From positions 1-41,525 of the IMG/VR virus record IMGVR_UViG_3300020187_000072: 41,525 nt of DNA; one strand, 5' to 3'. The notes below the pieces were generated by a model that ran no database searches, was not told where the DNA came from, and was given only the letters and a program-made list of their open reading frames with translations. Below, in pieces: positions 1 to 41,525 of this stretch; position 1 is the stretch's first letter; every line of letters begins with the position of its first letter. This stretch comes from a virus. Both the position numbers and the translations under genes were made by a program.

Positions 1-32
1 TAAATGATTTACTATTTTAATTAAATCTTAAT

Positions 33-54
33 CCCACCCTTCGGGGTGGGTTTT
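33..54 (+). terminator. Rho-independent terminator upstream of the first gene
   Basis: A perfect 7-bp stem, CCCACCC (33-39) with GGGTGGG (44-50), is closed by a TTCG tetraloop on a C-G pair and followed by four T. It ends 12 bases before the first start codon. It probably ends a rightward transcript entering from outside the window; the T tract is short, so termination may be partial and the replication cluster could be read through. Confidence 0.8.
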
Positions 55-65
55 AATTACAAACT

Positions 66-656
66 ATGAAAACAAAAACAGATAAATATCAAGTGCTCGA
101 TATAATCTCAGAGGTTATAGAAAAAAAACATAAAGTAGATGATCAATATATATTTCAAGACACAAGAAAAAGAGAGGTGTGTGATTTAAGAAAAGTGTTT
201 TTTTACTTAGCAACTAGATTCACAAATCTTCCTTTACAGGATATAGGAAACTACTCTAAACACAGAGGTCGTGGCAGCGCTCACAATCATGCGACTATAA
301 TCTATAGCTCAAAATTAGTTAAAGATTGGATTTCAATCGACAAAGAATATAAAGAGTATATAGGTGAAATAGAAAACGAAGTAAAATACTTTGTGGATTA
401 TGAGCAATACAGGTACGATGAATCAAACAAGTACAAAAAAAAGATTGCAAAGAAAATTTACCATGAAGAAGACATTGTGTTTTTAACGAAATACAGTGAA
501 ATTACAGAAAAACTATACAAAAACAGAGAGTTTATTGATAACTTGGCGGATACTATCAATGAGCTTATAACAAATAAAGAAGAAAACAATGAAAGGGTAT
601 ATCAAGCTTCACAGGAGGATTCTCGATTGGGAATGGTACAAGGACTCCAATACTAA
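66..656 (+). CDS. DnaA domain IV-like DNA-binding protein (no AAA+ domain)
   Basis: This 196-residue protein matches the C-terminal DNA-binding domain of the replication initiator DnaA. Residues about 15-105 hold the helical region with the pattern REVxDLRKxxxYLAxRxTNLxLxxIG, and the signature loop-helix at 60-82 has NHATIIY where bacterial DnaA has DHTTV-type residues that read the DnaA box. The AAA+ ATPase module and domains I-II are absent, so it cannot form an ATP-driven initiator filament by itself. In context, directly before a replisome-organiser-like gene and a primase-helicase, it may bind the phage origin and recruit host or phage factors, or compete with host DnaA; that role is inferred. 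The tail after residue 105 is Lys/Glu-rich and unassigned. Its last 68 bases also encode the start of the next gene. Confidence 0.8.
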   Translation: MKTKTDKYQVLDIISEVIEKKHKVDDQYIFQDTRKREVCDLRKVFFYLATRFTNLPLQDIGNYSKHRGRGSAHNHATIIYSSKLVKDWISIDKEYKEYIGEIENEVKYFVDYEQYRYDESNKYKKKIAKKIYHEEDIVFLTKYSEITEKLYKNREFIDNLADTINELITNKEENNERVYQASQEDSRLGMVQGLQY

Positions 657-1335
657 AATTATATTCATACACTTACTATTAAATGCCTGCTACGACGATT
701 GTAGATTTATGGGCAAAGCTGTGGCTAAAGGGGAATACATTACGTCTCTTAATAGGATTTCTGTTGATCTGGACATACCAATCAGAAAGGTAAGAACAGC
801 TATAAAAAGGCTTAAACAAACGGGAGAAATAGACACGCAAACGACAAATAAATATACCAAGGTAACTATCTGTAACTATGAGAGTTATCAAGTTGAGGAG
901 CGTAAAACTAAAAAGAAAACGACAAGCAAACGACAAACAAGTGTCAAGCAAGCGACAGAGATAAATAAGAATATAATAAAACAAGAAAATAAAAATAACA
1001 TATTTTTAACTGATTGTCTTAATTCTGCAACTTGGGCTGAAGTTGTTTGTATGCAAAACTCAATTAACAAAGAGTCTTTAGATAAAGCATTGGATACGTT
1101 TCACAATCATCTGATAATGACTGACGAAATTAAAAACTCAATAAAAGACTATAAGTCTCATTTTGTTAATTGGCTCAAATACAACAAAGTTGATGCTATA
1201 AAGAACTCTGGTAGCTATAAATGGAAATGGAAAGGTCAAAGCACCAAGAGTGGAACTAAGACTGAATTAGAGAAAGATAAGAAATTTTACGATCAACCAG
1301 GATTTGACTTTAAAATAATACAAAATGGACATTAA
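589..1335 (+). CDS. Replisome-organiser-like protein with N-terminal winged helix
   Basis: The 248-residue product opens with the pattern GYIKLHRRILDWEWYKD followed by an IFIHLLLNA helix, a KGEYITS turn, an HTH (ISVDLDIPIRKVRTAIKRL) and a beta wing ending in ICNYESYQ. This is the layout of phage replication-initiation proteins of the lambda O-N/DnaD-like winged-helix group, which bind the origin and help load the helicase. A basic, low-complexity linker (about 103-125) leads to a helical C-terminal part (about 135-205) that may correspond to a helicase-contact domain. The conserved region begins at the first residue, so the start at 589 is preferred despite its 68-bp overlap with the gene before. 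It overlaps the primase-helicase gene by 11 bp, pointing to coupled translation. The function is inferred from fold pattern and neighbours. Confidence 0.65.
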   Translation: MKGYIKLHRRILDWEWYKDSNTKIIFIHLLLNACYDDCRFMGKAVAKGEYITSLNRISVDLDIPIRKVRTAIKRLKQTGEIDTQTTNKYTKVTICNYESYQVEERKTKKKTTSKRQTSVKQATEINKNIIKQENKNNIFLTDCLNSATWAEVVCMQNSINKESLDKALDTFHNHLIMTDEIKNSIKDYKSHFVNWLKYNKVDAIKNSGSYKWKWKGQSTKSGTKTELEKDKKFYDQPGFDFKIIQNGH

Positions 1336-3082
1336 CGGATTTAAAATAAAAGACTACAACATTTACAAGCTAGATACAAAATCTAAAAAATCAACATGTC
1401 CTAAATGTTCATCAAGTAGAAAGAAAAAGACTCAAAAATGTTTGATGCTAGATTGGGATAGGGGTCTTGGAACTTGTCAACATTGTGGAGAGGTTTTACA
1501 GCTACATACTTACGAAAAAGAAGCTGAATACACTTACGAGGCACCTGTGCTACGCAAAGTAAATAAACCTGGAGATAACATGATTGAATGGTTCAAGAGT
1601 AGAGGTATTACAAGCCAAACTTTAGATAAGTTAGATGTGACCGCAGGATTAGAATATATGCCTCAAGTAAGCAAAGAGGTGAATGTAATCATGTTTAAGT
1701 ATAACTATAAGGGAAAGTTGGTAAATGTAAAATACAGAGATGCACAGAAAAACTTTAAGCTCTATAAAGGAGCAAAGAAGATTTGCTATAACATGGATTC
1801 AATTATAGGTAAAGACGAATGTGTCATTGTAGAAGGCGAAATAGATTGTCTTTCGTTTGTAGAAGCTGGTGTTGAAAACGTTGTTAGTGTTCCAAATGGG
1901 TTTACAGCAACAGGTCAAATAAACTTAGATTACCTCAACGATTTGTATTATCACTTTGAAGATAAGAAAAAAATATACGTTTGTGTTGATGCTGACGAAG
2001 CTGGCGAGAACGGGAAGAAAGAACTCATAAGGAGGTTTGGTTCAGAAAAGGTTTATTTATGCGATTTAAAGGACTGTAAAGATGCGAATGAGTACTTAAT
2101 CAAGTATGGCTCTGAAAGTCTAAGGAACGTCATAAAAACAGCAATACCATGCCCAATAGAAAATGTACTAAGAGTTTCTGATATGGAGGCTGACTTAGAT
2201 GAATTTTATAAAGGCGGTGTTAAGAATGGTTTTAAAATTGGTTTAGATGGATTTGACTCTATATTCTCAACATACACAAAGCAATTTGTAGTAGTAACTG
2301 GATTTCCAAGTAGTGGTAAGTCGGACTTTGTGGACCAAATGACTATAGGATACAATATGATGTACGGATGGAAAACAGCTTATGCTTCAACAGAAAACTA
2401 CCCGCAATACCTACATGTTGACAAGTTAATAAGAAAACTATATGGAAATACTCCAGAGTACAAAGACACTAAAACAGAATCATGGAGAAGGTGCGTAAAC
2501 CATATTAATAAAAACTTTTGCTTTATTAACTATGAAGACGGATTTGATTTAGACAAGGTATTAAAAAAAGGAGAAGAGCTTGTAAGAAGGGTTGGTATAA
2601 GATGTCTTGTTATTGACCCATACAACAAGATAAGAGACAAATCAAATATGAATCTAAGTATAACTGACTATACAAATGCTTATTTGAATAAAATAGATAA
2701 TTTTTGTAAAAAAAATGACGTTGTATGTATTCTTGTAGCTCACCCAACAAAACCTCAAAATGATAAAGGTAAATTAATTGAGCCAACATTCTACGATGTG
2801 AAGGGTGGAGGTGAATTTTACGACATGAGTCCTCACGGAATATTAGTACATCGTGATTTTGAGGCAGGTACAGTAAAGATTAAGGTATTGAAAGTAAAGT
2901 TTGCGAATCTTGGAGAGAATCAAGCTCATGTAGATTATTGTTGGAATGTAAACAACGGAAGATACACAGATTTAAGGGATGGATCACCTGTATGGGACAA
3001 CACAAATTGGTTGACAGAAAAAGGCAATCCTTATGAATTAACAAAAAGTTTAGATGTTGAATTTAAAAAACTAGAATTATGA
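1325..3082 (+). CDS. T7 gp4-type bifunctional DNA primase-helicase
   Basis: This 585-residue enzyme unwinds the replication fork and lays RNA primers. An N-terminal zinc-binding module has Cys pairs at 25/28 and 51/54. A TOPRIM primase domain follows, with VEGEID at 169-174 and DADEAG at 222-227 supplying acidic metal ligands. The C-terminal RecA-like SF4 (DnaB-type) helicase has Walker A GFPSSGKS at 326-333, a STEN segment at 355-358 with the likely catalytic Glu, Walker B LVID at 428-431, the VAHPTKP segment at 471-477 and the GGGEFYDMS...LVHR region at 494-510. All key residues of both activities seem present. The length fits the T7 gp4 family. It lies between the replisome-organiser-like gene (11-bp overlap) and a 3D-domain gene (ATGA overlap). 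No DNA polymerase gene is in the window. Confidence 0.93.
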   Translation: MDINGFKIKDYNIYKLDTKSKKSTCPKCSSSRKKKTQKCLMLDWDRGLGTCQHCGEVLQLHTYEKEAEYTYEAPVLRKVNKPGDNMIEWFKSRGITSQTLDKLDVTAGLEYMPQVSKEVNVIMFKYNYKGKLVNVKYRDAQKNFKLYKGAKKICYNMDSIIGKDECVIVEGEIDCLSFVEAGVENVVSVPNGFTATGQINLDYLNDLYYHFEDKKKIYVCVDADEAGENGKKELIRRFGSEKVYLCDLKDCKDANEYLIKYGSESLRNVIKTAIPCPIENVLRVSDMEADLDEFYKGGVKNGFKIGLDGFDSIFSTYTKQFVVVTGFPSSGKSDFVDQMTIGYNMMYGWKTAYASTENYPQYLHVDKLIRKLYGNTPEYKDTKTESWRRCVNHINKNFCFINYEDGFDLDKVLKKGEELVRRVGIRCLVIDPYNKIRDKSNMNLSITDYTNAYLNKIDNFCKKNDVVCILVAHPTKPQNDKGKLIEPTFYDVKGGGEFYDMSPHGILVHRDFEAGTVKIKVLKVKFANLGENQAHVDYCWNVNNGRYTDLRDGSPVWDNTNWLTEKGNPYELTKSLDVEFKKLEL

Positions 3083-3426
3083 AAACAATAGTATTAGCAA
3101 TTATGGTTACGGCAACAATTTACCATGCCGACCCAAAACAATGTAATGCAGATTACTTAACAACTGCATCATTAAAAAAAATTAATTCACAATCACCTGG
3201 ATCTCACAGATGGATAGCTGTTAGTAGAGATTTAGAAGAATACGGTTTTGTGTTTGGCGCAAAAGTATGTGTCGAAAACGCAGGAGACATGAATGGCGTA
3301 TGGACTGTAGAGGACAGAATGAATAAAAGATGGAAGAAGAGAATTGATTTTCTTGTTGATTACGACTTGAAAGGTGGTAAATGGGAAAACGTAAAAATAT
3401 CTTTGATACAAGATGAAGGATATTAG
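3079..3426 (+). CDS. Small 3D/RlpA-like double-psi beta-barrel protein
   Basis: The 115-residue product shows the short-barrel pattern of 3D (YabE/MltA-C-like) and RlpA-like proteins: a first strand TATIYHAD, then LTTAS, WIAVSRDL, a strand FGAKVCV, and GVWTVEDRMNKR followed by RIDFLV, with the paired Asp residues (VED and IDF) typical of the family. Such domains act on or bind peptidoglycan, so a cell-wall or lysis-related role is possible. There is no convincing signal peptide: the hydrophobic start (about 8 residues) runs straight into the first strand. The gene overlaps the helicase stop in an ATGA and overlaps the next gene by 14 bp, so it is expressed with replication genes, an odd place for a lysis protein. 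Fold assignment fairly good, function uncertain. Confidence 0.6.
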   Translation: MKTIVLAIMVTATIYHADPKQCNADYLTTASLKKINSQSPGSHRWIAVSRDLEEYGFVFGAKVCVENAGDMNGVWTVEDRMNKRWKKRIDFLVDYDLKGGKWENVKISLIQDEGY

Positions 3427-3634
3427 TAAAGTAGTTTCTGTTTGCATAAAAAACGATATAAAAGTTTATCCTGTTATTTATGATAAATACCACTTAAAAG
3501 TTGAGGTGGATTATGCAGGCAGAAAGAAAAAAGGAAAAGAGAAATACAACTGGAGAACTGAACAAAAACAGCTACAAGCTAAAATAATAGAACTATATGA
3601 AACAATTGCAAAAAGAATACAAGATCGGGAATAG
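3413..3634 (+). CDS. Small basic hypothetical protein
   Basis: This 73-residue Lys-rich protein has no recognised domain. The first half looks like beta strands (VVSVCIKNDIKVYPVIYD, LKVEVDYAG), the second half is one charged amphipathic helix rich in Lys, Gln and Glu. It starts inside the end of the 3D-domain gene and ends 38 bases inside the next gene, which supports it as a true member of the overlapping gene chain. The stop codon is TAG. A small nucleic-acid-binding or modulator role would fit the charge but is a guess. Confidence 0.6.
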   Translation: MKDISKVVSVCIKNDIKVYPVIYDKYHLKVEVDYAGRKKKGKEKYNWRTEQKQLQAKIIELYETIAKRIQDRE

Positions 3635-3896
3635 GAAATATATTTATAACGAAGATATTTTAAAAACATCTTACATAAAATATAAAGATTACTCTGATGA
3701 AGAGTTTGTGAAAAACATCATAGACATACTTCATTATGCCGTTTATGTGTGTTGGATAAAAGAAATAAGCTCTGATGATTGTTTGTCTGACGACGGAATA
3801 ATACACGAAATCGTTCATTTAGCACAAGAAAACACCAGAAAGTACTCAAATATTAAGAAAATACGAAGAAAGTTTAACAAAACTTTGGCTTTTTAA
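3597..3896 (+). CDS. Small hypothetical protein with an HExxH sequence
   Basis: A 99-residue protein of unknown function, mostly helical by appearance, with a central hydrophobic helix (about 38-54, including HYAVYVCWI). Residues 70-74 read HEIVH within the context GIIHEIVHLA, which matches the zinc-metallopeptidase pattern HExxH. In a protein this small, with no third ligand that can be named, the match could be chance. The gene overlaps the previous one by 38 bp and is followed by a 38-base gap, the first real gap in the cluster. No signal peptide is seen. Confidence 0.6.
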   Translation: MKQLQKEYKIGNRKYIYNEDILKTSYIKYKDYSDEEFVKNIIDILHYAVYVCWIKEISSDDCLSDDGIIHEIVHLAQENTRKYSNIKKIRRKFNKTLAF

Positions 3897-3934
3897 GAAA
3901 AATAAATTAAATTACCAAAAATTAACTCATTAAA

Positions 3935-4480
3935 ATGTTCGATTCAATAGTAGAAAGTGTAAAAAACAAATATACAGACAGAAGTATCCGTGGTATTGAA
4001 AAATATAAAACGACACTTGATAACAATGTGACTGATAATTTTTTACAACATCTTCAAGAAGAGTTAATGGATGCAACATTGTATATAGAAAAAGAATTAT
4101 CTGTTAAAGATTCAAAACTTGAAATGGTTAGAAAATTTAACAAGGTGTTTAATATATCTACTTTAAAAACTCCTTCATTAATTAGCGAAGAAGATCACAA
4201 GCTAAAGTATCAATTAATGTTGGAAGAGCTTGATGAATATAAAGACGCTTGTAAGTCTGAGGATGTTGTAGAGATTGCAGATGCTGTTGTAGATATGATG
4301 TATATATTATATGGAATTATACTGTCTCATGGTTTATCTGATGTTATCTTTGACATGTTTGAAGAGGTTCATAAATCTAATATGAGTAAATTAGAGAATG
4401 GAAAAGTTTTAAGAAGAAATGATGGTAAAATTATGAAAGGATCTGAATACTTTAGACCTAATCTAAAACAATACCTTTAA
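3935..4480 (+). CDS. MazG/PRA-PH-like nucleotide pyrophosphohydrolase, two-part
   Basis: This 181-residue protein belongs with the all-alpha NTP pyrophosphohydrolases. The C-terminal part (about 65-175) has the metal-binding helix pattern EELDEYKDA followed by EIADAVVDMMYILYG, then HGLSDVIFDMFEEVHKSNMSKL and DGKIMKGSEYFRP, closely resembling phage and bacterial phosphoribosyl-ATP-pyrophosphatase-like proteins. The N-terminal part (about 1-55) has a second short motif, HLQEELMDATLYIEK, typical of small stand-alone phage proteins of the same superfamily, so the gene looks like a fusion of two MazG-like modules. The enzyme would hydrolyse (d)NTPs to NMPs plus pyrophosphate, either adjusting precursors for replication or lowering stress signals; substrate unknown. 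It begins after a 38-base AT-rich gap, and its stop abuts the next start. Confidence 0.8.
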   Translation: MFDSIVESVKNKYTDRSIRGIEKYKTTLDNNVTDNFLQHLQEELMDATLYIEKELSVKDSKLEMVRKFNKVFNISTLKTPSLISEEDHKLKYQLMLEELDEYKDACKSEDVVEIADAVVDMMYILYGIILSHGLSDVIFDMFEEVHKSNMSKLENGKVLRRNDGKIMKGSEYFRPNLKQYL

Positions 4481-4717
4481 ATGGAAGAATTAACTAAATT
4501 TATTGATAAAATATTAGGCTACAAGACGTGGTCTGAAAAAAGAAAAATAGACACTTTACTTGAATACGACTGTGGTCTGTATACTAATCTAGGTTTAGAG
4601 TCTACTAAAAAAGAAAGAACGGAAACAAAAAGAAAATCAAGAGCCATTTATAGAGCAATCAAAACTATAAATAAAACGGAAGGAGATAGATTTTTGTATC
4701 ATTTAGACAAAGAATAA
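4481..4717 (+). CDS. Small basic hypothetical protein
   Basis: A 78-residue, strongly charged helical protein (many Lys, Arg, Glu) with no recognised domain. The middle segment TKKERTETKRKSRAIYRAIK is very basic, so binding to nucleic acid is conceivable but unproven. Its start follows the MazG-like gene stop without a gap, and its TAA stop overlaps the next ATG (TAATG), consistent with translational coupling. Confidence 0.6.
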   Translation: MEELTKFIDKILGYKTWSEKRKIDTLLEYDCGLYTNLGLESTKKERTETKRKSRAIYRAIKTINKTEGDRFLYHLDKE

Positions 4718-4887
4718 TGGCATCTGCTTCTCGTCAAGTATATTTAAACAATGTTTTTAATCGTATGCACGAGAAGTTAAACGACGCTTATGAACATGTT
4801 CATGATGGAGATTTTGAAGAGTCTAAAAACACGGTGAATTCTTTAATTTACGACTTAAGACAACTTAAAAAATCCATGGATCCATGA
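4717..4887 (+). CDS. Very small acidic hypothetical protein (56 aa)
   Basis: An intact 56-codon frame begins at ATG 4717 (TAATG overlap with the previous stop) and ends at TGA 4885-4887, overlapping the next start as ATGA. The product is mainly helical: a first helix with VYLNNVFNRMHEKLNDAYEHV and a second with FEESKNTVNSLIYDLRQLKKS, joined by an HDGDF turn, like a helical hairpin. No function is recognised. It exactly fills the space between two coupled genes, which is the main support for it being real. Confidence 0.65.
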   Translation: MASASRQVYLNNVFNRMHEKLNDAYEHVHDGDFEESKNTVNSLIYDLRQLKKSMDP

Positions 4888-5984
4888 GTAAAAAAAGAGT
4901 TAGACTAAACAAAGAAGAAGCGATAGCTTTAGGCTTAGAAGTAAAAGAAACAGAGCAAGGTAGAAAAACTTTTAGAGCCTATATAGATATTGAGTCTCAA
5001 CAAAAACTAAATCAAGTAAGACATCAAGGTGTTGCTGATTACTGTAAAGAAAGAGGTATTGATTTCAATAGTGTTAGTCAGTACTGGGACAAAACAAAAG
5101 AGTATTCAGTACAAGTAAGACCTACTATAGTTTCATACAACGATATATCTAGGCAGATAATCGAGGAGATGAAGATTTACTCTCCAAAGTATCCTTCAGT
5201 AAAAAGAAAAAACAAAAAAGACCCTCACTTATTAGTTATAGATCCAGCTGATGTACATATTGGGAAGTTGTCCACGTCTTTCGAGACTGGTGAAGATTAT
5301 AATTCTGAAATAGCTATACAAAGAGTTAGGGATGGTGTTCAAGGAATATTAAATAAGTCTGCTGGTTTTGAAGTAGATAAATTCTTGTTAATAATAGGTA
5401 ACGATATATTACACATAGACACTCCTAAAAGACAAACTACCTCTGGAACACCTCAAGATACTGATGGGATGTGGTACGAAAGTTTTTTAAAAGCAAAAGC
5501 TATTTATGTTGAGGTTATAGAAACACTTATGTCTATAGCAGATGTTCATGTAACATACAATCCTAGTAATCATGATTACACTAACGGATTCTTTTTAGCT
5601 GACGTTATTACAACTTGGTTTAGGAAATCTAAAAACGTAACTTTTGATTCTAGTATAAGTCATAGAAAATATTTTAAATATGGGTCTAACCTAATAGGAA
5701 CGACTCACGGAGATGGTGCAAAGAACAATGATTTACCTTTACTTATGGCTGTAGAAGCTAAAGATGAGTGGTCACAATCACAACATAGGTACGTTTATAC
5801 ACATCATGTTCATCATAAAAACGCAAAAGATTACGCAGGTGTAACAGTAGAAAGTTTAAGAAGTCCGTCTGGAACAGATAGTTGGCATCATAGAAATGGA
5901 TATCAGCATGCTCCAAAAGCAATTGAAGGGTTTTTACATCACCCAGAATTTGGTCAAGTAGCTAGATTAACACATATATTTTAA
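4884..5984 (+). CDS. Calcineurin-like metallophosphoesterase
   Basis: The 366-residue protein has the five blocks of the binuclear-metal phosphoesterase superfamily (Mre11/SbcD, calcineurin-like): DxH at 123-125 (ADVHIGK), GND at 172-174, an SNHD block at 228-231 in place of GNHD, THGD at 274-277 and a His-rich THHVHH at 306-311. The metal-ligand and catalytic His residues appear complete, so an active phosphodiesterase, phosphatase or nuclease is likely. The N-terminal 110 residues are basic; about 45-70 could form an HTH-like element, suggesting DNA contact. Related proteins are common in phage replication clusters, but the substrate is not known. The start overlaps the previous stop by ATGA. 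Confidence 0.85.
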   Translation: MSKKRVRLNKEEAIALGLEVKETEQGRKTFRAYIDIESQQKLNQVRHQGVADYCKERGIDFNSVSQYWDKTKEYSVQVRPTIVSYNDISRQIIEEMKIYSPKYPSVKRKNKKDPHLLVIDPADVHIGKLSTSFETGEDYNSEIAIQRVRDGVQGILNKSAGFEVDKFLLIIGNDILHIDTPKRQTTSGTPQDTDGMWYESFLKAKAIYVEVIETLMSIADVHVTYNPSNHDYTNGFFLADVITTWFRKSKNVTFDSSISHRKYFKYGSNLIGTTHGDGAKNNDLPLLMAVEAKDEWSQSQHRYVYTHHVHHKNAKDYAGVTVESLRSPSGTDSWHHRNGYQHAPKAIEGFLHHPEFGQVARLTHIF

Positions 5985-5985
5985 A

Positions 5986-6162
5986 ATGGAAGAAGGTTGG
6001 TATTTATTGTCGTTAAGTTTCAGATGGCCTCACGAAGGGGTTGTCTTAGGGTTTGAGGTTTGGGAGCCTAATGAACATGAACAATACTGGTCTTTAAAGC
6101 TTCATTTATTGTTAGTAACTATTAACTATGATTTTGGGGAAGATGGTACACAAAGAGAATAA
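5986..6162 (+). CDS. Very small hypothetical protein (58 aa)
   Basis: A complete 58-codon frame from ATG 5986 to TAA 6160-6162, one base after the phosphoesterase stop. The protein is rich in Trp, Leu and acidic residues and reads like a small all-beta protein: WYLLSLSFRWP, VVLGFEVWEP, YWSLKLHLLLVTINYDFG. This alternating pattern and the position directly in the gene chain make it plausible; no function is recognised. It is the last gene before the internal terminator. Confidence 0.55.
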   Translation: MEEGWYLLSLSFRWPHEGVVLGFEVWEPNEHEQYWSLKLHLLLVTINYDFGEDGTQRE

Positions 6163-6210
6163 TTAAGTATCTTTATAATGTTAAAGATTACCCAATCTGT
6201 TTTCATAACA

Positions 6211-6251
6211 AACCCTAGACTTCGGCCAAGAAATAGTCTAGGGTTTTTTTT
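6211..6251 (+). terminator. Rho-independent terminator within the rightward cluster
   Basis: A perfect 10-bp stem, AACCCTAGAC (6211-6220) with GTCTAGGGTT (6236-6245), encloses a 15-base loop that includes a TTC/GAA mini-stem. It runs into eight T residues (6244-6251). Orientation fits termination of rightward transcripts after the small gene ending at 6162. It lies within the nominal upstream extension of the following gene, which helps fix that gene's start at 6265. Confidence 0.85.
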
Positions 6252-6264
6252 ATTAAATTTGTTT

Positions 6265-6717
6265 ATGGACTATAAGAAGAAACTTTTTGTAAATAAGGAA
6301 TTAAGTGACGAAGACCTTGATTATGCAAGAGAAGCTTTAAAGAAAGTGGATTTAATTGAGCACTTAAAAGATTCTTTTGTATACGTTACTGTAGATAAGG
6401 AAGATGGAGTTCAAGTTGTGAGTGCTAAAGATGAGTACGTTTATTTGGTTTCTAAAGAATATTATATTGACAATAAAATGTCAATGGAGTATTTAAAAAG
6501 AAGATATGAAATAAACAACAAACTAAAAGAAACTCTTTACTGGATGGGATTAAACAATTTAAAAAAGTTTATTCCTGTTATTTCAGATAATGGTATAGAA
6601 AAAAAATATTCAGAAAAAGCTGTTTATGCAGAAAGCGCTCCAGAAGCAGTTAATATAATGGATAATATGGACCAACATGATTACATGTATTTAGAGGACG
6701 TAGATGAAGAGATATAA
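6265..6717 (+). CDS. Acidic hypothetical protein, start corrected to 6265
   Basis: The frame is open from an ATG at 6178, but the segment 6178-6264 contains the terminator hairpin and would encode an unrelated tail, so the ATG at 6265 (product starting MDYKKKLF, 150 residues) is the likely start. The protein is helical and acidic with no recognised domain; it contains DEDLDYAREALKKVD, a beta-like stretch SFVYVTVD, EYVYLVSKEYY, and an acidic C-terminus ending YLEDVDEEI. The residues LKRRYEINNKLKETLYWMG could be a helical pair. It overlaps the nuclease gene by 14 bp, so the two are probably translated together. Confidence 0.65.
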   Translation: MDYKKKLFVNKELSDEDLDYAREALKKVDLIEHLKDSFVYVTVDKEDGVQVVSAKDEYVYLVSKEYYIDNKMSMEYLKRRYEINNKLKETLYWMGLNNLKKFIPVISDNGIEKKYSEKAVYAESAPEAVNIMDNMDQHDYMYLEDVDEEI

Positions 6718-7156
6718 AAAGAATAAGCAAATAACTAGAGCAACTAAAACAGTTATTGACGGAATACAATTTCAATCAAGACTAGAGTCTCACATGTATT
6801 TATTATTAAAGGCAAATGAAATAAGTAACGGATACGAAACACATCAATTCACAATCATTGACGGATTTCTGAGCGAACATTCTTCTTACGAAAAAACACC
6901 TAAAAAGAAATTTCTACACGATAAAGGTTATAAAAAAATATTACCCATAAGATATACTCCTGATTTTGTTGATACTCAAGTACCTCCAAGATATATTATA
7001 GAGTGTAAAGGAAACCCAAATGAGAGATTTCCTATGGTTTGGAAATTATTTAAAAGACACCTCAACTTAAAAGGCTGGTCTCCAGATTTATTTGTACCCA
7101 GAAACCAGAAAGATTGTCAAGAGGTAATAAATATTATAAAAGAAAAATATTATTAA
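6704..7156 (+). CDS. PD-(D/E)XK nuclease (T7 endonuclease I / DUF1064-like)
   Basis: A 150-residue basic protein with the restriction-endonuclease-like core: Glu28 in a helix (QSRLESHMYLLLKANEI), Asp87 in RYTPDFV, then beta strand YIIECKG with E100-x-K102, followed by a helix FPMVWKLFKRHL. This E...PD...ExK order fits phage Holliday-junction resolvase-like and DUF1064-type nucleases, which cut branched DNA in replication, recombination or packaging. Which DNA structure it cuts cannot be told from sequence. It is the last rightward gene; its TAA overlaps the stop of the leftward giant gene on the other strand by 3 bp. Confidence 0.75.
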   Translation: MKRYKKNKQITRATKTVIDGIQFQSRLESHMYLLLKANEISNGYETHQFTIIDGFLSEHSSYEKTPKKKFLHDKGYKKILPIRYTPDFVDTQVPPRYIIECKGNPNERFPMVWKLFKRHLNLKGWSPDLFVPRNQKDCQEVINIIKEKYY

Positions 7157-10100
7157 TCTTTAGGCGTAGCTGCGTTTTTCCTTATATTCTCTACTACATC
7201 TAAAGCGTGTATTTTTGCAGAACGATCCATATCTTTCTGTTCTTCTTCCCACCATTCACCTATATTATTCATATCAACAGGTAGATTTTGTTCTTTTGTC
7301 CTGTAGTCTAAATAAGCTTTAAAGAAGGCGTTATTAACACCTTTTATTGAAGGCGAAGATCTTGTAAAATTCTCCTCTATTTGTCTTTCTAATTTATTAA
7401 GAAGGTTATTTATATCTCCTTTTGGTACAGGAAGAAGTAAGTTCGCAGTCCTCGCATATAAAAGGTAATCAACCATATTGTCTAATTTTTCTTGCATAGC
7501 AGGAGTATCTGCCGCAAGATATTCTATTATCCCTGTGCTTGAAACTCCACTACCTGGTTTTTTAAATACACGTTCTGTGTACAAAGTATAGGCTTTTGTG
7601 AATTTATCATACTGCTCAAAACCAACACTATACATACCTAAATTTTCCTTTAAAAGTAATGCTATTTCATCAGTACTTGTCCCCATTTTATCTAAATCTG
7701 TAGATATGTACTCTGGAATAACCTCTTCTCCTAATAACTCGTTCATTACAGAAAATCCTAAATCATACAATGGATCTGGAACAGCATAAGGTAAGGTTGT
7801 TTTAAACATATCTGTTGCCATTTGCAATAAAACACTATAGTTTGGAGATAATTTATATTTATTCTCATATTCCATAGTTGTTTTATACAACTCTAAAAGA
7901 GTGTAGTCTATACCAGTTGCTGTTTCATTAAAAGAAGCTTTAAAACCCTCTAAGGTTTCTCTTTGTCCTCTAGGCATTTTAGATAATTGCTCCTCGTAGT
8001 CACGATCTTCTATTGGCAATAAAGCGTCTCCAATAAGTTTTGTCATTCCACCATATCTATCTATATCATCTTCATCTGCTCCAAACTGCATCATTGCAGC
8101 TCCAACAAAACCTATAGTTGTAACCCTTCCTGTGGATAGTTTTATTCCGTTAAATACAGCAACTTCATTTAATATACCCCTCATTCTTTTGTTAGCTTCT
8201 TGTCTTTGCAACTCTGGTAGACTCTTGTCTTGAGATCTAGCGTATTGATTGGCAAAATTTGCTTTAGCATTTAACATAAATTTACCCCAAGGAAATACTG
8301 TTCTTTGAGCTATTTTAGTTCCTGTTTTAGCGTTTATGGCATAAAATTCAGCCTCAGAAGTTGGTTCTGTTTGCCTCATAGTTTCAGCTATTCTCCTATC
8401 TGCATATTCAATAGCTTCCGTATCTGGGTTTTCGTTTTCTTTCTTCCACCACGCTGATATGTCTTTAGGAATAATAGCGCCTTGATCTATTCTGTTTTGC
8501 AAATAATGAGATTCAAAAGCAGAATTTGCTGCAGCCCTATCCGCATTGGCTAAGAAAAACTCAAGAGAAAGCTCTGAGCTTTTAGTTATCGCATCTAAAA
8601 CACCGTCTACTGTATATTGAAGACCTCTCATTTCATCAGAAAAAAGGTCACTATCCATATTAAATTTACTAACATAATAATCAAGCGGAAGCTTTGTGTT
8701 TTCTCCTATAGCAAATTCAGCTTTTAAAGCATTACGCAATCCAGTTCTTGATTGACTGTAAATATTAGAAAGTTGACCTCCTTTTATAAGGTTGTTTGCC
8801 CATTGAGCATATTTAGCTGTTTTTTGGCCATTTCCAACACCTGCCATAGCAGACAAAAACCTTGCGTTAGCTAATTGTAAATGATTTCTAGCTCTTGCAT
8901 CATTTAACATAGGCATAGTACCAGTAGTTGCACTGTAAAACTGTGAAGCTGGTTGATTAAATCTTGAAAGACCTATTGCAGATAAAGTAGAATAAAAAGC
9001 TTGCCCTACTTTTCCTAAAGTGGCTGTAAAGTCTGGACTACCAAAATCCATTTGTACATTTTGACCTTGAGAAATCATGTAATTAAAAATCTCCATTCTA
9101 GATCCAAAATACTTTTGTACACTCTTATAATCTTTACCTTCCTTTGCAAATAAATCTTTAAAGCCATCAGAATTCACAATCATATCTATGGTCTCAAAAT
9201 CTTTTCTAGAATTCATGTCAATAAAAGAACCTTGCATTTGCTGATAAGCTCTTTCAAAATAATTACCAAAAGATAATCTAGAATTTTCTAGTGTATCATC
9301 TTCTGTAACATCTTGAAGAACCCCTGCAAAAGTTCCAAAATCACTTCCTTTTTTGTTTTTAATTCTATTAGCGTCACTTGACTCTTGACCGTTATCAGCT
9401 GTTCTAAAACTAGGCACATAAGTTCCGTCTACAAAAAAAGTATCTTTTCCTTCATAGTCTTTTTTTCTTTGTCTAGCTTCCTGGTGAGGAAATCTTTCTG
9501 AAAGTCTGTTAAGAGCATCCACTATAGGTTGTTTAGCGTTCCTAGACACATCTTCATAAGACAAAGCGCTATCCAAACCTAAACTTTCTAGTGTAGCTTT
9601 TAATTGCTTGTATTTTGCCTCAGTTATATTATCAGGGTCATCTTCGTATTCTTGTTTTCTAAGCTCTAACTCTTTAAACAAACTATTTTTTTGTCTTTGA
9701 AATTCTGTATCTAATCCTGTAGACTCATCTATTTCACCAGATTTTCTTCTTAAATGAGCTAAAACCTGCATCTCATAAGAAAGTTCTAAATTTCTTAAAT
9801 CAGTAGAAATTTTATTTTTAGGATTAGCTTTGTTATACGCTTTAATTTCGTTTTTAAATAGAGAAGCGTCTTGATTTACAAACTCTGCAGAAGTGTTCAT
9901 TGCGCTTGCTACATTTCTATTTGCAGCAGAGACTAAATCAATAAACGGCTTTCCTTTAGAAGTGTCTTTAAAAATAGCACCCAAAAATATATCTGAAGTC
10001 ATTAAGTTTTTAGGCATTACTTTCGTTCTACCCATCATCATTTTTCTTCCAAAATTGTTTACATAAGGAAATATGTCTTGAACAAGGCTAAAAGGATTTA

Positions 10101-13100
10101 TGTTTTTCTTACTAAGTAGCTTTGGGTTTTCAAGAATATCTATTTTTTCAGTATTAAGAACTTTTAAATCATTAATTGTTTCTTGAGCGTCTAAAAGAGT
10201 TTCCACTCTTGCAAACTTAGGCCTGAATCCGTTTTTAATGTCTGTAAAGAATTTTTGAATTATCTTTTTACCATTAGCATCTAACCCTTCGTAAAAGTTT
10301 TGAGATAGATTTAATTGTTTTATTCTATAAATAGACTCTTCTTGTCTTTTTGAGTCTTGTTTTTCTTGAAATATCTGTTCATCACTTTTCTTTTCTTGTT
10401 TTTCTGTCTCCTTTTTTGTTTCGTTTGCTACATCTTCGCCTAATAAAGTTTCTACAGCATCAGGTTTGTTTAATAAAATTATTTCTTGAGCTAAGTTAAA
10501 ATCAGTAGGATCATAATTTTCATCTACATCAATTTCTAAATCATCATAAGAAATATGATCGTTAAAGTAACCAACAACATCAATACGTTCAGATGAATCA
10601 CGCATGTTCTCCAAAACTTCTTTTTTGTATATCTCAGCTGCCCTTTGAGTCACTTCAGAATCTTCACTTGTAAGACTAAAGGTTTCACCTTCTTTTTCTT
10701 TTGATAATTGCTCAAGAGCTTTTTCAGTTAAAGCTGATTGTTGGTCTTTAGGTAAAAAATAGTAACTTAACTCACTAGGGTATGAAGCTAAAATTCTTCT
10801 CATTTTAAACTTCATGGTTTCTATTTGATCCTGAGCTGAATTAATAACTTCTGGTGTTGTTTCGGAGTCGTTTATTTGTCCTTGCAAAGCTTCTAAGTCA
10901 GCAATACCTTGTAAAAAAGTTGCTTTATGAGAGGGCGTCATTTGACCAACAAGCTCTTGTTTTCTTTTTTCAAACAACAAAATAGCGTCATCTGCTTGTC
11001 TTTGCATATCTAATGCAACTTTAAACTTAGGGCTGCTAGGAAGTTCCCCGCTGTCTTCAAGTTGGCTCACAATCATATCTGACTTAAGTTTATTTTGAAC
11101 AGCACTTATTTCTCCGTCAAGAGTTATTTTTCTGTTTATAACATCATCAGCTATATTGTTAACGTTTTTAGACATAGCTTTACTAGCCATACTCATACCA
11201 GAAGAACTAAACAAAGAGTTTAATCCAGCATCTGCAGCAAGTTTTTTTGCGGTTTCATTGCTATATTCTTTTAAACCAAAAGCAACGTCTGTAAGATATC
11301 CTGTGTAAGCAATAAATTGCTCTTCTGGAACTTCGTTTGCAATAACCTTAGGGCTTAACCCTGTGTATTTAGAAAAAGCTGCTATCAATCCCTTTCTGTT
11401 TTGTTCTGCAAATGCAGAAGCAAGTTGTTGAGCTGATTCCTGTGTCTTTGGAACGTTTCTCATTCCGTTTGCAAGTTTCAACTGTTTAAAATACTTAGCA
11501 GTAAATGCCGCAGTTATAAGAGTCTCTCCACCTGCTTTAAGAAGAGCATATCCTCTTGCTTTAGCACTAGACATCTCTAATAAATCTTTTTGTTTTTCAG
11601 TTAAAACAATTCCAGCTGACTCAGCTTCTCTTGCAGATTTTCTAGCTTCTCTTACCTCTTCTATACTTCCTCCATAAGTGCTACCAAAAGTAACACCTAA
11701 GCCAACTCCAGGATTAGCCATAAATGCAGCTATATAAGGAACAGAAGATGTAAAACCTTGCATACCGTATGATAAAAACTCTCCAACACCTCTTGAATCG
11801 GATATAGATCCGTTGTATTCAGGAAGTAATTTCATTGCCTCTTCAACCTCTTTTTTTGTAGGCATTGAAGCACGAGGAATGCTCATTCCTGGAGATCCTT
11901 TTGCTCCAGGTAAATAAACACCCGTTTGATTAAAAATAACATGTTCAGCAACTTCTGGAGGAACTCCAAACATTTCAAGTGAATCTTGTAATGCTACACC
12001 AAAGTTATTTAATATATCTAATGTATTGGCGTAAATGCCTTGTGGAACATCAGCTACACCTCTAAAAAATGAATTTAACCTAGGGTTTCCTTCATCTAAA
12101 AAAGCAATATTTCTTTCTTGAGTTACTTTAAGTTTTTTTACTAAATCATTAAACACACCAACGTCTACGCTGTCATCAATAGAAACTCTTATTTCACCTC
12201 TTTGTATATAACCAAGCTCTTTTGGTCTTGATATTAAATCATATACGTCTTGAAAAGAAGCTTGTTTATCGTTTATTAATAATGATGGTAAAGGCATATC
12301 AAGCATATCTAATCCACTAGATATTAAGCCAGCTATTTGTTTTTCGTTACTAAGATCTATCTGAGCCAACTTATCACTTCTTTTTAAAGATTTACCTAAT
12401 ATCTTAGATGTGTTTCTTTTGCTTTGCTCATATTTTTTTAAGATATCATCTATTCTGCCTAGAGTTGACTTTATCTTTATATTGCTTTCAAGTTCTTCTT
12501 CTGTTAAAGAATCGTTTGGATTCTCTGGTAACCTAAGATTATCTGTTTTAGTAGAGGCTAAAGTAGAGGATATAACAGAATCCTTATAATCTTTTTCTTT
12601 CTTTATAATATCATTATAAGCTGGAGTTAAATTACGTTTTAACTGCTTAATTGAATTTATAAATATGTCAGAATTAAAACCTCTAGAAGTTTTAAATATG
12701 TTGGAGTTTTCTTGACCAGTTAGAGCTTTTGATAAAAAACGCAAATCCTCTTCTTCTGGTTGATTCATTTGAAAAGAATAACGCTCCATAGCATCGTTAA
12801 CGCCAAAACGATTTTCATCTATGTAATCAGATATAACTCCAACTAGGTTTGATTTACCTAGAGATAAATCCATTACAAATTTATTGTGCTTTGTATTAAC
12901 TCTTTGGTTAGTTTTCTCCTCTCCTTTAAAAAACTCTCCTATCATATTTCCAACTCCAGACATTAGTTCTATTTCAAACTGAGTTCCGTCTGGTCTTGTT
13001 ATATTAAGAGCGTTGGAGCCTATATTACTTTCTGATGCAGAATACCCGAAATCTCCTAAAATCTCATTAAACTTAACCTCAGCATCTGCTTCTCCCATTT

Positions 13101-13674
13101 TTAAGAAATCTCTAGGGAGCTGCTTTAGAATCGGAAGTATACTAGTTCTTTCGTCTAATTTTTCAGTATAATATTCGTCTACCTTTGGTTGAGGTACTTG
13201 AGTTATGTTATTTGGATCTTGAGGCACCAATGTGGTAGGTGAACTTTCCAATATGGATGGAGAACCCGTACCTGTAGGTGTTATCGCAACTACATTTTGT
13301 GGAATTGATTGCTGTAAAGTGTGGTTTTGATTTTTTTTTTCAACCTCTTTGACATCAGTCCATGATAAACTTAGTTTTTTATAACCATTGTCATCTAGTT
13401 TTTTTTGCCCAGTTTTCTTGTGTGCGAAATCAATCCAATATCTTAGATTTGAAGAAGAAGATATGTTTTTTAATTTGTTTTTATTATATCTCTTACCAGC
13501 ATTGTCGTATAAAGAAACTAAATATGAATAAACTTTTTCCTTATTTACAGGAGGTTTTGGATCCTTTGGATCCTGTGGGTCTTTAACCTGAACATTGTTT
13601 TCTGAAACCATAGCATTATCTTCAATAGTTTGCTTTGGGTCTTCTAATACTGGTGTATCTTTTTTCACAATCAT
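7153..13674 (-). CDS. Giant internal virion/ejection (cargo) protein, 2173 aa
   Basis: The largest gene of the window. The product is mostly alpha-helical, very rich in Lys, Glu, Gln, Asn and Ala, with a disordered Pro/Asp N-terminus (QDPKDPKPP) and a charged Glu/Lys/Gln middle stretch. A glycine-rich, moderately hydrophobic segment (SSVPYIAAFMANPGVGLGVTF) could insert in membrane after ejection. The C-terminal third has features common in very large phage-ejected proteins: NQPASQFYSATTG, LANADRAAANSAFE, FPWGKFMLNAKANFANQYAR. No transglycosylase, RNA-polymerase (DxDGD) or protease motif could be found. Its place at the end of the late operon, after two smaller internal proteins and the muzzle, is that of T7 gp16-like or crAss-like cargo proteins. 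Assigned as ejection protein by size, composition and position. Confidence 0.65.
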   Translation of the reverse strand: MIVKKDTPVLEDPKQTIEDNAMVSENNVQVKDPQDPKDPKPPVNKEKVYSYLVSLYDNAGKRYNKNKLKNISSSSNLRYWIDFAHKKTGQKKLDDNGYKKLSLSWTDVKEVEKKNQNHTLQQSIPQNVVAITPTGTGSPSILESSPTTLVPQDPNNITQVPQPKVDEYYTEKLDERTSILPILKQLPRDFLKMGEADAEVKFNEILGDFGYSASESNIGSNALNITRPDGTQFEIELMSGVGNMIGEFFKGEEKTNQRVNTKHNKFVMDLSLGKSNLVGVISDYIDENRFGVNDAMERYSFQMNQPEEEDLRFLSKALTGQENSNIFKTSRGFNSDIFINSIKQLKRNLTPAYNDIIKKEKDYKDSVISSTLASTKTDNLRLPENPNDSLTEEELESNIKIKSTLGRIDDILKKYEQSKRNTSKILGKSLKRSDKLAQIDLSNEKQIAGLISSGLDMLDMPLPSLLINDKQASFQDVYDLISRPKELGYIQRGEIRVSIDDSVDVGVFNDLVKKLKVTQERNIAFLDEGNPRLNSFFRGVADVPQGIYANTLDILNNFGVALQDSLEMFGVPPEVAEHVIFNQTGVYLPGAKGSPGMSIPRASMPTKKEVEEAMKLLPEYNGSISDSRGVGEFLSYGMQGFTSSVPYIAAFMANPGVGLGVTFGSTYGGSIEEVREARKSAREAESAGIVLTEKQKDLLEMSSAKARGYALLKAGGETLITAAFTAKYFKQLKLANGMRNVPKTQESAQQLASAFAEQNRKGLIAAFSKYTGLSPKVIANEVPEEQFIAYTGYLTDVAFGLKEYSNETAKKLAADAGLNSLFSSSGMSMASKAMSKNVNNIADDVINRKITLDGEISAVQNKLKSDMIVSQLEDSGELPSSPKFKVALDMQRQADDAILLFEKRKQELVGQMTPSHKATFLQGIADLEALQGQINDSETTPEVINSAQDQIETMKFKMRRILASYPSELSYYFLPKDQQSALTEKALEQLSKEKEGETFSLTSEDSEVTQRAAEIYKKEVLENMRDSSERIDVVGYFNDHISYDDLEIDVDENYDPTDFNLAQEIILLNKPDAVETLLGEDVANETKKETEKQEKKSDEQIFQEKQDSKRQEESIYRIKQLNLSQNFYEGLDANGKKIIQKFFTDIKNGFRPKFARVETLLDAQETINDLKVLNTEKIDILENPKLLSKKNINPFSLVQDIFPYVNNFGRKMMMGRTKVMPKNLMTSDIFLGAIFKDTSKGKPFIDLVSAANRNVASAMNTSAEFVNQDASLFKNEIKAYNKANPKNKISTDLRNLELSYEMQVLAHLRRKSGEIDESTGLDTEFQRQKNSLFKELELRKQEYEDDPDNITEAKYKQLKATLESLGLDSALSYEDVSRNAKQPIVDALNRLSERFPHQEARQRKKDYEGKDTFFVDGTYVPSFRTADNGQESSDANRIKNKKGSDFGTFAGVLQDVTEDDTLENSRLSFGNYFERAYQQMQGSFIDMNSRKDFETIDMIVNSDGFKDLFAKEGKDYKSVQKYFGSRMEIFNYMISQGQNVQMDFGSPDFTATLGKVGQAFYSTLSAIGLSRFNQPASQFYSATTGTMPMLNDARARNHLQLANARFLSAMAGVGNGQKTAKYAQWANNLIKGGQLSNIYSQSRTGLRNALKAEFAIGENTKLPLDYYVSKFNMDSDLFSDEMRGLQYTVDGVLDAITKSSELSLEFFLANADRAAANSAFESHYLQNRIDQGAIIPKDISAWWKKENENPDTEAIEYADRRIAETMRQTEPTSEAEFYAINAKTGTKIAQRTVFPWGKFMLNAKANFANQYARSQDKSLPELQRQEANKRMRGILNEVAVFNGIKLSTGRVTTIGFVGAAMMQFGADEDDIDRYGGMTKLIGDALLPIEDRDYEEQLSKMPRGQRETLEGFKASFNETATGIDYTLLELYKTTMEYENKYKLSPNYSVLLQMATDMFKTTLPYAVPDPLYDLGFSVMNELLGEEVIPEYISTDLDKMGTSTDEIALLLKENLGMYSVGFEQYDKFTKAYTLYTERVFKKPGSGVSSTGIIEYLAADTPAMQEKLDNMVDYLLYARTANLLLPVPKGDINNLLNKLERQIEENFTRSSPSIKGVNNAFFKAYLDYRTKEQNLPVDMNNIGEWWEEEQKDMDRSAKIHALDVVENIRKNAATPKD

Positions 13675-15743
13675 TAGTTATTTATTATGTCTGTGTATGC
13701 TTCAAACGCTCCTAAAAAGTCGCTTTTATTACCGCCTTTCATTATACCTTTTATATTATATCCTTTGTCTGACAAAACTTTTTGGAAAGAACCTTCTTCA
13801 TTTCCTTGTTCCCAAAGCTTTGTATATAAACTACGAATCTCTCCTGAATCAACAAGATAAAAGTCATCTACGGCTATTGATTGTTTTGTAGACATAGCGG
13901 TTGAACCACCTTGGGTTGATAGTAATGAATCACTTAATGTTGTTGAAGCTAAGTCTATTTTTCCTTGTATAACAAGCATTGGAGCAAGTGGCTCTCTTGT
14001 GTTTTCATCCACGCCTTCATCAAAGTAAATAATATTACTAACTGATGTTAATTTTCCTCCACTAACAGTAGTCCCTTTTAAATCTTGAGTTATTTTACTT
14101 ATAATATCTCCACCTGGTTTCTTGTTTTTTCCTTGCGTTACAACACTAAAACCTCCTAACACGTCTTGAGATCTATCATTCAAAACCTTCATTGAACCAG
14201 CTAATCCTTCTGTTGCTGGTGTTAATGAAATACCTTGATTAAACCTTCCTATAGCCTCTCTTGTTTTGTTTGCACTTGTATTGGTTCCAGTAGAAAACTC
14301 TTCTCTACCTGTTGCTAAAATTTTTATTTTGCTCTGTATAAAAGATTGATCAATCGGAGTATTGTTGTTTATTGAGAGTATTTTCCCTGTTGGTTTTTCA
14401 TCAATAATTTCTTGAACCTGACTAGGATAAGTTGCAGGTGCAAAAGAAATACCAACAGGAGGTGTTTTAGAGCTAGAAGCTGTGTTAATATGATCCTTGT
14501 AATCCTTATAAGTAACATTAAAAGACTTCAACATTTTGTCGCGCTTAAAAGCTTTTGCTAAAGCTCTTTGCTCATCTGTTACTTGTATCTTACCTCTTGA
14601 ATCTGTTTGTAAGTCTAATGGATCAGATGTAAATTTCAAAACATTACCATTCATATCATAATACCTTGGTAGCGTAGTTGTTTCTCCACCCACAACAACA
14701 TCCATCATCATGCTTTCATTAGTTTCTTTTGCGTTTCTTGGCGGCTCATAATCAGGTTGAAAATCTGCTTTTCCTCCCATAAAAGAATGTATTATGGAAA
14801 TAGCATCATCATCTGATGTCTTCCCTATATACTCTTCCACACTTCTAATCATATCTGGAAAATTCTCTGGAGCTATTTGGTATGCTAAAAGCTGAGATCC
14901 AGAAGGAAATGTTCCTGTGTTTAAATAAGGGTTATCAAGACTATTTCCGTTTTTATCTACAAAATTAACCCTAGTTCCAGTAATAGACTGAAAGTCTTTA
15001 ACGTCTTTTGTTAAGTCGTATTTTTTTACATATTTTTTACTTGGATCTAAAGCCTCTGTTAAAGGTTGATAAAAAGTTTTGTTTGTTGTTTGTACAATGT
15101 TATTTATTCTTACAACATCCCCATTTTCATCTCTTTTAGGAACTTCTTTTATTTTAACAACATTTAAAACTCCATTAATATCTTGAACTTGTAAACCTTC
15201 AATAGAAGGTCTTCGAACGTACTGTTGTACTCCACCTACAATCTTAGGAGTTCCATCTGCGTTAACAGCTGGAGATAAATAGACGTCTTTCTTGTCGCCT
15301 GGATTGTTATACCAAAGAAGATTTGCTTGGTCTCCTGAAATACTGTCAAATTTACCATCTTCAACACCTTTATAAACGTTTTTTAAATTTTCGTCTTGTA
15401 GTTTAGACATGTTAGCTAATATAGCTATTTCTGATTCATATTGACCTTTTGCAGCAGAAACTTGACTTAAAGTCATGTCCCCTCTTCTGTTAGCTTGATG
15501 AGAAGCAGCTAGTCTATTTACCCTATCCCTAGCTCCTTGTTGTATAAGTTTGTCGTGCTGAGTAATACCTGTAGATGTAATCTTACTGATTTGCTCAGTT
15601 AGATCTGACATTTGCTTGTCTCTTTTTTCGCTTATCTTTAAGTTTATTTGTGCAATCTCTGAGCTACCTTGAAGTAGCATTTTAGTTAAGTCATCAAACC
15701 CACCTAATATTGGTTGTGTTACAGTTCCTCCTCCGTATGACAT
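13674..15743 (-). CDS. Internal virion (cargo) protein, 689 aa
   Basis: A 689-residue protein with a Gly-rich start, a long Gln/Lys helical region (about 15-135, including LIQQGARDRVNRLAASHQANRR), then a mixed alpha/beta body with many Asp, Thr and Ser residues. No enzymatic motif is recognised. It lies between the 195-residue Ala-rich gene and the 2173-residue giant and overlaps the giant's start by one base (TAATG). This trio matches the small-medium-large set of internal core proteins in podoviruses (T7 gp14-15-16 arrangement) and the cargo proteins of crAss-like phages, so it probably leaves the capsid with the DNA. Homology to either set is not demonstrable here. Confidence 0.55.
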   Translation of the reverse strand: MSYGGGTVTQPILGGFDDLTKMLLQGSSEIAQINLKISEKRDKQMSDLTEQISKITSTGITQHDKLIQQGARDRVNRLAASHQANRRGDMTLSQVSAAKGQYESEIAILANMSKLQDENLKNVYKGVEDGKFDSISGDQANLLWYNNPGDKKDVYLSPAVNADGTPKIVGGVQQYVRRPSIEGLQVQDINGVLNVVKIKEVPKRDENGDVVRINNIVQTTNKTFYQPLTEALDPSKKYVKKYDLTKDVKDFQSITGTRVNFVDKNGNSLDNPYLNTGTFPSGSQLLAYQIAPENFPDMIRSVEEYIGKTSDDDAISIIHSFMGGKADFQPDYEPPRNAKETNESMMMDVVVGGETTTLPRYYDMNGNVLKFTSDPLDLQTDSRGKIQVTDEQRALAKAFKRDKMLKSFNVTYKDYKDHINTASSSKTPPVGISFAPATYPSQVQEIIDEKPTGKILSINNNTPIDQSFIQSKIKILATGREEFSTGTNTSANKTREAIGRFNQGISLTPATEGLAGSMKVLNDRSQDVLGGFSVVTQGKNKKPGGDIISKITQDLKGTTVSGGKLTSVSNIIYFDEGVDENTREPLAPMLVIQGKIDLASTTLSDSLLSTQGGSTAMSTKQSIAVDDFYLVDSGEIRSLYTKLWEQGNEEGSFQKVLSDKGYNIKGIMKGGNKSDFLGAFEAYTDIINN

Positions 15744-15762
15744 ATTTTGTTATTTAATATTT

Positions 15763-16350
15763 TTAATAGTCCTTAGGTATGGGAGCTGAACCTACTTCTC
15801 CTGCTTTTCCAAACAAACTTGTAGCTTTACCTTGAGAGGCAGCAAGTTTATCTGAAGCCAGACCAGCTCCAAGTGCCATTCCTCCTAAGTCTTTTATTGC
15901 ACTAGATTGCATCTGCATACCAGCCATTTTTTGAGCCTTCAAAGAAGATAGTTCTTCCATTTTTCTTTTCTCAACCATACCCCTCATAGTTTGTTCTTCT
16001 TGAACACGAACTACATCGGCTTGGTATTCTTTGTCTAACTGACTAGAAAAAGCTTTCATTTCTAAGTCACCTGTAGCCCCTAGACCTGCAGAAGCCATAG
16101 CCATAGCCTGTGCAGCATCCATTCCTCCAGCTACATCTACAACAGCAGCCCTTTGCTTTGAAGCAGCGGCTTGCATTTGTCGTTCAGCCTCAAGAGATGG
16201 TTTTAAGTTCTCTGCTAAATTAGTTAACTCTTGATGTCTAAACTTAGCCAAACCATGTTCAGCTTGGCTTTTCAATTTACTACCTTGCATAAACTGCAAT
16301 CCATCACCAATTAAACCTACACCCATTCCAATTGCACTAAGTATTGCCAT
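15763..16350 (-). CDS. Small Ala-rich internal virion protein
   Basis: The 195-residue product is rich in Ala, Met, Gln and Gly. It starts with a hydrophobic glycine-rich segment (LSAIGMGVGLIGDGLQFMQG) that could be membrane-active, continues as a long amphipathic helix (about 25-145) with repeated AAASKQRAA and AQAMAMASAGLGA patterns, and ends in a flexible GKAGEVGSAP tail. This composition is typical of podovirus internal core proteins such as T7 gp14, which insert into the host envelope during DNA ejection. It heads the three-gene ejection set and is preceded by a 30-base gap with a TATATTTG box, so it may begin a separate transcription unit. Confidence 0.6.
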   Translation of the reverse strand: MAILSAIGMGVGLIGDGLQFMQGSKLKSQAEHGLAKFRHQELTNLAENLKPSLEAERQMQAAASKQRAAVVDVAGGMDAAQAMAMASAGLGATGDLEMKAFSSQLDKEYQADVVRVQEEQTMRGMVEKRKMEELSSLKAQKMAGMQMQSSAIKDLGGMALGAGLASDKLAASQGKATSLFGKAGEVGSAPIPKDY

Positions 16351-16365
16351 ATTACTTTAATTTTT

Positions 16366-16378
16366 ACAAATATACAAA
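16366..16378 (-). promoter_or_regulatory. Candidate Bacteroidota-type promoter box before the ejection genes
   Basis: On the - strand the gap reads TTTGTATATTTGT, containing TATATTTG (16374-16367), a full match to the Bacteroidota -7 consensus TAnnTTTG, 16 bases before the start at 16350. No good -33 TTG is seen at the usual distance. The identical 13-mer is found at 33585-33597 and a near copy at 24116-24128, which argues for a shared function. Confidence 0.4.
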
Positions 16379-16380
16379 AT

Positions 16381-17154
16381 TTACATATAGCTCTTGAAGA
16401 CCTCTGTGTTCGCAGCAAACAATTCTACAAATGAAGTAGAGTCATTTGTTAATTTTATAGTGCTACTATACCCTCTTACGCCAAAAGATTCAGATTCTGC
16501 ATTTTTAACAACAAAACAAAAATCATCTGCTTGTGGTAAATTTACAGTAGAGACTGTGGTTATAATATTATTTTGAAACGTATTAATAACCCCAATGATC
16601 TTAGTTGTTCCGTCATTAAAAAATAATTCATCTCCACCAACTCCATCAGTACCATTAAAAGAAATTTGATTAGGTATATTTTTTGTGAATTGATATTGAT
16701 TAGTTCCTGGTACGGATTGTAAGTTTCCAATACCAACTATAGATAACTTATTAAAGTCTAATTTATTAGTAACATATCTTCTAATGTATCCGTATTTGAA
16801 CCCTTCTTTATCTATAAATTTAAGATTAGAAGAAGTCCCTATGTTTCCAGACTCAAGATCTGAGTTTACTACAGCATACCAATTACTTGAGTTTGACTCT
16901 AAAGAAATAGATTTAAATCCTTTTACGTCAGAAGGGTTTTTATTTGATGAGTAAGTAACGCTACAACCATTAGAACCCCCGTAAAAGTTCGTTCTAGTTT
17001 CGTTTTCATCATGAATATAAAGCTCACCGTTTTTAAAGGTGTAAAAATTAGTACCTAGTCTTTCCATCCACTCAGGTTCGTATGAGTGAAAAGAAGTCCA
17101 TGCATTATAAACCTCATCAAATGTTATTGTTCTTTGTCCTGATTGTAATCCCAT
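16381..17154 (-). CDS. Neck/muzzle-associated protein, detached muzzle C-terminal module
   Basis: A 257-residue all-beta protein. Its N-terminal half has the pattern FDEVYNAWTSFHSYEPEWM, then FYTFKNGELYIHDEN, NFYGG, CSVTYSSNKNP and KGFKSISLE. In crAss-like and related podovirus stabilisation/muzzle proteins, blocks of this type (WTSF-SYxPE, TFKxGxLxxH, FYG, N-P-K-F) normally follow the propeller strand GYDPxYxxYVL within one polypeptide. Here the propeller is in the gene immediately upstream, one base away, and this module is a separate product. It therefore probably assembles with the 1773-residue protein in the tail muzzle. The C-terminal half is beta-rich and unassigned. Conclusion rests on motif memory and adjacency. 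Confidence 0.6.
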   Translation of the reverse strand: MGLQSGQRTITFDEVYNAWTSFHSYEPEWMERLGTNFYTFKNGELYIHDENETRTNFYGGSNGCSVTYSSNKNPSDVKGFKSISLESNSSNWYAVVNSDLESGNIGTSSNLKFIDKEGFKYGYIRRYVTNKLDFNKLSIVGIGNLQSVPGTNQYQFTKNIPNQISFNGTDGVGGDELFFNDGTTKIIGVINTFQNNIITTVSTVNLPQADDFCFVVKNAESESFGVRGYSSTIKLTNDSTSFVELFAANTEVFKSYM

Positions 17155-17155
17155 A

Positions 17156-20100
17156 TTAATCGTCTATTACTACAGGCCATGCTCCTGGCGATGGAGAAAA
17201 GCCTAGTGTGTTAAGTGCATCGGTTACTAAATACAGGTAATAGTATTGCCATTGATCAAAATTACCTGTGTATGGTACTGGTTTAAGAGGAGCATTTGCG
17301 TCATTATTGTCGCTTTCCTCTACGTTTTGAACGAAATTAAATGTAGGTGATGAACCAGAAACTAAGTCTGATAATCCATTTGTGCCAGAATAAGTTCCTG
17401 TACCTCCAATTACCGCATCAATAAACGCATTAAACTGCGCATAACCCTGTACTTCCATTAATATACCTCTATAAAACCCACTGTTAGATGAATTTAAAGA
17501 AGTAACTCTTGATCTCAAGTCAGCTATATCTGTGTCGTACGTTGCTGTTCTTGCTGGGGCTGTGCTTCCAGTTCCACCTGCATTGTAAGGAGTTGACTCG
17601 TCTTGAAAAACAATCACAATCACATTACTAGCGTCGGATGGAAAATTGTTATGCGTTGATGTAGATATAAAATCATTTACATCATTATCTCCTAAGGCAG
17701 CAAAAGTTCTTTCATTTTGCCAGCTAGTTGAAGAACCTGCTCCGTAAACAATAGTTACTTTACTATCATATTCATCACTACCGTTTGTTGCGTTATTTGT
17801 ATTTCCACTAGACTCCGTTCCTCCAGTTGCATAAAGATCCTGTAAAGTTCCTTTTAAAGAACCAGTCCTAAGTGTTTGAAGCTCGGTTTCAGTTGTTGCC
17901 ATAGATCCCGAATTATCAAAGTATATGTATATGTAGGTATCTACAGATATTGCTAATGCTTGAGTTGTAACCGTTGCAGTTGCTTGACACGCTCCACCTC
18001 TACTAACAACATAAGTAAAGCTATCATTTAGATTATTTCCCGATGTATGATTATAAGTTATAGTGTTGTCTGAATTAACTACAGCAGTACCGTATGATGG
18101 AGCTGTACCTATTGTAAGGGTATATGGAGAAGGTATAGAGTCGTTTGCAACAACATTTATAATACTACTACCTCCATTTGTAATTCCAGTAACACTATCG
18201 TTTGTTAATACAGGTAAAGAATCTATATAGTTCCAAACTAAATATAATTTTTGACTTGTATTTGTTCTATTAAATTGAAAATTAACTGTGTTTTCTTCAA
18301 TACCAGAAGTAGTTGAAGTAGTCACAGTTGGATATGTTGCCTGGTCTATAATATTTTGAACACTAAGTCCAGAAGCTGCAGAAACTAAATAACCTAAACT
18401 ATTACAAACGTTAAAATGTCCTGAGTGTGTGCCTATTTGTTTTAATGAAGATATTGTTACGGTGTCACCATTATCTGGTATTATATCCGTACCTTCATAT
18501 CCTGTTATAACCTCATATCTAGTAAGTTCATCTGCCTCAAAAATATCTAAATTTGAATTATAAATATCTCCTTGAGCTCCATTATGCTTATATCTGTTTA
18601 TAATTGTTTCTGATGCCTCTGTTGAGTCATTTACAACAACTAAAACAACTTCTAAAGTGTCTGGAACAGGACAAGTATGTGTAATACTAACAGTAGCATC
18701 AGAAGTAGAGTTAGAGCTTATAGTAACTGAAGCGATATTTGTTACATCTAAGTCATTAGAAGTTACATTAAAAGTAACTTGACCGCTTCCTGTCAGGTTG
18801 TTGTTTGTGTATGTTACACCATTATAAACAATTACAATATTTATACTAGATGATGTTGTGTATCCTATTGTTGTAACTCCTGAAAAAGAACCCACGTTCA
18901 AGTTATATGAAAAAGCACTTCCTGTTATTAATCTTGTAAAAGAAGAAGCACAGTCAAGTTCTAATGAGTCTTGCGGAACTTGATTGTTGCCCATAGATAA
19001 AACATATTGATGATACTTTGGGTCGTACCCTCCTATATTGTAATAAGATTTATTATTATAAAGCTTATCTTTGAAAAAAGCCTTCATTCCTAAATAAGAT
19101 ATAGGTGTAACTCCATCGTTTCCTAATCTCAAAACAGCTCCTCTGTTTGGATCAGCAAAATACAGCCTACCTTCGTAGTTTGAAAAAGACTCTGGATTCA
19201 GTGATATTCCATATTCTCCCGTGAAAGGAACGTCTTGACCCAATACTTTTTCTATTTGCGATAAACTTCCGCTTCCGTCAGGACTAGATAATATATTTTT
19301 CCCATACAAAACCTTAGAAACCCTATCTTCTTGAAATACTACAAGATCAGATTCTCTAGCAAATATTTTCTGTATAGACCCGTATTTTGAATCCATATAC
19401 TTAGTAATACCTCTACTAGAATTAAACTCATTTAAAGTGTTGTATCCTGTATTCTCGTTAAATGAACCACTATAAATTAATTTTGTTTTGTCTTCCTTTC
19501 TTTCATATCCTTCTATAATAGCAATATTTGGTCTCGACTTTACATCTATTTTAGCTTTAAATCTATCATCTAAAACCCTCATTGATTCAACGCCGTTACC
19601 AAAACTAAAACAATTACCAAAACCTAAGTTACTTATAGCGGGTAGTGTTGAGGTTTGATCTTGATGATTACCTTTATGTAAGCCGTTAGATATTTCAAAA
19701 ACCTCCTCTGTTTCATAATAAATATCAGCATCTAAATCTACAGGCTCTGTTTCAAAAATAGCTAAAGTTGTTACTAGAACTATATCTATATTAGCCTCTA
19801 ATGTTGAATTTTCAAAAGTTGCAGTACCTTCACTAGGCTGAACTCTAATCATCCATCTGCCAGTAGCTCCATACCCTTGACTTGTTTTATATATATCTAA
19901 TTTAAAATTTTCATCTTGATCGTTAAGAGAAGGGATTGTAAACCTTGTTCCATTAACAGCGTCACTAATACTTACGTTTTCGTAAGTGAAATTTGTTTCG
20001 TTTTTCAAAAACAACCCAAACGCATTATCTGTTGCTGTTGTAACATAATCTCCATTTGAAGTCCATTCTTTAAAATAATTAAAATTAGGACTTCCGTCAC

Positions 20101-22477
20101 TTTCACTATAAACCAGCTCTAGTTTTATTGAACTACCTGTTGTTAAATCTTGATTTACCCATGTATTATTAGTTTCATTTAGTCTTTGTAATATTCCTTC
20201 ATTAAGAAGCCCGTTTGAAAGCAAAATTAGTCCACTAAGTCCTGTATGAGGCCCTTTTGGCAAATAAACGGTATTTGTTCCAGCCCAGGTATTTAAAAAA
20301 CCTCCTCCAGCTCTTTTTTTAGTTCTGTACTCTATAAAATTATTTGGATTAAAATCCATTTGAAAACCATTCGGTCTTATTTTCATATATGTACCAGCTC
20401 TTTCTACAAGCGGATCTCCAGCACCGTTTTGATTTGCTGGTATCCAACCTTCTCCATCTATCTCTTCATCTGCACCATTTTTTGTTGTTACATCTAATAC
20501 TTTACACTTAATTTCTTTGTTTAAAGGTCCCGTATCATCAGCTTTAACTATAAGTGTTTGTCCAGCCTCAACTTTTCCTAGATTATTTCCTTGTAATAAA
20601 ACCCATCGATATAATCCGTCTTCATAAAAAATAGTTGCATATATATTGTAATGAGAGTCTTTATTTACTTTAACAAAATATTTATATCTGTCAGCCCAAT
20701 AAGGAGGGTTGTTTGATATAGATAATCTCAATTTATTTAAATTAACACTTTCACTTATAGGCACAAAAACCTCATTTGAAGTGGTTCCAACTGACTCTTT
20801 AGGAAGTAAAATACTTGAATATCTACCATACTTATCTAAATAAACCAACCCAACTTCATAACTCCTTAGTGATTTTAAAGAAATGTTACTAACTGATTGT
20901 CTTATTTTTATATGAGATCCATCCTCAAACTTAAAGTTTTCTAATTCATTTGTAAAAACATTATCCGTAGTGTCTAGTGGAGTTGTATCTACTTGATGAG
21001 TTATTGATGGAGCTAAAATAGTAAAAGATGTAGAAGAAGATGTGTCTAAAGAAAAACTTCCATAAGTTACTAAAGTAGTATTTAAGGGGCTTGTAGTATT
21101 TACTACACTTGCAAACACAGATGAAAGAGACCCTAAAAAACTAACAAACTCTGCTGATTGCACCATGTCTGAAACAGTTGCATAATCCTGAGCTAACACA
21201 AAAGCAGATTGACAAACAGCTCTTCCATTAAAATAAATATTAGGGGAAGTACCTGCTGCATCTGATTTAACAGAGAAGTTTGCTGTAATAGTATATCCTT
21301 GTAATAAATTTTCTCCAGTTAAATCAAAAACTATTTTTGTATCACCTGTTGACAATGCTCCATCTTTCTTGTCGCCTTCTTGATCTTTAGAAACTAAATC
21401 TACAGTATAATCTATTTTAATTTTATCGTTAGATCCTTCTTCTTCTACAACGTCATATTGAGAAGTAGTATTTCCAAAAACAATTCTATCGTTTATAAAA
21501 TCTTGTGATTTTGCAGTTAAAGGCACATCATCAAATACTCTAAAAACTTCATCTTGAGGTAAAGTCTTGTATATTTTTTTATTTACAAACTCATAAGCTT
21601 GAGAGCTGTTATCAAGTATGCTACTTTCTTTTTTATTAATATTATCAATAACATAAATAGTTGGCTCTGTTGGATATTTAAAAAGTAGCTGTACATCTGT
21701 AACCCTATGGTCTCCACTTTCGTAATTTATTCTATATCCATTAAAAATATTTAACATTCCTTTATTCTCCATAGATGCAAAGTCTAAAGAGAAGTCTTCT
21801 GGAGTGAATTGAAAGTAACTAAAAGATGAAGGCGCAGAATATCCGCCGTCTAGATACCTATATCTATATCCGAAAGCAAAAAAGTTTTCTCTTACTGCGT
21901 TCTCAGATGTTACTAAACTATTAAAAGGAGTTACAGTAGGAGCTTTTTTTGGAGGTTTTTTATATAAAGAAATATCATCTTCATAAAAATTATTTAACCC
22001 ATAAGACTTTGCTCTCTTGATATCAATCATTCTTGGCTGATTCAATCCATCTGTCCAAAGTATTAGATTACTTTTCTTTGAGTTATTGAATATAACATTG
22101 ACACCTGTAATTTTATAGTCTTTATTAAAGTTTAAAACTTGTTGATCACCAGATCTTTCGTCTGTAAGAATATTAGAAGTTATATTATTTTTTCTGTCAT
22201 ACTCATATATATACGAATACCCTAATTCATTAACAACAAACCAATATATTTTTTCTTTAGATTCATTTGCTACAGACCCAATACATTCAGGTGAGTTGCT
22301 AAGATTTACATTAGTGAGCTTAACATTACCTTTTTCATTTTCTATTGCTCCACTATCACCACCCGCAGTGTTTAAAACACGAACGTTTAAGGCGTCTACA
22401 TACTCTCCGTTTTGAATAAGACGTTCATCTACATCTTTATTCATTTTTCCTGTAGAAAATAAATTTTGTATCTTCAT
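17156..22477 (-). CDS. Muzzle/tail stabilisation protein with appended Ig-like and VWA (MIDAS) domains
   Basis: A 1773-residue structural protein. Residues 1 to about 1165 follow the crAss-like muzzle / P22 gp10-like stabilisation family: start MKIQNLFSTGKMNKDVDERL, then GEYVDALNVRV, GAIENEKGN, FAFGYRYRYLDGGYSAPS, FINDRIVFGN and, near 1149, GGYDPKYHQYVLS, as in beta-propeller tail proteins that close the portal channel. About 1170-1773 appear added: beta-rich Ser/Thr/Asn-rich stretches, an Ig/cadherin-like domain at about 1420-1510 (VVANDSIP, APSYGTAVV, ITYNHTSG, DSFTYVVS), and a von Willebrand A-like domain from about 1511 with MIDAS DNSGSM at 1521-1526 after the strand YIYIYF and a later NVIVIVFQDES strand. 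These are adhesion folds, so the protein may also touch the host surface. No signal peptide or transmembrane segment is seen. It overlaps neither neighbour (1-base gaps), fitting a neck operon. Confidence 0.75.
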   Translation of the reverse strand: MKIQNLFSTGKMNKDVDERLIQNGEYVDALNVRVLNTAGGDSGAIENEKGNVKLTNVNLSNSPECIGSVANESKEKIYWFVVNELGYSYIYEYDRKNNITSNILTDERSGDQQVLNFNKDYKITGVNVIFNNSKKSNLILWTDGLNQPRMIDIKRAKSYGLNNFYEDDISLYKKPPKKAPTVTPFNSLVTSENAVRENFFAFGYRYRYLDGGYSAPSSFSYFQFTPEDFSLDFASMENKGMLNIFNGYRINYESGDHRVTDVQLLFKYPTEPTIYVIDNINKKESSILDNSSQAYEFVNKKIYKTLPQDEVFRVFDDVPLTAKSQDFINDRIVFGNTTSQYDVVEEEGSNDKIKIDYTVDLVSKDQEGDKKDGALSTGDTKIVFDLTGENLLQGYTITANFSVKSDAAGTSPNIYFNGRAVCQSAFVLAQDYATVSDMVQSAEFVSFLGSLSSVFASVVNTTSPLNTTLVTYGSFSLDTSSSTSFTILAPSITHQVDTTPLDTTDNVFTNELENFKFEDGSHIKIRQSVSNISLKSLRSYEVGLVYLDKYGRYSSILLPKESVGTTSNEVFVPISESVNLNKLRLSISNNPPYWADRYKYFVKVNKDSHYNIYATIFYEDGLYRWVLLQGNNLGKVEAGQTLIVKADDTGPLNKEIKCKVLDVTTKNGADEEIDGEGWIPANQNGAGDPLVERAGTYMKIRPNGFQMDFNPNNFIEYRTKKRAGGGFLNTWAGTNTVYLPKGPHTGLSGLILLSNGLLNEGILQRLNETNNTWVNQDLTTGSSIKLELVYSESDGSPNFNYFKEWTSNGDYVTTATDNAFGLFLKNETNFTYENVSISDAVNGTRFTIPSLNDQDENFKLDIYKTSQGYGATGRWMIRVQPSEGTATFENSTLEANIDIVLVTTLAIFETEPVDLDADIYYETEEVFEISNGLHKGNHQDQTSTLPAISNLGFGNCFSFGNGVESMRVLDDRFKAKIDVKSRPNIAIIEGYERKEDKTKLIYSGSFNENTGYNTLNEFNSSRGITKYMDSKYGSIQKIFARESDLVVFQEDRVSKVLYGKNILSSPDGSGSLSQIEKVLGQDVPFTGEYGISLNPESFSNYEGRLYFADPNRGAVLRLGNDGVTPISYLGMKAFFKDKLYNNKSYYNIGGYDPKYHQYVLSMGNNQVPQDSLELDCASSFTRLITGSAFSYNLNVGSFSGVTTIGYTTSSSINIVIVYNGVTYTNNNLTGSGQVTFNVTSNDLDVTNIASVTISSNSTSDATVSITHTCPVPDTLEVVLVVVNDSTEASETIINRYKHNGAQGDIYNSNLDIFEADELTRYEVITGYEGTDIIPDNGDTVTISSLKQIGTHSGHFNVCNSLGYLVSAASGLSVQNIIDQATYPTVTTSTTSGIEENTVNFQFNRTNTSQKLYLVWNYIDSLPVLTNDSVTGITNGGSSIINVVANDSIPSPYTLTIGTAPSYGTAVVNSDNTITYNHTSGNNLNDSFTYVVSRGGACQATATVTTQALAISVDTYIYIYFDNSGSMATTETELQTLRTGSLKGTLQDLYATGGTESSGNTNNATNGSDEYDSKVTIVYGAGSSTSWQNERTFAALGDNDVNDFISTSTHNNFPSDASNVIVIVFQDESTPYNAGGTGSTAPARTATYDTDIADLRSRVTSLNSSNSGFYRGILMEVQGYAQFNAFIDAVIGGTGTYSGTNGLSDLVSGSSPTFNFVQNVEESDNNDANAPLKPVPYTGNFDQWQYYYLYLVTDALNTLGFSPSPGAWPVVIDD
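17900..17917 (-). other. MIDAS metal-binding motif codons of the VWA domain
   Basis: These codons specify DNSGSM (residues 1521-1526), the DxSxS core that binds Mg2+ or Mn2+ in von Willebrand A/integrin I domains. It follows a hydrophobic strand (YIYIYF) as expected. The second and third metal-contacting loops cannot be fixed with certainty, though FQDEST near residue 1625 sits at the end of a hydrophobic strand where the third is expected. Confidence 0.7.
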
Positions 22478-22478
22478 A

Positions 22479-23366
22479 TTACTTTATCCACTTATCTCTC
22501 CCTCTTAATGTTTGAGTTAGTTCATTTAATTTAATAGAATTTAACCTTATTTTTGCATTTCTTAATGAAGCTGAAGATTGTTTTGTTGCTCTTCTAACAA
22601 TAAACTCTTGTATTCCAAATTTTTGCTTACATACATTTGAAAAAATGTAATCATACATAAATGTTTCTGCTAATTTATGAACTTTTATCTCATTATCTGC
22701 AGAAGAGTATAATCCATCTGAAACATATTCTATAACAACATTCTGTCCATGTAAGTCTGTACTAAACATTATAGTTCCAGAGTTTTTATCAATAAGATAG
22801 CTACCGTTCCCGTTTGTTGTAGAAGTGTCTAAACCGTATCTTTGTCCCTTAGAACCCCTGTGTGCGCCTCTTAAGCCTTGTTTGGGTTGGTTTTTCCAGT
22901 TAGTTTCTATTACTGGAGTACCTGTTAAAGCGTTTCCATTAGAATCAGTCAATATATTTCTTTGAGCAGAATTATCTTGTAGATATGACTTTGTTATCTT
23001 TGAGTTGAAATTTTGGTTTATAGGATGAGTTAGTCCATCACTACCTACATAAGATATTTTAACCAGGCTAACGAAATCATGAGGTAAATGCATTTTTAAA
23101 GTATCTGGAATTTGTGCTTCAAAACCAACTACTTCTCTAAGTACATCATAATGTAATTCTTGTAACCCTCTTTTTGCGTGAAATATTATTTCATTTCTAT
23201 CAATCTTATTTATTACCTTATCGTCTCCAACATAAGTAATCAAAAAGTTATTTATAATATCCGACAATAAAAGATATTGATAAGTACCCCAGTTTTCATT
23301 AGTGGGAATATTACTATCATTTTGATAATATTTCTGTTGTGTTATGTTTGTTCCTATAATTGGCAT
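22479..23366 (-). CDS. Head-tail connector / ring protein (295 aa)
   Basis: A 295-residue protein whose N-terminal half matches tail-adaptor proteins of podoviruses: INNFLITYVGDDKVINKIDRNEI, AKRGLQELHYDVLREVV, then PDTLKMHLPHDFVSLVKISYV, a beta element that often packs against the portal in gp4/gp11-like adaptors. The middle is Gly/Asn-rich and probably loop; the C-terminal part (EIKVHKLAETFMYDYIF, then IVRRATKQSSASLRNAKIRLNS) is helical and basic, as needed for insertion between portal and tail. It lies between the other ring protein (3-base gap) and the muzzle protein. Likely one of the stacked neck rings; exact equivalence to named crAss-like ring proteins is inferred. Confidence 0.65.
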   Translation of the reverse strand: MPIIGTNITQQKYYQNDSNIPTNENWGTYQYLLLSDIINNFLITYVGDDKVINKIDRNEIIFHAKRGLQELHYDVLREVVGFEAQIPDTLKMHLPHDFVSLVKISYVGSDGLTHPINQNFNSKITKSYLQDNSAQRNILTDSNGNALTGTPVIETNWKNQPKQGLRGAHRGSKGQRYGLDTSTTNGNGSYLIDKNSGTIMFSTDLHGQNVVIEYVSDGLYSSADNEIKVHKLAETFMYDYIFSNVCKQKFGIQEFIVRRATKQSSASLRNAKIRLNSIKLNELTQTLRGRDKWIK

Positions 23367-23369
23367 ATG

Positions 23370-24101
23370 CTATGAATTTTGTTTTTGATATTCTAACTGC
23401 TCTTGTTGGCTAGTTACTTGTACAACATCGGCCTCTCTTATACTTAATCCAGAATACTTACATATTTTTATAACTAAATCAGTTTCATCTTCTTCGGATA
23501 TTTCAAAATCCACAGAACTGTCTGAATTATATACAGGGTCGGAGTTTATCGTATTATATCCCCAATGAGGATCTAAAGGTTTTCTAATGTAGTTAGCAAT
23601 AACATTTACTGAATTGTACCCTGTTATATGTATACTTACAGGTCTTACTATCATCTTATCTCCCTCTCTTTTAAATATGGGATAAGTTACACTAGGTGCA
23701 GATAGATTGCTATTCACAATCATATCAAATCTATGCGACGGAACCTGTTGAATAACCTTTCCCGCATAAGTTAAGTTTATTAATTTATATAAATCTGTAG
23801 GTGCAACAAAATAATCTTCTTCTCCACCAGGTGAAGTTGGGATTGCATCAAAATAAGTTAATGCTTGGTTTTTTGAAAATATGTCAATCTTGTTTTGTAT
23901 ATGAGCAACAGAGTCTCCATAATTCAATCCTCTTTTTCTAGAGTTTTGAGCTAATAGAGCTTTAGAATATTCAGAAAAATAAGACTCAAATATTTCTAAT
24001 TGAGCTTGTTTAGCGAAATAATCAAACTCTGAAGGAGACACATATCCTCTGTTATCTTTATTCAACAAAAACATAACAGTATTTCTTACGCTATTTATCA
24101 T
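23370..24101 (-). CDS. Neck ring protein (243 aa)
   Basis: The 243-residue product begins with a helical region (INSVRNTVMFLLNKDNRGYVSPSEF, then YFAKQAQLEIFESYFSEY) typical of the first ring or adaptor below the portal in Bacteroidota podoviruses, followed by a beta body: DYFVAPTDLYKLINLTYAG, YPIFKREGDKMIVRP, VNVIANYIRKPLDPHWGY, DFEISEEDETDLVIKICKY. The KREG...I.V.P and YIRKPxDPxWG patterns recur in crAss-like neck proteins as I remember them. It is the first gene after an intrinsic terminator that overlaps a TAnnTTTG box, so it may start the neck transcription unit with the 295-residue ring, the muzzle and its detached module. Confidence 0.6.
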   Translation of the reverse strand: MINSVRNTVMFLLNKDNRGYVSPSEFDYFAKQAQLEIFESYFSEYSKALLAQNSRKRGLNYGDSVAHIQNKIDIFSKNQALTYFDAIPTSPGGEEDYFVAPTDLYKLINLTYAGKVIQQVPSHRFDMIVNSNLSAPSVTYPIFKREGDKMIVRPVSIHITGYNSVNVIANYIRKPLDPHWGYNTINSDPVYNSDSSVDFEISEEDETDLVIKICKYSGLSIREADVVQVTSQQEQLEYQKQNS

Positions 24102-24115
24102 AGGATATATTTTTT

Positions 24116-24128
24116 ACAAAAATACAAA
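24116..24128 (-). promoter_or_regulatory. Candidate promoter of the neck operon
   Basis: The - strand reads TTTGTATTTTTGT. Its TATTTTTG (24124-24117) fits the Bacteroidota -7 element TAnnTTTG, and a TTG at 24144-24142 lies 17 bases upstream as a possible -33 element, located in the loop of the terminator hairpin. The start codon at 24101 is 15 bases away. The T tract of the terminator runs into this box, so termination and re-initiation share DNA. Confidence 0.45.
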
Positions 24129-24157
24129 AAAAAAGAGGTCACAATTTGCGACCTCTT
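24126..24157 (-). terminator. Rho-independent terminator after the 258-aa gene
   Basis: Read leftward, an 8-bp stem (AAGAGGTC, with GACCTCTT at 24150-24157 on the + strand) closes a 9-base loop and is followed by a run of T residues (+ strand A run at 24126-24134). It lies 22 bases after the stop of the 258-residue gene and would end the capsid transcript. Confidence 0.85.
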
Positions 24158-24179
24158 CTGTTATTAAGTGATAAAGTAA

Positions 24180-24956
24180 TTATAATTTGTTTGTAATGTT
24201 TTGTAAAACATCAAGACCTTCGTCTGTTTTAAAGAATAAACCAAGAGAACTATAAACGTTTTCTCCAAAAGGAGCGACCATTATTTTCTCTTTTTTCTTG
24301 TCTTTCCATACGACAGTCCTGTTATCACTATTAATGTGTAATATACCTTGTTCTACTGCTCTTACAGCTATATTTCTTAATTTAAGGTTTTCATCATTTA
24401 ATAAAGACATAAATTCAGATGGGTTTTTCTTTGCCCATATAATCATATCTCTTCTTAATTCTGAAGAAGTCATTAAAGATATACTTCCTTTCATACATAC
24501 TCTAGCTATAGCCTCTAAATCATCAATGTTAAGATTCTTAGCTTCTATTTGAGCATCTAATTCTGAGTATATACTTTCAACTTCTTTACTTGCGTTTGCT
24601 TCTTTGTCTAATTCAAAAAAAGTTTTGTTAAACTGAGGGTGAATTAATAAAAACTTCTGCAAGTTTACATTCCAAGCAGGAACAATTAAAGTACCATTAT
24701 CAAAAACGATAGGCTCCATAGTAACAACACCATCTTGCTCATCCATAAAAGGAGTAAGTTGATTAGTTGCATACCTAAGTGCCCTGTTTAATTTTCCGTC
24801 GAAAAAAGTTAAAGGTTTTCTTGATGTGTGTTTTACCGCTATCATTAAACGGATAGGAGATTTATTCTCCTTTATTACAAAAACTCTTTGTTTTTGCTCT
24901 AGGTTTGGAAAAACTGAGTTGTATCCAAACGCTTTTGTTGCATTTCTTGTTGCCAT
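24180..24956 (-). CDS. Capsid-adjacent structural or auxiliary protein (258 aa)
   Basis: A 258-residue protein found directly after the major capsid gene in many marine phages of this type, by my recollection of the pattern KAFGYNSVFPNLEQKQRVF, FFDGKLNRALRYA, then PFMDEQDGVVTMEPIVF and LQKFLLIHPQFN. The first half looks beta-rich, the rest helical (residues about 125-205), ending with a short strand-helix unit. No enzymatic motif is seen. Because it lies between two intrinsic terminators, it is probably transcribed only by read-through of the strong hairpin behind the capsid gene and so made in lower amounts. A head auxiliary or neck-assembly role is possible; function unknown. Confidence 0.55.
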   Translation of the reverse strand: MATRNATKAFGYNSVFPNLEQKQRVFVIKENKSPIRLMIAVKHTSRKPLTFFDGKLNRALRYATNQLTPFMDEQDGVVTMEPIVFDNGTLIVPAWNVNLQKFLLIHPQFNKTFFELDKEANASKEVESIYSELDAQIEAKNLNIDDLEAIARVCMKGSISLMTSSELRRDMIIWAKKNPSEFMSLLNDENLKLRNIAVRAVEQGILHINSDNRTVVWKDKKKEKIMVAPFGENVYSSLGLFFKTDEGLDVLQNITNKL

Positions 24957-24979
24957 TTTATTTAAGATTAAATTAGATT

Positions 24980-25018
24980 AAAAAAAAGGGAGAGGGCCGC
25001 TACGCGACCCAATTCCCT
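24980..25018 (-). terminator. Strong terminator behind the major capsid gene
   Basis: Leftward, AGGGA pairs with TCCCT as outer stem; after a small internal loop, GGG-T-CGC pairs with GCG-G-CCC around a GTA loop, followed by at least seven T residues (+ strand A run 24980-24987). It starts 8 bases after the TAG stop of the capsid gene. This GC-rich hairpin in an AT-rich genome would set the end of the abundant capsid mRNA and may protect its 3' end. Confidence 0.85.
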
Positions 25019-25026
25019 AATATGTA

Positions 25027-26418
25027 CTACTTCATTAAAATGAAGTTATTAGCTCCCATTGTACAAAGAGCACGCTCAGACAAGAAGTGAACTTCCATTT
25101 TGTCATCACCGCTAGTTGCAGCTCCACCAGCAGAACCAACTACCCAAGACTTATATTTTCTGTCTTCAGTAGGAGATACTCTGTATCGAACATGTAAGAA
25201 TGGTCTCTTAGCATTTTCTCCAAGAACTTGATCGTAAACAGTTACTGTTCCAGCAGGAACAATGATACCATCAATACCTCCAATGTTACCTCTAGTAGTA
25301 GCATCGTTTAAGTATTTCCAGTCAGACTTGTAAAAGTCATAACCAATACGGAATCCTGAGAATCCAAGGTTTAATGCCATATCTTCGTCATTGTCAAATA
25401 ATCCGTAAGATGCAGTAGACGCTCCATTGTTGTTTTGTGCAGCTAATACTTTATCTATATCGAAAGATGTTGCTCTATTTACGAACATTACATTTTCTTG
25501 AATCGCTCCTTCTTTATCAAGAACTTTTGCGATATCTTCAAGATCTTCTCTTGAGTCAATAGTACCTGTAGTTACGTTTCCGCCATTTTCTACTTCATAG
25601 AAAAGACCTTTTGTACCTTTGTACCCAGCTGTTGCAGCTCCAGAACCAGAAGCAGCAGGCTCCCCTTCAATCATTGAAGTTTCTAAATAGTCTTCAAATC
25701 TTAATCTTGTTTCAGACTCAGATTTTAAGTACCATAAATATCCGTTTGCTCCACCTTCACTAGTTACTTCTACCCATCCAACGTGTGCCATCTCAGATCC
25801 AGATACTTCGTATTTGTCTTTGATGATAATTGGACTGTTCTCTTTAGCTTCGAAATCAGCTTCTAAAGAACCTACCATTCCAGCAGAACCTTTTTTGAAT
25901 TCAGAACCGAAAACAAAAAGCTTTACAGGGTCATTGTCATCAAATGGTCCAGCAGCGTCAGTTCCAGCTACGTTAAATAAATCTAAAGATGCGAAAGTTT
26001 TAACAGTAATCGTATCAGTAGCTACAGCGGTAATAAGACATTTAGCCTGACTTCCAGCTTTTGAAACGATAATTGTTTGGTTTTCTCTAAAGCTATGTCC
26101 AGCTACAGTAATTTCTTCTGCATCTGTAACAGTACCTGAAGCTTGAACATGTAATCTTCCTTGCTCACTCCATTTGATTAAATCAGAAGAAGAAGGAATT
26201 TCTGCACCTACCATTCTTAAGAAAGATGCTACGGTACGATTACCGTATCTTTCAAATTCTTGTTCATACAAGTCTGGTAAATATTGTTGTGCAAATGTGT
26301 AATCTGCATTAGAAAGGTAGTTAGAATTACCTAAACTCTTTCCTGGTGCAGGTGTTAGGGATGTAGAACCACTGATTTGTGCTCCTGCAGACCCGTCAAA
26401 ATTAATAGATTGTGCCAT
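25027..26418 (-). CDS. Major capsid protein (HK97-fold, crAss-like type)
   Basis: The 463-residue product is encoded just after the scaffold gene and ahead of a strong terminator, with the most even codon use of the window, all expected for the major capsid protein. Sequence features: a flexible Gly/Ser N-arm, YLPDLYEQEFERYGNRT near residue 47 and SSSDLIKWSEQGRLH near 76, resembling crAss-like capsid proteins, then a beta-rich insertion (about 93-165, AGHSFRENQTIIVSK, CLITAVATDTITVKTF), a long P-domain-like region with SEMAHVGWVEVT and ETRLRFEDYLET, and a C-terminal A-domain-like part (VMFVNRATSFDIDKVL, GFSGFRIGYDFYKSDW, FLHVRYRVSPTEDRKYKSW). The HK97 fold is inferred from family. No protease gene is visible; whether the arm is cleaved is unknown. 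Stop is TAG. Confidence 0.85.
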   Translation of the reverse strand: MAQSINFDGSAGAQISGSTSLTPAPGKSLGNSNYLSNADYTFAQQYLPDLYEQEFERYGNRTVASFLRMVGAEIPSSSDLIKWSEQGRLHVQASGTVTDAEEITVAGHSFRENQTIIVSKAGSQAKCLITAVATDTITVKTFASLDLFNVAGTDAAGPFDDNDPVKLFVFGSEFKKGSAGMVGSLEADFEAKENSPIIIKDKYEVSGSEMAHVGWVEVTSEGGANGYLWYLKSESETRLRFEDYLETSMIEGEPAASGSGAATAGYKGTKGLFYEVENGGNVTTGTIDSREDLEDIAKVLDKEGAIQENVMFVNRATSFDIDKVLAAQNNNGASTASYGLFDNDEDMALNLGFSGFRIGYDFYKSDWKYLNDATTRGNIGGIDGIIVPAGTVTVYDQVLGENAKRPFLHVRYRVSPTEDRKYKSWVVGSAGGAATSGDDKMEVHFLSERALCTMGANNFILMK

Positions 26419-26441
26419 TTTTTTAAATTTTTAAGCGTTTA

Positions 26442-27557
26442 TTATTTTTTTTTAATTCTCAGTCCAGATGAAAATCCTTTGCCGCTTTCTACGACTCTGT
26501 ATTTTGCTCCTGGCTTTGATGAATCAACCTTAGAACGCACATTCATATCTATGTTTTTACCTTTCTTAACCACGTCATCTACCGCATCGGATTTACCTTG
26601 TTCATAAAAGAACTTAGCGTAAGCCTCTGGGTTCATAGCCATGTTTAAGGCGGTATGATACTTCTTTGCATCCTTTAGAACACCTTTGTCATCTAAAAAC
26701 GAATTAATAAAATTGTTCAAGTTTAATTGCTTGTCTACAACTTTTTGCTTGTCTTTAGGTTGAAAGTTTAATGTTTTTTCCCCAATTTTGAATTCAAAAC
26801 CTTTGAAATCATTGTTAAAAAACTTAGAAGTTTTCTCTTCAAAAGATTGTCTTTGTCTAGAGATTACTTCTTGCTCTTTTGCCTTTTCATCGTTATATTG
26901 CTGATAAAACTGAACAGCCTCTTTTGCTTCCTCTGGAATACCCTCCATACTTGACTCAAGTGGAGCATTGTATTTTTCCTTTGTTTGCTCAAAATACTGT
27001 TTAGCTTTATAAAGCTCTTGTTTCTTCTCAAGAATTTTCCTTCTCTTATCTGTGTCTGTATCAACACTTTCATCTAAAGCAAACTTATCTTCTATTAAAT
27101 AATTAATATCAGAATCATCTAGCTCTGGATTAGATTGTCTGTAGTATTCTTTTAATAAAGATGACTCATCATAATCACTAAAATCTTCATTAGCTTTTAC
27201 GAAGTCTTTTAAACCTCTTTTGGTTTCATCTTTAAACTTTAAATACTTTTCAACCTCTTCAGGTAAAACTTGAGTATTCTTGTTTTTATTTGAAAGAACG
27301 TTATCTAGATCTTCAAGTCCCATACTGTACTTATTAGTAAGGTACTCTCCAATCATTTCTTCTTTGGAAACTGGTGTAGGTTCTTCCTCTACCTCTTCCT
27401 TTTTTTCTTCAACCTGTTGGTCTATAACTTCCTCTTCTTTAGATTCAGTTTCTTGATTCTCAACAGAATCTTCCTCTTTATTTTCTTCAACCTGTTCTTC
27501 TACAGGTGGATTTGATAAGTTGACTTTATAGTCAACGTCTTGATCATCTTTGTTCAT
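26442..27557 (-). CDS. Capsid scaffold protein
   Basis: A 371-residue, highly charged helical protein placed between portal and capsid, the standard place for a scaffold. Residues about 14-65 are almost entirely Glu, Lys, Val and Asp (intrinsically disordered), followed by a helical rod region (about 105-240) with Glu/Lys/Gln-rich heptads. The C-terminal part has NNFINSFLDDKGVLKDAKKY, then ALNMAMNPEAYAKFFYEQG and a basic tail (SGKGFSSGLRIKKK) suited to binding the inner capsid surface, as in other tailed-phage scaffolds. No protease residues are seen, so scaffold removal may be by exit through the shell or by an enzyme encoded elsewhere. A TAATTTTG box lies in the gap upstream. Confidence 0.8.
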   Translation of the reverse strand: MNKDDQDVDYKVNLSNPPVEEQVEENKEEDSVENQETESKEEEVIDQQVEEKKEEVEEEPTPVSKEEMIGEYLTNKYSMGLEDLDNVLSNKNKNTQVLPEEVEKYLKFKDETKRGLKDFVKANEDFSDYDESSLLKEYYRQSNPELDDSDINYLIEDKFALDESVDTDTDKRRKILEKKQELYKAKQYFEQTKEKYNAPLESSMEGIPEEAKEAVQFYQQYNDEKAKEQEVISRQRQSFEEKTSKFFNNDFKGFEFKIGEKTLNFQPKDKQKVVDKQLNLNNFINSFLDDKGVLKDAKKYHTALNMAMNPEAYAKFFYEQGKSDAVDDVVKKGKNIDMNVRSKVDSSKPGAKYRVVESGKGFSSGLRIKKK

Positions 27558-27582
27558 ATTAGATTAGATTTAAATTATTCTA

Positions 27583-27590
27583 CAAAATTA
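27583..27590 (-). promoter_or_regulatory. Candidate promoter box before the scaffold gene
   Basis: The 43-base AT-rich gap between portal and scaffold contains TAATTTTG on the - strand, a match to the TAnnTTTG -7 element, 25 bases before the scaffold start. A -33 TTG at normal spacing is not found. If used, it would give the scaffold-capsid pair a dedicated promoter, ended by the hairpin at 24980-25018. Confidence 0.3.
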
Positions 27591-27600
27591 GTTAAAAAAA

Positions 27601-30042
27601 CTACATGTTTTCTGGAGCTATTTGACCACTTAAATTATTCATTATTTGGTTAGCATCTCCTGATTTATTAAAGTCAACTGGAGGTAGGTCTTTTTTTCTT
27701 TGACTAATCAATCTACTTTGTTGAGTAGCTTGTTTATCTGTCCTACTATCTTTCCTGTCTTCCTTATATTTCTCTTTATTAGAAACATTATCTGTTTCCA
27801 TTTGTTTTAATTGTAAATCAAACTGATGTTTCATTTGCATCAATTCTTTTTGAACCTCTTTATCAGCCTGCATTTTCTTCATCTCTAAATCACTTTTCAT
27901 TTGGATCATTTGAGATTCTAATTGAGATTTTTGTTGCTCTTCTTGTACTCTTGCTTGAGACGCAGCTTGCGCTGATTCAGCGTTAGCCTTACTTTGCATT
28001 TGAATGTTTTGCTGCTGAATATCTAAGTCTTCTTTTCTTTTTTTCTTTTTTCTTATCTTAAGTAAAGAGTTTGCTAGAGTTACATTTTTAACAGCTCTTA
28101 TATCAATTGCATCGTCCAAATCTAAAACTTTAGATTGTATAGATTGTTGAATGTTTTGCTCTAATAAAGCTTTTTCTTCCTCATCTGGTTCTATTTCTAT
28201 AAACACACCAAAGTCATGCAAGTGAACTCCTAATATTTCTTCAACAACAGCCATGTTGTTTTTACCAATCATTTTTGCAAAATCATCAGCAAAATCAGAA
28301 TACATCATAATATCAGATATTCTATAAGAAACAGCGGTAGCAATTCTTTTTGTAATTGTAATTCCTGACTGTACAATATGTCTTGTAGCTGTATTACTAT
28401 TCAAAGCAGCTAACTTCTGAACACCCACTAAAGAATGCTCACTTGGTGTTGAACCGTCTCTAGCTTCATTAATACCAGTAACAGCTCTTATCATATTAAG
28501 TTGGTAGTTGTACATAGCAATAAGACTTTGAATCTTTGCATTAGAACCACTACTTGTAAGCTCTTGAATTGGAACTCTGGCATTATTGAAGTCTCCATCT
28601 TCAGTATAACTTCTACCTATAACACTACCTGTTTGGAAGTACATAGATAAAGCTTCTGAAGGATTATATGAAGCTCCATTACCTAAATCAACACTATTCA
28701 AACCATCTGCATCAATAAACACACCATCTGGTATCATTTTTGCAACTACTTGTTGTAACTTTAAATGAGTTAATTGTATTTGATCTGCAAAAGGAATCAT
28801 TCTTTTAACCAAAGAATCTATGTTCCCTTTAGACATTTTTATAGCAGAAACAATATATGGAGGTAATGCTCTTTGAAAAGCTGACTTAGGTCTAACCATA
28901 TTAGCCATAACTTCCCACTTTAACAAGTGATTAGTTCCCATAACTAATACACCTTCATACCAAACATCTATTCTTCTAGATACTTTTTTAAATCTTTCTT
29001 GACTTTCTTCAGGTGGATTAAATGAGGAATCCTTTTCGATTGAATTCTGACCACCGTTTGCAGTTTCTTTTACTTTGTATACAATCTCTTTATCTGTTTT
29101 GTAACAAAAATATAATAAAGAAACATTAGACTTGTCTAACCCACTCTGTGTTTGTAAATTCTGTGTACTTCTATATCCGTCAAATCTACTAGCAAGTTTA
29201 GATATTTTTTCAATATCTTCTTGAGTAAGATCTGGGTTTATTTTTTTTAACTCTGTAACATGAACTGATTTCAATTCACCAAAATAATAACAATCTTTAA
29301 AGTTAGGGTCTTCTGTAGGTGAGTAAACAAAATTAACTGGATCTACATATTCTATTTTAACTCCATCATGAACATCAAAAGAGTGTTTTAAAGCAGATAT
29401 ACCTAAAACAACATTGTCTTCATCTACTCTCCTTTTTGTTTCTTCATATTCGTTAATTTCCATTATTGTTTTAATGGCAGTCTCTTCAGCAACCTCTATA
29501 GCTTGCTTATACCTTAAATCCATATATAGATTTAACTCTTCTTCAGTATCAGGAACTTCATCTTGTGGATTATTAAAAGCATCAACTCCAGTTTCGTTTT
29601 TAACCATAGTCAATATATCTTTACCAACCATGTCAGTGTACATTTCATTACGAAACATTTGCTTCTTCATGGAAGATAAATCATCTACAGCCTCTACTTT
29701 CACATCTAATAATCTATTAGATATTCCATTAACGACTACATCTACAAACTTAGGGATGATAGGTACTGGAGTCCAATCAAGATTAAGATAAGATAAATCA
29801 CCATTGATAGCTAATTCATTTTTATACTTCTCTACTGGTTGATCTCCTCTAGCGTATAATCTTCTTTTTAAATACTCTGAACGCAACTCTCCGTACATAC
29901 TACTTCCGTAGTCTCTAGAGAACCATTCAGATTCTATAGCTTGACCTACACGAATACCGTATTCATAAGTGTCTTTTTCGATATCTGATACAAACTGATT
30001 TGGGAAACCACCACCAGATCCGAATCTTGGCTTATTTATCAT
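27601..30042 (-). CDS. Portal protein with long coiled-coil C-terminus
   Basis: An 813-residue portal, the dodecameric ring through which DNA is packaged and ejected. The N-terminal half has features of crAss-like portals: YLKRRLYARGDQPVEKYKNEL, SYLNLDWTPVPIIPKFVDVV, then GISNRLLDVKVEAVDDLSS and YVDPVNFVYSPTEDPNFKD. The central part has PPYIVSAIKMSKGNIDSLVKR and, near residue 515, AVTGINEARDGSTPSE, the usual sequence near the portal crown/stem helix. The last 150 residues (from about 662) form a very long Gln/Lys/Met/Glu-rich helix like the P22 portal barrel that reaches into the capsid. It lies 2 bases after the large terminase gene. Stop is TAG. Confidence 0.85.
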   Translation of the reverse strand: MINKPRFGSGGGFPNQFVSDIEKDTYEYGIRVGQAIESEWFSRDYGSSMYGELRSEYLKRRLYARGDQPVEKYKNELAINGDLSYLNLDWTPVPIIPKFVDVVVNGISNRLLDVKVEAVDDLSSMKKQMFRNEMYTDMVGKDILTMVKNETGVDAFNNPQDEVPDTEEELNLYMDLRYKQAIEVAEETAIKTIMEINEYEETKRRVDEDNVVLGISALKHSFDVHDGVKIEYVDPVNFVYSPTEDPNFKDCYYFGELKSVHVTELKKINPDLTQEDIEKISKLASRFDGYRSTQNLQTQSGLDKSNVSLLYFCYKTDKEIVYKVKETANGGQNSIEKDSSFNPPEESQERFKKVSRRIDVWYEGVLVMGTNHLLKWEVMANMVRPKSAFQRALPPYIVSAIKMSKGNIDSLVKRMIPFADQIQLTHLKLQQVVAKMIPDGVFIDADGLNSVDLGNGASYNPSEALSMYFQTGSVIGRSYTEDGDFNNARVPIQELTSSGSNAKIQSLIAMYNYQLNMIRAVTGINEARDGSTPSEHSLVGVQKLAALNSNTATRHIVQSGITITKRIATAVSYRISDIMMYSDFADDFAKMIGKNNMAVVEEILGVHLHDFGVFIEIEPDEEEKALLEQNIQQSIQSKVLDLDDAIDIRAVKNVTLANSLLKIRKKKKRKEDLDIQQQNIQMQSKANAESAQAASQARVQEEQQKSQLESQMIQMKSDLEMKKMQADKEVQKELMQMKHQFDLQLKQMETDNVSNKEKYKEDRKDSRTDKQATQQSRLISQRKKDLPPVDFNKSGDANQIMNNLSGQIAPENM

Positions 30043-30044
30043 AT

Positions 30045-32261
30045 TTATTTAATAATTTCACTAACAAAACCTTTGTTACTGTATCTTGCAAAGTTAAGAT
30101 TTATTTGATTACGTTTTTCTTCACCCCTCTTAATAGTAGACTGATTTGCCATAATGGCAAACCCAGAACTTACTGTTGCATCAAATTTAGTTCTGTTATT
30201 GATATCGTAATTTGCCCAATCCAATAAAGTCCTGTTAAAGAAAACATTTCCACAACTACCATAATCTATATTACCTTCATCTCTTAAAACTCCTACATGG
30301 CCTTCAATATAGCTTTCTATGTTCTCAGCATGTACAGAAATTACTGCTGATGAAGATGGTATACCGCCTAATTCTTTTTCAGATTTTGACAAAACGTTTC
30401 TATGTTTATCAGGTCTATTAAGAGAAAAACCTCTGTACCCTCTTTCTTTTAGGTAATATAAAATTCTAGGCTTGTTGTTTTCTAACAATATAGGCATTCC
30501 ATAAAAATGCAAAGCCATCAAAACATCTTCATAAAATATTTCAGCAGTTTGAGGTCTAGAAATATACTCTAAAAAAAACATGTTAGTAGGAGCATCTTCC
30601 ATGTGAAACTTAGTCATTCCATGAACTGATCCTTTGGATCCTCCTCCTCCTACAACTCCAGATATATCATATGAATCTCCTCCAAAAGAGCCCAAGTGTT
30701 TATTTCCTGGATACTTTTTGCCATTTTTATCTATAACATTGTTTCTTATTTCAGGTGAAGGAATCCAAGAAAGAAAAAACCTTCCTTTTGTTTCTGGAGA
30801 AAAAATAACTTCTGTATCTCTTTTACCTGCTTTCCAATGAAAATTACCTCTTGTAACTGAAGTTTTTACAGCAAAAGAGTCATTGTAATCTATTTGTTCA
30901 TATATTCTTGTAAGGTTGAATAGAGTGTTTTTTGACTCATCTCTAAAAGCATGAGATTCTGTTTTTGGAAATTGTCTATAAAATTCATTTAATGCATCTG
31001 GATCATTCTTTAATCCCTCTACTTCATTTTCCCAACTATCCAAAACACCTGTATCAATTATGTCTCCGTAAGAGTCTCTTATTTCTTTTTTAGGAGTTTC
31101 AAATACAGGAAAACCATACTCATCTATATATCCTTCAAAGTTCCATTCCATTGGAATAAACAAACTGTAAAGGCCAGATTGTGTTTGTCCATTTTTATTC
31201 CTCTGAGTTACATCTGAATTATTATATAGCTTTTTAAAGTTTTCTCCACCTTTATCTAATGCATTAGATGTTGAACCCATCATGCATTTACCTATAACTC
31301 TTGAACCTAATCTTAATGTTGTTTTTGTAACCCTCCAGTTGTTGAGGATGTTTTCTGGTTTTTCCCATTTACCCGCTTCATCGTGGACGAGGAGGGAGAG
31401 TTTTTCTCCATCATAGGAGTTATCTCCCGTGTTTTTCCAGTCGATGGTCGTGTCCAATCCTTCCATCTCTTGAGGTCTATCTTTTGAATCGAATCTTTTT
31501 CTGGTAAATTTTGATGCGGGAACTCTATAGGCAAGTTCTGTCTTCGGTCTATCCATACCGTCCTGTATTGGTCTGAAAAAGAATGGATAATTGATTGAAA
31601 TTGGAACCACTTTATCTGTGAACATCTTCTTCGCATCGGCTCCAGATTTGGACAGTATCCCGTAGCGTGAATCGGAAGATATGGTTGCCAAATTAACCGT
31701 CTCTGCGGATGCCATAAACGAAAAACCTGAACGTCTATTCTTGAGATAGCACATTCCATAACATCGCTTGTCTGCTTTACAAGCCTCCCAGAATATAAAG
31801 AATAATCTGTTTGCTTCCCTAAACTCTGGGTTCCCAACATCAATCTTGGTCCACTGCAAGTACATATAGTGAGTGCCAGTAATATAAGTGCTAACGCCTT
31901 TATTTTTAAACCAATACCCTTCTTCACGTTTTTTAAATTCACCATCTATGTATTTGTGCCATTTTAATTTAAAATCATCTGGCAAATCCCTCCAATCAAA
32001 GATACTCTTTATTGTCTTTAGTTCTTTTGGGTATTCTTTTCTAGTCCACTTCTCTGAGTTTTCTACATTATCTTCTTTTGGTAATGCAATAATCAGGCCT
32101 TGTATAGAATAAATATCTCCTATCTCACCTGTCTTGCTAATAATAATAACATCAAACTCTTTATTATATCCATAAGCCCAAGATTTTTTTTTATTCCTGA
32201 GTTTTAAAACTTTTTCAGGTATAATATCTTTTGTTATGAAATATAGAGTTTGTTTGTACAT
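30045..32261 (-). CDS. Terminase large subunit (packaging ATPase-nuclease)
   Basis: A 738-residue packaging motor. The ATPase has a Walker A-like loop KNRRSGFS (174-181) with Phe where Lys is normal, Walker B LSLLVHDEAGKW (288-299, acidic pair D294-E295), and a coupling motif CMMGSTSN (326-333). The C-terminal nuclease has a RNase H-like set: GGDSYD, PILLENNK and FDATVSSGFAIMA give the Asp-Glu-Asp metal ligands. The enzyme cuts concatemers and pumps DNA into the portal. The coding region for residues about 134-314 (31320-31860) is richer in G+C and C/G-ending codons than the rest. It is followed by the portal with a 2-base gap and overlaps the small-subunit candidate by one base. Confidence 0.88.
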   Translation of the reverse strand: MYKQTLYFITKDIIPEKVLKLRNKKKSWAYGYNKEFDVIIISKTGEIGDIYSIQGLIIALPKEDNVENSEKWTRKEYPKELKTIKSIFDWRDLPDDFKLKWHKYIDGEFKKREEGYWFKNKGVSTYITGTHYMYLQWTKIDVGNPEFREANRLFFIFWEACKADKRCYGMCYLKNRRSGFSFMASAETVNLATISSDSRYGILSKSGADAKKMFTDKVVPISINYPFFFRPIQDGMDRPKTELAYRVPASKFTRKRFDSKDRPQEMEGLDTTIDWKNTGDNSYDGEKLSLLVHDEAGKWEKPENILNNWRVTKTTLRLGSRVIGKCMMGSTSNALDKGGENFKKLYNNSDVTQRNKNGQTQSGLYSLFIPMEWNFEGYIDEYGFPVFETPKKEIRDSYGDIIDTGVLDSWENEVEGLKNDPDALNEFYRQFPKTESHAFRDESKNTLFNLTRIYEQIDYNDSFAVKTSVTRGNFHWKAGKRDTEVIFSPETKGRFFLSWIPSPEIRNNVIDKNGKKYPGNKHLGSFGGDSYDISGVVGGGGSKGSVHGMTKFHMEDAPTNMFFLEYISRPQTAEIFYEDVLMALHFYGMPILLENNKPRILYYLKERGYRGFSLNRPDKHRNVLSKSEKELGGIPSSSAVISVHAENIESYIEGHVGVLRDEGNIDYGSCGNVFFNRTLLDWANYDINNRTKFDATVSSGFAIMANQSTIKRGEEKRNQINLNFARYSNKGFVSEIIK
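31320..31860 (-). other. GC-rich codon-usage island inside the terminase gene
   Basis: Counted by hand, G+C in 31321-31860 is 230 of 540 bases (43%), against 20 of 60 in 31261-31320 and 15 of 60 in 31921-31980. Codons in the island often end in C or G (CTC, TCC, GTC, CAC, GCG, ACG), unlike the TTA/TCT/AGA/ATA style on both sides. The frame is intact, and the segment covers Walker A and B. It suggests gene-internal recombination with a phage of different base composition. Confidence 0.6.
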
Positions 32262-32545
32262 TACTTAGATCTTCTTTCTGCAAAACCACTAAAAGACTTC
32301 TTATCTTTCTCTATAGGTTTATTATCAATGTAGCTTTTTTCTTGTTCAATTCTGCTTAATATTTCAAAAGCATCAAATATTGCTAACTTTTTTGTAGCAG
32401 CTGCATTTTTTAATCTATCAGCAGAAACATCATCTTCTGTTCCTGTTACAATTTTTTCTTTTGCTACATTAATTAATTCGTTTACAGCCTCATGACCTGC
32501 CTGTATAATTCTTTTTTTTATGTCATTTATTGTAGTATCGTGCAT
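32261..32545 (-). CDS. Probable terminase small subunit
   Basis: The 94-residue product is helical with a segment SADRLKNAAATKKLAIFDAFEILSRIEQE in its middle. Position directly upstream of the large terminase (one-base overlap) is the classical place for the small, DNA-recognising subunit, and the size, though short, is within range. The N-terminus (TINDIKKRIIQAGHEAVNELI) could form a small helical DNA-binding unit, but no clear HTH can be pointed out. The basic C-terminus may contact the large subunit. Assigned by position; a small virion protein is the alternative. Confidence 0.5.
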   Translation of the reverse strand: MHDTTINDIKKRIIQAGHEAVNELINVAKEKIVTGTEDDVSADRLKNAAATKKLAIFDAFEILSRIEQEKSYIDNKPIEKDKKSFSGFAERRSK

Positions 32546-33087
32546 ATATCACTAGATTTCATTCTGTATAAAAGTTCTCCATCTACCTCAAACTCATATT
32601 CACTATCTTTCCTGAAGTTAACTTTATCACCCTCTTTAACTCCTAGTTTAGAAAGTTCATTGTTTGAGTAAACTAAATAACCTGTATTGTCTTCTAACCC
32701 TTCCTCATAAAGATACGAATTTTCTACGTCTATAGGTTTTACAAAACAATAATCTAAAACAGAATTCCACTTCTTACCATTATGATATAAATAAAACTGC
32801 TGTTCATCTATAAAATATAGCCCATTTTTAAAGTAGTTTGGTGATTTTTTTGGACGGCCTTTCATATCATAATATATTCTAAATATATTGTGGTGGACGA
32901 TAATTAAATCATCTTTAATGATTTTGCCTTTATACCTTTTAGGTACATGAACTACTTTAGCAAATCTATTTACATGTTTATGATTCTCAACAGTAGAGTT
33001 CACAATCACTTTCTGACCAGAGATTTCTATTTCATTATTATACTCAAGACCTAAAGGTTTGATTATAAAGTAGTAAGGAGAGTGCAT
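32527..33087 (-). CDS. GroES-like (co-chaperonin fold) protein
   Basis: A 186-residue beta-rich protein. The C-terminal part (about 113-186) reads like GroES: CFVKPIDVEN, then LSKLGVKEGDKVNFRKDSEYEFEVDGELLYRMKSSDI, with the GDKVxF turn and the final dIxxIL strand of the co-chaperonin barrel. The N-terminal part (FIIKPL, VVHVPKRYKG, DDLIIVHHNIFR) shows a second, looser version of the same pattern, so the protein may hold two half-related barrels or one barrel with a large insertion (about 75-110). By analogy with T4 gp31, it might work with host GroEL to fold the capsid protein; that role is inferred. Overlaps the small terminase candidate by 19 bp. Confidence 0.5.
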   Translation of the reverse strand: MHSPYYFIIKPLGLEYNNEIEISGQKVIVNSTVENHKHVNRFAKVVHVPKRYKGKIIKDDLIIVHHNIFRIYYDMKGRPKKSPNYFKNGLYFIDEQQFYLYHNGKKWNSVLDYCFVKPIDVENSYLYEEGLEDNTGYLVYSNNELSKLGVKEGDKVNFRKDSEYEFEVDGELLYRMKSSDICTILQ

Positions 33088-33088
33088 A

Positions 33089-33313
33089 TTAAAAATATAT
33101 ATTGTACTCTATAGAAACAGGAATATTTTTATTAAATTCTTTCCAAAGAAAAACTTCATTATTCTTTTCAATATAAATTAAAAAAGATTCTTTATCAGAA
33201 CTATAATCTATTAAATGTATATTATAACTTCCATTCAAGACATCTTGTCCTAAAAGGTAATGCATTGCACTACCTTTATAGTCTGCTCCTATAGATATCT
33301 TACGTATTTGCAT
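33089..33313 (-). CDS. Small conserved-looking hypothetical protein
   Basis: A 74-residue, mostly beta protein with the start MQIRKISIGADYKGSAMHYL, then GSYNIHLIDYS, SFLIYIEKNNEVFLWKEF and SIEYNIYF. I recall short proteins with the same opening in marine phage genomes near packaging genes, but no function is known to me. It fits the operon tightly: one base from each neighbour. Confidence 0.55.
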   Translation of the reverse strand: MQIRKISIGADYKGSAMHYLLGQDVLNGSYNIHLIDYSSDKESFLIYIEKNNEVFLWKEFNKNIPVSIEYNIYF

Positions 33314-33314
33314 G

Positions 33315-33554
33315 CTACTTAGACTCTTCTTCTTTAATGTCTTGGTACTCCCCTGTAGAAATATTTACAGTAACCTTACCATATTCTTTTTCAAGTTCGT
33401 CTTGAATCTCTCTAAGTTGATTTTGTAATTCCACACCATTATGAATTAATGTGTGTTTTTGAGTTTCTAAATTACCAATTTGTAATTGATTCTGGTTAAT
33501 AGTGTTAACCTGTTCTTGCAATTGTTTTAATTGCTCGTCTGTAATTTTTGCCAT
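33315..33554 (-). CDS. Small coiled-coil protein
   Basis: The 79-residue product is essentially one coiled coil (about 5-58) rich in Gln, Leu, Glu and Asn with heptads through EQLKQLQEQVNTINQNQL and LQNQLREIQDELEKEYG, followed by a short acidic strand segment (KVTVNISTGEYQDIKEEE). Such proteins are frequent in marine phages and may be chaperones or structural spacers. It is the first gene after a 58-base gap carrying a TAnnTTTG box, so it probably opens the packaging transcription unit. Confidence 0.65.
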   Translation of the reverse strand: MAKITDEQLKQLQEQVNTINQNQLQIGNLETQKHTLIHNGVELQNQLREIQDELEKEYGKVTVNISTGEYQDIKEEESK

Positions 33555-33584
33555 TATATTTAATTTAATTAATATTAATTAGTC

Positions 33585-33597
33585 ACAAATATACAAA
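33585..33597 (-). promoter_or_regulatory. Candidate promoter of the packaging operon
   Basis: The - strand carries TTTGTATATTTGT, identical to the 13-mer at 16366-16378, with TATATTTG at 33593-33586 as a -7 element. It lies in the largest gap of the late region (58 bases), 31 bases before the start at 33554. No clear -33 TTG is visible. Confidence 0.4.
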
Positions 33598-33612
33598 TAA
33601 TTTTTATTAGAT

Positions 33613-35331
33613 TTAAACACTCATATTTATAGATGCAAAACCATAAGTAGTTCCCATTGGGTTACTTGTAACTACTTTCCTCCATGTTGAGCTGTCGGCT
33701 GATAACCAAGTGCTAGATGCGCCGTAGCTAGTTCCATTTATAACTAAGTTGCTAAAAGATGGTTTTGTAAACATAAATTTTATATATAAATAATCAGTTG
33801 AGGATTGGTCTTGAAACCAAACACCAGCTATTGTATTACCATCGAAATTATAGCTAGTCATCGAACCCATGCTTGGAAAATAATTCGAAGTGCTACCATA
33901 TCCATAAGCCATAGTGCTATAAATCTGGTCAGATCTAACAGTTATAGTTGCGCTAAAATCATATGATGCGGGAACTGTAAAAGTTTTTTGAGCACCATAG
34001 TGAACAGTTGATCCTTGTCTCATTACAGCTTTATATCTATAAGTGTTGTTAGATATTAACGGAACTTGATTCTCACTTATAGTTGATGAAATTGTTCCAG
34101 TTGTAGTTGAAGTACCTTGTAATTGATTCCACTGACTACCAGTACCAGCAGCTATATTTCCAGAACTATAATTTGCAATAGCAGGAGGATAAGTGTAGCT
34201 TTGATTATTCCAAATTATACCTGACTCGTTACTGACTCCAGTAGTGTTTACGTTTGTTATTGAACTATATGTAGTACCCGCTACATTTGTTGCGTATGCT
34301 CTAAATGAATTAGGTGTTGTTCCAAATGAGCTTTTATTTAAGCTACCAGTAAAACTAGTTTCCGTTACATTAGATGCATCGTTTGTTATTACAGTACCGT
34401 TTATGGAAGGAGTACTAGATACACTCTCATAAAATGCGCCAGTTACATCTATAGTACTATCATCTTCAGGAACATCAGTTACACCAGTGTCACCTATAAT
34501 AAACTGAGAAGTGTTTGTTTGACCCAGCATTACCGCAAAACCTTTTGCTGATATAGTCCCTTCAGTTGTAAAATCAGAAGTTAAACCCTTGCTTGTTACA
34601 TTACCAATCATTGAAAGGCTACTTATATTTACACTTTGTGTACTAGCTGTTACAGTTGGTGCTATACCTGGATCATCAGCTATAACTTGCATACCAGGAC
34701 AACTCACGGAAAACCACCACCCTGTTCCTGATATTGGCGCATTAACATTCATGTTAGCTGATGAAGCTGATGTGTTTTTATTAAACTCTATGTAACCTCT
34801 TCCTCCAGTGTAAATACCTCCTTGGTTATTTGAATATACTTCTACGGTATTATTTCCAAGCGCAGTTCTTAAGGCGTTAGTTTGACTAGATAATCCTACA
34901 TATCCATCATAATTACCAGAAGAACTCCCGCTTATATAAGTGTTACCATTCCAAGTAAATTCGAACCTATCAGGAACACTGAAAGCTTCATAATCTATTC
35001 TAATAACACCAGTTGCTGTTCCTAAATTCATAGGATAATTAAACTCGCCATTTTCTCCTGACTCATAAGCTAAGTTACAGGATGGCGCAGCAAAATCATG
35101 ATCGTAAGAATAAAACTCACTCATGCCATAACTAGGATCATTATCAGGGTGAGAAGGGCTTATAGCGTTTGTAACGTCATAGTCTTCACCATTAACTGTT
35201 GTTGCGCCACCCAAAGTAATATCTCTTAGACTATATGGGCCATAGCTTGTATCTACATCAGTATAGTCGTTTTCTAATTTTTCAGCAGCTATAGCCGCTA
35301 AACTCAAACTTCCGCTTCCAGGTACTGCCAT
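33613..35331 (-). CDS. Tail appendage/adhesin-like structural protein (572 aa)
   Basis: This 572-residue protein opens with MAVPGSGSLSLAAIAAEK, an opening I recognise from tail-associated proteins of marine phages, and continues as an all-beta chain rich in Ser, Thr, Gly and Asn. Repeated units of about 90-110 residues resemble fibronectin III-like or Bacteroidota extracellular domains: TQSVNISSLSMIGNVTSKGL, GTISAKGFAVMLG, FRAYATNVAGTTYSSI, then a second unit ending TYRYKAVMRQGSTVHYGAQKTF. A jelly-roll-like end (FMFTKPSFSNLVINGTSYG) closes the protein. It sits two genes behind the main tail fibre and likely forms a receptor-binding or decorating appendage. No catalytic motif is seen. Confidence 0.6.
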   Translation of the reverse strand: MAVPGSGSLSLAAIAAEKLENDYTDVDTSYGPYSLRDITLGGATTVNGEDYDVTNAISPSHPDNDPSYGMSEFYSYDHDFAAPSCNLAYESGENGEFNYPMNLGTATGVIRIDYEAFSVPDRFEFTWNGNTYISGSSSGNYDGYVGLSSQTNALRTALGNNTVEVYSNNQGGIYTGGRGYIEFNKNTSASSANMNVNAPISGTGWWFSVSCPGMQVIADDPGIAPTVTASTQSVNISSLSMIGNVTSKGLTSDFTTEGTISAKGFAVMLGQTNTSQFIIGDTGVTDVPEDDSTIDVTGAFYESVSSTPSINGTVITNDASNVTETSFTGSLNKSSFGTTPNSFRAYATNVAGTTYSSITNVNTTGVSNESGIIWNNQSYTYPPAIANYSSGNIAAGTGSQWNQLQGTSTTTGTISSTISENQVPLISNNTYRYKAVMRQGSTVHYGAQKTFTVPASYDFSATITVRSDQIYSTMAYGYGSTSNYFPSMGSMTSYNFDGNTIAGVWFQDQSSTDYLYIKFMFTKPSFSNLVINGTSYGASSTWLSADSSTWRKVVTSNPMGTTYGFASINMSV

Positions 35332-35332
35332 G

Positions 35333-35647
35333 TTATTCCCAAGGTTTTTCCATACCTACATCTGTAGGTTGTTTTAAATTATTTATAAACTCTTCTAAAT
35401 GGTTTTTATGTCCTTGATGGACAGGGTGAGATTCCACCCATCCAACAACTTGCTCTTCAGTTATATCTTCAAACACAGTAAAATCATCTTCGTTTAAATC
35501 CACTTTTATATGACCCATGCTATTATGAGTATAATCACCATCTACAGCTACAACTTCAAACTCAACCTCAGTTATAACGTTAGTTAGATCTTGAAAGATA
35601 GGAGCGCCTTTTAAATGTAGTATGTTAGTACTATAAGTTATTGCCAT
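35333..35647 (-). CDS. Small tail-fibre-associated protein
   Basis: A 104-residue acidic protein with a beta-rich start (ITYSTNILHLKGAPIFQDLTN, VITEVEFEVVAVDGDYTHNS), an acidic FEDITEEQVVGWVESH helix and a short C-terminus ending KPWE. Similar short proteins ending in a ProTrp element follow fibre genes in marine cyanophage and pelagiphage genomes, as far as I remember; their task, perhaps chaperoning or capping of the fibre, is not settled. It overlaps the stop of the fibre gene by 17 bp, pointing to coupled synthesis. Confidence 0.5.
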   Translation of the reverse strand: MAITYSTNILHLKGAPIFQDLTNVITEVEFEVVAVDGDYTHNSMGHIKVDLNEDDFTVFEDITEEQVVGWVESHPVHQGHKNHLEEFINNLKQPTDVGMEKPWE

Positions 35648-38600
35648 TTTTTATTTGTTTTTTAAGTTCTTCTACTTCTTGTTTTAAATCCTTTATAGCT
35701 TCAATTAGATACCCTGTTATGTTTCCGTAAGATACACCTAGAGTTCCGTTTGTTTCACTAACAAGTTCAGGTGCTACTTTTTGCATTTCTTGAGCTATTA
35801 CACCAGAGCTAGGTAAACCAGTATCTTTTCTATCAAAACTAACACCCCTCATTTCTAAAACCTTAGAACCATCTAAAGTTTTTATATTTTCTTTTAATTT
35901 CTTATCTGAAAAAGCAACAACATCATTGTTAAACGTTGCTTTACCAGCTGCTGACATATCTAACGTAAGAGCAGTAATTGTTGTACCACCATCATTACCT
36001 TTAAACAATATATCTTTATCTTGTATTGACGAGTATATAGAAAAATCACTGCTATCACTTTTAAACTTTCCGTACTCAGTATTATTGACTTTAAATCTAA
36101 TATCATTACCACCAGCGTCTAAAGTAATATCACCTGCAGCATCAATTTTAAAATCACCACTACCACTTTCTGATAAAGTAACATTGTTGCTACCATCTGC
36201 TGATATAGAAAGGCTACCTTGGTTGATTCTAACGTCTCCAGTAGTAAACAAGTATTCACCGTTAGCATCGTTTATTTGTAAGTTAGTACCGTTAGTACCA
36301 CCAGACATTAAAACTAAATTATCTTCTTTGTTGTAAAGAGTAGTACCGTTAGTACCACCAATAGTCGTTGTTGCAAAAGACGCTACAATTTGACTATCAG
36401 TTATCAAGTGGTTACCTTCTGTAAAACCAGAGTTTCCATTAGAAGTATCTATTTCTAAGTGACCACCAGTAACTGGTGCTGGCTCTGTTGTAACTGAGGA
36501 TCCGTCTGTGTTAAATGTAAATGATCCTTCTTGAGTCATTCTAACGTGAGCCTGAGAATATCTACATGTTCTTATATAAACTTTAAATTCATCGTAAGTT
36601 CCGTTCTCAGCACTTTTAATAACTCTAACACCTACTTTATCAGTACCGTTAGTAGCAGTGTCATTATCTAAGACGTCTACGCTACCAGTTATTTCTAATT
36701 GCCCACCATCATTACCTTGTCTAACTTGTATTGCTAAATTAAATTTCTGTGCTGCAAAGGATTCTACATGGTTAGCTATAAAACCTCTCATGTGCAAACC
36801 TCCACTACCACTAGTTGTTGTTGCGACGTGGTACCATTTGTTACCACTAATGTTACCTTCGTCGTCTACTTTAAACGTGTAGTCGTCTTGAGTACCATCA
36901 GTAGTAGTAAACTTTGATCTTGTAGTAGACGCATTGTACCATGATGCATTCATCTCTGATTCAGTATAGTATCTATTATCTAACTGACCTGCATTTAACT
37001 CTGATTCAGTATAGTATCTATTATCTAACTGACCTGCATTTAACTCGGTTTCAGTATAGTATCTGTCATCGTGATTATGAGAGCTTGGCGCAAACGTGCT
37101 AGGCTTATCTTCTATTCTATCCCAATGTGCATATGGGTGATTATCACTATGTGTTGAGTTAGTAGAACCTGTAACAGAAGTTACGAAATCCAAATCCCAA
37201 GAGCCTGTCATTTCTGATAAACTAGTACTGTAACCAGACAACCAATCTCTAACAACCACTTGCGGATAAGTCCAGTTTGTATCACTTTCTCCTATAAGAA
37301 TAAAATGTTCATCATTAGTGTCATCTGTAATATACCTAACATTTAAATTCCTATTGTCTGAATCTTGAGTTGCAATAGCAAAAGTGTTATACCAAGAAGG
37401 AGAACTACTAGCATAGTTGTAACCCCCTAATTTTATGCTTTGAGATCTATCGCTATTGTATTCATAAATATCTACAGTGAAAGACATCATTTGATTTCCT
37501 GCAAACGTAGGAACTTTTATTTTTAAGTAACCTGTTTTCGATGAATCAGAAGTTGTATAAACTCCTCCTTTAACCATAGGCATGTAGTAACCACCACTAC
37601 TACTTCCGTTTTCATTTGGAGTGTATGTGTGTTTATCTGCTAAAAACTCCGCAAGTCTTGCTGTTGGCAATATTCCAGATGTTATTTCTGTCGCAGAGTG
37701 GGTATGAGAACTAGGTGTGAATGTACTAGGTTTATTTAAAATAAACGCATCACTAGTTGTAGTTGTTTCAGTCCAGTCTGACTGCACATTTTGTTCTGCA
37801 TTACTTGGTGCGTGTGCTACCTGACTATGATCATATGCTGTTTTCCAATTACTAGAATTTCCAGCACCAGTTACAGTTAAAGTGCTTGAAAAAGAACCGC
37901 TTGTAGCAGTCACTCCTTGTAGCTCAATATTCTTATTTACCTCTATGTGTTCACCACCATTAGTAGTGATAAATCTCATATATAAATCAGAGCCTTGCTT
38001 TACCTCTAAAGCAGCACCGCTATTATCTATCATTAAAATATCAGAACTCGACGGAGTTAAATCAATGTTTCCTATTATTGATGCGCCTGTAGATGTAGTT
38101 TCAAACTTTTTTACACCATTATGATATAATGCCACTTGAGCGTTTGATGCTCCGTATAAAAAATATTCTCCATCTGGATTAACCAAAGATAAATCTGTAT
38201 TGGATTTAATTTGACTAGTGCCTCCTAGGGTTAGAACACCTCCTTTAGTTAAAGACATAGCGTTTACCATTGATGCACCTGTACCATCACCAGATCTCCA
38301 TCTCCATTCACCGCTAGGATCAGTTGTATTACTATCCCATTGATCAAAATTAGTATTCATTTGACCAGAAGTCTCGTCTTGTCTATGAATTAAGAACGTG
38401 TCTCTATCGGTGGTATAAACACCCCAATACTGCCCGTTGTCTCTACCAATTTTTAATTGAGGAACTGTAGGCGTTGTGGAGTTAACAGGGTATATTTCTA
38501 AACCAAGGTCGCCATCATCGTGTTTTATAGTTAAATGGCTATCACTACCATTCCAGAACATTCCTTCTCCAGTTGCAGCACCATATGCGTATAAAGATCT

Positions 38601-41525
38601 ACCACTTTCGTTAGCACCTATGTTTACGTTTCCAGTTACTAATAGCGAGTCGTCAACTTTTACACTACCAGAACCTGATACCATAGATAGCTCATAGCCA
38701 GAAGCAGTTTCTATTCTTCCACTAGTGTGGAGTTTAAGACAGTCTGCATCGTTGGTACCATGTATACTTACATAGTCTCCATAAGAGTTATCATCTGAAG
38801 GCACTAAGTGTAATACAGCTTCGTTAGCTTCAGAGGACGAGGTTTCATGCATTATATAACCTGGATCATTAGAGCTTGTTCTAGCATCAAAGTAAATGTA
38901 AGATTTAGCAGTATTAGCTGCGAAAGTATCAGCTATTTGAGCAGCGTCGTTATTCGTAACTAAGCGTATAGCGTTACCTTGACTTCCAGACTGTATCATA
39001 ACGCCGTCACCGTGCGTGTATGTTTTTCTACCGCTTATAGTTTGATCACCAGTTGTAGTAACCATTAAAGCATCTCTTGTGGCTATATCAACTCCATCAA
39101 CTGTACCCGTAAGAGTTATATCACCATTTACATTAAGTTTTCCTGCGGAAAAATTAAATTGTGCTAAATTAACAGTATCAGCTCCTTCTGAACCATCGGC
39201 ATTATGAAAACCTTCTATTTTTAACTGACCTCCGTGATAAGCACCTATTCTAGGATCGTTACTAACACCTCTAGCTATGAAGCCCCAGTTAGATCCGTTA
39301 CTTATCCTTAAAGTACCTTCATTTGCGTTGGAGCCCATGAAACCATGTACATTTGTGCCATCACTATCTAGCGCTCTAATACCTGTTTGAGCTGTTACAG
39401 TAGTAGCAGATACAATAGTTCCAGCGCTATATATATTTTTATTAAAATCCCATCTAGAATCAGTTTCGTTCCACAGCATACTAGCTGAAGATCCGTCTAC
39501 TATAATACCTGAACCTCCTGAGTTAGCTTCTGTTTGACCAGCACCGATAGTTATTGTTTTATCTGTTACGTCTAAGTCTGTAACATTGTAAGAGTTTATA
39601 TCTCCTGTTATATTTAAATTACCAGTTACTGTTAAGTCTCCGCTAAAGGTTGCAGTACCTGCTTGCAAGTCTCCATCTATAGTACCGCTATTATATTTAA
39701 CTATACGTACACCCTTATACTTACCTTCTGTTTGGTTAGCATTTTGTTGACCAAGAAGTACCCATTTATTATTGTTAGATGAATCGATAGATTCTAGCGT
39801 TAATCTAACAGACTGTGTCCAATCATCACCAGATGTTCCACCTTGAAATACCCATGCATTAGCAGAGTTTCTAAACCAAGTATAACTACTGTGATCCCTT
39901 AAATCTATACTAGCTGTAGCTTCATTTGTCTCGTACATTCGCATGCCATTCATATCTAGATGGCTACCTAACTGAGGCGATGTATCTTCTACTACGTTTT
40001 GAAGTGCACTATCTGCTGTACCACCCTGAGTTGATGTCGCGTAGTCACTAGGATCAAACGCTTTTACGTCGGCAAGATTTGTAACTTCAGAGTCTAATAA
40101 ATATCTACCATCACCAAATGTTTTTGTAAGTATAGTCTGAGTCGCACCCCATCCACCTGCATTACTTGATTTATATCTATACTTTAATCCTTCAGTGTTA
40201 TTTGAACTACTATTTGAAAAAAGTTGCCAACCATAATTACCATCATCTTGTGTTACAACTAACCCTGTAGAGTGGCTTCCGCCAAACATACTGTTTGAAC
40301 TACCTGTTAACCTATATGTACCTCTAGTGTTTACTGTGTCCCAATCAGCGTTTGTTGATAAAAAGTTAGAGAATGATTTTGAGTTTAAATAAAGTGTTTG
40401 AGATGTTAATCCAGTACCACCTCTCGATACAGGTAAAGTACCTGATGTAATATCAGCTGCGCTATGCTCATGCGAAGCAGCTGCTGCACCTAAGCTGGAC
40501 AGCGTTACGTTTGAGTTTAAAACGTCAGCAACAGCAAAAGTATTAGTTGTATGTACTTCTGTCCAATTTTGCCAACCTGTTCCTTGTGGTGAAGCATTAT
40601 TTTGATTATATTGTCTGATCCACATACCAGACTCCTCATAATCTTCATTAGTACTTATTTGTAACGCGTTCGTACCTGAACCGCCAAGAGTGTATATTGT
40701 TGACCAGTTTACTGGTCTGTTTGAAGTAGATCCATTTGTTGAATGAGTGCTAAATATAGTTCTAGTGTCACTATTTAGATCGTCTGTTGCTGCGTAATGT
40801 TTTGGTTTAAAAGTTGTTTCACCAGATATATCAGCGTTACCATTGATGTCTAGAGACGTCCCTTCTATTTCTCCTGCACCTTGTATTTTACCAGAAAAAT
40901 AAGCTACGTTGTTTTGAATCTTAAATCTTTCTGTACCACCTTGGTTTACTATAAACTTACTGTTTGCAGCATCATAACCAAAGTCCATATATAAAGATCC
41001 CCATTGAGTGTTATTACCATGTAATCTTATATGTGCATCGTTTGTTGCATCTGTTCCACCATAAAAGTCTAAAGTACCATTTTCTATATTATTTTTAATG
41101 TTACCAGTTATTACTAGATCACCTGATATATCAGCATTACCGTTTATATCTAAGCTAGTGCCTTCTAATTCTGTACCAGTAATTTGACCTGTTGATGTTA
41201 TAGGACCTGAAAATATAGCTTTATTACTATCGCTAGCATCTATTTGTAAAGCTGTACCAGTGCTTGTAATAAGTTTTAAATCATAACTATTACTACCGCC
41301 TAAACCTGATACTAAGTCTAAAGAGTATTGAGCTGCAACTCTACCTTCACCTGAACCAGCACCACCTCTTAAATACAAGGCTTGATCCGTATTAGATGCT
41401 CTTCTTATAGTTAACGCACCATTATCATCATCTGAAATTATAACTTTACCATCAATAGCACCATCGCCGTTTATGTCTAGGCTAGTACCTTCTAACTCAG
41501 TTCCAGTTATTTTACCAGTAGATGT
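35631..41525 (-). CDS. Long tail fibre with C-terminal peptidase S74/intramolecular chaperone domain (5' end missing)
   Basis: The frame is open to the window edge, so at least 1964 residues are visible and the true start lies outside. The chain is a mosaic of fibre modules: repeated GTSLDINGNADISG units, collar-like elements (SHEHSAADITSGTLP, SSHTHSATEITSGILP, SSHNHDDRYYTETE), a 15-residue tandem repeat (AGQLDNRYYTESE), and TDLDVTDKTITIGAG, common in marine phage fibres. The end holds the S74 autoprotease: FSDKKLKENI with its Ser-Lys pair, GVIAQEMQKVAPELV, and a final coiled coil (IEAIKDLKQEVEELKKQI). This domain trimerises the fibre and cuts itself off after folding. Function: long receptor-binding fibre. 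The domain end is complete; only the N-terminal anchor is missing. Confidence 0.85.
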   Translation of the reverse strand, partial: TSTGKITGTELEGTSLDINGDGAIDGKVIISDDDNGALTIRRASNTDQALYLRGGAGSGEGRVAAQYSLDLVSGLGGSNSYDLKLITSTGTALQIDASDSNKAIFSGPITSTGQITGTELEGTSLDINGNADISGDLVITGNIKNNIENGTLDFYGGTDATNDAHIRLHGNNTQWGSLYMDFGYDAANSKFIVNQGGTERFKIQNNVAYFSGKIQGAGEIEGTSLDINGNADISGETTFKPKHYAATDDLNSDTRTIFSTHSTNGSTSNRPVNWSTIYTLGGSGTNALQISTNEDYEESGMWIRQYNQNNASPQGTGWQNWTEVHTTNTFAVADVLNSNVTLSSLGAAAASHEHSAADITSGTLPVSRGGTGLTSQTLYLNSKSFSNFLSTNADWDTVNTRGTYRLTGSSNSMFGGSHSTGLVVTQDDGNYGWQLFSNSSSNNTEGLKYRYKSSNAGGWGATQTILTKTFGDGRYLLDSEVTNLADVKAFDPSDYATSTQGGTADSALQNVVEDTSPQLGSHLDMNGMRMYETNEATASIDLRDHSSYTWFRNSANAWVFQGGTSGDDWTQSVRLTLESIDSSNNNKWVLLGQQNANQTEGKYKGVRIVKYNSGTIDGDLQAGTATFSGDLTVTGNLNITGDINSYNVTDLDVTDKTITIGAGQTEANSGGSGIIVDGSSASMLWNETDSRWDFNKNIYSAGTIVSATTVTAQTGIRALDSDGTNVHGFMGSNANEGTLRISNGSNWGFIARGVSNDPRIGAYHGGQLKIEGFHNADGSEGADTVNLAQFNFSAGKLNVNGDITLTGTVDGVDIATRDALMVTTTGDQTISGRKTYTHGDGVMIQSGSQGNAIRLVTNNDAAQIADTFAANTAKSYIYFDARTSSNDPGYIMHETSSSEANEAVLHLVPSDDNSYGDYVSIHGTNDADCLKLHTSGRIETASGYELSMVSGSGSVKVDDSLLVTGNVNIGANESGRSLYAYGAATGEGMFWNGSDSHLTIKHDDGDLGLEIYPVNSTTPTVPQLKIGRDNGQYWGVYTTDRDTFLIHRQDETSGQMNTNFDQWDSNTTDPSGEWRWRSGDGTGASMVNAMSLTKGGVLTLGGTSQIKSNTDLSLVNPDGEYFLYGASNAQVALYHNGVKKFETTSTGASIIGNIDLTPSSSDILMIDNSGAALEVKQGSDLYMRFITTNGGEHIEVNKNIELQGVTATSGSFSSTLTVTGAGNSSNWKTAYDHSQVAHAPSNAEQNVQSDWTETTTTSDAFILNKPSTFTPSSHTHSATEITSGILPTARLAEFLADKHTYTPNENGSSSGGYYMPMVKGGVYTTSDSSKTGYLKIKVPTFAGNQMMSFTVDIYEYNSDRSQSIKLGGYNYASSSPSWYNTFAIATQDSDNRNLNVRYITDDTNDEHFILIGESDTNWTYPQVVVRDWLSGYSTSLSEMTGSWDLDFVTSVTGSTNSTHSDNHPYAHWDRIEDKPSTFAPSSHNHDDRYYTETELNAGQLDNRYYTESELNAGQLDNRYYTESEMNASWYNASTTRSKFTTTDGTQDDYTFKVDDEGNISGNKWYHVATTTSGSGGLHMRGFIANHVESFAAQKFNLAIQVRQGNDGGQLEITGSVDVLDNDTATNGTDKVGVRVIKSAENGTYDEFKVYIRTCRYSQAHVRMTQEGSFTFNTDGSSVTTEPAPVTGGHLEIDTSNGNSGFTEGNHLITDSQIVASFATTTIGGTNGTTLYNKEDNLVLMSGGTNGTNLQINDANGEYLFTTGDVRINQGSLSISADGSNNVTLSESGSGDFKIDAAGDITLDAGGNDIRFKVNNTEYGKFKSDSSDFSIYSSIQDKDILFKGNDGGTTITALTLDMSAAGKATFNNDVVAFSDKKLKENIKTLDGSKVLEMRGVSFDRKDTGLPSSGVIAQEMQKVAPELVSETNGTLGVSYGNITGYLIEAIKDLKQEVEELKKQIKNGNNL
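35634..35912 (-). other. Peptidase S74 chaperone/autoprotease domain region
   Basis: Encodes the last 93 residues of the fibre. The Ser of FSDKKLKENI (codon 35907-35909) is the expected cleavage-site nucleophile and the following Lys residues supply the base; GVIAQEM and the terminal coiled coil complete the family pattern. Self-cleavage would occur just before this Ser. Confidence 0.8.
36946..37070 (-). repeat. 45-bp tandem repeat in the tail fibre gene
   Basis: About 2.8 copies of a 45-bp unit at 36946, 36991 and 37036, nearly identical at the DNA level (for example TCAGTATAGTATCT recurs exactly every 45 bases). It encodes a 15-residue unit with the core AGQLDNRYYTESE. The DNA identity points to recent duplication and a place where length can vary by slippage or recombination. 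Confidence 0.85.
40821..41525 (-). repeat. Dispersed repeats encoding GTSLDING modules
   Basis: Three imperfect copies of a 60-90 bp unit lie at about 40821-40882, 41121-41208 and 41457-41525 (cut by the edge). They encode versions of ITGTELEGTSLDINGNADISG. Their similarity suggests growth of the fibre by module duplication; they could also cause assembly breaks. Confidence 0.7.

Follow-up and report, generated by a model that had tools for sequence, protein, structure and literature searches.

The muzzle protein of a marine Bacteroidota phage carries at the end of its first chain a domain that is probably VWA-like with a MIDAS-type site, judging from alignments and a predicted structure, although no family model matched it significantly. 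Computational comparison of related muzzle genes showed that this domain is exchanged between phages with otherwise almost identical muzzles.

Genome context and muzzle identity

The window analyzed was a whole virus record of 41,525 bases. Its minus strand carries terminase, portal, capsid-type structural protein and tail genes, and the gene order matches that of Cellulophaga phage phi18:3 (Pachyviridae) and Flavobacterium phage elemoA. The ORF of interest lies at 17156-22477 on the minus strand, and all residue numbers refer to its 1773-aa product. L-numbers denote sequence records of relatives (MW202828 is L002, elemoA is L003). The features of the locus are:

17156-22477, minus strand: muzzle chain 1 (body and adhesin block), 1773 aa; PHROG 14478, E 4.9e-280
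18983-22477, minus strand: muzzle body, residues 1-1165; 79 relatives in IMG/VR and 91 phage records, tied to crAss_MUZ via L058
18233-18982, minus strand: beta-rich linker region ("mid"), residues 1166-1415; AlphaFold2 strands, pLDDT mostly 80-95
17969-18220, minus strand: Ig-like domain Big_9, residues 1420-1503; Pfam PF17963, E 3.7e-10
17159-17965, minus strand: predicted VWA-like domain, residues 1505-1773, end of chain 1; AlphaFold2 (pLDDT 91.8, pTM 0.91) and alignments
17903-17917, minus strand: DxSxS of the presumed MIDAS, residues 1521-1525; all 31 sequences keep D and the final S, and all 31 have S or T in the middle
17705-17707, minus strand: presumed MIDAS Thr, residue 1591; T or S in 31/31
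17597-17608, minus strand: FQDE, residues 1624-1627, after presumed strand beta-4, with D1626 as presumed MIDAS Asp; invariant in 31 phage sequences and 3 bacterial lipoproteins
17228-17827, minus strand: segment differing between the near-identical muzzles of relatives, about residues 1551-1750; position in the window by homology
16381-17154, minus strand: muzzle chain 2 (C-terminal muzzle domain as its own gene), 257 aa; match to the ends of one-chain muzzles, and crAss_MUZ_C

PHROG 14478, a virion structural family, covered residues 2-1514. A Pfam search with the 1773-aa protein itself gave no direct muzzle match, and the crassvirus-type muzzle identity that had been proposed for the ORF is supported by sequence links through relatives. 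Relative L058, whose body is 36-46% identical to that of the window, matched both crAss_MUZ (PF25731, E 8.9e-20) and crAss_MUZ_C (E 2.5e-10), each beyond its curated cut-off. In addition, the chain 1 homologue of phi18:3 (gp114) is annotated as a virion protein by MS/MS. Sequence searches of the PDB, profiles included, returned nothing useful for the whole protein, the VWA-like domain, the muzzle body, the one-chain muzzles or the C-terminal domain.

Crassvirus-type muzzles are hexameric, with a gated propeller, and sit where the tail ends. In phiCrAss001 (Crassvirales) the tail-end muzzle keeps the channel closed and probably opens by a rearrangement upon cell contact; contact through the crass fold is a proposal of that study (PMC10172136). 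The body and C-terminal domain of the phiCrAss001 muzzle, gp44, are homologous to those of the window via intermediates, and a tail-end place would be expected here too. Muzzle length is described there as varying by insertions into the crass fold and IG2 (PMC10172136). Unlike gp44, the muzzle in the window has an extra block between body and C-terminal domain, a gene split at that place and a VWA-like domain.

A split muzzle

The original prediction placed the boundary between conserved core and block near residue 1165, which is right, since relatives with or without the block align over residues 1-1162. The same prediction described the block as appended. It does follow the body after about residue 1165, but the muzzle continues beyond it, with its C-terminal domain encoded by the adjoining gene at 16381-17154. 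The 257-aa product of this gene matched end to end the last ~250 residues of L058 (30%, 4e-31) and of elemoA (30%, 9e-30); in these two and in the L067 group, body and C-terminal domain form one chain. The crAss_MUZ_C model matched the 257-aa protein at E 8.4e-5, which is below the Pfam cut-off; it scored above the cut-off in six related records (phi18:3, elemoA, MW202828, L058, L067 and L063) and was significant in none of 14 control genomes. The junction of the two chains reads TAA-T-ATG, i.e. stop codon, one base and start codon. Because the gene following 17156-22477 supplies the muzzle's own C-terminal domain, these matches indicate that the block terminates chain 1 of a split muzzle, in the position from which one-chain muzzles continue into that domain.

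The split was also found in relatives lacking the VWA-like domain (L032, L033, L036, L043 and phi18:3, those for which the next gene could be read), and this domain is therefore not the cause of the split. In phi18:3 (Baltivirus) the muzzle is divided into gp114 and gp115 as in the window, with MS/MS of virions given in the annotation of each chain. Like chain 1 of the window, gp114 has a beta region and a Big_9 Ig domain; unlike it, gp114 has another module at its end in place of the VWA-like domain.

Other arrangements were seen among relatives. The C-terminal muzzle domain is separated from the body gene by one gene in MW202828 and by ~11 kb in L063. Five distant one-chain muzzles of 2500-2900 aa (L067, L071, L075, L082 and L089) carry other modules after the C-terminal domain, namely Cys/Asp-rich repeats (GCTDPxAxNYxPxAxxDDGSC), fn3 or Lcl_C. 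Compared with L058 and L060, which are near-identical to it, L061 has its muzzle reading frame (8982-13076, plus strand) in two pieces, probably owing to a frameshift in the assembly or sequence.

Conservation of the MIDAS-type site

The ORF and the DNSGSM motif at residues 1521-1526, from which a VWA domain had been proposed, were confirmed, and the Ig-like span described at ~1420-1510 corresponds to the Pfam Big_9 match. Conservation of D1521, S1523 and S1525 among close relatives had been named as a check of the VWA reading; all three MIDAS residues were kept in 31/31, position 1523 as S or T. The full set of five MIDAS-type positions (D1521, S/T1523, S1525, T/S1591 and D1626) was retained in each of 31 distinct full-length phage homologues, always with the side chains in the order DxSxS, T, D. 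Moreover, D1521, G1524, S1525 and M1526, together with F, Q, D and E at 1624-1627, were invariant across this set, and the motif is therefore no chance match. Alignments of 17, 29 and 18 sequences showed conservation clustered at D1521-x-S/T-G-S-M, E-x-T/S1591 and F-Q-D1626-E, and the five positions were kept even between alleles with 27-50% identity around them.

Fold and family assignment

AlphaFold2 modeled the block with a pLDDT of 86 and the domain alone with the higher scores listed above, as alternating strands and helices. The model did not speak against the structural part of the original prediction, showing an alpha/beta fold with a VWA-like order of elements, but it is no clean confirmation, as the Foldseek matches were weak (best E 0.12) and no Pfam VWA match was significant. 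Against the PDB (350,542 chains) Foldseek found nothing for the domain at E 0.001; the top three matches were the VWA domains of ANTXR1, Rpn10 and CMG2 (E 0.12-0.37, TM about 0.33). A Foldseek search with the whole block was discarded, being swamped by Ig-type beta modules (TM about 0.1). In a viral structure library one distant match was named "VWFA domain-containing protein" (Virus NIOZ-UU157, E 1.5e-6).

Pfam searches with 17 domain members gave no VWA match, the best value being E 0.1, reached by two members against the VWA model of CobT (CobT_C), and no NCBIfam VWA model matched the domain. When the profile of the domain was aligned locally with that of 56 bacterial VWA domains, only the DxSxS strand aligned, and 2 of 150 column shuffles did as well; global alignment of the profiles gave nothing. 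The domain is best assigned to the VWA family, but the assignment is remote because of the missing Pfam match and the lack of a significant structural match.

The domain could instead have another alpha/beta fold, for example that of a degenerate SGNH-like hydrolase acting on surface glycans, with DxSxS acquired by convergence. PatB, of the SGNH family, came next in the Foldseek results and ranked above the VWA domains by TM-score (0.38-0.43), though not by E-value, and the missing Pfam VWA match would fit such a fold as well. An SGNH profile, however, aligned to the domain at chance level (47 of 100 and 77 of 150 shuffles were as good), whereas VWA aligns at the DxSxS strand, and the invariant positions follow the MIDAS order, so that a fold other than VWA appears unlikely.

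Compared with VWA domains bearing a MIDAS (integrin I domain, ANTXR1/CMG2 and bacterial VWA proteins), the proposed VWA-like domain is alike in the order DxSxS, T, D and in the predicted alpha/beta fold, and ANTXR1 and CMG2 are among its best, albeit weak, fold matches; sequence and fold matches were never significant. It differs in that, among the predicted elements, the second strand is followed by the T residue without an antiparallel edge strand in between, and in having FQDE where TDG is usual.

Distribution among phages

Among the relatives from the body scan whose 3' end is complete and whose body identity is 49% or more, the VWA-like domain was present in most and missing in five (L032, L033, L036, L039 and L043). 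The Cellulophaga phages also lack it, and a search with the domain alone gave no match in isolated phages and plasmids. Absence falls at clean domain borders: L032, L033 and L036 stop after residue 1418, directly after the "mid" region, and in L043 and phi18:3 the border comes after the Ig domain. In L102 the body is just 32-34% identical to all others, and the VWA-like domain is 60% identical to that of the window and 75% to that of L027.

Two contigs of this phage group (L127 and L128) are listed under bacterial MAGs, one of Epsilonproteobacteria and one of Maricaulis. Their domain copies were rejected as bacterial host genes, as both contigs show the phage's own gene order, and they are likely mis-binned phage contigs.

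Exchange of the domain between muzzle bodies

Two pairs of phages have nearly the same body and divergent VWA-like domains (L026/L057, body 97% and domain 56% identical; L027/L028, 95% and 51%), and two others show the reverse (L042/L052, 60% and 90%; L027/L102, 33% and 75%). Along the L026/L057 proteins identity is 89-100% up to residue 1500 and drops to 41-53% over residues 1551-1750, where L027/L028 likewise fall to 27-50%. In the reversed pair L042/L052, identity is 21-68% over residues 151-1000, 94-100% over 1101-1550 and 67-96% beyond. At the DNA level, over 17.5 kb of L026/L057 just two 300-base windows fell below 75%, both inside the VWA-like domain; over 21.4 kb of L027/L028 there were three within the domain and one at the locus end. 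The blastn alignments of the swap pairs break at the domain as well.

On the VWA tree the two allele types, FDxSGSM and FDSTGSM, are explained by a single change; the body tree requires four, each of them forced by starred branches. In AU tests the VWA data rejected the body pairings L026+L057 (p 1e-45) and L027+L028 (p 4e-5). The swap pairs were picked after their identities had been seen, and the assemblies are metagenomic, in which chimeric assembly could mimic a swap; this is unlikely because two pairs from four different datasets break at the same place with matching DNA on both sides. A diversity-generating retroelement was dropped as the source of the variation, as 7153-24956 holds no template-like repeat and the alleles differ by indels.

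Other tailed phages have swappable tail-fibre tips, in which a near-constant body carries an exchanged distal binding domain. The muzzles studied here share this arrangement, but their exchanged domain has a MIDAS-type site and is part of the protein that closes the channel. Exchange is the pattern expected of an interchangeable host-binding tip, and on sequence grounds the receptor-binding reading is strongly, if indirectly, supported.

The exchange also bears on a structural or assembly role, in which the metal site would hold the second muzzle chain or neighbouring subunits without host contact. Such a role would suit the position of the domain at the very end of chain 1, adjoining the gene for the C-terminal muzzle domain, and VWA proteins are known as assembly cochaperones in some viruses (PMC7824862). 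However, five relatives and the Cellulophaga phages do without the domain and keep the split muzzle wherever the next gene was read, and a domain bound to a conserved partner should not swap while that partner stays near-identical. An assembly role is accordingly considered rather unlikely.

Related domains in bacterial proteins

The same domain was found in 3 of 92 genomes of one bacterial family (E about 1e-35), where it ends proteins of 445-524 aa. The records are L129/L134, L135 and L136, one of them titled Chitinophagaceae bacterium:

L135, 787-2124, plus strand: bacterial protein ending in the VWA-like domain; domain match
L136, 1438-3012, minus strand: bacterial protein ending in the VWA-like domain; domain match
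L129, 3-1199, plus strand: bacterial protein ending in the VWA-like domain; domain match, Big_2 domain

The two full-length proteins show an N-terminal signal peptide and a lipobox (LYLTAC and FMTSC), read by eye. These predicted lipoproteins share the domain family with the phages, keeping DxSGSM and FQDE at 39-44% identity in the alignment; they have no muzzle, and L129 has a Big_2 domain, unlike the phage chain 1. By analogy, they are the best hint that the phage domain may work on cell surfaces. In L135 the gene lies beside one reading as truA. The N-terminal region of the three proteins (WCLEW...REIQxVIW) recalls by eye a thioester domain, and Pfam gave no thioester-domain match for these N-termini.

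Another explanation of the exchange is escape from decoys or from an inhibitor, whether bacterial or environmental, the domain being exposed and its own ligand of little weight. Exchange alone does not separate receptor choice from escape, and the related domains on predicted bacterial lipoproteins would suit escape. The retention of the metal-site positions throughout points instead to a retained binding chemistry, which makes escape improbable as the main explanation.

Proposed function of the block

Taken as a host-binding device, the block is probably a modular tip in which the beta modules and the one Ig-like domain would hold the VWA-like domain out from the muzzle at the tail end. The exposed domain would bind a bacterial surface ligand through its MIDAS-type metal site, while the muzzle body would keep the channel closed and the next gene would supply the C-terminal domain. 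Recombination would change the tip, and hence the ligand, with either just the VWA-like domain or the entire block plus downstream genes passing from one body to another. Ligand binding may be coupled to the opening of the muzzle.

More tentatively, crassvirus-like phages might here have a new way of choosing hosts: the channel plug would carry an integrin-like adhesin, metal-dependent and exchangeable, whose VWA family also occurs in bacterial surface lipoproteins, and ligand binding would pull the gate directly, the muzzle gene being split at that place so that the adhesin ends the first chain. The finding bears on host recognition by such phages and on the trigger of muzzle opening. Natural pairs differing almost solely in the VWA-like domain are ready test material, with the prediction that a plug domain of ~200-270 residues sets binding. 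If true, a MIDAS-type adhesin would join the known kinds of phage binding domains, among which no report of one was found in the open literature searched.

Other genes in the window

A point against the host-binding reading of the block is that the phage has other candidate receptor-binding proteins too. An ORF of at least 1964 aa at 35631-41525 (minus strand), which runs off the window, matched Peptidase_S74 (chaperone of endosialidase) near its end and is by this match a second candidate host-binding protein. A 2173-aa ORF at 7153-13674 (minus strand), which gave no Pfam or PHROG match, occupies the slot of the giant virion protein of relatives. Close to the terminase lies a gene for a GroES-like co-chaperonin (32527-33087, minus strand), as is also the case in the phi18:3 and elemoA phages.
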